Positions 1 to 64,000 of a stretch of DNA of 64,000 nucleotides are shown here, one piece after another. Origin of the DNA: Branchiostoma floridae (Eukaryota; Chordata; Leptocardii; Amphioxiformes; Branchiostomatidae). The position numbers and the translations under genes are program-made. The stretch covers positions 7,194,995 through 7,258,994 of the forward strand of contig NC_049994.1 of the NCBI RefSeq assembly GCF_000003815.2, read 5' to 3'. Under the pieces are notes generated by a model, which worked only from the letters and a program-made list of their open reading frames with translations, ran no database searches and had not been told where the DNA came from. Position 1 is the first letter of the stretch. Each line of letters starts with the position of its first letter.

Positions 1-3000
1 TTAGTCTGCCCCTCCACACTCTTCTTCCAGTCTTTTCAACGCGAAAAAAATGTTGAAATATCCGTGAATTGTCCTCTAAATTGAAACGAAGAAATTAACT
101 AGTAGGGAAGGAAGGAAGGGAGGAAAGAAAGGGAAGGGAGAGGAATGGATGGATGGATGGATGGATGAATAAACATTTCAATAAACGAATTCGAATAAAT
201 GAATATTTCAATTGATCTCTTACATGTGCATTACGTGTTAGGTATACTTTTTATGGCACTTGGTCAACAAGGGAACAACTCACAGATGATCATTGACAAG
301 CAAACTCAAGTTTATTGCACATTCGTACCCGTAGGCTGATTGCAAGTGAACAACAATCTATCGTCATTATATGGTACAAGCATGAAGTGACTGTAAATAA
401 AATTGAAGTGAGAAGACAATAAAGATTAAACAATGTTGCTAAGTGGGTTCTATATCTATGTTACTGATGATTTTTTGACGACGCCTCAGGGGAGTCGTCA
501 AGTGGTATATTTTGCATTCAGTCTGCAAAAATTCTAGGAATTGCACAGGCATTTCCACAGGAATGCAGTATGCTGGGTATGCAAGTCCTCCCCCCCAAAT
601 CTGTTCCAGATGTATCTCTGGTATGCAATGGTGGAATGTAGGTCACACTTGCTCCCTGGAGGAATTTGTCCTTTGAAACTAGACAGGGAACTCTGCACAA
701 TGGATCACGTTGTCTTGGTTGTTATGTTATGTTATGAAGGATACATTTTCTTTTCTGGAGCTTGTTTAAGCCATACGCCACAGGCAGACAGGAAATACTT
801 CTGTAGTGCTCAGCTGTAGCTTTAGGTCACTGGCAGACCATTGTGCTGTACCGGGGATAGCACATTTCTGCTGGCTGTAGGTTTATGTTACAGGTGGGCT
901 AGTATATTGTGCCAGGGATAGTGCGACAGGGAAGTTCCAGTCTATTTCTGATTTGAGCTGTATTGTTGTACCCTCAATCGTCGTCATGGCAATAATACAT
1001 TTTTATTGCCAGTCTTGTTATTTTTGCATGTCATGTCAGGCCATAATTATATGGACGACATTCGCGCGCGCATCAATCTTTGGCTGTTTTTCGGCCACAC
1101 TGTATATCGTACGAATCAACTGAAAAATGAGCAAATATGTGCCGTACATGTGCAAAAGAAAATTGAATGCCAAAGTCAGTCGGGTAGTCAAGAAGATATG
1201 AACAAAACAAAGATAAAGAATCTATTGTTCGGTATACCATAATCAGTTTTTTTTTTTACAAACTTAAAAAAAAAGTTTAATAGTTTTCAACCGTAGCGAT
1301 CCAGCAAACGGAAGACACCAAGACACAAATAATTAATGACTTCGAAAAGCGGCCTGCAGGCCAATTTGAGCTTCTCATCAACAGATGAATTTAAGGTTAA
1401 AAACTAACAAACAAACAAACACTATAATTTTCCATGAACAGATGGCTGGGTAACCGAAAACGCAATGTTTTTCTGAGGCCGTTTTGTACAGCAGTCTATT
1501 TATAACAGTGATTAATATATGGCCCCAGGTATCCATTTTTTGCAGCGTTCGAAAGTTGCTTTTCTTTCCTTTTGCGTTTTATGAGTGATAATGTGCACGC
1601 GTCTTGTACTGTAGGGTAAGACGCCAGTGGAAAATTGCGCAGATATATCTCCGTCCTTAGTGCTGAACAGCTTTCCCCCGAGGAATCGTGAATGTTTGTG
1701 GTGCTTTACGATAGCCGCCTTGACGTTTTTCTTTCTGACAGTCTACCTGGATGTTGTATGACTATGTTGATATTGTAACTTACGCTTGTAGGCTTTTAGT
1801 GATTGCACGTGAAGAAGACTACACTTTATGTAACCAACATTTCAGATATATGGCATTGCCTTACAATACAACGTTTCCTATTGGACATCTAAAATTGTCT
1901 TCATTCATAGAGTATAAAAGACCTGTTTGCCGGTTGAAACGTCTGACCGTTTCAAAAACCATATCCAGTTGCTTGAGTAACTACTTTTTGGCGTAACATT
2001 TTAGATAATTAGGAATTGTTCAACTTTTTGCTCAAAATTCTGGAGTATCTCAGCATATATTTATATAGTAGAATTGCCAGAACACTTCGCTTTGCTGGTC
2101 CCAAACGTTAAGTAAATTCTGCAATCATATTATGCATATAAACGAATACTTTACGTTTGGGACCGCATCTGTAAGCAGCGACACGTATGATGCAGTGCAA
2201 TGTGAACCAGCAAAAATTGCCAAAAAAAAAAGATGACAAACGTCGGTTGCATGGTTTTATTATTCGATGACTTACTATACTTATACTTAGTATGAAACTA
2301 TCCACGAATGATACAATGTTGGTAATGAGATTTAATGTAAATTGTATAATGCAGCAAAATGGGAAAATATATGCCGTAAATTCTCGAAAACGTATACTAA
2401 TGTCGAAGAATTTGAAAGTCAATTCTAAAGTCAAAGAAGATGTAAAAAAAATGACGAGTCAGTGTCTTGTTCAGTATACCTATTTTGTGTGTTTGGTCAT
2501 TTGTGCAACCACTTTAAGATTTCATCATGGACGTACCTTTCTTTGGTCAAACTATTGTCTTATTCGCACGCTCACATCAGTTGTGGGTTTTCCAGTGGAT
2601 GTTATCCATATAATCAAATGAATGTGGCCTTATATAGTACTTGGATTATTCTTATACATTATACCGGATTTGTTCTGTTGTTATAATGAAATTGCGAACT
2701 GCCTGGCTATTGCGCTCTGCTAATGAAATTGCGGACTTGCAATTTGCAAGATTGCCAATCCCACTTTCCTATCCGTTACAAATCTCTTTTATGTTCTAAT
2801 CTGTTTCTAGCTAAACATATGTTTGTTTATACCTTTTTTCTTGATCATAAATACAATAGACCCCGTATCGTTGCGTATATCACAACCACAACAGACACAT
2901 TACAGAAACTAAAAACGTTTCAACTTCAATACCATAAACTTCTAGCAGTTTCAAATCACCAATTTGTAGGTGCAAAACGCCACAACGTCGGCGTCTGTCT

Positions 3001-3118
3001 CGTTCTTCAGAGTAATTCGTCTCGACAAGACTTAGCTATCTCACAGAGACAGACACCCATCTTCTTCGACAGATGCCCTTTTTTAAACCATTTCCCAAAG
3101 CGTCAACAGTTCCCATTC
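1..3118. other. Gene-free stretch with simple repeats
   Basis: I see no convincing exon here. There is a GGAAGG-rich tract followed by a short (GGAT)n run near 105-170, and an A/T-rich remainder. Open frames of up to about 150 codons near 2723-3169 show no domain, no signal peptide and no splice context. The missing fourth EF-hand exon of the downstream minus-strand calcium sensor was looked for on the minus strand and not found, so it probably lies before base 1. Confidence 0.5.
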
Positions 3119-3430
3119 GTTCAGCGCTTGCAAATCTTTCGTTTTCGTTTGAAATCAGCTTGCAGCTAAAATTGGAATGACAGTGAGTTTAAGTTTTTTT
3201 TCTTCTTTTTACCTGCAAGATATCCAGACGATACACAGGATCACTGCATGGCACTATTACGTCCCTAAAAAGTGTCAAAAGTCACATGTGTTCAACGCTC
3301 GCAAATCTTTCGTTTTCGTTTGATATCAGCGTGCAGCTAAAATTGAAGTGACAGTAAGTTAGAGTTTTATTTTACCTGCAAGACATCCAGACGACACAGA
3401 AGATTGCTCAGAATATTACGTCCCTAAAAG
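3119..3430. repeat. Direct duplication, period about 171 bp
   Basis: Two adjacent copies of one segment start near 3119 and 3290. Both contain the same stretch around 'gcaaatctttcgttttcg' (3130 and 3301), then 'cctgcaaga.atccagacga', and end at 'attacgtccctaaaa'. The copies have clearly diverged. No coding sense. Confidence 0.8.
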
Positions 3431-3797
3431 ATAGTGTTTTTTCTTAGCTGCAAGCTTAGGGATTACATGTGGGGGCATACACGGAACAGTGGATGACATT
3501 TGTACGTGTGGAGGTTGAAACATCACCCTTCCCGAGCGTTATCTTTTGCTAGCAAGCTGGCAGCTTTGAAGTAATCGCTCTTTCATAACCCTCGCTAAAC
3601 CATTTTGAAAGCTGAGGGTTTAAAGTGCCGTTACGATGTTTGCCCATACCTTTTAGCTATAATTGAACTATGTTCACGAAAAGGACTGCTGTTATTTTGC
3701 TTACGTATTCTCCTGTTATAACATTCTTTCCGTTTCAAGGTGATTCAGAGAATTGTTCTTTTTTACATCCCTACACGGCACCTAAAACATTAATGTG

Positions 3798-3799
<2 letters not shown>

Positions 3800-3844
<45 letters not shown>

Positions 3845-4090
3845 TGTGTACATGTGTGCGTCTGTCTGTCTGTCTGTGTGTGTTCACGTGTGTGTGAGTG
3901 TCTGTGTGTGCGTGCATGTGTGTGCGTGTTTGTGTGTCTGTGTGTGGGTCTGTATGTGTGTGTGTGTGTATGTGTGTGTACATGCGTGTGTGTGTCTCTA
4001 TGTGCATGTGTTTGTTTGTGTCTCTCAGCGCGTGTTTGTGTGTGTCTGTCTGTGTGTCTGTCTGTGTGTGTGAGTCTGTGTATATATGTG
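3800..4090. repeat. Long interrupted (TG)n microsatellite
   Basis: A near-perfect (GT)n run followed by about 250 bp of degenerate TGTG/TCTG repeats. The long open frames on both strands here (polyCys-Val and polyHis-Thr) are products of the dinucleotide repeat, not genes. Confidence 0.95.
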
Positions 4091-4361
4091 AGTGTCTGTC
4101 AACGTTAACAGCATTACCCGAATGTCGGCCAGCATTGTGGGAACGACAGACAGAATTTGAGCAAACTGTATACATGTACTACATTAGGAAATATATGTTT
4201 CCCTTTAGTTATTGGTATTCCGTGTTATGATGTAACATCATTAGTTTCAGATAATGTCATTGTCTGCCCAAAATAATTTCCTAAATTAGACTGTCAGTCC
4301 GGAATTATAGCAGCGCCTTTTAAAAGTATATTTTGGGTTGCTATTACATTGTTGTCATGTT

Positions 4362-4528
4362 TTTAGGAAAATTAACGACTCTTTTCCAGAACGTTTTCGG
4401 AAAAATTAACGAATCTTTTACAGGATGTGTTTGGGAAAATTAGCGACTCTTTTGCACAACGTTTTTAGGAAAATTAACGACTCTTTTCAAGAAGGTTTTT
4501 AGGAAAATTAACGACACTTTCCAGCACT
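4362..4528. repeat. 34-bp minisatellite, about 4.6 copies
   Basis: Tandem units begin 'gaaaattaacgactctttt' and end in a variable 'cagaacgtttttag' part. Five units are recognisable, with point differences and 1-2 bp indels. Confidence 0.85.
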
Positions 4529-4684
4529 TTAGAATAGCAATCAAGCAACACCTAGAAATCTCAGACTGTTTGAATTCGCTACATTTGCATTCAGCACTAT
4601 TTTGTGGTGACTAGTGACACATATATGAGGCAGCAAGTTACCTTGATGTTTATCGAGCATGGTATATTTTCAAAGGGAGAGGTT

Positions 4685-4905
4685 CTAGACCCTTTTCTTT
4701 AATATGATAGAGGCGCCTCTTCGAACCCGGGGTTTCCATTCACCGTGTTCCATTTTACGTCCCTTCCGAAAGACAGGTGCAGTCCCAACCGAGATGCCCT
4801 ACCCAGGATTGAACCGAGGTCTTAATGATTGCAAACAGGAACTCAAATGTGAGGCTGTTACCAGTTACGCTACAGGAACATCCCATCAAAAAAAATCTTC
4901 ATCAT
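4685..4905 (-). mobile_element. SINE-like dispersed repeat, copy 1
   Basis: This segment shares the string 'attccgaaagac(a/g)ggtg.agtc..aaccgagatgcc' and the following 'gaattgaaccg' with 58140-58310, so it is a dispersed repeat. The tail 'ggctgttaccagttacgct' reads, on the minus strand, like a tRNA A-box region, suggesting a tRNA-derived SINE whose head lies at the right end. Family name unknown. Confidence 0.6.
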
Positions 4906-5017
4906 AAGGACGACTAGTATTATCACAGTACGCAGAATGTCTCTACAGATGTAAAACTGGCACCTTTTTGTACTGAAAGCAAATCTACCGAGGGAAAATA
5001 AATCACGACAAACTTAC

Positions 5018-5569
5018 CATCAAAACATTCAGCAACTCTCTCTTGGTGACTTCTCCGTTTCCATCCAGATCGTACATTCTGAAGGCCCACTTAAGTTTCT
5101 CTACCTTAGAGCCCCTTAAGAGCGCACTCATCCCGCAAACGTACTCTCTAAAGTCCACCGTCCCTGTCGCGTCGTGATCGAACGCACGGAAAATCCTCTT
5201 AGCCAGCGCCGACTTCTTCTCTCGACACCCCGTACGGAAGAAGTCCACGTAGAATTTCACAAACTGTTGTTCCTTCAGCAAGCCATTCGGGCAGTCCTTT
5301 TGGAAGAGTTTGTACAAGTGTTTGATTTCGGACTCGCGGAAGTTCGTGGTTCTTGTGAGATCGGATATGAGCCTGTCTCGTTGTTGTTTGGACGGGCGGG
5401 TACGGGCTCGCCGCGGCCAGCCCCAAACTTGCGTATCGTGGTTGCTAGCCAGACAAGCGACGTACGAACCCGAGTCGTTTCCGCAGTAGGTGTTGCAATA
5501 TTGGCACGTTAGTGCCGTCCTCGTTTCCCGGACTTTGTGTTCTCTACAAATACCAACGGAACAGCCCAT
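5018..5569 (-). CDS. Neuronal calcium sensor-like EF-hand protein, 5' coding exon
   Basis: This 184-codon exon encodes a calcium-binding protein of the neuronal calcium sensor family (hippocalcin/visinin-like/NCS-1 type), which couples Ca2+ to membrane targets. Family features visible: degenerate EF1 with the CPxG motif (KDCPNG, residues 91-96), a canonical EF2 loop at 131-142 (D-x-D-x-T-G-x-x-D..E) and a canonical EF3 loop at 167-178 (DLDGNGEVTKRE). The exon ends at a good donor (GTAAGT at 5017-5012, phase 0) just after EF3, so EF4 is on a later exon not found in the window. The start chosen at 5569 gives Met-Gly-Cys, compatible with N-myristoylation and palmitoylation; an upstream in-frame ATG at 5623 exists. 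Unusual: about 70 extra residues before the core, rich in Cys (CQYCNTYC) and then Arg, where typical members have about 20. The exact subfamily cannot be fixed. Confidence 0.82.
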
Positions 5570-6029
5570 GTTCAGTATTGTTCTACAATGTACATCCTTA
5601 CAACAGGTGCAAGTGTTGCGCAATGTCTAAACTAACGTCTGAGGTAGAGGCACATGATGTACTGCCGCCAAATGTGACGTCATTTCCGGTAGGATGATTC
5701 TAACGTTAGGAGACTTTTGAACGTACATGCGAGACAAGTACTGTAGGCCTACTTAAAAGGGTACGAAACTCCAGAAAGGGGTGTAATTTCTATTAGATAA
5801 TGTATCAATGGATACAAATTGATCATCTTGTAGAATTCTACTTGCGAATTACGCAGGGTGTGTTTGTAAAACAATGACACTAAGTAAACCTGTCCAAGGA
5901 GTATGGTTTGCGACCAGCTTTTGAACTCTTCTGGTTATCTGGATATGTTCGTCCAATTTCTATTATTTTCCTGCGACCTATAATGCCTGGTAGAGACTTC
6001 CATACGGACCTCATACGGACTTGAATATT
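5570..6029. repeat. Half of a fold-back element
   Basis: From about 5886 the sequence matches the right half of the elements at 47077-47372 and 59246-59545 ('gcgacctataatgcctggtagagacttcc', 'cctcatacggacttgaatatt'). It stops exactly where another fold-back element begins at 6030. The 5570-5885 part is upstream of the calcium-sensor ATG, with no promoter motif I can call. Confidence 0.65.
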
Positions 6030-6273
6030 GGTGGTATCTCATCGCACTTGGGGCACCGGTGTGGCACTGCGGGGTTCGAAAGATTACTCAACGAATTTCG
6101 GAGATAAAGAACGATTTTTCTGACGTTTTGTGTATTTTCTTGTATTCTAAGTCATACTTTTACGTGCTACGCTATATATAGATTATAAAAATCGGAGAAA
6201 ATAACACAACAGTGCCGCCGTGAACGAACCCCGCAGTGCCGCACCTGTTCCCCAAGTACATCGAGATACCACC
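6030..6273. mobile_element. Fold-back MITE with about 49-bp terminal inverted repeats
   Basis: The left arm (GGTGGTATCTC..., running to 'cactgcggggttcg') is mirrored by the right arm ending '...cgagataccacc' with only a few mismatches. The arms flank an A/T-rich centre with no coding capacity. A solitary arm of the same family is at 39234-39290. The element appears inserted in the fold-back repeat that occupies 5886-6029 and may resume after 6273 ('tatacacacacgtga'). Confidence 0.85.
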
Positions 6274-6770
6274 TTACATGACGCTATACACACACGTGAA
6301 ACCATCCTAACGCAGCTGCCTGCGAAGCGAGATTATTCAAACAGGATAGCTGATGAAAACGGTCATACATTTTGGATAGACTCGTTAGGCGCGAACATGG
6401 TATATCAGGGAACCATTAGCATCAGTCCTAATGGAAAATGATGCACAGAGCTATCACCACGGCCCGAAAGGAAGCATGTAGGGTTAACGACAGAGGATAG
6501 ACTATCAATCACATGTTGAGGCTGAGAGTGGCCACGGAAGCAGTTTCTTAATGGTTAAGCCGCGGGTAAAGCTAGCGGCGGGCACCGTTACTGATAATAA
6601 ATGTACACATGTACTTTCTTTTTCTTCTTGGTTCCCTTCTAAGATGAAAGTTTGCTATATCTAAGTTAGGATAGTTGTGGTTTTGTGAATTGAACGTGAA
6701 GGGTTTTATATCATAGGAAGAAAAGAAAGGTGGAACTGAAACGAAAACGAAAGGTCTGAAAAAACGGAAC
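6274..6770. other. Gene-free stretch
   Basis: No exon, RNA gene or clear repeat recognised between the MITE and the minisatellite block. Confidence 0.45.
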
Positions 6771-7680
6771 ATGTCAAGGTCATAGTGCTACTTGTGAAGC
6801 CTGGTTAAAGTTCCCGGATGAAACCAACTACTTGTGACGCCTGGTTGTTAAAGTTCCCGGATGAAGCCTACTACTTGTGAAGTCTGGTTAAAGTTCCCAG
6901 ATGAAACCCACTATACTTGTGAAGCCTGGTTTTTTTTTTTTTTCAAACTTTATTCAGATAAACAAAAACAAAAACATACAATACAAGAAAACTTAAACAA
7001 GAACATACAAGTGCACATACACTGACAGGTAAGTACTTGTGGTAGTGATATTACAGAAACAGGTATAAGGGTTCCCACTTTTCGTTATGTTTACTTAATT
7101 TGTTTTTAGCTGTTGCGATATTTTTTTCCATTTTATGTACATATACGTAAGCCTGGTTGTTAAAGTTCCCGGATGAAACCTACTATCTGTGAAGTCTGGT
7201 TTAAGTTCCTGGATAATCCTACTATAGTTGTGAAGTGTGGTTAAAGCACCCGGATTATACTCACTAGTTTTTCTTAAACAATAGTTGTAAACGCGAACCA
7301 CAAAAAACAAAAACAGAACAATGTCAAGGTCATAGTGCTACTTGTGAAGCCTGGTTAAAGTTCCCGGATGAAACCAACTACTTGTGACGCCTGGTTGTTA
7401 AAGTTCCCGGATGAAGCCTACTACTTGTGAAGTCTGGTTAAAGTTCCCGGATGAAACCCACTATACTTGTGAAGCCTGGTTAAAGTAATTTAGTTCCCGG
7501 ATGAAACCCACTACTTGTGAAGCCTGGTTGTTAAAGTTCCCGGATGAAACCTACTATCTGTGAAGTCTGGTTTAAGTTCCTGGATAATCCTACTATAGTT
7601 GTGAAGTGTGGTTAAAGCACCCGGATTATACCCACTAGTTTTTCTTAAACAATAGTTGTAAACGCGACCCCCAAAAAACA
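6771..7680. repeat. 40-bp minisatellite block, itself duplicated
   Basis: Degenerate units of about 40 bp ('cttgtgaagcctggttaaag' plus 'ttcccggatgaaacccacta') repeat through the block. The whole block begins 'atgtcaaggtcatagtgc' at 6771 and again at 7321, so a larger segment was duplicated in tandem. The copies differ by one unit and by an inserted retroelement tail (6930-7148). Confidence 0.88.
6930..7148 (-). mobile_element. Retroelement 3' tail inserted in the minisatellite
   Basis: About 219 bp beginning with a T-run; on the minus strand it reads '...ctgaataaagtttgaaaaaaa', a poly(A) signal and tail. It is flanked by the 8-bp direct repeat AAGCCTGG (6922-6929 and 7149-7156), consistent with a target-site duplication, although AAGCCTGG is also part of the host unit. 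No reverse-transcriptase coding remains, so the LINE family cannot be assigned. Confidence 0.7.
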
Positions 7681-8128
7681 AAAACAGACACAACCCCCCC
7701 CCCCCCCCTCCACCCTCCCTGTCCGAAGTGACCACCACCCCCCCCCCTTCCCAGGTCGTCAGCATGAACCTATGCCATTCCCAAAATATAAAATCCAATT
7801 AAATCCAACCAACCACAGGCAAGTACACGTCTATGATTGACAGCTTAACAAGATTCGATCAACCCCGCATCGGCGGGCTTCAACGTTTGGGAAAATATGT
7901 TCGTACATCATAACGTCAAATCCGGTTTGTGTTACATGTAGGTGTCATCTGTGATGTATTAAGTCCAAATACAATCGATTGAGAATGCACCTCCCTTCGT
8001 AATGCATTAACTTGTTTAAACCGTAAGGCCACAACAAGTATATTTTATGGATGACATTCTCAGCAGACTTCAAATTTAATGAGAGAGGGCGAAAAAAAAC
8101 AAGATGCCTAACTTTTCAAAATAGACGC
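7681..8128. other. C-rich tract and gene-free stretch
   Basis: Contains long C homopolymers (7695-7708 and 7737-7748) that may be unreliable in assembly. No gene recognised. Confidence 0.5.
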
Positions 8129-8215
8129 TAGGGGTGGGTGTCGGTACGTAAATTTTAGGTCCAGAACAGGTTCAGGCCCAGAGGATCAGGTCCAGGTCCG
8201 GGCCTGGACTTGGTA
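8129..8215 (-). mobile_element. Solo end of hAT-like non-autonomous element
   Basis: Starts TAGGGGTGGGTGTCGGTACG, matching the terminal repeat of the complete element at 53240-53672. It continues with the same 'ggtccaggtccgggcctgg' interior in inverted orientation, then loses similarity. Confidence 0.75.
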
Positions 8216-10016
8216 TCAGTATGAGCCTTCAAGTCTTATTTTTTGTATTCAAGAAGTGCACAAAGTCACAACAGGTGCCTCTTATACAACTATTGAACTT
8301 CATGGTGTTCTTTTCTACAACTACAATCATGGCTACCTCACTAGCGTCACTTCTACAAGTACAATCAAGACTACTACACGAAGAAGTTTCTAACTGTGGT
8401 ATTTTCCCATGTTGACCATCTCTTGAGGGAAAAAAGTCTCGTTTTGTTTCAATATCAGGCGAAATTGAATAGGTGTGCTGATACCATAAAACATACTTTC
8501 TGTGGCCTAAAAAAATGCTCTTAGTCACCCACTACTATTTCCGTTTGCTCAAAGGAATTCAATACGCCATCGGGGTATCATAGGTAAACTTGGTATTTTA
8601 GGAAGAGATAACGCGTGTATGGTTCACGGTGTGCAAATAGAATGTCAATATGTCGAAAACTGTAGCTGTTAGTGGTCGTCGACCCCCACGTGTTGTTAAA
8701 CATATACCTTGTACGTGATTTATTTGTATTCAACTTTGTGCGTTGAAGTTGTAGAAGGCCCAACGCTGGTATCCTAATGAACTGTTCGCCAAACTGCGAT
8801 AAAAAAGCAAATTGCCTATCAGTCACCGTCAATTTATCAGCTGCACTATGTTCATGGACTTTTCAAAATCATTCGAAATCTTCCTACTCTCCAAGCAGAA
8901 GTTCGGTTCCGGCTGTTTTTTTACGTGTTTTATGCGTTTTTTATCGGGCTTTCTATTCTGTGCTGCTTTCTTAAAGTGTGTTGGCCGAGAAATGTAAAGA
9001 AAACGGCACAAAAAGGAAAGCCTGATCAAATCACCTTAAAAAGCCGGAGTATGGGTCCGTTCCAACGTGTTTGGCTAAAGTGTGGAACCACATTGTACTA
9101 CCGTCCATATAGGAAAAGAGTTACGCGTTATGGTTTCGCCTTATCGCAAAGAAGCGACCGTGTCTTAGCTTTGCAACTGTCTGACAGCATCCACACAAAT
9201 ACTGTTACATTATACATCATTTCTTCAATAAAGGATTCCTCAGTCCTATTCGTCTTGTGTGACACTTCTCTACGTTCTGGAAGCGAAAGATACATTGCAA
9301 ACGAGAGACACAATAACTTTTAGTCACCCGTGAAAACCGAAAATTTCTTCCGACAGCGAAGTACAAAAAGATGATTCATAGTCTGCGTCTGCCGCCCACT
9401 GACTATACTTTACCCGTGTAGCACTTTCTCCTTTATCGTAAAGCCTGCATGAATTCACGGATCGCAGTTATGCTTTAAAGAATATTTCTGCTGTGATAAT
9501 TCTTGTCCTCGTATGAACTAGAACCCTATCTTACAATCTTAAGGCACAAAGGGCCATGCAGAAGAGAGAAAAAATGTTATTGCCCATTTGTAAGACTTTG
9601 GGGAATTTTGTAACACATTTTTGGACGGTGGACGGAGAAATGCTGTGAAGACATTGAATCGTGCAAGAATTCCTTCTCTCCTCCATGAAAAAAGGCGTTT
9701 TTTGTGGATGGCATAACTCGGGATTGTCTGAATTTTTATGATATTGGAACATGAGAAGGTCTGGGAAGACGAAGGTCAAAGCAAGGTCTACTTCGCTGCC
9801 CCCTGGCCGCCATTCTTGGTACTGCAGGAAAACTTTCGGTTTTGTATCCTTTGTCCTGGACATGCTATGAATTTTTACTTTCTGTTGACAGATAGCTTTT
9901 GCGGTCTGGAAGAAATAGTGCACCTTTAGTATGCACACTTATAGTTTGCATTGGAATTGTAGACGCTTTTTTGTTGAATTATTTCGACTGTTGCACTCTT
10001 AGTGAGGTACGTTTTC
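8216..10016. other. Gene-free stretch with MITE arm
   Basis: At about 8889-9045 there is a diverged copy of the 'ctctccaagcagaggtta' fold-back family (compare 48307-48460), ending near '...aaaaagccggagtatgg'. The rest holds only short open frames with no domain or splice context. Confidence 0.45.
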
Positions 10017-10130
10017 TAGATCTGTGACAGGTTATTCAGTGAAATATAACCAGCTGCTGCCGCTCTGCATGCCTGCGAATCTGGTGTGTTACGCCGATTG
10101 GCGGTCACAGGTAGTGCCAGTCATACGGTA
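10017..10130. repeat. Dispersed repeat ('gtgttacgccgattggcggt')
   Basis: Shares a segment of about 80 bp ('ctgctgccgc.c', 'tgcctgcgaa', 'tgtgttacgccga.tggcgg') with 47700-47840. Probably a SINE or MITE fragment; the family is not identified. Confidence 0.7.
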
Positions 10131-11416
10131 CACGGTTGTCACGAAAAACCTACAGGCAAGGCTGTCTTTATGACTTACAAGTATATCTGAAAGTCTTTAA
10201 CGGCGCCTTAGAAGCTTTCTGTGTCCTGGGGATATGTGTGGACGGTAAGATATCTCTTTTTACAGGCCCCTTTTGGTGACCCTCCATTAAGACTGTGCGC
10301 ACGGTTTTTAAAGACACGAAATGCGTCCTTTCGGGTGGACTTGATCTTTTCAAGTTCACGCCTACGGTGTGAAATGCGTCATTCTAGTATTCAGGAAAAA
10401 CTCAAAACATGTTTTGGAACAATTTAACACACATCTTGTCCACAAAGAAAATTAAATCTACCCTTTCCTTCAACCAGTATTCCAATGTCATAAGTAACAC
10501 ATAAAAATGTACGGTATCGTTGGGGGAAGCCCATAATAATATGACAACATTATTCCCGGATAGGACTCACTCAGCAACATTTTCGCTTTTGTACGCTTTA
10601 AATGTCACGATGAAAGGATGACTTTTCCCGTTGAATGGCACCAAAGTGCTTCTGACTTTCTTGCACAAGAGTGTTTTTGTGGTCCACAGAATTTGAGATA
10701 GTACTAACAGTAATATATCAAATACCAGTAGAACTGCAATTTGTGTGACATTGTGCTTTGGGTATCAGAAACAAGTATCGCCAGGAACTTAAATGACAAC
10801 ATTTTTCATCCCATTGTAGAAGCACGGGAGAGGGGGGCATAGGTGACACTAGCAAGGGACGTCATGCCAGTCTTGAAATTTTGTTGAATTTACTGAGCGT
10901 AGCTATTTCGTTATCAGTCTACCACAATATTCAGGTAAACGTGTAACTAGTATATGCTTTGTGGGAGGGGGGCAGAGGTTACACCATCAACCTGAAGCTT
11001 TTCATTGGGGGAGGAGGCTGAGGTCACAAAATCAACTTGGTTCTTCATTGGATGAGGGGGGGGGCGAAGTCACAGCAAAGGTTCTTCATTGGATGAAGAT
11101 GACTTCACGGGGGGGGGGGCTCAATTTTCACCTGTGACTAAAAAAAACATTTCTACTTTGTGTGGCCCCTCAAAAATGAATATTAGCATTTTTCTTTATT
11201 GTGTTTTTTTTTACAATATATTTGTACGATTTACAGTATGGTCGCAAATGTTCGGGGCAAACTAATGTTTGCGCGAATGTGGTTTTAGAGTACAGAAAGT
11301 AACGGACTTGCTCAAGATTTGACAACGCTTTGTCATTTTATTCTTCAAAGGATTAAGGGAATGTATGATGATTTACTGCGTATTTAGATCAAGGAGCTTG
11401 CTTGCCAATTTTATGC
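10131..11416. other. Gene-free stretch
   Basis: G-rich degenerate repeats ('gggggaggaggctgaggtcac', 'cttcattggatgagg') lie at about 10950-11120. No coding exon recognised. Confidence 0.45.
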
Positions 11417-11842
11417 TAACTTCTGGTTTATACTCCATGTCACGGAGGAACATAGTTATAGATACAAAGTGTCACAGGGGGCACACACAGCTATTCAAGA
11501 GCAAATAATTATGATTCATTTACAACGTGAACATTATCGAATATAACAAATCCTCAAAACAAATGACTCAGATTTAAAGACCCACAAGAAGATTTTAAAA
11601 CAGAGTAGACAACTTATGAAATGTTCATCTAACTTGTGGTTTATACCTTATGTCACGGAAGAACATAGCAATAAATACACATTGTCAGAGGGGGCACACA
11701 TACGTACTCAAGAGCAAATAATTATGATTCATTTACAACTTGAATATTATCGAATATAACAAATCCTCAAAACAAATGACTCAGATTTAAAGACCCACAA
11801 GAAGATTTTAAGACATAGCAGACGAGTTATGAAATTGTCATC
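11417..11842. repeat. Tandem duplication, 213-bp unit x2
   Basis: Copy 1 starts near 11417 and copy 2 near 11630. Shared anchors such as 'gcaaataattatgattcatt' occur at 11501 and 11714, exactly 213 bp apart. The 3' two thirds of the unit is almost identical between copies. Confidence 0.9.
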
Positions 11843-14268
11843 TTTCAGCTAATCCCAAATGAATTTCAATTTAGCAATTTCGTAACATTGACGCGCTATG
11901 ACGATATTCTACTAATACCCTGATGTTCTGAGTTTTAACAGATTTAGTTAGAGTACGTGAATGAATGTGATAGCTGTGTAGAGCACTGTTATCTAAGAGC
12001 CCAGCTGCTAAATATGAAAGTGTTGCTATCTATGAAAACCATATTTAGCCTCTGGCGGTGAAATCCTTAAAGCTTCTTTTTATTAATGTTGTTCTTAGCT
12101 TCAATTAATGTCTGCAAGGTAAATTGGGATATATGATATCTGAACATGGCATCGTCGGTGAATTCTAAACGTTTCGTTTTAATTTTGCTTCAGCTTCGTC
12201 TTCTTTAAAGTTTTCTTTCATAATTGTATAATGTTTCTTAATGTCATGTCACAGTAATTAAATTTGTCACGTAATTGTTTTTGTAGTTGTACAGATGAAC
12301 TAGAGTAAACCCCTTGCAATTTATTTTACACATAAACCAAGATTTTTTTAAGTCGTAAGTAAATGAATACATCATTTCATTTTCATTCTATTTGGTTTAC
12401 CTGGATGTATATACACAGAGTGCATAGCCCTGGATTTCGGGAGTTCCTGAAAACATTGCAATACACAACAATTAAATTTGGCACAATTAGAAAATAGAAA
12501 CAACATTCAGTACAGTCCTATACATTTGTTGCGTTTGTATGATTGTATGTTTGTATGTATGTAGAAGACCAGCGTACCTCGAGAACGCCCGAATTGATTG
12601 TATTGATATTCAGTATGTGAATAGGTCTTGATGAGACCTGGAAATATTAGACTTTGGGCCCCTAAGCGGCCTGTTATGGTACTCCAGCGGAACTTCTGGG
12701 TTTGATATCTTAAATTTTGGCAACGATTTTTGAGTGGTAGACAGCTTTTGCTGCCGAGAGTAAGTGGTATAGGTTTGGGCCAAATAGCGGCTTGTTTGGA
12801 ACTGCAGGGCAGGTTCAGCGTCAGATTTTGAAAGAGAATAACTTAAGAAGGGGTCGACGGATTGTCATGATTTTTTTGGTATGTAGATAGCTTAAATGAC
12901 GCTTGATATAATTACATATTAGTTGTGAAAATTGGGATCTAATTTGCATAATCAAGTAGGAAATTGTTTAAACACGTTCTGTTCCATTATAGGACCATTG
13001 CAACATGTGATATTTGCATAATCAATGAGGACATGCTATAATGTCATTGTGGTAAATGATGGAACTTCTTAATTGTAGCATTTGGAAGTTGTGTATAGGT
13101 CAACATGAGGACCTTATTTGCATAATTGATAACAAACACAATCAATACTGCAGTTGTAAATGTTACAGTCATTTGACGTAGGCGTGGGGTCGTGTAACTC
13201 TAGTTGAAGGGATATTTTGATTAATGTCTTGTAATATATTTGTTTATGGTGGAAAAAACCACAGACGACATAATGAAGATGAGGGGTATCAGTGTTCCCT
13301 TTGGCAGATAAGTTACATGACGTCATAAAGGAATTGCCGGGTCTATTGTGCCCCGTACACACCACATGCCCACACTAACTGCAGTAAGGTACTTTGCCAA
13401 TTACTTTGATTGTATTTTACCAATAAGATAATTCACAGTTCCAAGCGCGCATCCTCAACTCACCTCACTAGTCCTGTAACCCCACCGGCCGTAGGGCAAC
13501 AATACAATGAACATGCGCCTCGGTAAAAGTCTCAGGCCCCTATCTCTTCAACGTAAACTTAGTTTGCGTGTGTGTGTGTGTAGACGTGTTTTGCTGGAAT
13601 GTTTATGTCTTGACCTTTGACATTACCCAGAATCCCTGAAACTGATAAGAAGCTTATTCTAAACATTTCAAACTAGCTGTTTCCATAGTTATGAAGTTTC
13701 CTACCTATTTTGTTGGGAATCTCAATGAAATGTTATGGGTATTTTGATTTCGATCTACGGGATGGAATGTGCCGTGGTATTATGGCCAACTTAATAACAA
13801 GACATGCCATAATTTGCATTGAACTGATTTTCTTTCAATCGTAGGTATCGAAAGGACTCACTTGTTCCCAGGAGAGTGGCAATACAGACAGAGTCCGCCA
13901 GGTGTCTCTTCTGTGCGTTGCCCGCTCACCTTTGGCCCACAAACCGTGAAGGCAATACTACTGTACATGACGGGAGCTTCTGGTGATCACAATCTACGTT
14001 TAAGATATAGAGAATCACCCTTCGGCGTAGGTTTCAATGTCTGTAGAAGTAATGCGGACGCCATCTTGTTTCCAGATTCTATTTTGTACCATAATATATA
14101 AGACCAAACCCATTTTGTAAATGTGTTCAGGAAATTCGAACTATTTCTTACCACATTCGTCGGGAGAATGTTCAATACACAACAAATTATATAATGAGGC
14201 TTTTCTGTGTAATGTCGGAACAGTTCCGTGCAATAAGGACATACAACAATGAAATCAGTAGCTGTGAT
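11843..14268. other. Gene-free stretch with dispersed 'atttgcataatca' repeat
   Basis: From about 12540 to 13140 there is a dispersed repeat with several 'tttgcataatcaatgagga'-type motifs, also found at 22590-22800 and 45818-46075. An open stretch at 13862-14101 has no recognisable domain. No gene called. Confidence 0.5.
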
Positions 14269-14274
14269 TTTATT
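14269..14274 (-). terminator. Candidate poly(A) signal of the minus-strand small membrane protein gene
   Basis: AATAAA on the minus strand, directly beyond the last hairpin-type repeat downstream of the gene ending at 14992. The position mirrors the plus-strand AATAAA at 22414 beyond the other gene's array. Use is inferred. Confidence 0.4.
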
Positions 14275-14665
14275 TTACAGAGGTTCACTCCCCTGGATTT
14301 TTTTAACAGAGGTTTTCTCCCCTGGGCAGTCGTAGTTGTTTCTTTTAAGTACATGTGCGTGGCCTTCTTTCTTCCACGGAGTTTTCTACAGATGTTTTCT
14401 CTCCTGGACAGTCGTAGATCTAGTCTTCTAGTGTTATACATATTCAGCTCCCTTCCTTTCTTCTACAGAGTTTCTTTCCTCCGTTTATTTTTCTACAGAT
14501 ATTTTCTCCTCAGAAAACATATCTTTTTCACAGAGGTATTCTCCGTGGATAGTTGCAGTCTTCAACAAACGTATGGCTTCTTCAGTAGTTCACACTATAG
14601 TTCTTCATGGTATACTCCCTTTGATTTTTTTATACAGAGGTTTACTCCTCTGGGCAGTCGTCAAT
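14275..14665 (-). repeat. Degenerate array of the hairpin core, minus orientation
   Basis: Five clear and two weaker copies of a core that reads on the minus strand about CCAGGGGAGTAAACCTCTG, irregularly spaced (near 14276, 14305, 14380, 14463, 14489, 14527 and 14628). It is the core of the 75-bp satellite at 20131-22310, and both arrays lie immediately downstream, in sense orientation, of the two paralogous small membrane protein genes. Several copies form a 6-bp stem with a 6-nt loop. Confidence 0.8.
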
Positions 14666-14991
14666 ATGTATAAATAAATAGATAACACTTGGTTCCACAG
14701 AATGTTCAACTATAGATTACCATAAATAAACAATGGACAAACCAAAATAAGTTCAAAGTTTTGGGGCCCATTGTTACAAGATAAGTATGGTCCCCTCACG
14801 TGGTTTAGCCCGCCTGCTGAAGCGGTGTACCGGGGTGTGGCGCTTGGAGCCAGCACGTGAGAGTTTAGGGGTTGGATGAGGACCAGTGGTGCCCGGACCA
14901 CTCTACTAGGTAAAGTGCAGCATACCGGGTAACTAAAGGTTCATACCTCTATCCAGAGCCCCTTACACCCTGTCCAGGAATCACATTCAGA
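14666..14991. other. 3' flank of minus gene, SINE-like
   Basis: Likely 3' UTR or flank of the minus-strand gene. The segment 14760-14935 has tRNA/SINE-like text ('gtttagcccgcctgctgaagc', 'gtgcccggaccactctactag') but I found no second copy in the window to confirm it. Confidence 0.35.
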
Positions 14992-16200
14992 TTACAGACC
15001 AATTAACTTTTGTAGGATACGCCAGCCTGATAGAACTTTGACGTTCAGAAGTAGGATACATACGGGCATGAAGAGGTTTTTATGTCTCCAAACTCCCATA
15101 ACGTATCCAATTAAGTCTTTGCAGTAGACAGCATTCAGGACCAGTAGTGCCACTAGGAATAGGATCTTTGGACCAACTGTCGTCTCGCTTTCCCCGTTGT
15201 CGTGTTTAGAACTGTCGTTTGGATCTCTGTCAGTGATGATGTTGACTGTTGACTGATGTCCAGTAGAAACGACAGTGTTCTGAGACCCGACGATTGTGGG
15301 GAGGTGGACGACAGAAGACGCACACATGCACAGCTCACCTGAGGAGGAAAAGTGATTTTAAAAGTCAGTCAATCAAGTAGACCCAAACTACATTCTCATG
15401 AGAAGGAAATGGACTTGGGGGTTTTGTAAACATGGGCCTAGAGACCATACGTAACAATAGCTCTTATCAGGTGTGCGTCATGCGTTGTTCACGTGAACAC
15501 GTGATCAATGACCAATCCATGGCCGTGGTCAAGTTAATATATTTCGTCGGTGAGGCGGATGAAGATAACATCTAAAGCTTCTATACGGTAATGCAATGTA
15601 TTGTTGTTGTTTGAAGAAAACCGGGTAAGGCCTAATCATAAATACACTTTTTTTTTAAAATATGACACCCCCAATTAAAGTTATATTTTTTTGCAGAGTA
15701 TCGGTAAAGCATTTGAACTTGAGAAGACAGGGACGAAACATGACATTTTTTCGTAAGCTCGTAGTGCAGTGAGGCTTCGGTTCGGTTCGCGTATATAGCC
15801 AAGCACATTTTCTCGATAAATGTGCTACTAGTTTACTAGCAGAGGTTTGACTCTTGAACTTTACGTTAGAAGGGCCGCCGGCTTTACTTCACCATCCGAA
15901 ATGCACCCCCTTACGACCTGTCCGAGCTGGGGGTACTACTAGTGAATCCCACTAGTTGCACTAGATGTTGAGGTGAAAAACAAATAATCGGCGTACGTAA
16001 CGATTTAAGAAAATGTAGGGAGTAAACAGGGAACTTTAAAAATGATTTTGTAAATGTAAAAGAAAATGTGCTAGGAATCTGGCCACATACTAAAGACCCC
16101 TACCTTTTGATTCACTGACACTAGATGGAGGCACCATCCTGGAATCGTGAATGTTGTCCGCAGAAAGGCTTCGGCGAAGCATTGGGGGGGATATGGGCAT
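14992..16200 (-). CDS. Small two-helix membrane protein, unknown family (inverted paralogue A)
   Basis: Two coding exons, 16200-16104 and 15338-14992 (stop TAA), join in phase 1 to give 147 aa. The donor is AAAG|GTAGG and the acceptor is a good tract ending TCCTCAG. I do not recognise the family. Visible features: a conserved N-terminal block RRSLSADNIHD, then a short Gln/Asn-Val-rich stretch (GSQNTV...STVNI), then two hydrophobic segments near the C-terminus (ILFLVALLVLNAVY and LFMPVCILLLNV) separated by a charged turn, so probably membrane-anchored. It is a paralogue of the plus-strand gene at 18294-20104, which aligns throughout but has one extra intron. TATA (16299-16293) and a CRE-like TGACGTAA lie about 100 bp upstream. 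Possible RHIM/amyloid-like motif, weak. The gene model is well supported by paralogy; the function is unknown. Confidence 0.8.
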
Positions 16201-16290
16201 TTTGATTTGCTAAGACCAAGAATGTTATATAGAGAAATATAACCTCCTTGCTACGACTGACGACTGACACCGTACATCGTTAGAGCGCTG

Positions 16291-16448
16291 GCTTATATAC
16301 CCGAACTTTACGTCATCTATTTGCGAGAGTTACCAGAGACCAATAGGGTAGCAGATATCTGCATGTTGCCTTGGATACTATACTTCAGATTGACATGAAG
16401 CAAATCTTTTTCACTGGTTCTTCCCAGGGTGCTCTGCCAGGTATTCAT
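16291..16448 (-). promoter_or_regulatory. Promoter of minus small membrane protein gene
   Basis: Reading on the minus strand: TATCCAAGGCAACATGCAGA, ATATCTGC, CTATTGGTC (inverted CCAAT box), then GATGACGTAA (CRE-like, 16308-16315) and TATATAAGC (16299-16291). The same order and nearly the same spacing occur before the plus paralogue. Similarity extends upstream to a shared 'tacctgg', about 150 bp in all. Confidence 0.75.
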
Positions 16449-18059
16449 CTGCCCTGGCTACTGGTCCTTGACAGTCTTCCCGGGGACCAAAACAAGTCCA
16501 AAGTCCTCATGCTGGGCCTATCATTAATTATATGTGTCCTATACAAATCAGTCTAGCTTTTGAAGTTTAGAAAAAACACGTCCATAAAAAGGCTATAAAT
16601 ATGCCAACTCTGTGGCAAAAAATACGACGCCAGGGGGATTTGTTTTTTTTTAGTTTAGTCCGCAATTGATTAAGATTGATTGTGAGTTTCACGCACAACA
16701 ATGTTTTGGTGAATAATTGGTTATGTCGGTGTTTTTCGTGACACCATACACACAGATTTGTTCTTCTTAATTTCTTTATAATTTTCCCGTCTTCACAAGT
16801 ATCTAACTTGTCGATTTTGATAATCAAGTCATGCAGTGTTCAGACCGGGCCGTTTATGTGTACTGCATATTTGTGATTTTTTTTCAATCAAAACATGAAA
16901 CAATCCATCAAACAAATTGTTAATTTCAATGCAACATAAGAGCACACTACACCGAAATTAAAGAGTAGGGGGTTCTTCCCCGTGTGAGTGAATAAAGTTC
17001 ATATTTCCGGATATACAACTCTTCAATACAAGACTGGTGTGTTAAGATGTGGGGCGGTTTACCGGGTATTCAATACAAACAAACGAACAGTCAAACAATA
17101 TGGGCTTCGTTAATCTACGAAAGACATTGACAAAATTATGTTATTACAAAACGTACAGGTCCTTCAGTAGGAAATTAAAACACTTCGTCAAAGTCTGGTC
17201 ATTAGTTGGTATGCTGATAAAATTTCGAACTCCCCTTGATTCCGATGCAATGTCCTTGGGAAGTTTCCTCATTCTATTCACGTGACCAAACTCGGAAAAG
17301 AGGCCGAGGTCCCGTTTTGGAGGATAGCCACACCTCAACACATTAAAGAACCCACCTCATTGAAAAGTATAGGGGTCCTTCCCGGTGTGAGTGGAAAAAT
17401 AAATCTGTCCGGGTATGCAGCTTGTATCTTTCAGTACAAACCAGACGCGGATGTTATGCCTTAAGGCGGTTTACCGGGTAGCTAATACAAACAAGCAAAC
17501 AAGCCAGCAAACAACAAACAAACAGACAAACAGCATGGGCACCCTTAAACTATGGTGCTGTTATTACACTCAAAACGTATAAGTTAATCAGTATGAGTTT
17601 TTTTACCAATTTACCACAATCTTGTTATCAGTTGGCAATATGTCGATAACCTTTGGACCCCCCCCCCCTTACAAACATGATCTTTGCACTTCAATAACTA
17701 ACAACTATACACATAGCACCAGCTATGAAATTTAAAATGGGTACTTTGAACTTGTCATTGTCAAGAAAACTGCATTATTGTGAGTGCTATGGGTGAAAAT
17801 TGAAAAACACCAATGTCACCTACCCTACAATATACACTACAATATGCAGATACCTGGGACACACAGACACACACAAACACATACACACACACACACGCAC
17901 ACACAGAAAGACGCACATACACACACACACACATGGTCTTTTCTCACTTAAACAGTTACAAGGATTTGTATAGTACACGTATACACGTAGCATGGTGATT
18001 TTGACTTGTTTTTTCCCGCCAGAGAACTACATGGCGTTAACAAGTAGTCTGGACAGGTA
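16449..18059. other. Spacer between the divergent paralogues
   Basis: Intergenic region between the two promoters. It holds two copies of a dispersed repeat (16930-17530), a (CA)n run at about 17862-17933, and no recognised exon. Confidence 0.5.
16930..17530. mobile_element. Two copies of a SINE-like repeat
   Basis: Copies at about 16935-17115 and 17330-17530 share 'attaaag', 'gtaggggttcttcccggtgtgagtg'-type text, 'ggcggtttaccgggta' and a (CAAA)n tail. Related fragments are at 39115-39215 and about 49420-49560. Family inferred from copy number only. Confidence 0.65.
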
Positions 18060-18194
18060 AGTACCTGGGAAAGTACCATGGGAACGATATTTGTACATGA
18101 TGTCAACCGTATCCAAGACAACATACACATATCTGCGTCCCCATTGGTCCCTGATGGCCATATCAAACAGATGACGTAATGAAGAGTATAAAAG
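18060..18194 (+). promoter_or_regulatory. Promoter of plus small membrane protein gene
   Basis: Contains TATCCAAGACAACATACACA, ATATCTGC, CATTGGTCC (inverted CCAAT box at 18143), GATGACGTAA (CRE-like core 18172-18179) and TATAAAAG (18187-18194), 100 bp before the ATG. The block matches the reverse complement of 16291-16448 motif for motif. Confidence 0.8.
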
Positions 18195-18293
18195 CGAAGG
18201 CCAGACCAATTTGCGGTACAGTCTTCAGTTAAATCTAACTAGGTATAATCTGTTAGCAGCCCCTCCCCCCCACCCCCAAAAAAGAAAAAAAAA

Positions 18294-20104
18294 ATGCCCC
18301 GTATCCCAGCGATTAGTGAGCTACGTCGAAGTCTTTCTGCAGACAACATTCACGATCTCAAGATGGTGCCATCATCTAGTGTCGGTGAAGTGGAAGGTCA
18401 GAAACTTGACTTGAAAATAGTTTTTTTGTTTCGCAACAGGTTTTGTTGCCGCCATAGTTGGGGCGGAGCCAGAACCGTACAGAGAAGGTGTGTTTTTAGT
18501 GTATGATCTGTATGATCATCATTATGATTTTATGCTTCCTTTCTTACCTCGGGAGTCCGTCCACAGCATAATGATGAATTTCTTATTCAATGTAGGTTTC
18601 TGAAAAGAGTGTCTAGGTCTTCTCAACACGTTAACTTTTGTTGACTTCTTGTTCCCCTTCCTGTATTGTGCCCCATATCTCGTTACCTGCACCGCCATAT
18701 TTGTTTTTCGCCCCTTGATTGCAAGCGGACAATGTTTGCCGTGCTACAGTGTTGTCGGTCAAAAGCGGAACTTGTGGTCTGAATCAAGAGTTCGTTCTTT
18801 ACTTTGTGCTTGGTACTTGGTTAGGAATGAGACCTTATTCTATATACTGTACGACCAAGTAGACTAATTCATTGTAAGAAAGTCTTGTAAAAACTTAATA
18901 AAAGTTAAAAACAAGTCCATGACTTTGAAATAAAGTGTATAAAGATGCATTGGCAAAACATGATTATAAATGACTTGTATGACGTTAGGTATGACTAGAC
19001 AGCCAACTTCGTACGCAAATAATACTTGTTTGTTTCGCTCTTAGCCGGATACCTGTTAAACTTAAATACAGATGCCAGCACTATGGAACAGTGTTTATAT
19101 AATTATATAGCTTATCGTAGAACGTCCATAAGACAATGAGCATGAAAAAGAGGCACTGGGCCAGGTGATATGTTCAGTTTACATTGATTTCAGGAGAGAT
19201 GCGTCAGCGTACGCCATCTTCGCCATCTACCGTCTTCGGGTCTCAGAACGTTGTCATAAATAATGCAGGTTCAGGATCTCTGACAGTCAACATCACTGGC
19301 ATGGACAACGAACCACATGAGAGGTACATTTACTTGTTACGAGACATAATTGTGTTAAATGTTAGAATTATATGCAACCGAGGTACATGTACGAACTAAT
19401 GAATATGATGCAAACTGCGCATTTAATTTGGGGTTCCCGTTGCATTTTGCTAAAATGTTGTTCCTGTTCCCTGTCTGGAATAGCATATTATTCAATCAGA
19501 GATGTTACTTCCAGAATTATTGTAACCTCCCTAACTGAATTGTAAGTTATGAACATAATTGATTAGGAAATTTTATGACTTAAGTGCTTACATAATGGGA
19601 CTTGTAATAAGAATGTACATATGTAAGTAAGTCATCTATAGAAATACCAGTCATATGTATACATATATAGACCTGACTGGCAAAATTATTGCAAACGTGT
19701 CATGTGTGAGTTATTTGCATAGATAGTTTATTTCATGTAGGTATGAGGTACCCTAACTTTTGTTTTACAGTGCAAGACTATACAAAAGTATCATTTGATA
19801 TTCATTGAGACCAATACTTTAATAGACAATGTAGTGGCATATAATAACGTGCAAATTTGTCCTGTGCTTAAGACTTGAAGCTGATGCCAGTATCAACAAC
19901 GATGAATCCGAAGAACAGAAAAGACCGAACAAGACGAAGAATATCCTTCTTATGGCACTAATGGTCCTGAATGTTGTCTACAGGAGAGACTTATTAGGGT
20001 ATGCGATGACAATTGTACACCATACAGATGTCATAATACCTGTTTTTATTTGTATCGTGAATGTACTAGTTGTCCTATGTGTACTAGGAAGATTTAGACA
20101 CTAA
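18294..20104 (+). CDS. Small two-helix membrane protein, unknown family (inverted paralogue B)
   Basis: Three exons, 18294-18396, 19194-19323 and 19873-20104 (TAA), join in phases 1 and 2 to give 154 aa. All junctions are GT-AG (donors GGTCAG and GGTACA; acceptors TTTCAG and CTTAAG). The ATG aligns with that of the minus paralogue. Features: a basic N-terminal block RRSLSADNIHD with an RSxS phospho-site look; a middle exon with VFGSQNVVIN and SLTVNI, resembling but not matching the RHIM core (G-x-x-N-x-hydrophobic); an acidic/basic linker; and two hydrophobic segments, ILLMALMVLNVVY and a 20-residue one from VIIPVF to the C-terminal RFRH. Likely membrane protein, topology unknown. The intron between exons 2 and 3 is absent from the paralogue. 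A 75-bp satellite starts 26 bp after the stop. Function not assigned. Confidence 0.8.
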
Positions 20105-20130
20105 AAACTGAAAGTGAAAGTGCGCATTGT

Positions 20131-22310
20131 TAAGGGGAGTAAACCCCTTTAAAAATCCCTGTGAACAACGATTTATATTGAAGTCATGAAGTATCGTCCA
20201 GGGGAGTAAACCTCTATAGAAAAAAACACAGTGTAACATGGATTTATGCTATTTGAAGTCACGAAGTATCGTCCAGGGGAGTAAACCTCTATAGAAAAAA
20301 TCACAGTGTAACATGGATTTATGCTATTTGAAGTCACGAAGTATCGTCCAGGGGAGTAAACCTCTATAGAAAAAATCACAGTGTAACATGGATTTATGCT
20401 ATTTGAAGTCACGAAGTATCGTCCAGGGGAGTAAACCTCTATAGAAAAAATCACAGTGTAACATGGATTTATGCTATTTGAAGTCACGAAGTATCGTCCA
20501 GGGGAGTAAACCTCTATAGAAAAAATCACAGTGTAACATGGATTTATGCTATTTGAAGTCACGAAGTATCGTCCAGGGGAGTAAACCTCTATAGAAAAAA
20601 TCACAGTGTAACATGGATTTATGCTATTTGAAGTCACGAAGTATCGTCCAGGGGAGTAAACCTCTATAGAAAAAATCACAGTGTAACATGGATTTATGCT
20701 ATTTGAAGTCACGAAGTATTGTCCAGGGGAGTAAACCTCTGTAGAAAAAATCACATTCTACTATGGATTTATATCCTTTGAAGTCATGAAGTATTGTCCA
20801 GGGGAGTAAACCTCTGTAGAAAAAATCACATTCTACTATGGATTTATATCCTTTGAAGTCATGAAGTATTGTCCAGGGGAGTAAACCTCTGTAGAAAAAA
20901 TCACAGTGTAACATGGATTTATGCTATTTGAAGTCACGAAGTATTGTCCAGGGGAGTAAACCTCTGTAAAAAAAATCACAGTGTAACATGGATTTATGCT
21001 ATTTGAAGTCACGAAGCCTTGTCCAGGGGAGTAAACCTCTGTAGAAAAAATCACAGTGTAACATGGATTTATACTATTTGAAGTCACGAAGTATTGTCCA
21101 GGGGAGTAAACCTCTGTAGAAAAAATCACATTCTACTATGGATTTATATCCTTTGAAGTCATGAAGTATTGTCCAGGGGAGTAAACCTCTGTAGAAAAAA
21201 TCACAGTGTAACATGGATTTATGCTATTTGAAGTCACGAAGCCTTGTCCAGGGGAGTAAACCTCTGTAGGAAAAATCACAGTGTAACATGGATTTATACT
21301 ATTTGAAGTCACGAAGTATTGTCCAGGGGAGTAAACCTCTGTAGAAAAAATCACATTCTACTATGGATTTATATCCTTTGAAGTCATGAAGTATTGTCCA
21401 GGGGAGTAAACCTCTGTAGAAAAAATCACAGTGTAACATGGATTTATGCTATTTGAAGTCACGAAGTATTGTCCAGGGGAGTAAACCTCTGTAGAAAAAA
21501 TCACATTCTACTATGGATTTATATCCTTTGAAGTCATGAAGTATTGTCCAGGGGAGTAAACCTCTGTAGAAAAAATCACAGTGTAACATGGATTTATGCT
21601 ATTTGAAGTCACGAAGTATTGTCCAGGGGAGTAAACCTCTGTAGAAAAAATCACAGTGTAACATGGGTTTATGCTATTTGAAGTCACGAAGTATTGTCCA
21701 GGGGAGTAAACCTCTGTAGAAAAAATCACATTCTACTATGGATTTATATCCTTTGAAGTCACGAAGTATTGTCCAGGGGAGTAAACCTCTGTAGAAAAAA
21801 TCACATTCTACTATGGATTTATATCCTTTGAAGTCATGAAGTATTGTCCAGGGGAGTAAACCTCTGTAGAAAAAATCACAGTGTAACATGGATTTATGCT
21901 ATTTGAAGTCACGAAGTATCGTCCAGTGGAGTAAACCTCTGTAGAAAAAATCACAGTGTAACATGGATTTATGCTATTTGAAGTCACGAAGCCTTGTCCA
22001 GGGGAGTAAACCTCTGTAGAAAAGAAACACAGTGAAACATGGATTTATGCTATTTGAAGTCACGAAGCCTTGTCCAGGGGAGTAAACCTCTGTAGAAAAA
22101 ATCACAGTGTAATATGGATTTATGCTATTTGAAGTCACGAAGTATCGTCCAGTGGAGTAAACCTCTGTAGAAAAAATCACAGTGTAACATGGATTTATGC
22201 TATTTGAAGTCACGAAGCCTTGTCCAGGGGAGTAAACCTCTGTAGAAAAGAAACACAGTGAAACATGGATTTATAATATTTGAAGTCATGAAAAAAAAAC
22301 TGTCTAGGGG
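20131..22310 (+). repeat. 75-bp satellite array, about 28 units, with hairpin core
   Basis: Units of 75 bp from 20201 to 22229 share AGGGGAGTAAACCTCT followed by an A-run. Two main subtypes exist: 'cacagtgtaacatgg...gctatttg' and 'cacattctactatgg...tcctttg'. The first seven units are nearly identical; later ones alternate, with a trimer repeated at 20951-21175 and 21176-21400. Degenerate half-units flank the array (20131 and 22300). Because 75 is a multiple of 3, long open frames appear on the minus strand (25-residue periodic peptide); I treat these as artefacts. The array probably lies in the 3' UTR of the gene ending at 20104. Confidence 0.95.
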
Positions 22311-22413
22311 AGTTAATGTCTTCAATTTATGGGATGATATACTGAGAACTTTGCTGAAATTATGAACAACTGTCTAGTTGATGAAACCCATGAACGAAAT
22401 CAGACTGGCCGTG

Positions 22414-22419
22414 AATAAA
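22414..22419 (+). terminator. Candidate poly(A) signal beyond the satellite
   Basis: AATAAA about 100 bp after the last repeat. If used, the plus gene's 3' UTR would be about 2.3 kb and contain the whole array. No other AATAAA is seen between the stop codon and here. Confidence 0.4.
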
Positions 22420-22528
22420 AATGAACATGTATAGAACTGACAGGCTATTCGTTCATTTCTTTATCTTAAACATTCCTTCTTACTAATAAGGCTTTTTTGT
22501 ATCTATCTAAGTATATTAACCTATATAC

Positions 22529-22579
<51 letters not shown>

Positions 22580-22845
22580 TGTGTAGGGGCTAGCGTAACA
22601 GTATAAACATAAATCATGCAAATTATAATTAGGATCTCATGCACATAATTTGTTAGAAAATGCATGCTATAATAGCTTCCTTTGCGATGTCTTTTTTAAT
22701 TTGAACATATTGTTATCTAAGTGGACAAAATGATCAGCTGATATAATTTATGACGACCTCATTTGCATATTCAATGAGAAACGTTTATAATAGGTCACTC
22801 GTCACTCACAAGAGACCGTTTTTTGTCAAAAGTACGCTTTTTTTC
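22420..22845. repeat. (GT)n microsatellite and 'tttgcat' dispersed repeat
   Basis: A (GT)n run at about 22530-22585 is followed by the dispersed repeat with 'catttgcatattcaatgaga' seen also at 12540-13140 and 45818-46075. Confidence 0.75.
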
Positions 22846-23085
22846 TATTTGCTTTTGGGCAGACAAGGAAAATGTGAGACTGCACTCAAGTTAGTATTCA
22901 GGGCCAGAAACACAGAAATCAGAAGGTAAATGTAGTCTTTCAGGTACCCTTTATCACACCTGGGTGGAGTGAGGAAGGTCGTGTACGTAAAGTGCCTTTC
23001 CCAAGAGCACAATGTCTGGGACATTGCGGGTATCGAACTTGGGACCTCTAGACTCCGAGCAGAACGCTCTACCAGTAACGCCATA
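22846..23085 (-). mobile_element. tRNA-derived SINE
   Basis: On the minus strand the head reads 'ggcgttactggtagagcgtt...ggtcccaagttcgatacccgc', an A-box followed by a B-box-like GTTCGATACCC. The body then runs 'cttgggaaaggcacttta...cctcactccacccaggtgtgat'. Body-related copies are at 29219-29945 and 41005-41295. Confidence 0.85.
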
Positions 23086-23155
23086 CCTCAGCTCACCTCA
23101 GCTCAGCTCACCCCAGCTCAGCTCAGCTCACCTCAGCTCACCTCACCTCACCTAG
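23086..23155. repeat. AGCTC/ACCTC pentamer array
   Basis: About 14 pentamers of AGCTC, ACCTC and ACCCC directly abut the SINE head at 23085. Confidence 0.9.
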
Positions 23156-23307
23156 AACCATCCTCATCGCCACGCACGGCGTTTTGTTGTTGTTGATAGC
23201 GATACCCTACAAACATTCATGACGTAAACAATCTGCATACATTAGACCAGTTGGATGGATAGAATGGACTGACTTCTTATAGATTAAGAACTTGGCAAGA
23301 CACATTG

Positions 23308-23440
23308 TCAGTCAAGTGGTTTGTACAATGGCGTTTGATTTTTTGACAATTCGTGACGGAGGTTTAAAGCAACCAAACCAGTCGCTAAGGAAGCTTGACA
23401 TTCAGTTAACAGTTCAGTTAAGAAACTGGAAATAATACGC
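23308..23440 (+). repeat. Local duplicate, copy 1
   Basis: About 130 bp ('caagtggtttgtacaatggcg', 'gacaattcgtgacgg', 'aggaagcttgacattcagtt') repeated in direct orientation at 24905-25035, with moderate divergence. Confidence 0.85.
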
Positions 23441-23970
23441 TTAGGGTGAATGATCAGGTGAAAGGATAGAACACGTATAGTAAAGCACGCATACAACAAC
23501 AAACATAAATACTTATAAACAAAAAAAACACGTCGCCTTGGCAATGATTTTCATTGCCACAGTTATTACATGTGTGTGCGTGTGTGTATATACATTGTGG
23601 TTTGGTGTCTGTGTAATTTGACTACATGCGTGTGTGTGTGTATGCGTTTTGCATTGGTGTGCCTGTGAGTGTCGATCCCTTGCGATTTCAAACATTTTTT
23701 AACAACAGTCCCGAGATTGACTCAGTGTATCAGTGACATGTCTTCAGCTTAGCACTAAGTTTTATGCATGAGTCCATGATGACCCCTTCCACACACTTGT
23801 AGGTCCAGGTGCACCAATGTTCTTATTCACTAGTTCTAGCTTTGCCACCGATCCGTTTCTAACAGGGGGTCATTTTTCCTCTCTCTAATTTAAACCCTCG
23901 CCACGAACGCCTCAAACCCTAAGGCGAAAACGAGACAGAACTGGTTCACATGTGACCGTGCGTGTCTCCT
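23441..23970. other. Gene-free stretch
   Basis: Holds a short interrupted (GT)n tract at about 23570-23645. No exon recognised. Confidence 0.5.
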
Positions 23971-24523
23971 GTCAAACGTGCTCTCCAAGCAGAGGTTAGA
24001 CTCCGGTTTTGTTTGGACATCTTTGAATGCATTTTATTCTCCATTTTCCTCCTCGAAGCCACACAGTCTGCAAGCGATAGTTAGGCTTCGGCTGATTTTT
24101 TTTTTACGTTTCTATGAAGCGTTTGTCAGCCAGCTATTAAAAGCAACCTGACAATGAGAATGCCTGACAAAAGCACCTAAAGACTTTAAACAAAAAAGCC
24201 TGAAACCTAACCTCTGCTTGGAGATTATGTCTGGTTAACATAAAATAAAACCGGACAAAATAGAAAGCCCGACAAAACCAGACGGGTGCTAACCTCTGCT
24301 TGAAGAGATTGTGGTTGGCGGACAAAAATAAAACCTGACAAAACAGTAAGCTTGAAAAATACCTCAAAAAAGTTAAAGAAACAGTCAGAAACTTACCCTG
24401 TGGTTGGAAAGTGCGACTGATTGATAAAAATAAAACATGACAAAACAGATCTAGAAAGCCCAGCAAAAACACTAAAAAAAAGGAGCCTAACCTCTGCTTC
24501 GAGAGAGTAGTCAAACGTGCTCT
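23971..24523. mobile_element. Composite fold-back element with 14-bp flanking direct repeat
   Basis: Left arm 'tccaagcagaggttagactccgg' and right arm '...ggagcctaacctctgcttcgagaga' are inverted copies. Internal partial arms ('aacctctgcttggaga' and 'aacctctgcttgaagaga') show repeated rearrangement. The 14-mer GTCAAACGTGCTCT occurs at 23971-23984 and 24510-24523, flanking the element. Same family as 48307-48460 and about 8889-9045. No transposase is visible; the 186-codon minus-strand open frame across it is an artefact. Confidence 0.75.
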
Positions 24524-24748
24524 GTCCCAGGACCATGTCCTGATTTGCATAACAATGCAGACGATCCCCGGCCGCGGGCCACAGAGGGACGCAGACCGAC
24601 TGGAAGAACGACATGCTGTCCCGAGTCCTCGTGAGAAAGTGTTGACATCGTACAGACGACATCTTGTTCGGCGGCAACAAGTTGGCGAAGACATCACTCC
24701 GAGTTGCGATCGTGAAACAACATCTTTTTAACGGTCAACGGTGAGTCT
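24524..24748 (+). other. CpG-rich block with a donor site, possible first exon
   Basis: CpG-rich sequence (gatccccggccgcgggccac and following) ends in AACG|GTGAGTC, a strong donor at 24749. It could be a non-coding first exon, for example of the LRR receptor, whose coding exon starts after an acceptor at 30941. Linkage is speculative and no coding sense is claimed. Confidence 0.25.
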
Positions 24749-24904
24749 AAAAACATTTTACTCTCTGAAACTTTACGGATTATAAATTCGACTATATTTC
24801 TTGACAGGTGGTACAAAAATAACACAAAATAACGCACGAAAAAGAAATTTATTTCTGCTTCTTATAAATTTAATCTTAGATTCAGGACTACCCAAGACTG
24901 TACG

Positions 24905-25035
24905 TCAGTTAAGTGGTTTGAACAAACGCGAATGATTTTTTCTGACAATTCGTGACGGGGGTTTAAAGTAGCTAAACCAGTCACTAAGGAAGCTTGACAT
25001 TCAGTTAACAGTGTTTACATACTGGAAATGATGCG
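24905..25035 (+). repeat. Local duplicate, copy 2
   Basis: Direct repeat of 23308-23440, about 1.6 kb away ('cagttaagtggtttgaacaa', 'gacaattcgtgacggggg', 'aggaagcttgacattcagtt'). Confidence 0.85.
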
Positions 25036-26614
25036 GTTGTAATCATGGGCATATATATGGGAGGGGTTTTGTCAGAAAATACTCGTCAAAGAAAATTTGT
25101 AGTCAAACCTTTAGGTTCGCAGAAAGAATCCAATAAAAAGATTTATCTCAAAAGCTCTCTAACTCAGTTCAATAGATTTGGGTATGAATAAATGCATAGG
25201 AGTTCACGATGGAATACTGCAATGTTTTTTATTTGACATGGTTATATAGGTTAAAGGTGAAATTACTTGCAACGGTGATTTCATTATCAATTTCTAGATC
25301 ATAATTGATCTCTGTTTGAGTGTTGTGGATGTTGTTGTTTTAGAAATGTTTTGAGGAAAATTTGCATAGTGTGTCCTCCATAGAGACCTAGAGGCGATAT
25401 GTTAATTGGTGCCACTTGCTTGACGAGCTTCGCTGATACTGATAGATTACACCAAAACGTAAACATACATTAGAAAGGTCGCTGCGTTTGGGATCGGAGT
25501 TTGCGTTGTCCTGCATTCGGTGAGTTGGGAAACATTTCCTAGTCATTTTTGTAATTTTTCTCCCGAACAATTTCTGTCTCTGAGTGCTATCAAACTATTG
25601 TCTTGGGCAGTTGCAAATGACTATGTACTACTTGTTATCAGTAGAGTTATAAGGCTAGCAGGTACCAGTGTGAGATACTAGTATACGTAAGATCATGAAT
25701 GTTAAATCATGCGTTTCCAAAGTTATGGTTGAAAATTATCATTGAGAAAAATGAAGGAGGGAGTTATTTGGGTTACTTACACCCGTTGAAAATCACAACA
25801 AAAGATAGAGGCCACCAAACAGATCATACTTTTATATTTCCGTCACACATTTGTAAAAAAAAAAATACAGTCCCTTGTCAAAGAAACGTACCAAAGTGCA
25901 GCAACGGCAATTCCGAGGTATGTACACTTCAGATATTTGACGTTATCATTATTACATATTCGAGAAAATCTTGAACCTATGATAATACGAAAACCATCCA
26001 GTTGCAGTCACCATTTTTTTAGGGGGGGGGGGTTAATTTGCGATGTTTTCAGGGCGGTACGCTTACTTGGTGTACAAATCACACTTGGTATATCTTATCA
26101 AGGACACTCAACTTGTCAGGAAGTAGCAAAAATCAGCCCAGAAAAGCCATAGAAAACCAACAGCCACCAAGAATTCCCCACTGAATCAAAATCGCCCAAA
26201 ACGTTAAGTTTATATACCTCCCGCGACTTATAGTTGTACACTGATACATTGAAATTGCTGGCCCAACCGCTCTTTTTCCTGATTTCCCTCCAAAACACGT
26301 GGACGGTTTTCGCTTGATTTCTTACAACCATTGTTTTGAAAACACGTCACAAAGTTGTGAAACTGATCATTGGTAACATAAACAACCCGTCAGGAAAGGC
26401 GTGAAGTGTTTACGTATCTGCATTTTGTCCTGAGTAGGCATAGATAAAGACGTTGTCACCTGTGGGACGTCTGAGGGGCTAGATATCATCCTTATCTAGA
26501 TTGGAAACGTTCCAAATACTTCCAACAGGGCGTAGCCTGGGATACATACACCACCGGGAACACATCGGTAGCTCTACGGCGATGGAAGTGTGCCCGCCGG
26601 CCCAGTTTATTAGC
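25036..26614. other. Gene-free stretch
   Basis: No exon, RNA gene or repeat family recognised. Confidence 0.45.
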
Positions 26615-26714
26615 NNNNNNNNNNNNNNNNNNNNNNNNNNNNNNNNNNNNNNNNNNNNNNNNNNNNNNNNNNNNNNNNNNNNNNNNNNNNNNNNNNNNNN
26701 NNNNNNNNNNNNNN
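26615..26714. other. Assembly gap (100 N)
   Basis: Exactly 100 N, the usual placeholder for a gap of unknown size. Open frames running through it are meaningless. Confidence 0.99.
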
Positions 26715-26921
26715 ATAGGCCGATAGGAAAAGAACTGCGGCAAAACACACCTTAGATTCGTTACCAAGTTTTACTCGGTGAATGTCTGAATTCCTGTGGG
26801 ATTTTAACAAAGCCTCATCGTCCACATTTTTGAATGGGGAGATATATCGCGTATTTCGGTCAGAAAGACAGTTCTGGGTCACTAATACTAATTAGATGTT
26901 TTCGAGCGATCGCGATCTAAG

Positions 26922-27018
26922 TTTCACCAAGGAGGTTAAATAAAGAAGGCCTTCTTTATTTAACCTCCTTGGAGGTTAAATAAAGAAGGCCTTCTTTATT
27001 TAACCTCCTTGGTTTCAC
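26922..27018. mobile_element. Double perfect palindrome, possible tiny MITE
   Basis: Two tandem 40-bp units (26931-26970 and 26971-27010), each a perfect inverted repeat centred on GAAGGCCTTC between GGAGGTTAAATAAAGAA and its complement. TTTCAC occurs at 26922-26927 and 27013-27018 as a possible 6-bp target duplication. A lone CCTCCTTGG lies at 27118. Confidence 0.8.
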
Positions 27019-28286
27019 AATCAGTAACTTAAATGAAGTGCGCTATTTGGTAGTCACAGATTCATCTTCCGTGCCAGTGCACACCATTAGTGCTAGACTA
27101 AGCAAAATTTCATAAAACCTCCTTGGCGATAGGTATATGTATATTCTAGTATATACGAACGAGTGAATAAATGACTTTAAGAGAGTTATATAATATTTAA
27201 GAGAGTTTTATATAGTTAAGCAGGCAATTTCGCACAAAAACCTTAAAGGGTAACCGATAGAAAAACGCCACGATTTAGACAACTCTCCCAATATCTTCTT
27301 GGAGATTGACTTTACACTTCGTAAATACAGAGCAGACGGTTGTATACAATTTAAAATGTTCGTCTGATTTATCTAGTTCTTATTTCCTTGACTTCATTTC
27401 ACCACAAAACAAGCTTCCTTGCGAGCTTCCTTCCTTATCTTTTAGTACGTATACCTTACTCGTATGATGGCAGGTGTTTGTTTACCTTTAACTTGAAAAG
27501 TTTTAAGTCAAGTTAGCCCATCAGTGAAGCAATTACGAGGAAGCTTTTTTCATTACGATATCATTCTAGGGAAGATATGGATGGTGTTTTAGCGTGAAAC
27601 TTCCTATATGTGGAATATGAAATTCTCTAAGCCCCCCTCCCTATCGCCTTCTTTCTCCCGCTGTCACAGTCTTCCCGCCTTTGTAATTCAATCCCAAATA
27701 GAACTAATGACAAATGTCAACGACCCATGTCGATGTACAGAGACGATTACTGTGTGCGGTGACCTCTACGAACTCTTCAAGGTCAAAAAGTCACTCAGAC
27801 AAAAGGCTCCCTCCTGTCCCCTCCGGGCACAGATCATGTCATTATACCCCGGATGTCATTATACCCCGGATGAAGTCTTTAGCTTTCTTTTGTAAGAGTG
27901 CCACACAGAAGCATTTTGTGCCCTTCTGTGTAGATCGTTTGTAATCTGTAAAATAAACAGTGCTGACCAAACGGGTTGGTAACGAAGAACTAATGATGAA
28001 GTCAGAAAGCGCCATTCGTGGTCCTCAGATCACTTTTATTTTATACAACGAAGTCTTATGTGGATTAGAATTTTTTTTGTATGTGTACCACCTGTACAGT
28101 GCTGTATATGTACATGACTGTGTAGAAAGTAATTTCCAATTAGGCCACAGGAAGTACATTTTTGTGGCTGCACTACGCCTAGTCTTTTTGGCCAAGCACA
28201 CCTACTAGTACTCTTCTCGATAGGTGTGTTAGATTCTTTCACGTGTACAGCTTTGATTCATGAGCCTTTCGAATTCGTCTGAAGCT
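27019..28286. other. Gene-free stretch
   Basis: Includes a 17-bp tandem duplicate 'gtcattataccccggat' at about 27838-27871. No exon recognised. Confidence 0.5.
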
Positions 28287-28454
28287 CCCTCATACTAATC
28301 TCCAAGCAGATTTCTCCGTGGCAAGACAGTAACATAAGCTGGGGAAGGACTTTTGGCCTCGCGGGCCAATTTTACCCCTCTGCCGGCTAAAGTCCTTCCC
28401 CAGCATTGTTACTGTCTTGCCACGAAGGAATCTTCTTGGAGATTACCCTCATAC
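28287..28454. mobile_element. 150-bp MITE with 57-bp TIRs and perfect 9-bp TSD
   Basis: The element 28296-28445 starts TAATCTCCAAG and ends CTTGGAGATTA. The arms of about 57 bp are near-perfect inverted copies around a short centre. It is bounded by the direct repeat CCCTCATAC at 28287-28295 and 28446-28454. A 9-bp duplication fits Mutator-like transposition (inference). No coding capacity. Confidence 0.93.
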
Positions 28455-29218
28455 ACGGGACTGTCGGCTTTACGTACCACCGATAGAATTTTAGTTTGAA
28501 TGTCTATAATTCAAAGAGGTATAGTAAAAAAATGGCTTCCGTTTTTATGTATAACACGAGTTGACTTTATTTGGATCCACATTTAGCTTAACAATGTTTT
28601 ATCTTCCTTTTACTCTTAATATTATTGTTTTTCTTGAAAGTCCTAAGCGTCAGTCAATAGGGTACATATTTGACATGGTACTCTGCACAAAAATATACAG
28701 TCAGGATTGTAGTCGTGTTTTTCTTGGATGAGTTTACAGGAAAATCAAGTAGGCGTAACATATTCTTATCTTATCTTAGGGATGGACAGATGTTGCTGAC
28801 TTGGAGTATTAGATTTCGCAACTTTTGCGAACTGCTACTCAGATGTATTTCAACACAATTATCGAAGACATTCTAGGGAGAACTCAATCGAGTATATCGC
28901 TGGACAGCGCCAAATTGCGCTGAAAATTGTGCCAACTAGTACTTTAACAATGATTTAAAATGACAGTGACTAAAAGGTCATTATAGCGAGATTTGCTGTT
29001 ATAAAGTATGTTCACCGTTTTATTCCATTTTGCGCCCATTTGCGATTTTTGTTAAATGAAACAAAGGTGTGAATACCGGATAAAGTCATTATGATGGCAT
29101 TAGCAATGCCAACAGGCCCAGGCGCGATAGATATACGACAGCAGGGATATTCTTGTGACACTCTTGTTGTTCGTCGTACAAAGTTGTGATGTCTTGCGAC
29201 AGAAGCTTTTTTTTTTAA
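28455..29218. other. Gene-free stretch
   Basis: No supported exon; A/T-rich with no clear repeat. Confidence 0.45.
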
Positions 29219-29945
29219 TTCCTTAAGACAGACAATGGCAATGTGGCTCTGCAGTCAAGTTAGTAACATATTTTAACATCACCACATACAAAGGGCAGAC
29301 AGATAGAAGGTAAAGGTATAGTCTCATAGTCATTTGAATATGTAAGGGCCGTAGGTTGTTATACACTGAGTCTAGCTATACACCTTTCTCACGCGGCGGC
29401 CATGATAGATCTAAAACGAGTTCAATGTGGCAAACAAAAGGCTGTCCATCATAATTAGCAGTTCGACCAATGGTAGCCTGCCAGTTAGGAAATCGACCAA
29501 TAAGTGAATGGCTGCAAATTCGTTAAAAATTTGCATTATTATGTTTTTATTTTGCATCTCTTAAGGGACTATGGGGTCAGTCTACACTACTCTAAATTGC
29601 TACATCTTTCGGTGCATAACACTACTTGTAATATTTATCATTCTATCTTATATCATGAAAATTTGTGTGGTTTGGGGGAAAACTAAATGGGACCTGATTT
29701 TAGAAATAAGTTTTGTCTGTTTGCCTCATTGACCTCTTCTTCGATCTATCATGGCCGCCGCGTGAAAAAGGTGTATAGGGCACCGTATTGGAAGGCGGAG
29801 CCCATCCCTCTCCTTCCACTGCCTTTAACCTCACCAACCGAAGTCAGGTACCCATTTTACACTTGGATGGAACTAGTGAGAAAAGTAGTGTTAAGTGCCT
29901 TTCCCACGAGATCGGCCTCATAACAGGATTATAGAACCCAGAGGT
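29219..29945 (-). mobile_element. SINE copy interrupted by another element
   Basis: Body text on the plus strand ('gcagtcaagttagtaac', later 'ggcaccgtattggaaggcgg', 'aaccgaagtcaggtaccc', 'gttaagtgcctttccca') matches the SINE at 41005-41295 and 22846-23085. The copy is split by the TIR element at 29373-29778. Confidence 0.75.
29373..29778. mobile_element. TIR element nested in SINE
   Basis: The left terminus CTATACACCTTTCTCACGCG (continuing GCGGCCATGATAGATC) is mirrored at 29741-29775 with one mismatch. The insertion splits the SINE string 'tctagggcac', leaving CTAG/TAG at the edges. The interior of about 330 bp is A/T-rich without coding sense. Confidence 0.8.
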
Positions 29946-29972
29946 AAGAAAGCCGGGTAGGAAAGGGGGTGC

Positions 29973-30072
29973 NNNNNNNNNNNNNNNNNNNNNNNNNNNN
30001 NNNNNNNNNNNNNNNNNNNNNNNNNNNNNNNNNNNNNNNNNNNNNNNNNNNNNNNNNNNNNNNNNNNNNNNN
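29973..30072. other. Assembly gap (100 N)
   Basis: Exactly 100 N. It lies just after a SINE copy. Confidence 0.99.
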
Positions 30073-31089
30073 CGCATCCCACTTGAAGATAAAACAAAAA
30101 AGTGACTTAAAATACTGTAGATACACATAGTATCGCGGTAGTTTTATATGTAAGGGAAAAGTGGTGTTTGAAATAGCAGTAAATGCAGTACAGAAATCAC
30201 ACATTGGAAACGCATATTTACCACATAAAACTAGTAAATAAAACAAATGCGAAAGTACGGGGATTTACAGTAAAATTTGATTGATTGATCACATAACGCT
30301 GGGAGGTCCACCTGATAACAACCGTACATGTGACACGTGCCTTTGGCCTCAATTCTTCACAAAACCGCCCGTGGCCTATGGATAGTGTTTTTGCTGTGAT
30401 TGACAGCTTGCGTGGACGACAACGTGAGAGATCCCTGAGCACAGTGAATGGGCAGCTAAATATAATTTGCGCTGTCCTAAGCTAGCTCAAAGCAGATGTT
30501 GGGGTAGGACATACATAGATACACGTGCGTTGTAGCATACTCGTTTACATACTTGGGACATCGTAAATGAATCCCTTTCCAAAGATTCTCCAACAAACAC
30601 GCATCCCCACAGTGAGAAAATCACAACAGTGACTGAAAATGTTATGATTTTCCCCCTCAACATTTATTGGGAGAACAGTGCTGCTCTACAATATAACGAA
30701 TCAACTAAGACCTTATTGTACATATATGCCCATTGTGTTAAGTACAGGTCGCCACAAATGATATATAGTTTACAGGTACATGATATAACGTTATAATGTC
30801 TAGCTAATACAAGACTTATATTCTACTAGGTGCCTTTTCAATATAGTCCGCTTTTGTTGGACAAAGGCGTTTTAGGACGAAATTGCAGACTGTAAAATCT
30901 AACTTGTACATGACATTTCTTTTTTTTTTTTTGTTTCACAGAAAACTGTTGGAGGCCAAGAGGACCAAAACAGACGATATTTTGAAGATGGAGTGCTGAC
31001 ACTTTAGTTGCTTACGTCACATTTATTCGCTCTCGTGCATAAAAAAACTCCCCCAAAGACAATTTTGACCTGGTCAATGTTGTAAAAAA
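30073..31089 (+). other. 5' flank and 5' UTR exon of the LRR receptor
   Basis: A strong acceptor (long T-run, TTTCACAG ending at 30941) marks the start of the exon that carries the whole coding region, so the gene has at least one upstream non-coding exon. I did not find the first exon or a TATA box with confidence. Confidence 0.5.
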
Positions 31090-34000
31090 ATGTTCGTTAT
31101 GAGAAACTCTTTCGCGGTAGCAATACTGCTGATGGTGGCTATGCTCAGCAAGGCAGCCGAGTATTGTCCATCCGTCTGCCGTTGCTATGGCAACCGCGCA
31201 CACTGCGCCCATGCAGACCTGACCGAAATTCCCGCCAATTTTTCCCAGAACACCGTCTACCTACATCTCGAAGGGAACAACATATCGTCTGTTTCCAAGA
31301 CCCGCCTAGCCCGTATGACGTCACTCCGTCAGCTATACCTCATGAATAACCGAATCACCGATCGGGGAGTTCCGTCGGACGCCTTCGTGTCCAATCGGAA
31401 CCTTCGGCTGCTCGATCTGACCGAAAACCTCCTGACGGCGGTACCGCGAGGGCTCATGGGACTGTGGCAACTTGGTCTAGCAAATAACAAAATCAACAGG
31501 ATCCCAAGAGGAACTCTGTACCCGAGACTTATAGGAATCGCAAAGATACATCTAGAGGGAAATTATCTAACCAACGACGAAATTTCTCCCAGAGAGCTAT
31601 CCGGTTTACACACATTACAACAAGTGTTTCTGTCAGACAACCGACTGAGAGAAATTCCGACTTTTAGATCAGCTAGGCTGAACCATTTGTACATAGGGGG
31701 GAACAACATTTCTCGGATTCTACCCGACACGTTTAACGGTGTAACGCGTTTGTTTTATCTCGATTTAAGCCGTAATAGTCTTGACAATCCTGGGATCGAG
31801 ACTGGTGCCATGAATCCGCTCTCGTACCTGTTGTATCTATGGCTTCGGGAGAATAAACTCACTCGGGTCCCATCGGGCTTACCACGGTCTGTAAAGAAGC
31901 TCCACCTAGAGGGCAATCTCATCACTGCAGTTGAATCCAACGCATTCACCGGTATGACGCGGCTTCGATATCTGTATCTTTCAAACAACAGCATTGACGT
32001 GATAGAACCGGGAGCATTTACAGGACTTGGTGGGCTTCAGTATCTAGAACTCTCAGGTAACAAGTTGCAACAACTCACCAACGGTTCATTCTTGGGACTT
32101 TCACAACTAAGTGTACTAATCATGGAGAACTGTAATATCACAGTCATGCACAAGGGGGCGTTTGAAGGCTTGCAGGAAGTCACCACACTTGATCTTGCTC
32201 ACTCCCGTATCGAGATCATTCAAGATGACGCCTTTGTCGGCTTGATTGATGTAAAGACCCTCCGACTCGAGCGCAACAGAATCCGATCTCTGTCCAAAAA
32301 TGCCTTTAAAGGTTTGTCAGCAGTGACCTCTATTAACCTTGCCTACAACAGAATATATGACGTTGAAAATGGCGCGTTTGTGGGAGTCGACTATCTTCGC
32401 AACCTGGATCTCACCGGAAATAGACTGACGTCACTTCCTGCCGGGCTCGAAGACATGCGATCACTACGAAGCCTCGTTCTCACCAACAACAGCATCACAG
32501 ATATTCCTGACGACATGCCTCCCAACACCGTGTCTGTTCTTACTTTAAGTTCCAACCCTCTTGGAAACGCACGTCTTAGCAGGCTCGCGAACATCTTCCC
32601 TCAGTTATCTTCCCTCTATCTTGCCGACGTTGGGTTACAAACAGTTCAAGAAGACGACTTCAAAGGAATGTCAAACTTGCAGCTGTTAAACCTTGACGAT
32701 AACAACTTGTCTGAAATACCTGGCCGGCCGTTTGACTCCTTACCAAGTCTGTCTCGTATTGACATTCGGAACAATCTCCTTACCACAGTGCCCATCGCCC
32801 TACAGAATCTGACTACCATCCAAACATTGTCTTTGAGTGGAAACCAGATTTCAGCCTTAAACAATGATTCATTTCAAGGTCTGACTAATATACGGGCGTT
32901 GTTTCTATCAGACAACAATGTAACGGAAATTGAGTCCGGCGTTTTTAAACTGATGGACCGCATCTTTCGGATATTTCTCGATGGAAACGTCAAACTTAAA
33001 ACAGTTGATCTGAACACGTTTCGGGTGCCAAGTCTGAGATATGTCTACCTCCAGAATTCAGGCATCGAAACCATTTATCGCGGACAGCCAGAAGAGGATC
33101 TTCCGCCATTGCAGACGATGGAACTTCGCGGCAACCCTTTGAACTGTGACTGTCGTTTGGGATGGATGCTGACGTCGATCATTATCAAACCTGACGTCAC
33201 CTGCTTTAAACCTAGTGACCTGCGTGGACTGGCAGTGAAAAACCTTTTTGATGACGATTTTATCTGCCCAGATCCGTCAAGTTTTGTGAGCACCACTACC
33301 TCGTCTTTAGGTCAAACGTCATTTCCTGTGACCCAAACAGCAAGCACAGCAGTCCAGGCTACCACAACTGAGAAACGTACTACTTCAACAACAAAGCTAA
33401 CGTCAAAGAAAACAACTGACACCACTCAACACTCTAGCCCTCAACAAACGTCCTCACAGCCATCTACCGTCATCCCTTGCACCTTGGAGTGCCAAAATGG
33501 CGGCCAGTGCGTTGTCATGGCAACAAACGCTCAGGAGTGTCGATGTGAGGTTGGATTCACTGGACGGCATTGCGAAACTCCCAATCAAGAGGAAGACATT
33601 ACAGTCACAGAAATCAACGACACAGCACTTAAGATCACGTGGTCTTCTCCAGTCGAAGACGTTCCTTACAAGATATCTGTGAGAGAGAATGATGACGACG
33701 CGTTTAAAGAAGAGACAATCCTTCCTCCAGGCCTGTCTGAATATATACTTAAAGATCTTAATCCAGATATGCAGTATATTGTGTGTATTACGCCTGTCAA
33801 GGAAGACCTAAAATACGTTATACCAATTTCAAATGGACGGTGTCATAAGGTCACCGTGCATGCGCAGTCGTCTCACGCGGGGAAGCCTGGGAAGGGGACA
33901 GCGTTCGGGTTGACAGTGGTCGCCATTTGCGTGCTTCTGGTATGCGCAGTTCTTGGAGTCATCTTCTACAGGAGAAAGAAACGCAGACAACTAGAAGAAC

Positions 34001-34209
34001 GGGAGGTTTTCCCAAAACCTGAAGAAGACGATCACGAGCTTCAGGAGTTGAACAACCTTCGGGAACAATTTGTGCCAGACGTCGTCATACATGCAAAAGA
34101 TGCGTCAAACTACGTACGACTTGAAGACGAAGATAAAGACCTTAAGAAAGATAACGTGTCAGCTGAAAAGTTAGGCAACTATGTGAAACTAACAGAGCCT
34201 GTCGATTAA
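31090..34209 (+). CDS. Vasorin-like LRR-EGF-FN3 transmembrane receptor
   Basis: A 1039-aa type I membrane protein in one exon. Order: signal peptide (1 to about 23), cysteine LRRNT (CPSVCRC, from about 26), roughly two dozen leucine-rich repeats (about 55-680), LRRCT (NPLNCDCRLGWM onwards, about 681-730), Ser/Thr-rich stalk (about 731-795, probably O-glycosylated), one EGF domain (about 797-830, ending CRCEVGFTGRHC), one fibronectin III domain (about 836-925), a transmembrane helix (about 937-959), an RRKKRR stop-transfer, and an 80-residue acidic tail. The tail carries two similar tyrosine motifs, SNYVRLED and GNYVKLTE. The domain order matches vertebrate vasorin, but the LRR array is about twice as long. 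Role by family: cell-surface binding of extracellular ligands; the ligand is unknown. The start follows an in-frame stop and precedes a good signal peptide. Confidence 0.93.
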   Translation: MFVMRNSFAVAILLMVAMLSKAAEYCPSVCRCYGNRAHCAHADLTEIPANFSQNTVYLHLEGNNISSVSKTRLARMTSLRQLYLMNNRITDRGVPSDAFVSNRNLRLLDLTENLLTAVPRGLMGLWQLGLANNKINRIPRGTLYPRLIGIAKIHLEGNYLTNDEISPRELSGLHTLQQVFLSDNRLREIPTFRSARLNHLYIGGNNISRILPDTFNGVTRLFYLDLSRNSLDNPGIETGAMNPLSYLLYLWLRENKLTRVPSGLPRSVKKLHLEGNLITAVESNAFTGMTRLRYLYLSNNSIDVIEPGAFTGLGGLQYLELSGNKLQQLTNGSFLGLSQLSVLIMENCNITVMHKGAFEGLQEVTTLDLAHSRIEIIQDDAFVGLIDVKTLRLERNRIRSLSKNAFKGLSAVTSINLAYNRIYDVENGAFVGVDYLRNLDLTGNRLTSLPAGLEDMRSLRSLVLTNNSITDIPDDMPPNTVSVLTLSSNPLGNARLSRLANIFPQLSSLYLADVGLQTVQEDDFKGMSNLQLLNLDDNNLSEIPGRPFDSLPSLSRIDIRNNLLTTVPIALQNLTTIQTLSLSGNQISALNNDSFQGLTNIRALFLSDNNVTEIESGVFKLMDRIFRIFLDGNVKLKTVDLNTFRVPSLRYVYLQNSGIETIYRGQPEEDLPPLQTMELRGNPLNCDCRLGWMLTSIIIKPDVTCFKPSDLRGLAVKNLFDDDFICPDPSSFVSTTTSSLGQTSFPVTQTASTAVQATTTEKRTTSTTKLTSKKTTDTTQHSSPQQTSSQPSTVIPCTLECQNGGQCVVMATNAQECRCEVGFTGRHCETPNQEEDITVTEINDTALKITWSSPVEDVPYKISVRENDDDAFKEETILPPGLSEYILKDLNPDMQYIVCITPVKEDLKYVIPISNGRCHKVTVHAQSSHAGKPGKGTAFGLTVVAICVLLVCAVLGVIFYRRKKRRQLEEREVFPKPEEDDHELQELNNLREQFVPDVVIHAKDASNYVRLEDEDKDLKKDNVSAEKLGNYVKLTEPVD

Positions 34210-35079
34210 TATTTGAAAACAAAGGGACTAAACAAATTATCAAGGATTATAAAATCATGTATACATGAAAAGCTTAAAAAATAGCATTTATACAAAGGGA
34301 CTTGACAATGTGTTTTATACATGAATAATGCATATAACTAACTATGCAGCTTGGTCTATGGTCTATGTAAACGCAAAAGGAAGCTTAGGTGTTTTCATAT
34401 AACTATGTAAAATATGTATTGAATATATAAGATTTATTTATATATTGAAAATCAGTAAGTTGTTACTAATGTGATTTCAACCACCTGTTAATTTGATAAG
34501 CTATACTTTAGTGGCGAATATAGCTAGCTTTTGCAAGGTACGTTACGTATCAGCGTTGTGATAATGCTAATGTTAATGCAAACAATGTCTATTATAATTT
34601 AAGAACTAAAATACATCATACTAGACATTCGGGTAAGAAATATAAGTCTTAATGCACTCAAAGAGCGACTTTCAAAACGTAAAAACATTAGACATTCTTA
34701 TACAAATGGAAGGAATAAGTCACTGTAAATTTGTATCTAGAATAAATATTAATGGCTTCTAACGTAAGTTGAAATTTTGATGCAAGAATAGAGTTTAAAA
34801 TAAGTCTTAAGCCAAAACTTAAATTGATGACTAGGTCTATAGAATAAGATGCAAGTGCCAGTATAAAATAATGTGGTACAATACAAACCTGAATATGGCA
34901 TATGAAATAAAGTGACACGGCACATCCATGCGCATTCCGTCTGGTTCAAACTAAGCAAATTTGATACTTCTAACGTAATTATAACACTAGATGATTATAT
35001 ATATTTTTTTTTTTAGATGCCTGGCTATTGGAAGACATTGTGCAACTGTCATTTTCTTGTAATGCAGACATCTTGGTTT
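34210..35079. other. 3' flank of LRR gene, gene-free
   Basis: A/T-rich sequence without exons. It probably contains the LRR gene's 3' UTR; no AATAAA is close to the stop codon. Confidence 0.5.
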
Positions 35080-36020
35080 TTGCCCACTTTGTTTTTTCTC
35101 GCGCTCGTATCAAACCAAGACTCTATAGACGAATGTCATCCATGGAGTTTACTTGCTACGACTTACGTTATAACGTATAACGTGTGACGGCTTGGCTTTA
35201 GAACTTTGTGAGGACTACTACTAGTACTACCACTATTCATGGAAAGTGAAATAAAAGAAGAATCATTATAATGCATAACAATAATAAAGACCGGTGCAGG
35301 TGTGTGAGATATTTGTGCTTTAGGCCAAAGGTACGAAATGTTGGCCTCAGGGCAAGATGAAATGTTTTTGTATGCATGAATACAGATGATCTTTCTGGTC
35401 AGTTACTTCAGCGTTGTGACGACGAGGAAGTTAGAACTTGAACCGTACCACTACAGCTACAGCCAGGCACTGGGTGAGCAGAGACGGTCTCCGAGAATCG
35501 TAGGACTTTTTTGGCTTAAGCTCTGCTGCTGAACAAGACATGATGGCCACTCGTGTTCAGGGCAAGGTGAGACTGTGCGTGAGTTATTGAAGATGCAAAA
35601 AGACCTGCCAATGTTAACTTAATACAACACACATATCCTATGACACAGCTATCTACACTATATATCCTTACCATAATGGTGGTTACGGGCGAAGGATGAC
35701 TGAGGGATTGCAATGTGATTTGTGCTTACTGTTGAGGCAACACCAATAGTTTGGGGGAACATTTAGTGTGATTCACACAAATATTAAGTAGAACGTTCAC
35801 CTACCTACCTACCTACCACTGAATTAATGCAAATCAGGAACACATACGCGTTTCTGGTAGTGTCATGATTAGTGTAATGCAATCCGACATACGATTGTTC
35901 CCGTTAGATAGATAGATAGAACACAGAAAATATGCGAAGGGGAGGGCGAGAAAGAGTTGACCGATAGGAGGTCTGTCAACAAGCAACAAGGAAGGTTGCT
36001 ACGGAAATTCGATATCAAGG
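35080..36020 (+). repeat. Local direct duplication, copy 1
   Basis: Aligns in order with 36470-38735: 'catccatgga.tttacttgctacgac', 'ctttgtgaggactact', 'gcagagacgg.ctc.gagaatcgta', and at the end 'caaggaaggttgcta.ggaaatt.gatatcaagg'. No coding exon is seen in either copy. Confidence 0.8.
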
Positions 36021-36573
36021 AAGGTTGCTACGAAGATATCGATGTCCCCCTCCCAAAAAGGCACCCAAGCTTGCTCAAAAAAGGGCTGCGATAAGCATAG
36101 CTCATTGTGCATGCAATGTGTGATTTCTGTTTGTTAGCGTTATGTGTGTAACTAAGAAAATCCGAAGACTGCGTGTAGGTAAAAAAAGTAGATGTGCTCT
36201 CAAGCGTGCTGCAGTGTCTCACTCTGAATTTGACTTGTGTTTTGGCCAAACGTTACCTACCCCCCATCCTCCGTCAACTTTATCAGCGTTCTACAGTTAT
36301 TCCATGCCGCCTGTACGCCTTTGAGATTTTCTTGATAATAATGTCAAAGTCAGTGAGGATGAACACAGTAATAAAAGTCTTGTGACACCATCCTTTCTCG
36401 CTTAAATTTCAATTTTTTTGTTACAACGTTTGTAGTTGCTAAAGTAGAAAATAAAAATGCAGGTATTTTTTCCGACTTTGTTTTTCCAGCGCTTGCATCA
36501 AATCAAGAGTCTACAAATTGATGGATGGCATCCATGGAATTTACTTGCTACGACCGTAACGCGTAATAATTAA

Positions 36574-36750
36574 GGGTTAATGACCCGCCCCGAGGTGTAT
36601 ATGGTGTCATAACGCCTGGTCCTTTGCTATAACCACCGACTAAAACCACCGAGTGAGCGAAGCGAACGAGGTGGTTTTATGAGGTGGTTATAGCAAAGGA
36701 CCAGGCGTTATGACACCATATATACCGAGGAACAGGTGGGTTATCAACCC
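36574..36750. mobile_element. Fold-back MITE
   Basis: The arms share GGGTT(A/G)AT(G/A)ACCC at the termini and a perfect 39-bp inner inverted repeat (starting ATATGGTGTCATAACGCCTG) around a short loop 'agtgagcgaagcgaacgag'. No coding capacity. Confidence 0.85.
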
Positions 36751-37631
36751 TATTATCATATAGCTTACCCACACTGACTCATTTAAGAGTAGAGTAGAGT
36801 AGAGTAGAGTTTCCGGTTGAGTAGGAGCGACAAATTTCTTTATAAAACATACATCTTTTATTCAGTACACAACTTTGAACAGTGAATATAAATTTGAACA
36901 TAAAACTTGTATGTGAAATGTATTTCTGTTCTAAGGCTTGAAATAAGAACAAAGTCGATTCATTATGTTACAAACTGTTGCACGCTCCGTATCTCTCCAC
37001 TCGCCCATTCTCCAGTTTGTCGAGTTCGTTCGCATCAGGCACTAAATCTCTGCCGGCTTTCCTGAGGCATTCCGGGATCCCTGTGCTTCACAGCTCTTGA
37101 GAATCTCGTTCACTACGAACCCAGACACGACTTCTAGATCTCCGAAGAAAAGTAGTATTTTGGTCCTCCAGCGCCATGACCACTACTCAATGGCGGACCG
37201 TGGTGTTATTGTCGTCTGAACTTGAATGGGCGGGGGTGCAAATGATTTTATTTTCCATTTGCAGTTTAAATTGGACATGACTTGAAATAGATTTTATTGT
37301 CTTAGATATTATAGGTAATTCAATGTTGTTTTAAGACGGCAATTTTTTTCTTTGAACAAATAAACACGCACTACCGATGTTAATAGAGGAAGCCATCCCC
37401 CCTGTCATGCCTGTGCTTATTCCCCTATCTTGGCAGATGGACGATTCCTGGATATCTCATTCTGATTGGCCAGCGTCCTGTTTGTCTGTCCTTCTGATTG
37501 GTTTAAACTTTCAAAAGTTTTTAATGCACACGTGCGATAATCAAAAAATTAATGCACGGCTGTTACTTCGTCATAACCAGCATGAAATGGGGCCTTCTGA
37601 TTGGCCCACGTCCCCTGGCTATATGATAATA
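36751..37631. mobile_element. Insertion bounded by 13-bp inverted repeats, with coding remnant
   Basis: TATTATCATATAG at 36751-36763 is repeated inverted at 37619-37631, and the segment is absent from the paralogous locus at about 35200. On the minus strand about 37140-36965 reads as a degenerate open stretch with one frameshift (...VVNEILKSCEAQG then PECLRKAGRDLVPDANELD), which may be a decayed transposon or gene fragment. Family not recognised. Confidence 0.45.
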
Positions 37632-38892
37632 CTTTGTGAGGACTACTAGTACTACCACTACTCATGGGAAGTGACAAACTGAAGAATAAAGAATGACAAC
37701 AACAACGACCGGTACAGGTGTGATCTTTGCGCTTGAAGTCAAAGGTATGAAATGTTGGCCTCTGGGCAAAAGGAAATGTGTGCGCATGAATACAAATGGT
37801 CGTTCCGGTTAATTAGAGTTATTTACTGTTTGCGTTTGCGTTGTGACGTACGAGGAAGTTGAACTTGAGCCGTACTACAACGCTTGCGCAGCTACGCAGT
37901 TAGCTTTTAGACATTGGGTAAGCAGAGACGGCCTCTGAGAATCGTACGACTTGTTCTGCTTAAGTTCTGCTGCTTAACAAGAGACATGGTGGCCATTGGT
38001 GTTCAGGACGTGGGGGTAATGTAGATAAGAAAAGATCCAATGAATATGCCAATCAAGAAAAATTCTTTTCAGAGGAAGCGAGGTAAACTGTGTAGCTACA
38101 ACAACGTCTGTTTTTCTGTCTTGCCTCAACCATGTCACAACTCCAAATATCAGTTGTAGTAATCGCAGTGGAGTTGCGCTTCTAAAATGCAATACATCCA
38201 TGATTAGATTTACGTCATTGCAAATAGTGAGATTCGTGACTTTAGTAGTGAGATTGGGCTTAATATTTTAGCGAAGCTCACACACGTTACAGTACAGAAA
38301 TGCTTCGATTAAGATGTTTATGATTGTAGGTCCTGCTGCTTAGTGCTTAAAAGTGATTTCTTATAATATGACGTATACTTAAAGAACAAAAAGCTTCAGA
38401 TGTTGTGGCTGGTCCGGTAGTATAACTTCTACAAGTCTACCTGGATACCTGGATTCATTCCAAACTACTGGATTCGTTAAAAAATAAAACTTATTCACTT
38501 TGGTATTCTGGTATAGCAAACTGTTTCATACTAGTAGATGTCGCCTTGCTCTCTACCTACAACTGAATGACTCAAAATGAGGAACACTTTTGGTGTTGTG
38601 TAGTCGAGCTAAGCTTGATCCTCTTCCGAAAGAAAGAAAATATGCCATGTACGGTACACTTGCTTTGAATTGAGTTCCAGTCTGTTTACAAGGAAGGTTG
38701 CTAAGGAAATTTGATATCAAGGAAGGTTGCTATGGGCGCATATTGTATGTATTGTTAGAGGCTTCAAAATCCACATACATGGTAGCTAAAAGTCTTTCTG
38801 TGGACCCAGTGGCAGAAAACGTAGCTTGTTTTCTTGAAAAAAATCACTTAACACGAATTCCCTTGCCTGCCCTTTACAAGTGAAAATTAGTA

Positions 38893-39064
38893 CTGTAAAT
38901 GCATTTAAGTTCGCAGGGATTTACTTTCGCGGTAGCGGGAAATTTGAGTGTGTTCGCGGTGCAGTTTCATATTATACTGGAAGAATGTTCACGGTGGTTT
39001 TAAATTCGTGGTCACCGCGAAAAACGCGAATACAAAATCACCGCGAACATTTCTGCATTTACAG
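38893..39064. mobile_element. MITE with TA target duplication (family CTGTAAATGCA), copy 1
   Basis: Termini CTGTAAATGCA and TGCATTTACAG flanked by TA on both sides (38891 and 39065). The interior has inverted 'ttcgcggt/accgcgaa' motifs. Second copy at 42255-42463. Confidence 0.88.
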
Positions 39065-39114
39065 TACACAGCTTCAGCTAGAGCCGTCCCCCGGATATGA
39101 CGTTAAATAGAGGT

Positions 39115-39300
39115 CCCGTGGTTGAGGCGAGCTACACCTTTTAAAGAACCTGTGACACTCATAACTAGCTATAGGGGGTCTTTCCCGGCGTGAGTGTACA
39201 GTGTAATGGCTGCATATGGGGCAATGCTGTATTTAAGGTGGACTCTCACTGCACTTGGGGCACCGGTGCGGCAATGCGGGGTTCGTTCACTGCGGCACTT
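39115..39300. mobile_element. SINE fragment plus solo MITE arm
   Basis: 39115-39215 resembles the repeats at 16930-17530 ('aaagaacc', 'gggtctttcccggcgtgagtg'). 39234-39290 ('cacttggggcaccggtgcgg', 'aatgcggggttcg') matches one arm of the MITE at 6030-6273. Confidence 0.65.
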
Positions 39301-39488
39301 CTTTGTTATGTTCGTGATGTTTGATAATTTAGATCTAGGGCTTATGCAACATACCTTTATCCGCGTACATGGCGGTATACTATAATGAGTTAATCAATGG
39401 GTAGAAAAATGATTTCTACTAAGCAAACTTTCTTTTCTAGGTTGCTACAAAGCAATTTTCAGGACTTCGCGTATCCCTGACGACAGCA

Positions 39489-40722
39489 ATGCTGTTTGCT
39501 GGAGTTCTGTTGATCCTGCTTCAACAGACTTCGGCGCAGATACGTCTTCCATACGTCTTTAATACGTCTTTTATACGTCTTGTACACGCCTTGCATACTT
39601 CTAGTATAGATAAAAGACTGTTTCTTTAATTTTACCAGGAAACATCTACAGTAGAGTTTTTCTTATGTTTTTATAGTTACAAAATTGTGCATTATCACTA
39701 TGACATGTGCTTTACTAGTTTGATCATTAACTCACAATATCTGTCATTCATTTCTTTAATATTTGTTTCACTTATTATTTCAGAAATTGATACGGGCCCA
39801 TCGAAGACAACGAAGACTATGCAGAGAAGATTGAAGTAGACACTGCCCGTGAGTATACTTCACCTGCTCTGCAATTGTCTGGGTGGCGAGTGATGTATAT
39901 AAAACAAACACGACGGTTTCCGATAGCAGTTTTCAGATTAAATAGTATGGTTGTCTTCCTGTACAAATGTCATCTCATTCTCTGTCAATTCCATTTGTTA
40001 TGGAGATAATTTTTTTGTTCCACGTAATAATGAGCAGAAAAGGAGATATAATTAGGGCCTTGTGTGAAAATTAATTGTGCTTTGATATGAATATTTTATA
40101 TATGTTCACTATTTATCAATCTATGTCCAGTGATTCACTAGGTGACGGAACAGATTAGGGAATGAACTCGCGAGCAAAGTTATATTCTCAACCATGTTGT
40201 GTACCTGTTATATCATACTCATAGATATGTTTACAATTAGAAGGTACGCTAATGCTTTGCGCTAGATATGTCAAAAGTGTAGGCCTCTGAGACTTAAACA
40301 AAACACCGCTGGGCATTGCAGTGTTATGCAAATAACAACATGGTCGAGAAAGGATAGGTGCTGTTTACAGGCATGACTCCATGTTTACTAAACTTACAAG
40401 CTAGTGGTATTCGTCTTTGACATATCACTCGCAAGATATTTCACTGTGCATGCGTACTTATATGATTAAAATCGTGAAAGACATTGAACCATTTCCTCTG
40501 CTGTATGTTCCATTTCGTGTTTGTGACTTAAAGCAACCATGTTTTGCTGCAGATGAGGCTCCAATTGAAGACGAAGACCGCGAGGCACGGTCTGCCCCAC
40601 CGCGTCTGTCTCCTCGTCAACGTCGGGCCGCGTTATGTGTAAGATGTGTTTGCGTTAGGTACTGCCGTGTGTGGCATAGACACATCTGCTGTAGGCACAT
40701 ATGTTACTTTGCACTGTGCTAA
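39489..40722 (+). CDS. Probable precursor of a secreted cationic eight-cysteine peptide
   Basis: Model: exon 1 from ATG 39489 encodes a signal peptide (MLFAGVLLILLQQTSAQ). Exon 2 ends at 39848 (GCCC|GTGAGT) and encodes an acidic propeptide (EDNEDYAEKIEVDTA). Exon 3, 40553-40722, begins after TTTGCTGCAG in matching phase and encodes acidic EAPIEDEDREARS, then SPRQRR, then 31 residues with spacing C-x2-C-x-C-x3-C-x7-CC-x3-C-x4-C, five Arg, three His and no acidic residue, ending at TAA. ATTAAA follows at 40865. This layout (signal, acidic pro-part, furin-type RxRR site, cationic Cys-rich mature part on the last exon) is that of host-defence peptides such as hepcidins and defensins, but the Cys spacing matches none I know. 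Uncertain: the exon 1-2 junction. The best acceptor (39783) puts a TGA in frame at 39788; an acceptor at 39806 avoids it. The gene may be mis-modelled or damaged. Role is inferred. Confidence 0.6.
39538..39600 (+). repeat. 11-bp tandem repeat (ATACGTCTTNN)
   Basis: About five units overlap or immediately follow the signal-peptide codons of the Cys-rich peptide gene. Each unit contains GTCTT, a poor potential donor. Confidence 0.8.
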
Positions 40723-41004
40723 ATCAATGCAACGACTGTTTTACTCTCGTAAAAGGCCCACTCAGTGGAGACAGTTCTCAGTTATTGTTTGTTAAATGTT
40801 GGTGTGTTTACGTTTGGCACATTGTCGTCGTGGTTTTGTTTATTTGATGTGGTCGAACGATGGAATTAAACTCCGTGTATTTTCTTATCGTTTTGTTGTA
40901 TTTGGCATTAAAAGTACTGGTTGTGCTACTTGTTGAGTTTCTGTTCTCCTTTGCCAATGATAAACATTAGTGTACCGTAGTAGATTTATGTATCGAGCCT
41001 GAAG
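40723..41004 (+). other. 3' flank of Cys-rich peptide gene
   Basis: Contains ATTAAA at 40865-40870, a plausible poly(A) signal. No other feature is seen. Confidence 0.5.
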
Positions 41005-41295
41005 CTTAGTACACTCAAGTTAGTAATTTGTCCTAACAGTGCCACATATAAACAAGTGAAAGCAGTCCAATAATATTATTTTTGAAACCGCGGGGGTAGT
41101 GGACTTTCCGCTATATCTAGGGCACGGTGTTGGAAGGTTGATACGGGCCCATCCCTCCCTTCCACCGCCTTTTGCCATCTCAACCGAAGTCGTTTACACA
41201 TTTTAAAACCTGGATCACTGGGTGGGGTGAGGAAGACATGTTAAGTGTCTTTACCAAGGACACGAGGTCGATAGTATGGCAGGATTCAAAGATTG
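41005..41295 (-). mobile_element. tRNA-derived SINE body copy
   Basis: Shares 'cactcaagttagtaa', 'ctagggcacggtgttggaagg', 'tcaaccgaagtcg' and 'gttaagtgtctttaccaag' with the copies at 22846-23085 and 29219-29945. The tRNA head is degraded. Confidence 0.75.
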
Positions 41296-41845
41296 AGAGC
41301 GCACAAGGTTTTTAGGTTCTTCTACGTACGTATGTACGTATTGGATGTAACGTTGTATTGGATAGCATTATATGTTCAGGGTACTGTCTGTCTGTCAGTC
41401 ACTTAGCAGCTTTGGACCAAAGTAACCAAACCCAAAATACTGTGTACCATCCGGTCCATGACACCGAGATATCGCTTTGTCGCAAATGTAAATCAGGTAT
41501 GATAGCCGGTAGTTTATGTCGTCTTTTCAAATAATAGCACAAATTCCTCTGTGGTTCCAGAAAGCTACACCACTCTTCAGTGTCCAAGAGCCATCAACCT
41601 CTGAAAATAAAGATGATGGTATGATCACAGGAAAAGACCGGAGGTTTTGCTGCAAAAGGAAAGCGGTCAGGAGGCCCATAATCAACCTTGACCTTGACAT
41701 TCCAAAGACCTAATCACATACCAAATGTAATCACAATCCATTAAGAGGTTCTCAGGTTAATCAGAATGGACAAGATATCAGGAAATACTGACACACAGAC
41801 ACGGACACCCACAAACAGATACACAGACAGACAGAGGCGCACACG

Positions 41846-41890
<45 letters not shown>

Positions 41891-42254
41891 TGCTCTCCCA
41901 GGGTCCAACAAATTCGTGTGCAGAGTAGCGTGCTCTACTCTCTCACACGTAGACACCTGTGACCTCTGACCTTACCGACCTACCGGTCGAACTGTCAGGT
42001 CCGTGTATCTAGGGCGTGGTCTGATCAATCGTCTTCACCATACGGACACGTTAACTGCAGTGCTCCACAGTCAAACAAGAGAGAGGACGTCGTTTGAACA
42101 GCATTACAGGGTAGGTTATGCAATCTTTATCTTGTCACTGGAGTAGTATGTTGTCTGGAGAATGACAGCAGAGTCTACTGGAGCGTCTTCCTGTGTGTAA
42201 ACTCGTGTGCTTATTGTGTTACCAGGGGTCCACCAGTTCAACCATAAAAGAGTA
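41296..42254. other. Gene-free stretch with (CA)n
   Basis: A (CA)n run at about 41840-41890 gives spurious polyHis-Thr and polyCys-Val frames. No exon recognised. Confidence 0.6.
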
Positions 42255-42463
42255 CTGCAAATGTAGTTAAGTTCGCGGGGATTTAATTTCTCGGTAGCGG
42301 GAAAAGAGATTTTTCGCGGTGAATTTAAGTTCGCGGTAACACCATAGACTGCAGTCTAATACCATAACAGAAAAAATGTTCGAGGTGGTTTTAAGTTCGC
42401 GGTAAAGTGGTCACCACGATAACCGCGAACATTAATCCACCGCGAACATTTCTGCATTTACAG
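42255..42463. mobile_element. MITE family CTGTAAATGCA, copy 2
   Basis: Termini CTGCAAATGTA and TGCATTTACAG with flanking TA (42253 and 42464). Interior 'aagttcgcggggattta' and inverted 'accgcgaacat' as in copy 1. Confidence 0.88.
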
Positions 42464-43482
42464 TATGTTCTTTGGTGCCGAGGCAAACTTTGAGTTTCAA
42501 ATTTAGTGCATCCCTTTTGCCTGTGTTACACATAGAGCCTAAACTGACAATGTCTACAATTTTTAAAATTAGATTAGACTAATAAAACGTCTATCATACT
42601 TGTTGCCCTACATATCAAAACATCAGCTGACAGACCTAATTTTCATACAAAGAAAACTAAATATTGACGTTCTTGTCACGCAATGTCAGAAACAAGAAAC
42701 CGACGCAAACATTTGGATTTTAAATATAGACTAGTCCTGTGATCCTGCGAGAGCATTGAAAAGCTGTTCAACAACAACAACGACCAATCTCAGGTGCTCT
42801 CATTCGCGAACTCTGACCCTTGGCCTCGCTATAGTGACCTGAAATCTTTTGTGTTAGACGTCCGACAGGTGGTTTAATCGCTGTGGTTTGTTTGGGGCGT
42901 GGCGAAATATTGTGATTCCAGACCCTAGACGAAGTGTTGTTAAACGTTTAGTGCTTTTTGAGGACATTTCAGGTCACAGAGGTGGGTAAATGCTCTTGCA
43001 CTATTATAGCTTAGAGCTAGAGTATTTGCATGCGTAGTTTGGCCACAATAGGGTTCCATTGGCGCGGCGTAAGAGTGGAAATGTTTACCCTCCCTTCACT
43101 CTGACTTTCGTGGCCAATAACTCCCCTGTTGTAAAATTCTACGACCCATACCGCCAGGAAGGGCTAGCGGGGACCATCTTGGAGGCACCATGATTAGATA
43201 CGAAGCTGTCTATGTCATACAGTCCTCCTGGTTGTGTTTTCTTTCTTGTATTCACCCGAGTATCGACAACACATCGTATGTCTGGTTTGTCACAAACCAT
43301 GAAGCGTGGCGGTGGTATAAGTAGTATAAAAGGGGCAGAAAGAGTACTATTCGTAAGGCTGGTTTGCGAGACCCAGTGTACGATGCATGTATGGACGCCT
43401 ACATATCGTTATCTGACTCATGTTCTATACTACTTACAGAAACAGTTTGGTCTAATCGGAACATTCACCACTTGAAGTCACG
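42464..43482 (+). other. 5' flank of alpha-arrestin gene 1
   Basis: No exon was recognised before the ATG at 43483. The core promoter is listed separately. Confidence 0.5.
43325..43333 (+). promoter_or_regulatory. TATA box of alpha-arrestin gene 1
   Basis: TATAAAAGG in a G-rich context, about 150 bp before the start codon. No equivalent is visible before the duplicate gene at 51095. Confidence 0.6.
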
Positions 43483-46400
43483 ATGCCGGCTGTTAATTCT
43501 CTCAACGTCTCCTTCGAGAAGAACATGGATGTCTTTCAAGCTGGACAAGTCGTCAGGGGACAGGTGGATGTGGATCTTAAGGAGGACATGAAGATGAGAG
43601 GTGATTCTTAGATCGAAGTCTTCAAGTAGACAGTGGTAAGATCGTGGAGGGGGGGGGGGGGATAGATAATTTTCTTTAGACACGTACAGGGCGATACGCC
43701 AGGACCATTACTTGCCACGCCTGAGAGGAATGTCGTATCTTTGTTCAACTTGAAAACATGTTTTTCTTCGCTTGTATTTCCAGGCATCAACATAACACTG
43801 AAAGGCTCTGCAAAGGTTCATTGGACGGTTCACACAGGCAAAACTACGATCTATTACTCCGGCAGGGAAACTTACTTCGACAACACAGTGACACTCTGGG
43901 GCCCAGGTAAGGCACCTTCTACATTCACGTATGGGTACATGTACCCTGGTCAGGCATATAAGGCTTTGGTACATGTCTGTCCCGTAAGAAAGTAAAGTAG
44001 TCATCCTCAATTCAGGTACAGCAGGGTGCTTTTATATGTTTCTAGAAGTAATGCAATGTGGTTTCTTTACGGCTCGCGATTTTCAACGATGTATATAGGT
44101 TCTCCTATGCCGGGAAAGAAATTTGCCGAGGAAGAGAGTTTGCCGTGGAAAGAAGTTTGCCCCGCTCGATGTTTGCGACGGAGGCTAGTGTGTCACGCCA
44201 TAAGTCTGTTCACCAAGTATGCAATTCAAAAATAAAAAATAAAGACGTGATATTTTCCCCTCACGTGTGTAGGTCAGGCCCAGGGTGGCGACCACCCCGT
44301 GCTGGCGGCGGGTAAGCACACCTTCCCGTTCCAGTACCAGCTGCCCAGCTCCGGTCTGCCCTCCTCCATCGAGGGCTGGTACGGCTACGTGCGCTACCGC
44401 GCCAAGGCCGTCATCGACAGGCCCTGGAAGTTCGACAAGACGGCAACGAAATTCTTCACCGTGTTGGACATGTACGATCTGAACGAGGACCCAGAAGCGA
44501 TGGTAAGTAAACAACGCTTGATAGATGTAAGGTAGCGGTCAGACGAACGTGTCTATATTTACAAATTCATTCTTATGGTTTAGGCAGAGTCTGCGGAAAA
44601 TGTTGTATTTTACTTTGACCTTTACTGTTTATTGAACCGAGAAAAAGATTTCATCGGAGGCAAACTTTACCTTAAACAAGAATGTAGATTCAAAACTCAT
44701 ACAGCCTGTGTGTGTGTGTGTGTTTTGGGGGGGGGGGGGGGGGGTTGTGTCACACTTATGCGTAGGGACGATACAAAAGGTACAATGTTGTTTCTTGACG
44801 TTTTCTTGCTCAATATTTTTTTCAAGACGATACCAACTGCCGAAGAGTCCAAGAAGCTTGGCGTCTGGCCCTTCGCTTCTGACCCTATCGAAGTTCACCT
44901 GCAGACGGACCGGGGTGCGTACTGTCCGGGAGAGACCATCAGGCTCAGCGGGACCATAAAGAACGGAAGCGGCACCGACATCAAGGAAACTACCGTCCAG
45001 ATCCGACAGGTATGTGGAAACAGTTGTACACATTTGCAACCTACTGTATATGCATAAATGCCTATGATCCACTCCTTACTGAGTCACGTGTTCTATCTGC
45101 ATAACGTGACGACACGACAGTAGTGGATTGTTCATTCCTTCACAAAGACTGGTGTTGGCCAATCTCAGCATTTTGTGTTGGATATTGGAGTTTAACTAGA
45201 TCAATGATATATGCATTGAGTAGGGCATTGAAAACAGGAAACCAGATAAGCTTTAAAAGCCTGCCCCAAGCCCTTTCAGGGACCTTTGAGTTTACTTCCG
45301 GTCTGTCTCCCATGTGGGCCTAGCATGTGAAAGTAAGTGTGAAAACCGAACGTTCCAAATTAACACTGTATGGCAAATATATCCCCACTTAAACACATGT
45401 TTTTCAACTTTCTGAGTATTGATCTATAATATACTACACTCTGTAATGGTAATGCACAATGGTAAAGAAACCACTTATTCATTGTAAGAATTTTTACATG
45501 TCTACATCTCTTCTTAAAGCTTATTACTTGTTTTCTTTACCCACAGAGAGTGACATTCATCGCTACTAGTCCGCACAAGAGCAAAAGAAACAGCCGAAGC
45601 ACTCTGAGTGAAATCAAAGCTTACGGCTGTAAGAGTAAAGACACGGCTGACCTGAGCGGCATCAGTATCCAGGTTCCCGCCATCCCGCCTTCGTCTCAGC
45701 GGTACTGTAACGTCATCGACGTTGTCTACAAGCTGAAGGTACGAACAAAGTACAGAAAAAGATATATCCTAAACAAGAAGTCTAAGATGGGTTCGTGATG
45801 TAAGTTTTTTTTTGTGTGTGTGCTCAGAACATAAAGGTTCCGGGTTCTAGTCCTACCATGTCTTGAGAAAAGCACTTATTATAATAAATGTAATGCTTTC
45901 TATGGTACATTTTTTTTCAAACAGACGACATACATAACTCAAAAAGAGAGAATTTAGTAAGTTATGCACATTAAGAAGTAATTTGCATAATCAAGTCGGA
46001 AATGATATAACTCCATGGTGGTAATTGAGGCTCTTATTTGCATAAACAATGAGAACATTTGTAATAGGTTAGCAGTAAAGGAACTCTTTTTTTTTCGTTC
46101 ACCTTAAGTTCACCGTGAACATCCCCGGACTCCATAGCGACATGGAAGTGGACGTGCCCATCACCATTGGATCCATCCCACTCAGGAGCTATTACCCACA
46201 AGCCCCTTCGTTCCCGTTACATCCGGTGGAGCAGCAGGCGCCGCCTTCCCAGGGTGCTTTGTACCCGGATCTCGGTTTTGCTCAGTGGACGTACCAGGGA
46301 TCCACCGACCCAAGCGCACCTCGTAAGTAATGCTTTTGACCGTCTAGAGTCTTCTGTATTGTCTTCATTTGGGAACCATACACAGAGGCTTTTAGGTACA

Positions 46401-47037
46401 AGACATCAAAACACAACATTTTCTGAACGTTAGTATCTGCAAGGAGGTTGAAAATATCCGTAAAACGAGCAGTATCACTCAATGAACGTAAACTTTAACA
46501 CTAAAGCACACCCATCTAATGGTAACTAATATCAAACCATCAAAAAACATACTTCCAGCTTGTGATTCACAGCTCGTGTGTCAACAAATAATTACCTTAT
46601 TAATAAACATTCACTTTCCTGGTCATGACAACATATTGTTTGACACATGGGTACATTCCTGCCACCGGAAAGATCTGCTCGGAGATTAGAATTTTGCCAG
46701 ATTGCTACGAAAAGTCCCTTCGACAATAAAGTTAATTCCAGTTACAATGGCTACTCTCGCGAGAGCCCAGATCTTGAAGTGAACACACGTGAGTTCGCAC
46801 GAAAACGAGACTCCGCCTGTGGCACGAACTCTCTTGTCTACAGAAATCATGGCGTCCAATGGGCCGGATAACTCTAACAACTGACCATTTTTGTCCCCAG
46901 CTCCTCCGTACTACGCCGTGTCCAGTATGGGCCCAGTGCAGATTAAAGACGACGAGGACAAGGGCGACAAATATGACATGGGATCGAAGGAGTTCGCCCC
47001 CAAGTACACCTACTACGATTGGAGCAAGCACTCTTAG
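43483..47037 (+). CDS. Alpha-arrestin (arrestin domain-containing protein, ARRDC2/3/4-like)
   Basis: Seven exons: 43483-43600, 43784-43906, 44273-44502, 44827-45009, 45547-45738, 46109-46322 and 46901-47037, all GT-AG and in frame, giving 398 aa with TAG. The arrestin N domain is about residues 5-155 (motif GWYGYVRYRAKAVIDRPW matching the vertebrate GSVRYWVKAELHRPW). The arrestin C domain is about 175-335 (YCPGETIRLSG, VPAIPPSSQRYCNVIDVVYKLK, VDVPITIGSIPL). The tail has one PPxY motif (PPPY, 354-357) that in this family binds WW domains of NEDD4-type ubiquitin ligases, and it ends in an acidic segment and YYDWSKHS. Known family role: adaptor for ubiquitin-dependent trafficking of receptors and transporters. 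Length is close to vertebrate ARRDC2-4 (about 400-420). A TATA box lies 150 bp upstream and AATAAA at 47496. Introns carry repeats. A broken tandem copy follows at 51095. Confidence 0.93.
45818..46075. repeat. Dispersed 'atttgcataatca' repeat in arrestin intron 5
   Basis: Shares 'aatttgcataatcaagt.gg' and 'cttatttgcataa.caatgaga' with 12540-13140 and 22590-22800. Confidence 0.7.
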
Positions 47038-47076
47038 GTCTAGCGTTGACGTACCTTGAGTTAACGTACTTAAAGG

Positions 47077-47372
47077 GGGGTTCACACGTGCGTGTATATT
47101 CTGTGCGTGTAAAGTCCGTATGAGGTCCGTATGGAATTCTTAGCCTCTCCATATATAGGTCACTGGAAAAATAGAAAAAAACGTATTATGCCAGAGGAGT
47201 TAGCTGACCAAAGGAGTGCGGTTTGCAACCAGCTAACTTCGCTGGCATGTTATCTGGCTGTATTTGCCCAATTTCTACCATTTTCCAGTGATCTGTGCAG
47301 CCTGGTAGAGGCTTAGCCTTCAATTGGGACGTCATCATACGGACTTGACTTATTATACGTTCGTATATCGCT
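47077..47372. mobile_element. Fold-back MITE (family 'gtccgtatgaggtccgtatgg'), copy 1
   Basis: The left part 'ttcacacgtgcgtgtatattc' with tandem 'gtccgtatgag' is answered by the right part 'cgtcatcatacggacttgac'. Inner arms carry 'cactggaaaaatag' and 'ccattttccagtgatc'. Further copies are at 49728-49977 (inner part only) and 59246-59545. Confidence 0.75.
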
Positions 47373-47699
47373 TGACTTAAAAGGTGACGTACTCAGGTCT
47401 AGCGTTGACGTTATTCTGTCGTTAAAGCAGTTTCGTTTTTTCTTTAGACAGAAAAAAGGAAAATGTCCAGACTTTGCATGATGTACAAACTAACCAATAA
47501 ACTGGTGGAAGTATGCTAGCTCAAAATAGAACAAGGAATAATCATACCTTCGTGTACCAAGGATTGGTGTATTAAAAAATGCACACTTTCGTAGAGTGGA
47601 ATTTGTTATCATCAAGCACAGATAGGTTTTAAGAACGCTTGCAGATAACACAAAAACCTTTGCTTCGTTTTATAGAACACTTGCAGATAGATATGCAAA
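47373..47699. other. 3' flank of arrestin gene 1
   Basis: Repeats the string 'aggtctagcgttgacgt' seen right after the stop codon (47036), so the MITE at 47077-47372 seems to have split a short repeat. AATAAA at 47496-47501 is the candidate poly(A) signal. Confidence 0.5.
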
Positions 47700-47840
47700 A
47701 GGTACGTGTTACGGGTTGATCTGTGTAATATAACCGTCTGCTGCCGCGCCGCGTGCCTGCGAAGCTGATGTGTTACGCCGAATGGCGGTAATACTGGCTA
47801 TATAGATAAAGATACAGATACAGATACAGATACAGACTGT
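47700..47840. repeat. Dispersed repeat with (GATACA)n tail
   Basis: Second copy of the repeat at 10017-10130 ('tgatgtgttacgccgaatggcggt'), here ending in (agatac)n, as a retroposed SINE tail might. Confidence 0.7.
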
Positions 47841-48009
47841 TTCTTTTTACTTTCGGTACATTTGGAGGCGCCTGTACTGGTTTTATAGAGGTTCTTCTAG
47901 CTACCTCTGTTGTGTCATCCCTGCAATGAGAACGGATTTTTAATATTGTATAAAAAATCTATTCATCTATGGGTTCTCAGCTTTTTTCATAGCATGCGGA
48001 TTAACGCTA

Positions 48010-48199
48010 CATGACTTTTATCCGCAGGGTAATCTATATCCGTTGTATCTAGAAATATCTAGGGATATCGAGTCGACGTACGGTGGTGTCAAATTGCAAT
48101 ATCTTAGAAATAAACAAGTTTGAAACCACAGTTCATGATGTTCCTGTTTATTAAACAATTATTAACGGATATAAGTTACCCGGTGGATAAAATTTAGCT
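48010..48199. mobile_element. MITE (family 'tttatccg...cggataaa'), copy 1
   Basis: Termini 'ttttatccgcagggtaatct' and 'agttacccggtggataaaat' are inverted repeats, and the centre has inverted 'gtttgaaaccac/gtggtgtcaaa'. Other copies are at 50821-51029 and 51260-51462. Confidence 0.8.
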
Positions 48200-48306
48200 T
48201 AGTGTTACGTGTAGCAGCCAGGTCTATGTGCGGCACAAGCCATATGCGGAGTGCCGAAGACATGAACAAAGCAAATGCATCCTCCTATTACGCTTGAAAA
48301 TGCCTA

Positions 48307-48460
48307 CTCTCCAAGCAGAGGTTAGGCTCCGGCTGTTTTGTGACATTGTTTTTAGTCGTTTTTATCGGGCTCTGTCTTGATGTCGTACAAAATAAAAAGT
48401 CCGATAAAAACGACTAAAAAACGTCAAAACACAGCTGGAGCCTAACCTCTGCTTCGAGAG
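48307..48460. mobile_element. Fold-back MITE ('ctctccaagcagaggttaggctccggctg')
   Basis: The 154-bp element has arms (CTCTCCAAGCAGAGGTTAGG / CCTAACCTCTGCTTCGAGAG) continuing inward to 'tagtcgtttttatcgg' and its complement. Flanks GAAAATGCC and GAAAATTGC are only a rough direct repeat. Confidence 0.87.
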
Positions 48461-49727
48461 AAGAAAATTGCAACTTATTTTGCTTTGACTTACGATCCTC
48501 CCATATCATGTAAATAACAACAAAAGCTTGACAAATATGTTATTGTTGACATCTTCATTTTAAACATTTACTAGGAGATAAGGAGATACAGCTGTCAATA
48601 ACTATGCAAATTTGATGTATGACGTCAACGATCTTCCGGTCGTTCGTTACACAACATCAGTGTGGGGCGTAGCCTGGGCTAACTAGGCTTTTAGCAGCCC
48701 TTCCTCAGACCTCTTGTCTGATGACTGGTTTCCATAGTGACAGGAAATCCTGACCTCCTATTGGACTGATTTTAATACGGTTTAAGGAACCTGAGCTCCT
48801 ATTGGTGACTCTAGGAATGGGAAAGGCTCTCGGGGAGGATGTCCAATCGGTGACGTATAACAAAGATAAGTAAGGCGTGTCCGGTGAGTCATCTTTAGAA
48901 GGCGTTGTTTTTATATTGATCAGTGCACCACAGTAAGTCACACAAGAAGACACGGTGATTTTCACAAGCCAAAAGGTGGGTAAATGGTATAGCTTTCCTT
49001 CCGTACTGTTTGAATGTGTCAATCGTAATCTTTAGATTTAGTTGGTACCTGAATGCTGTCTACTTTCTATCTACTATCTACATGTAATTGTCTAAAGAAT
49101 CAGTTTACAAGAGTTGGGTGTTTTGGGCTTAAGAAAGCAGCCACGCCCAACGGTAGAAAAAAATCTTGAAACTACTAGCTGGAACGTAGTTGGATTACGT
49201 TTGTAGCCCCTAACGAACTTCAAAGTAGCACAATGTGTATGTTAAGTTTCTTTGGGAATCCTTCTTTTCTTTAACTTAAAACTTTATTAGTTCGATTGGA
49301 AACATGATAGAAACTACAGAGAGCCAGTATTATACTCACATATAGAGTTCGGATCGGAAGAACCCCCTACGCATTCGAGAGTCCTATAGGGTTAAGAGGT
49401 GCGTTTTTAAGGAAAGCCAAACCTTGAGAATCCATAATACTTTTCGAAAAAGGTAGGGGCCCTTCCCAGTGGTAGCTTGCATTGTTCAGTGCAAACCTGG
49501 TATGTTACGTCATGAATTTGTTTGTGTATGTAAAACAAACAAACAAACAATCTCCACGATATTTGACAAAACACTGTGTACTTGGGTGATGTACTTGCAC
49601 AAAGTGTCTCGTATTGCGCCGTATGTCTTCCCAACCGTTGTGAATACGTGGAGAACGTTCTTTCATTTTTCTAAGACACAGATTTGAGTGGTGAATTTTT
49701 CATGTGCCCCTTATACTTGTTTAATAG
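48461..49727. other. Gene-free stretch between the arrestin copies
   Basis: A SINE-like fragment at about 49420-49560 ('gtaggggcccttccca', later (caaa)n). No exon recognised. Confidence 0.5.
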
Positions 49728-49977
49728 TAACCTCTACCAGGCTCCACTGGTCGCTGGAAAAATAGTAGAAATTGGCCAAATAAGACAGAAAACACGCCAG
49801 AGGAGTTAGATAGCCGAGAAGTACAGTTAGGGAGTGTTTGCCTGTCTTATTTGGCCAATTTTTAAAACGTGTTGGCCTGTCATATTTGGCCAATTTCTAA
49901 AACGTGTTGGCCTGTCTTACTTGGCAAATTTCTACTATTTTTCCAGCGACCTGTGGAGCCTGGTAGAGGCTAGGTTA
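49728..49977. mobile_element. Fold-back MITE with internal amplification
   Basis: Terminal arms TAACCTCTACCAGGCTCCAC and their complement are at the two ends. The right half contains three tandem variants of 'gttggcctgtc.tatttggccaattt'. Related to the inner part of 47077-47372 and 59246-59545. Confidence 0.82.
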
Positions 49978-50820
49978 AAGGACCGGTAAACTTAGGCGTG
50001 GTCACAAATGCACATATATACCGGGGACTTTAGGCATGACTATTTCTCGGAGATGGTGTCAAATACTTGGTACGTCAACCAGTTTATTGTACTAAGATTC
50101 TGCATCAGAAAACACGCCTCCATTAATCATTTACGTCAGGTAGGTACACAGTTCAGTTCAGTTTCAGTTCAGTTTATTCATCACAACAGTTTTGCAGGTA
50201 GCAGGTACCTGAATTGCACTGAAGTTTACATAGTGCTCGCAGTATCATCATCATATACAATATTTACATTAGGCGTACATGCTGAAGTTAAAAATCATAC
50301 AACACATTTTTGTATCTTATCTGACTGTCAAACATATCATAAAATAACACGGCGTGGAAGTCCAGGAATATAATATTCTATTTAAATATAATCCTTCATA
50401 ATATGTACAGTGTTGCCTAACAGCAGAGGATGCTGGGAGTCAGCAGTTTCATGTTTTACTATTTAAAAGATCAACAAGGTAAGGGATTGGTGAGTTTTTG
50501 TAGCGTGAAGTACGGCAGAACGGGGTGTTGATCTTGAGAGAATTACGGGTGACTTTACGGGTGAGAATTACACGACTCGCACTAAAACAATAATGTAAAG
50601 TAAACAGTGCTTGCCAAGCGACCTAAATCCTTAACGCATACACAAAAGAAAGCTAACCTTTGACCACTGTTGATATGTGGACAATTTGACGTCACTGAAA
50701 AGTAGATGCATTTTTGTCGCAAACAGTCTCTTGACTAAAGACGAACGTAAGTCGCTATTCAAGAAAACCCGCCAAATATGTATTGTAGGAAAAGCAATCA
50801 TAGGGAGCTACGTAACGCTA
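49978..50820. other. Gene-free stretch upstream of arrestin gene 2
   Basis: A short 'gttcagtttcagttcagttt' repeat at about 50151-50174. No TATA box or exon identified. Confidence 0.5.
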
Positions 50821-51029
50821 GTTCACCTTTATCCGTGGGGTGACCTTTATCCGTTGTATTTAAAAACAGCACATTTAGGAGTATTAAGTCTGCGGACAGT
50901 GGTTTCAAATTTGCAGTATTTTCAACATGTTCTGATTTGAAACCACCGTCTGTCGACTTTATATCCTTAAATACGTTTTTTCTTACAAACAAACAACGCA
51001 TATAGGTTACCATACGGATAAAGGTAAAC
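50821..51029. mobile_element. MITE (family 'tttatccg...cggataaa'), copy 2, abutting arrestin gene 2
   Basis: Termini GTTCACCTTTATCCGTGGGG and ...CATACGGATAAAGGTAAAC. It ends only 65 bp before the ATG of the duplicate arrestin, where a core promoter would be expected by analogy with copy 1 of the gene. Confidence 0.88.
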
Positions 51030-51259
51030 TAAGGTTATACGTTTTGAAATACAGATTTCGGTATTCGCTGTAAGCGTCACCACTGCAAGTCGCCATGTCT
51101 GCTCTCAAATCCCTCAACGTGTCCTTCGAGAAGAACATGGATGTTTCCAAGCTGGGCAAGTCGTCCGGGGACAGGTAGAGGTGGATCTTAGTGAGGATAT
51201 GGAGGCGAGAGGTAAGTTGAATCATTTCACTATGGAATAGCGGTAGATATGTCATGCTA

Positions 51260-51462
51260 GTTCACATTTATCTGCAGGGTTACCTGTTTCCTTTGCTTTG
51301 CTTTAAACGAATTCGAAAAGCTCCTTTGGAAAAAAATTCATTAGAAAATCCATGGACAGTGGTCTCAGATTACATTATTCCAAAATATCGCAGTTTCAAA
51401 CCACCTTCCGTTGACCGGTTTTAAACGCAACGGATATAGGTTACCCCGCGAATAAAGGTGAA
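51260..51462. mobile_element. MITE (family 'tttatccg...cggataaa'), copy 3
   Basis: Termini TTCACATTTATCTGCAGGGT and ...CCCGCGAATAAAGGTGAA, with inner inverted 'cagtggtctcaga/gtttcaaaccacc'. It lies in intron 1 of the arrestin duplicate. Confidence 0.85.
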
Positions 51463-51650
51463 TGAGCGTTTCAGTCAGTGTAAGCCTCTTTCAGCATAAA
51501 AAAAATCAATATCAGACAGCGAAATCTTCAACGTTACCGATAGAGAGAAAATTACGGTGCATTCAAATATCGTGTATTTGATATATTGATAATGATGATG
51601 GTGTGCTGCTATGCATGAAAGTTCATCTATGTTGGTTATTGTCGATGTCG

Positions 51651-51828
51651 TACCAGGCTTCTATCCGTCCTTCTAGCTGCAATAGCGACCTGGCCAGCCG
51701 TCAGCCAATCAGATACTTCCCCCAGCCAATTACATCATCGCCGGCCAATTACATTGCCTCTCGACAGTAGGCGGCGACGTGATTGGCTGGTTGGAGCGGA
51801 TCTTGAAGTAACGGATGGCCTGGAATGA
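51651..51828. mobile_element. Imperfect fold-back element
   Basis: The arms 'accaggcttctatccgtcc...cagccaatcag' and '...gattggctggttgg...aacggatggcctgg' are diverged inverted repeats in intron 1 of the arrestin duplicate. Confidence 0.6.
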
Positions 51829-52095
51829 CTGATTTTATCCTTTAATTGTATCCACAGGAGTCAATATTACTCTGAAAGGCAAGGCCCGGTGCATGTGGGT
51901 GATATACACTGGTCAGACATCGATAGTTTACACCGGTAACCAACTCTACTTCGACAACACGGAGACTCTCTGGGGACCAGGTAAGAGGTAAGATACTTTC
52001 TGCCTTACATTGTCTGAGTCTACTTGCTATTTGATTATGATTTATAGTTACGTATACCATCTTCACAATTTTATCTATCTGTGTGTGAGTGAGTA

Positions 52096-52099
<4 letters not shown>

Positions 52100-52129
<30 letters not shown>

Positions 52130-52133
52130 TGTG

Positions 52134-52165
<32 letters not shown>

Positions 52166-52250
52166 TGCATGCATGCATACGTGCGTGCGTGCGTGCATGC
52201 ATGCATGCGTGCGTGCGTGCGTGCGTGCGTGCGCGCGCGCGTGTGTGTGA
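52100..52250. repeat. Compound (GA)n (GT)n (CGTG/CATG)n microsatellite
   Basis: A (GA)n run passes into (GT)n, then (GCGT)n and (GCAT)n, ending in GCGCGCGCGCG. The long alternating purine-pyrimidine stretch could adopt Z-DNA. In intron 2 of the arrestin duplicate. Confidence 0.93.
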
Positions 52251-53165
52251 AGAAAATGACGACTGATTGGCCTGTGGTCTGTCCTTCCCGTGCCGCGGTA
52301 GCGCTGGTCAACAGCCAATCACGTCGCCCCCTGCGGTCAAGAAGCAACGTGACTGGCTCATGACTTCTCAGCTAACAACAGGAGTGGTAGTTTTTGATTG
52401 GCTGACAGAGGAACGCGGGTCGGTACTCCTAATCTCCAGGCAGAACCTACTGTATCTAATGCACACTTTTAGGCCAACTACCCTCTACTAAGCTTTCCCA
52501 GCTTTTGATACTACCTTAATTATGCTACCGTAGAACTTGTTTAGAGATTAGTTGCTCCAGGGTCGTTACTGGGGACATCTTTATTGATTCTTCATTTATT
52601 CAACGTATCTCTATCTCAATTTTTGACAGGCCAGAGTCAATCCGGAGGTCACCCTATTTTGAAGGCAGGTCGCCTTCCCCTTCAAGTACGAGCTTCCCAG
52701 CACAGGGCTGCCCACATCGTTCGAGGGTTGCCACGGAGGCGTGCGCTATTACGCAAAGGCCACCATTGACCGGCCCAACGCGTTCGACAAGACCCTGAAG
52801 AAATACTTCACTGTGTTGGACATGTACGATCTGAACGAGGACCCGGATGCAACGGTAAATGAGAGTTCGAAGACCTCATACCTCCGTGACATATTGCAGA
52901 GTCTCCAAGACCAGTCCCTCTGTCCAGGGACGGGTATTTGCGTATTGGGATGGACAAAAATTTCATCAGCCCGTCAAAGAATCTGAACTTCATGATATGA
53001 AATTGATTAAATTGGCTCCCAACAGTGAGTAAGGGATTGAAAAAAATGCTGGAGAAAGCTGTGATCTTATGTCTTATTAATTGAACTTCGCTTCCTGTAA
53101 CTCTGCCCATCACATCTTGCCACTCTGTGGTGAGACGTGCTGAACTAAAAATGCATAGATAGTAG

Positions 53166-53167
<2 letters not shown>

Positions 53168-53214
<47 letters not shown>

Positions 53215-53216
53215 TT
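53168..53216. repeat. (GT)n microsatellite
   Basis: About 22 uninterrupted GT units in intron 3 of the arrestin duplicate. Confidence 0.95.
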
Positions 53217-53239
53217 GTGAAGAAATCATCCCACCAGAC

Positions 53240-53672
53240 TAGGGCTGGGTATCGGTACAGCGTACCGGTACAAAACCGGTTTTTCTTATTGGACCGGTCC
53301 AGAAAAACCGGACCTGAAAAAATTAGGCGGACCGGATGTTGGACCGATTAGAAAATTAACAAATTATATTATCAGGCATTCACACGTTTTGGCGCTTGCA
53401 GGTGGAAGAAAATAACAAGAGTTAAGTAGAGTAGAGTTTATGGTGATTTCTACCAAGTTTTACATCCAATCGTACAGGTGCAGTTAGCGTTGTATGATTT
53501 TAAAACGCCAGTGTGAGTCTAATACTCCACCAAACAGATTTCCTTGTAGTGAAATGGACCATTGGTATGAGTCTTACTGAATCCGGTCCAGGTTCAGGTC
53601 CGGACCTGGACCTGATCCTCTGGACCTGAACCGGACCTGGACCTGAATTTTCTGTACCGGTACCCACCCCTA
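53240..53672. mobile_element. Complete hAT-like non-autonomous element with 8-bp TSD
   Basis: A 433-bp element with termini TAGGGCTGGGTATCGGTACAG and CTGTACCGGTACCCACCCCTA, flanked by perfect 8-bp duplications CACCAGAC (53232-53239 and 53673-53680). The 8-bp TSD and (T)AGGGGTGG-type end are typical of hAT elements. The interior is rich in ACCGG/GGACC strings; no transposase. Confidence 0.93.
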
Positions 53673-55463
53673 CACCAGACCATTTACGCCTTGTCTCTCG
53701 GAATTTTTTCAAAGAGTATCTACCATATACAGCATTCACTTATTTGTTGTTGAACACCAGGAAGACATATGATAGGCTGATGTATGTGAGGATCTGATTT
53801 TTCATTATACCATTTTTTGCTCCCCAGACAACAGGAAGTGCTGAGGACTCCAAGAAGCTTGGCGTCTGGCACTTCGCTTCTGACCCCATCGAAGTTCACG
53901 TCCAGACGGACCGGGGTGCGTAACTGTCCGGGGGAGATGATCCGTCTGAGCGGTGTCCTCAAGAACGGCAGTGGCACCGACATCAAGGAGACAACAGTGC
54001 AACTGCGACAGGTGACTAAAGAATCTTGTACCCCTGTCACATTTGGCGAAAATCGATCGGACGACGATTCTGGGGCAATCGCCCGATCCTCGCTTATAAT
54101 AATAACTTTATTGCACAACAATTGTACAAGGTGCAAAGTATGACTTATATGTGACAGGGACGGTTTTCAGGTGAAAAATACGCGCAACCCTCTGTCGATC
54201 TTGAATATGGCCGATCTGCCATCGATACGCCCGAAGATCGTGGATAATGTGACAGGGGTTTAATCACATTTGTCGTACGATCGTCGCACGATCACAACCT
54301 GAAACCAGTCGTAGGATAATCGTGCAAGTGTCGTATATGGTTCATCTGTGTGCGACACTTGTTACCAAACAGGCTCTTTTCTAGTTTCTTGTCGACTGTT
54401 GTCTCTGTCATAGCCTGCAGCTTGGAAATCTTTGTAAAATCGTACTGTCGAGACTTACGACAAATGTGACCTTGCCATAAATACCTTCTTACATTGGGGA
54501 ACAATTTTTTACATCCCTTGATTCAATATTAAAAGGAAGGTTTGGTCAGTCCTCTGACCCTTCTCAAGTGGAAATGACCCGAGTCCAATATCACGTGACC
54601 CAAAATTACAAGAAAATATGACGTCACAGCGGGTCAAAGGTGCTAGGAAGTCGTTTTCGGCCTCCGTCTCTGTTAATCGGTGGTCAATGGGCTTCTGACT
54701 GATATAAGACTCACATTTTGTAAACAATGATGCTACTTTTTCACCACAGAAAGTGACGTCCATTGCCGACTCGCCTCACAAGATGAAAAGAAGCGACCGA
54801 ACGACGCTGAGTGAAATCAAGGCTCTGGGCTGCAAGGGTAAGGAATCAGCTGACCTGAGTGGTATCACCATTCAGGTTCCCTCCATCCCGCCTTCGTCTC
54901 AGCGCTACTGTAACGTCATCGACATTATCTACAAGCTGAAGGTAATCAGAAATACCGAAAGTAATCAGAGATACAGAAATACCGAAAACTAGAAATTCTA
55001 TATCTTATACACGTGATTACGTGAAATATTCATTTTTTTTGTATTTTCGATTATTTTGCATTATTTCGACTTCGTCGCTGTTCTTGTTTTGCATCCGGCA
55101 TGGTTCCCACAAGGCAACAGACAGCAGGGAATTGCAGACAGGAAAAGAGATAACCTTTGATACTCTACTCGGGAACATTGAACATTGAACAAGATGAACG
55201 GGTACCTTTCTTCTTGATAGCGTCCCCCACGGGTCTATCACACCTAAAACACACAGGAAAACAGAAACACGAAAAACAATGCATATATGCGCAGTGCAGT
55301 GCCATGCCTTGTGCGTAACATGTCAAAGTTGAAGGTCCCTGAGACATAAACAAACACGTCTTGGCATTAACAAAGCATGGTCTAGACAAAGAATGTTTAC
55401 AAGGTAGGAGCTTTCACCTTTGACCTCTCCCATGCGCAGGTGGAAACGTGAACCTACTTTTAC

Positions 55464-55564
55464 TTAGCCTGGATGCCAGACCCTCGAACTCAATCAGGAT
55501 CTACCTAAGTGGGGCCTGTGACAGACATTCTCGGGAGTAGGAAACAGTCTTGTATCCAGGCTAA
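55464..55564. mobile_element. Short MITE (TTAGCCTGGAT)
   Basis: 101 bp between TTAGCCTGGATGCCAGAC and its near-complement GTCTTGTATCCAGGCTAA. It abuts the truncated left end of the hAT-like copy in intron 5 of the arrestin duplicate. Confidence 0.75.
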
Positions 55565-55585
55565 AAAAAAAACTTTTTTTGTGTG

Positions 55586-57871
55586 TTGAACCGGTCCAAA
55601 AACGGACCTGAAATAAATCAGTACATGCAGTGGACCGGATCTTGGACCGATTTGAAAATGAACAGATTATGTCAGCAGGCGTCCACACGTTTTGGGCTTT
55701 ACGGTTGAAGGAAATAACAAGAGCGAAGTAGGGTAGAGTCTATAGTCATTTCTACCAAGTTTCTATAGTCAAACTTAGCATTGTTTACACGAAGATTAGA
55801 TTCTAAAACGCGAGTGGGAGTCGGATACTCCTTTGAAGCGAAATGGACTCGTCAAGTGAAAAAGGAGACTGCCCGTGATCTCAAACGCGCCAGATCCCAG
55901 TACATTAACAGCTCCATCAAGGAAGGGCTGGATGAAGGGAGCCAGAAACCCTTCTGGAAGTACATTAAAGCCCAACGCCAGGACTTCATTGGTGTTCCAC
56001 CCCTCAAGCACCAAGGAAAACTGTTCTCAGATGCTAAGGACAAAGCCTTCATCTTGTTGCAGGAGTTTAAGTCTGTGTTTGTGTCAGAGGTATTGAACTA
56101 TGTTCGTTGGATGGGTCCTTCACACCCACCCATTTCTGACCTTACTGTGCACCCAGCTGGAGTTCGTAAACTCCTTAATGCCGTAAAACCGCACAAAGCG
56201 TCCGGCCCTGACGGGATCCCGAATCGCGTACTCAAGGAACTGGCAGGCGAGCTAGCCCCTTTGCTTGCAGCCCTCTTCAACCAGTCACTGCAACATGGGA
56301 GTGTCCCAGAAGACTGGACTAAGGCCATGGTAACTCCTGTCTTCAAAAAAGGCGGAGGACATGATCCGGGCAACTACAGGCCAGTTTCGCTAACCTGTGT
56401 AATATCCAAGCTCATGGAACATGTCTTATGTAAGCACATCCTGAGCCACCTAGAGAAACACCATCTCCTCACAGAATTCCAACATGGATTTCGCAAAGCC
56501 CACTCTTGCGAAACCCAACTGCTTCTCACCGTCGACGATCTCGCGTCAGCCTACGACAAGAAGGTGCAAGTGGACATGGGTATACTGGATTTTAGTCGTG
56601 CTTTCGACACGGTACCGCACGAGAGGCTCCTCAGTTAACTCGCTCACTACGGCATTAGGGGTCCCATCCTCCGATGGATGAGTTCTTTCCTCCAGGACAG
56701 ATCCATGTGGGTGGTAGCGGATGGTGAGTGTTCCCCGTCAACGCGTGTTCTCTCTGGAGTTCCTCAAGGCACGGTCCTCGGTCCGATTTTGTTCCTGGTA
56801 TTCATGAATGACTTACCATCTTGTCTGACACCTGGAACTACTGCTAGGCTCTTTGCCGACGATTGTCTTGTGTATCGAGAGATCCACGGGCAGGAAGACC
56901 AAGTAATCCTGCAGAGAGATCTCATCGCATTACAGGATTGGGCAACTACTTGTGGCATGAAATTCAACCCTAAGAAGTGCAACACGATGTCCATCACGCG
57001 TAACAAGAACCCTCTCACTTGGATGTACGAGATGTGTGGCGAATTACTCCAACAGACAGAGAAAGCCAAGTATCTCGGTGTCACTTTCAGTAATGACCTG
57101 AAATGGTCATCTCATGTCAACACAACAGTGAAACGAGCCAACCATACACTTCACTTTCTCAGTCGAAATCTCCGCTACTGTCCTCGACAAGTCCGCGATA
57201 CTGCATACTTCAGCTTAGTCCGCTCCACCGTCGAGTACGGGGCAGTCGTCTGGGATCCTTACCTGAGAAAGGACATCGATGCACTTGAAATGGTCAACAG
57301 GAGAGCGGCACGGTTCGTGACGAGTAACCACCGCAGGTCTGATGTTAGTGTTACTGCCCTCCTACAGGACCTGAAATGGCCGTCACTCCAGTCGCGACGT
57401 CAAAACGCACGACTTGTAATGATGTACAAGATTACCAACGGTCTTGTGGCCATCCCGCCTACTCGCATCACACCAGCACACATGAGCACCAGAGCCAACC
57501 ACTCACATAAATACCGAACCCTACGATACAGGTGTGACACAGCAAAGTATGCCTACTACGCCAGGACAATTCCTGAATGGAACAGCCTCTCCGCCTACAT
57601 TGTCGACAGCCCCTCACTGGACACTTTCAAGAACAGGTTGCTGTCATCGCATACGTGGTCCAGCCTCTGCGCCTCCTCCATCCGCGTGATATTCCTATTG
57701 GAAGTTTGCGGATTACGAACTAGAACTAGAATGGACCATTGTTTTAAGAATCTCCCATTTACAACTTTTCTCAGGTAATTAGGTCCAGATTTAGGTACGG
57801 ACCTGTACTTGATACCCTGGACCTGGACCGTACCTGTACCTGAATTTTCTGTACCGGTGCACACCCCTACT
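55586..57871. mobile_element. hAT-like element copy split by a LINE
   Basis: 55586-55848 and 57730-57871 together match 53240-53672 (same 'ggaccggat.ttggaccgat', 'ctaccaagttt' and terminal 'ctgtaccggt.cacacccctac'). The first roughly 45 bp are missing. The LINE sits at the site corresponding to 'gaaatggac|cattg' of the intact copy. Confidence 0.9.
55849..57729 (+). mobile_element. 5'-truncated CR1/L2-like non-LTR retrotransposon
   Basis: About 640 codons of reverse-transcriptase ORF remain in one frame, interrupted by a single stop (TAA at 56636-56638). Visible motifs: SGPDGIPNRVLKE, NYRPVSLTCVISKLME, QHGFRKAHSC, LDFSRAFDTV, GVPQGTVLGPILF, FADDC (variant of the YADD catalytic box) and KYLGVTF. 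There is no endonuclease domain, so the copy is 5'-truncated. The 3' end is a short (GAACTA)n tail rather than poly(A), as in CR1/L2-type elements. Direct repeats AATGGAC (55842-55848 and 57730-57736) are the target duplication. The frame stays open into the flanking hAT-like DNA until 57778. High integrity suggests a young insertion; not autonomous as it stands. Confidence 0.92.
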
Positions 57872-58139
57872 TTGACCCATTTCCGTTCTGCCCAGTTCAT
57901 CGTGAACATCCCCGGCCCACACAAGGACCTGGAAGTGGACGTGCCCATCACCATCGGCTCCATCCCGCTGAGGAGCTATTACCCACTAGCCCCTTCGTTC
58001 CCGTCACAACCGGAGGAACAGCCGACATCCACCGACCCAAGTCTTCCACGTGAGTACTACAAGTAGACATATATTCGTTGGTTGGTTCGTCCAGACTCCT
58101 GTAGTGTCTTGTGGTATGTAGGAGTTGAAGTTCCTTTGC

Positions 58140-58310
58140 TCTTTCAGTAGTGTTTTTGAAGGGTTTCTAGCCCTTCTCCTGTAATGTGCTCGAGGCACCT
58201 CCTTAAACATCGTAGCAACATTCCGAAAGACGGGTGTAGCTCAAACCGAGATGCCCGTCGAAGAATTGAACCGGTTTTACTTTGGTCACAATTGAAAAGG
58301 GGCCCTACCA
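58140..58310 (-). mobile_element. SINE-like dispersed repeat, copy 2
   Basis: Matches 4685-4905 ('cattccgaaagacgggtg', 'aaaccgagatgcc', 'gaattgaaccg'). In intron 6 of the arrestin duplicate. Confidence 0.65.
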
Positions 58311-58908
58311 GCCAATATTTTATCACTTTTGAGCCGTGAACCCTTCGTCACGGCCATGTGGGATATTTTGGGAACGATGCCGGACCCCTGGTTGATTTTA
58401 AGTCGAAGTTGAAATTAACCAGGGACTCGGTAACAAGTAGACGCCGTGACCTACCCGTAATAACACCGATAGGTACCCCTGTGATATCCGGAACGTATTA
58501 ACATAACATAACAAAAGTACATAAGAAAGGTCTTAAGACACAGCTAGTACATATTCTTCTGCTCAAGTTTCGGTGCATGACAGTGTTTCACCTTTCTCTG
58601 GGCAAAACTGACTCCCAGAGATATAAACTCAGTCACGTTTGGGATCGCATTCTTTACGCTGCAGCAGCGACATCTGGCAGTAGTGTGAGGTATTGCCCTA
58701 TACAGTTTATCTATCATAGCTCCAGCGAGCTGAAACGAATATTGACTGATCTTTTTTTCTGTCCCCAGCTCCTCCGTACTACGCCGTGTCCAGTACAGGT
58801 CCTGTGAAGATCAAAGACGACGAAGAAAAGGCCGCCGACAAAAATGACATGGGGGAGAAGGAGTTCGCCCCCAAGTACGCCTACTACGATTGGAGCAAAC
58901 ACACTTAG

Positions 58909-59030
58909 GTCTAGCGTTGAAGTACTAAGGTCTACCGTTGACGTACTAAGCGTCGAAGTATTTAGGTCTTGCACATGCGTGGATGTACTTATTATGTCTT
59001 GTGTTTGCGTACTTAGGTCTTGAGGTGACG
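58909..59030. repeat. Degenerate 21-bp minisatellite after arrestin gene 2
   Basis: Five or six units of about 'taggtctagcgttgacgtac' follow the stop codon directly. Two units with the same sequence follow the stop of gene 1, separated by a MITE, so the repeat belongs to the ancestral 3' flank. Confidence 0.75.
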
Positions 59031-59245
59031 TTTTGCAATCGTCAAAAGTATTTAGTTGTTTTCTCTGGTTATTTCTTTCGGTATTCATAGTTTACTGTAA
59101 AAGTTTGTAGCGAAAGTTCGCGTGCAAGTTCGTAGCAGAAGGCAAGAACGTATACATGGTAGAAACATAAGAGACATACATAAGAGACAATAGACAGTGA
59201 TCAACACTATTTAAAAGAAGGGAACCACTTAAATAATAGTGTTAA

Positions 59246-59545
59246 GGGTCACACATGCGTATATATTCAAGTCCGTTTGAGGTGCGTATGAAGCTCTTAG
59301 TCTCTACCAGGCTCCACAGGTCGCTGGAAAAATAGTACAAATTGGACAAATATAGATACATAACATGCCAGATGAGTTAGCTGACCGATAAGTATGGTTA
59401 GCGACCCAGCTAACTCGTTTGACATGTTACCTGTTTACGTTTTTCCAATTTCTATTATTTTTCCAACGACCTGTGGGGCCTGGTGGAGGCAAATTCTCCA
59501 ATTCGCGCCTCATACGGACTTCAATATATACGCAGGTGTGACCCC
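59246..59545. mobile_element. Complete fold-back MITE (family 'gtccgtatgaggtccgtatgg')
   Basis: Terminal arms GGGTCACACATGCGTATATA and TATATACGCAGGTGTGACCCC are inverted repeats of about 50 bp. Inner arms match 49728-49977. About 300 bp, non-coding. Confidence 0.9.
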
Positions 59546-60829
59546 ACCTTTAGCTATGATATTAGAGGAAAGTGGCTCTTTGTTCATAAATGTGGAGAAC
59601 GTTGGGTGGGTCGTGGTGTTGGATCTTTTACTAGTATTTTGCTTCAAAAGAGAGAGTCTTGTGTGACTTTTACATGTAGTTTGTAATTCCTTATGTTATA
59701 CGTAATGTGTACAACAATAATATATGTCGAAATCAGTGAGATATTGAAATAGTCAGTGAAAGGTATTGAAATAAAAAAGGCAATGGGAGCTTTCACAGAT
59801 TCCATAATTTATTCTTCATCCACGCCAATAACAAAGCAGATATTTCACTGAACTGTACCAAATTACGCTAGGCATTCGTAAACTGTCGCAAACCGGCGCC
59901 AATCGGTGCAATTAAGTCGCCTGAAATTGCGATTTTTGTAAAAATTGGTTATTCCCAAAATGACGCAAATTGGCGCATTCATATTTCATGATATCCTATC
60001 TTTGTTGCGCTGGCAATAATAAATATTATCACTGCAAATCTCTTTTTGATTCAGTTTAATCATTGTACATTTGTTTTTCATTCAGTAGCTAGCGATGCTG
60101 TGATTTCCAATAACCTAGTCATCTGGGCTTCCAACGTAAATTATGCGTTGCTTGCCAGTGTGACCACAAGGGAAAATTGGCACATACACATTCGCAACTT
60201 GCTCATACTAGCGCAATTTGGTACAGTGCCGGTGAGATACAAGCTTTGCAATACACGCAACGATGTGAAACGTAATTGATATTGAATACAACAAATAACA
60301 CTTAAACAAGACTGTGTTGAAAAAAGCGTGTCCTGGTCGATCGTAAAATTTCGTTTAGAATAATTCCGCTTCTAACAAAATTCTGCATTACGTCAAGAGC
60401 TCATCACTGAAACAATCGTGCCACGTAATCATCAAACCTCAAAAAGTACATTACAAACAAAATGTACACACTAGTTTTTAACAAGATGTGCATCGTGGTG
60501 AAAAATTTGACATCTAAATTTTGTATCAAGAGTAATCTGTAAAAGGTTATCAAAATTGTTTCATACATCTTATCCATCTACAGATACATGTACATCAAAT
60601 ATCCACGTGATTTGAAACATAGTTTCTTTCAGTTCTTTGAATTTCTTGTATACATCTTTACAATTTATCTTTATACAACATATACCGACACAAAACATCT
60701 TTACATACACTACGGTGCACGTGTAGCCAACGTAATATTACAGTTTAGTCAATTACGAGTTTCGTATACTAGTCTGTAATGTTCTGTAAATTAAGCTATA
60801 CTGATTTGATCGTATGGATAACATGCTGT
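59546..60829. other. Gene-free stretch
   Basis: A/T-rich sequence; no exon or RNA gene supported. Confidence 0.5.
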
Positions 60830-60925
60830 TGTTGATATGCTGTGGTTAAGGCGTTTGGCCCATAACCCAGAGGTTTTGGGTTTGAATCCTCTGATACCAC
60901 TGCCGTTGTACCCCTTATTTTCAAT
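60830..60925 (+). repeat. tRNA-like repeat (degenerate)
   Basis: 'tgtggttaaggcg', a CAT-containing anticodon-like arm (tttgg/ccaga stem) and the B-box-like 'gggtttgaatcct' recall a tRNA. The acceptor stem does not pair and the loop has 8 nt. Read as a tRNA-derived SINE or pseudogene, not a working tRNA. Confidence 0.5.
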
Positions 60926-61129
60926 ATAAAATGTAAGTGTCAAGGCATATACACAGTATGGCCTAACTTCACAACAATAATCAAACAATAACATCTATTT
61001 TCAACATTAATCATATTAACGAAAAAAATACATCGACGAGAATGAAGCTCTGAGTGAACATTTACAACAGCACAGACTCTGTACACTAACAGAGACAATG
61101 TAGTCTTATGGCTTGTTTTTACCTATTTT

Positions 61130-61345
61130 TCCTTAGGATCTAAACTTCTGGGCTTGAATCCCCGACAGGCCCCATTATGTGACTTATGTGACTTATTTGG
61201 GAAGTGAAATTTTTCCCAATTTCCTCACATCATCCAAGTGAAAATTAGTACCTATTTTCAGGTAAGGACGCCCTTCAGGTAAGGGCGCAAAGACTGAGAC
61301 TCCGTGTTCGAAGAGAGCCACAAACTGGACAACGCTTAAGAAGTT
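61130..61345 (+). repeat. tRNA-derived SINE-like fragment
   Basis: Has a B-box-like 'gggcttgaatccccgac' followed by a non-tRNA body ('cccattatgtgacttatgtg', 'caggtaagggcgcaaagactg'). No second copy in the window confirms it. Confidence 0.4.
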
Positions 61346-62379
61346 GCCACACTTATTGAAAAGACTAATGTGTCCATCACGGCGAGGGTGAATGAAATCT
61401 TAAAGTTTTCATTTGTACAGGTGAAAGTCACTTGTTATATGAATCCATTCACAAGTGTGATAAATTTCAGCACATTAGATATGAGGAATCTTTTGTTTTC
61501 CAAATATGAAGCATCGCGAAGTTGGCAATTGGTTGAAAAGGAGGCAAAATCGCTTATTATTGCCATGAATTTACAGCCTTATTTGTTTCATTATTGGAAC
61601 AGCACTTGGAAATGAGTCTGGAAAAGTCGTACGAAACGTAGTTCTAAGACGTCTCAAGGTTAACGTAGGCCGTAACCCGACTTTCATGTCGTATTTTCTT
61701 TCCTGTAGGCTGTGACAGTACCGACCGGCCAAGGACCTGAGACAGTCTTTTTCATAGTGACAATATAGCTGAATTCTAAATTTGTACTAAACTTTTCAAG
61801 AATACCTTTTGTACGACAATCTTAATACAATTACAAGACAGTCTTTTCCGTAACAAAACGGCTGAATTTTATATTGGCACGACAATGCGCGACCGTCCCA
61901 AAATGCCTGCAGGTTTTGATCGTACGACGTTTGTACAACCACCACTATTGGGGTATCTCTGAGGGGGGAGGCGTACGGGCTAAGGCGAGGTGGCTAATCC
62001 GGCCCTGAAGTCCTCAACTGTCTGGGGCTGAACAATGTGGCCTGGCAGTTGGTTCTAATTGTTGATTGTGCACGGAAAAAAGAAAATTTAAAACAATCCT
62101 TGTTGGCTGGTATTAATTAGTACTTCGCGACGTTGGGCAGGTTTGAGGTATTGGTTTGATGGTATCTTAATGATATCGTTTACAATTTTGTACAATGTGA
62201 CGAGACGTCGCGTTCTTCTCCTGTCGAAAAGGGAGGGCCATATGCGCGCATTGCAACCTTTCTAGCATTTCTCAAACACTAATTGTATCTGCAGTAGTCA
62301 TTGACGACCATCCTCGCAGTGGCGTGGCTGTGTCTTGGGAGTTCAGACACGTTCCAATGAAGAAGTGTGCGGCCCAGAT
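61346..62379. other. Gene-free stretch
   Basis: Nothing recognised; likely 3' flank of the GPCR gene. Confidence 0.45.
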
Positions 62380-62580
62380 GAACGTGTGTATACCCGGTGG
62401 TTTCCGATTCTTGCCTGCGGAACAAGAGGTTGTGAGTTCGATTCCCGGCTGTTGTCACTCACCCGACATAATCGCAGTTCTTAGGACTGGATGTTTAGCC
62501 CTGGTCCTGTCAAAAAGAGGTAGAGGAATTTCCAGGGTACAATGAACCTGTAAATACTGTACATAGCGCCTGTCCTCTTT
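62380..62580 (+). repeat. tRNA-derived SINE-like fragment
   Basis: 'ggaacaagaggttgtgagttcgattcccggc' is a tRNA-like variable region plus T-arm with a consensus B-box. The preceding A-box part is degenerate and the following body runs to about 62580. Confidence 0.5.
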
Positions 62581-62644
62581 GTCGCGACCAGTGGAAGAAT
62601 ATCTCGTCGGTCAATTTAACTGGTGTGAGCTCTTTTCACGGTCT

Positions 62645-63749
62645 TCATCTACCGTTGGCGCCATGCGTACGATTGTTGCGGACGCCGCAAGTGATGATTC
62701 TCAGAAAGGCGCCCCTGAAGTCCTTGTTAAATATAGTATAGATGATCGGGTTGGCGGCGCTGTTGCAGTATCCGATCCAGAAGAAGAACTTGAAGACAAC
62801 TTCAGGCACCTTGCACGACTCACAGGCGATAACGATGGGATAGAGCTGGAAGAACGGGTACCAGCACACAATGAACGCCCCCATGACGAGCCCGATGATC
62901 AGCGTGAACCGCCGCTCCCGAGACTGTAAAATCTTCAGCCTCTCCCCACCAGGACTGGGCTCGTCCTTGCGATTCCTGTCGAACTGCATCTCCAACCTGG
63001 TGCCGACTCGCTGCAGAACTTTGATGCAGTCGGTGCTCTGTGCTTGCGCTTGGAGAGAGCTGTCTTCCGTCTCGATAGCACACCTGGGCGCTACGTTGAG
63101 CTGTTGTGCCGCCGTCTTCAACTCCTTTTCTGTGCCATTCTCTTTGGAGATGTCTGCGCCATCCTGACCACACTGGCATCCGCCGTTTTTCTCCTTGCCC
63201 CCTTGATTTTTCTCCGTAGTTCCCGAGATGGCCGCGGCTTTAAAAGGCTCCCCGTTCTTGCCTGCTCCGTTCTTTGGCTTGCTGCATGGCGAGGCTTGGC
63301 TGATACTACCAGCTGCGCTGTGGGAACCCATGCCGCTATCGAAGCTCAACACCTGCAAACGGATACTCGTCGGTGGTTTAAGATGGTTCACGTCGTTTGT
63401 AACATGGCCATCTTTCTTCTCCTTCCTTATCTTTGGGGTTGTCATGGGCGTTCTTGAACGAGACGCTATAGGAGTTGCCGGAGGACAGTTGGTCAGCTTC
63501 TTTCGGAGGTGCGCTCGGGTTGCCACGATCAGACAGATGTAGGCCGTCACCATGACTATGAGAGGGATGTAGAAGCTCGCAGTGGCCGAGAAGGCGACGT
63601 AGCCAAGGGACTGGTGTAGTGGGCACTCCGGGAGGGCGCCATCCTGCGCCCGGGGCTCGGCCCAGCCGAACAGCGGCGGGAGGGAGATGGCAGCGGCGGT
63701 GATGTAAGCTCCTGCGATCAGGATCCCCTGGCGCCGGTTGATCGTTGGG
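62645..63749 (-). CDS. Aminergic GPCR, alpha-2-adrenergic-like, last exon
   Basis: This exon begins after an acceptor (TTTCTCGCAG, 63750) and runs to TGA at 62645, covering intracellular loop 2 to the C-terminus of a rhodopsin-family amine receptor. Visible: TM4 ([21 protein letters not shown]), TM5 with two serines ([14 protein letters not shown]), a very long third intracellular loop of about 190 residues with basic ends, TM6 with the CWxPFF motif, and TM7 with [12 protein letters not shown] and NPIIYTIFN followed by DFRGAF. The Phe-rich TM7 start and [12 protein letters not shown] closely match vertebrate alpha-2 adrenoceptors. Gi-coupled signalling for adrenaline, noradrenaline or octopamine is inferred from family. 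TM1-TM3 lie beyond the window's right end. Other long open frames inside this exon are out-of-frame shadows. Confidence 0.9.
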
Positions 63750-64000
63750 CTGCGAGAAACAAACAAAATATGAATGTATGATGTGTACATGTATCATAGG
63801 CTACATTACCGAATCAGCAAAACCTGAAGTAAAATAAAACTGATAAAAATGTGTTGTTGAAGCTTGAAATGACAGAAGTAAGTACGAAAATTAACAACAC
63901 GGGTTCCCAAGGAATGAGTGTGACAACTGAAGACAACCCTCTTCCAGAGCAACATTTTGGTGTCCGTCTATTAAATACGCACTGCAGGTAGGTGTCGCTG
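63750..64000 (-). other. Intron upstream of the GPCR last exon
   Basis: Intronic sequence on the minus strand ending in the acceptor at 63750. The previous exon is not in the window. Confidence 0.7.

Follow-up and report, generated by a model that had tools for sequence, protein, structure and literature searches.

Two small genes lie back to back in the window, which is the whole 64-kb stretch of DNA that was analysed. Gene A was modelled on the minus strand (16200–14992) with two exons and a product of 147 aa, and gene B on the plus strand (18294–20104) with three exons and a product of 154 aa. Exon 1 of gene A (16104–16200, minus strand, 97 nt) contains the ATG start and the LRRSLSADNIHD block and closes on the donor AAG/GTAGGG. 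The second exon (14992–15338, minus strand; stop codon 14992–14994) encodes a GSQN segment followed by two hydrophobic stretches. In gene B the same content is spread over a first exon of 103 nt (18294–18396), a middle exon with the GSQN segment (19194–19323) and a last exon with the two hydrophobic stretches (19873–20104; stop codon 20102–20104), all on the plus strand. A further in-frame exon of 48 nt (18440–18487, plus strand) is possible and would be optional, as suggested by an open frame with AG/GT borders.

GT/AG junctions stand at the exon borders of both models and both frames are intact, with the gene B donor GTCAGA and acceptor CTTAAG looking weak. Both genes have their first intron directly after exon 1, in phase 1. 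A second intron, before the last exon, is present in the gene B model and absent from that of gene A.

Relationship of the two genes and their products

The two genes had been described in an earlier note on this DNA as aligning along their full length. This holds for nearly the whole length, the last ten or so residues at the C-termini being different. BLASTP paired residues 1–135 of A with residues 1–145 of B, with 64 of 147 columns identical (44%) and 14 gaps. The Smith-Waterman score was 236, against a mean of 30.3 and a maximum of 61 for shuffled sequences (n = 2000). When the alignment was divided, the N-terminal part scored 104 and the C-terminal part 109, values reached by none of 2000 shuffles in either case; the middle part was weaker (score 54; one of 2000 shuffles as high). 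The shared blocks RRSLSADNIHD, GSQN.V, TVNI and VLN.VY..DL.GY were found; the "S." placed before TVNI in the earlier note aligns only with a gap. At the nucleotide level, 70 bp of the first exons are 86% identical. No third copy was found in the 64 kb by tblastn, where the best other match had an E value of 0.51.

Synonymous differences exceed nonsynonymous ones between the two coding sequences. Over 137 codons pS was 0.50 and pN 0.32 (share of bootstraps at or below zero, 0.001), and over the 101 well-aligned codons the values were 0.44 and 0.27 (share 0.010). Four estimates of dN/dS fell between 0.5 and 0.6, so that constraint on the proteins is real but modest. The dS of 0.73–0.81 marks an old divergence, and no alignment is left between the introns of A and B (best E 0.036).

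Hydropathy suggests that the products are two-helix membrane proteins, since each has two hydrophobic C-terminal stretches. The best 19-residue means of these stretches were 2.16 and 1.55 in A and 1.46 and 3.24 in B, the first stretch of gene B being the weak one. The same crude measure gave no hydrophobic N-terminal stretch in either protein, and a minor peak near residue 33 of A (1.12). The protein family, unrecognised in the earlier note, stayed so in the databases searched. Pfam returned no family for either protein at E up to 10, although most matches with E beyond about 0.1 are discarded by filters in the program; NCBIfam and the PDB sequences gave no match for either. Searches with two short peptide patterns yielded 40 stretches in viral contigs and 57 in prokaryote genome contigs, none of which tblastn confirmed, and plasmids held no relative of the two proteins; these viral, prokaryote and plasmid negatives say little about animals. 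The string SLSADNIHD was not found in the literature searched, nor did any of the matches listed concern the gene pair or its hairpin array.

The middle segments, TIVGSQNTVV in A and TVFGSQNVVI in B, invite comparison with the RHIM-type amyloid motif, which would make the two proteins membrane-anchored partners of RHIM proteins. Both segments contain hydrophobic-G-x-x-N-x-V, which we take to be the wider RHIM pattern, and like RHIM proteins they place this G-x-x-N-x-V core within an N/S/G-rich stretch. RHIM proteins are reported in Branchiostoma (PMC9444067, PMC12119088), which is relevant here only for DNA of lancelet origin. The core tetrad is given there as (V/I)-Q-(V/I/L/C)-G (PMC9444067), and natural variants named in PMC12119088 (VQFG, LQIG, VQSG, CQIG and TQIG) all keep the Q. 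The tetrad reads TIVG in A, failing at two of four positions, and TVFG in B, failing at three of four; the Q is missing from both. Neither RHIM nor any other domain was matched in Pfam. We therefore consider this reading very improbable, and on the tetrad RHIM membership of A and B was rejected.

Promoters and spacer

Upstream of the two genes a promoter core is shared (16256–16378, minus strand, for A; 18109–18229, plus strand, for B), with 72% identity over 123 bp (E 2e-12). A second upstream stretch of 45 bp is 76% identical (E 0.004). Both bear out the claim that promoter sequence had been kept in the same order. The Smith-Waterman score of the promoters was 76, compared with a mean of 17.8 and a maximum of 30 for 1000 random window segments outside 13500–22600, and in the window the promoters matched nothing besides self and partner at E up to 0.1.

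Reading along the gene A core, elements chosen by eye from the A/B alignment are TATCCAAG, CAACAT, ATATCTGC, ATTGG (an inverted CCAAT), TGACGT (CRE-like), TATATAA and TCAGT. Gene B has the same elements in the same order, with TATAAAA replacing TATATAA. The names CCAAT, CRE, TATA and initiator are our own presumed assignments, given without a matrix. From A to B the first five elements all shift by exactly 11 bases and thus hold identical mutual spacing across 62 bp; the TATA-like element shifts by 12 bases, one off the other five. TCAGT is unevenly placed (−63 and −56 in A, −69 in B), and a CCAAT at −88 is found in B only. For the dS of the pair, the identity expected at neutral sites is 50–53%, lower than the 72% of the promoter, itself the best-aligning stretch; the promoter has thus probably changed more slowly than neutral sites.

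Each promoter also holds a candidate RFX-type X-box, GTATCCAAGGCAAC in A and GTATCCAAGACAAC in B, with one mismatch each to what we take to be the consensus. Matches with up to one mismatch number 22 in the window against 15 expected, an excess reached by 9 of 100 shuffles, so that the RFX site is only a lead. The sequence ATGACGTAA was counted five times in the window, where 0.7 would be expected, and two of the five lie in the A and B promoters. A sigma-70 promoter scan was set aside as having no bearing on an animal genome.

Retention of the promoter elements in both copies bears on whether one or both genes are decaying pseudogenes. A dN/dS of 0.5–0.6, the differing C-termini, the unshared intron and the weak look of some splice sites would fit decay. 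Against this, pS exceeds pN, neither frame is broken, the junctions are GT/AG and both copies retain the promoter elements; we consider decay improbable.

The spacer between the promoters had been said to have filled with SINEs, which its contents do not bear out: they are one pair of direct repeats of about 140 bp (16957–17089 and 17359–17501, 70% identity) and a CA microsatellite (17859–17933), neither identified as a SINE.

Hairpins in the 3' regions

A short palindrome, CAGRGG-AGTAAA-CCTCTG, with a 6-bp stem and a 6-nt loop, lies downstream of both genes. At up to three mismatches it was matched 33 times in the 64 kb (0.03 expected in shuffles), four times after A and 29 times after B, always in the sense of the adjoining gene and nowhere outside the two 3' regions. 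This agrees with the proposal that the same hairpin repeat follows each gene.

In the 3' region of gene A (14269–14661, minus strand) the four copies occupy 14278–14295, 14307–14324, 14389–14406 and 14635–14652 at irregular spacing. Further, more decayed copies were seen there by eye and were not counted. The gene B array (20132–22292, plus strand) has its 29 hairpins at 20132–22242 and includes a minisatellite of 28.2 tandem 75-bp units (20178–22292, 93% matches), in which two unit subtypes are intermixed and near-identical runs occur. Antisense open frames of up to 194 aa cross this array, likely because the unit length of 75 bp is divisible by three.

Both genes have an AATAAA beyond their hairpins, and the arrays are thus probably within 3' UTRs. 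For gene A the signal lies at 14274 in the sense of the gene, 4 bases past the last hairpin; for gene B it lies at 22414–22419 (plus strand), starting 172 bases past the last hairpin, and is the sole AATAAA or ATTAAA between the stop codon and 22700. Gene A has another sense AATAAA at 14489, ahead of all but one of the four best hairpins, and its mRNA could therefore end earlier.

Local folding gave a mean pair probability of at least 0.5 for 19 of the 29 B copies and three of the four A copies tested, a figure obtained without a shuffled control. Among nine distinct copies 92.6% of cells were paired, a level reached by 5 of 500 shuffles, though the choice of copies partly favoured pairing. 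The listing rule admitted copies with up to three mismatches or with five of six pairs, which favours paired copies, and the count used nine of ten distinct hairpins; the one left out, at 14951, has six mismatches and forms all six pairs, probably by chance. One double change, in the first B copy, was found among the nine, and 56 of 500 shuffles did as well. We take the pairing and the weak covariation as suggestive, no more, in part because the selection of copies leaned towards paired ones. Rfam gave no family at the gathering score in the 64 kb, and over 14200–22450 only SCARNA7 in the spacer (E 0.85), which is not convincing. An exact 29-base hairpin pattern was absent from viral contigs.

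We lean slightly towards the array, as distinct from the duplication, being an ordinary minisatellite without a role, whose palindromic unit lay beside the ancestral gene, was copied along with it and later multiplied in B through slippage or unequal exchange. The mixed subtypes and near-identical runs of the 28 B units would follow from this, as would copy numbers as far apart as 4 and 29, and the weak covariation and the lack of an Rfam match sit well with it. Over 48 bp two gene A copies are 90% alike, and turnover may therefore be continuing in A as well. Harder to fit are the 18-bp core, which has 0 to 1 mismatch in three A copies despite their irregular spacing, the best A copies matching B across only 28–41 bp of the 75-bp unit, and the position of an AATAAA past the hairpins in A as in B. 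Over a stretch of 36 bp, one A copy shares 94% identity with a B unit. Likenesses of this kind may reflect selection on the hairpin or recent copying or conversion, and the similarity of the two A copies may itself be recent copying rather than selection. Like minisatellites known from 3' UTRs or from DNA just past genes, the B array has tandem 75-bp units of two subtypes ahead of a poly(A) signal; unlike them, each of its units centres on a palindrome that is also found beside the diverged paralogue A.

A functional role is the less favoured alternative to the minisatellite. That the hairpins are protein-binding sites setting mRNA stability or location seems doubtful to us on present sequence evidence. 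Equally doubtful to us is the fuller proposal that the hairpin, retained next to both paralogues, is a real post-transcriptional control element in a family of animal genes as yet unnamed, and that the B array of 29 would titrate or strongly recruit an RNA-binding partner.

The arrays stand inverted at either end of the duplicated stretch, as they would if they were the inverted, tandemly repeated termini of a foldback-type transposon that carried the gene pair as cargo. The promoters and exons are likewise duplicated in inverted orientation, however, which gene duplication explains, and the 64 kb holds no further hairpin copy. Nine window stretches chosen for Pfam included no transposase, though one reverse transcriptase was among them. 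A foldback transposon was considered and not favoured, and we regard it as highly improbable.

Inverted duplication and its proposed history

The opposite-orientation homology spans nearly the whole gene and its non-coding flank. The similarity was not found to be confined to a repeat: exons, promoter and hairpins are all shared. Inverted duplication of a whole cassette, as the earlier note had put forward, explains the aligning parts most simply; the cassette comprises promoter, first-intron position, coding sequence and 3' hairpins. Retention of both the phase-1 first intron and the promoter points to copying at the DNA level rather than to a retro-copy. We hold it likely that A and B go back to an old inverted duplication, at the DNA level, of the entire small-gene cassette and that both probably still make protein, a confidence that excludes any step of hairpin function.

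The proposed history would begin with an inverted duplication that copied a small gene together with its promoter and hairpin-bearing 3' region, leaving two divergently transcribed paralogues. Transcription of each would start from a promoter of TATA type that has CCAAT- and CRE-like sites, and the mRNA would end at the AATAAA beyond the hairpins, placing these in the 3' UTR. Two C-terminal helices would hold the protein in a membrane, and its N-terminal part would be flexible, with a conserved head, LRRSLSADNIHD, that may serve in docking or as a phosphorylation site. The last step is the least certain: the hairpins would act as protein-binding sites that set mRNA stability or location, the gene B array having lengthened through unequal exchange or slippage as the ancestral array degenerated in A.

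The pair resembles divergent head-to-head paralogues from inverted segmental duplication in having facing promoters and a common first-intron position with shared flanks. Beyond the usual case it carries the 3' hairpin repeat, with 28 tandem units in one copy, and its divergence is old (dS about 0.7–0.8). The duplication is genuine and old, and as genome evolution mostly ordinary. The pair is a clear example of exons, promoter spacing and a 3' palindrome lasting longer than the introns of two old paralogues, and the survival of the promoter spacing and palindrome points to non-coding parts that may matter. Its one unusual part is the common hairpin, expanded into a long row on the B side only. 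If the hairpins act in mRNA, A and B would form a natural copy-number experiment of about 4 against 29 sites; otherwise the pair is one more family without a name among the unnamed animal genes.

The surroundings of the pair fit an animal genome. Seven of the nine chosen window stretches matched Pfam at E up to 0.01, and one gave only a weak match below its cut-off. Besides the reverse transcriptase, the matches include leucine-rich repeats with fibronectin type III, a rhodopsin-type receptor, EF-hands and arrestin domains.

Open frames opposite the gene B array

The strand opposite the hairpin minisatellite that lies 3' of gene B, the plus-strand member of the head-to-head paralogues, carries open frames, for example 20173–20757 (minus) and similar ones. 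These reach at most 194 aa and are made of a 25-residue repeat. They are likely a side effect of repeat-unit length, the frames probably staying open through the array because the 75-bp unit is divisible by three. Two further repeats were seen: a direct repeat pair in the spacer between the promoters of genes A and B (16957–17089 and 17359–17501, ~140 bp, 70% identity), and two identical copies of a 40-bp unit at 26931–27012, the unit reading as a palindrome.

Leucine-rich repeat and arrestin-domain stretches

An open frame of 1040 aa (31087–34206, plus) was matched by Pfam profiles to many leucine-rich repeats and one fibronectin type III domain, together with a weak EGF match under its cut-off. 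Inspection by eye indicated a hydrophobic stretch close to its end. Pfam matches on the plus strand were also obtained to Arrestin_C (44866–45054) and Arrestin_N (52663–52983). With 53865–54140 (plus), these stretches perhaps represent duplicated arrestin-domain genes ~9 kb apart. The sole Pfam match of 53865–54140 was to a phage tail family, under that family's cut-off; by eye, this stretch resembles a copy of 44866–45054.

Reverse transcriptase stretch

The first open stretch of 55769–57778 (plus), the one searched, matched the reverse transcriptase profile RVT_1 (Pfam, E 1.7e-11), and the region is LINE-like. Its two open stretches share one frame, with a lone stop codon between them.
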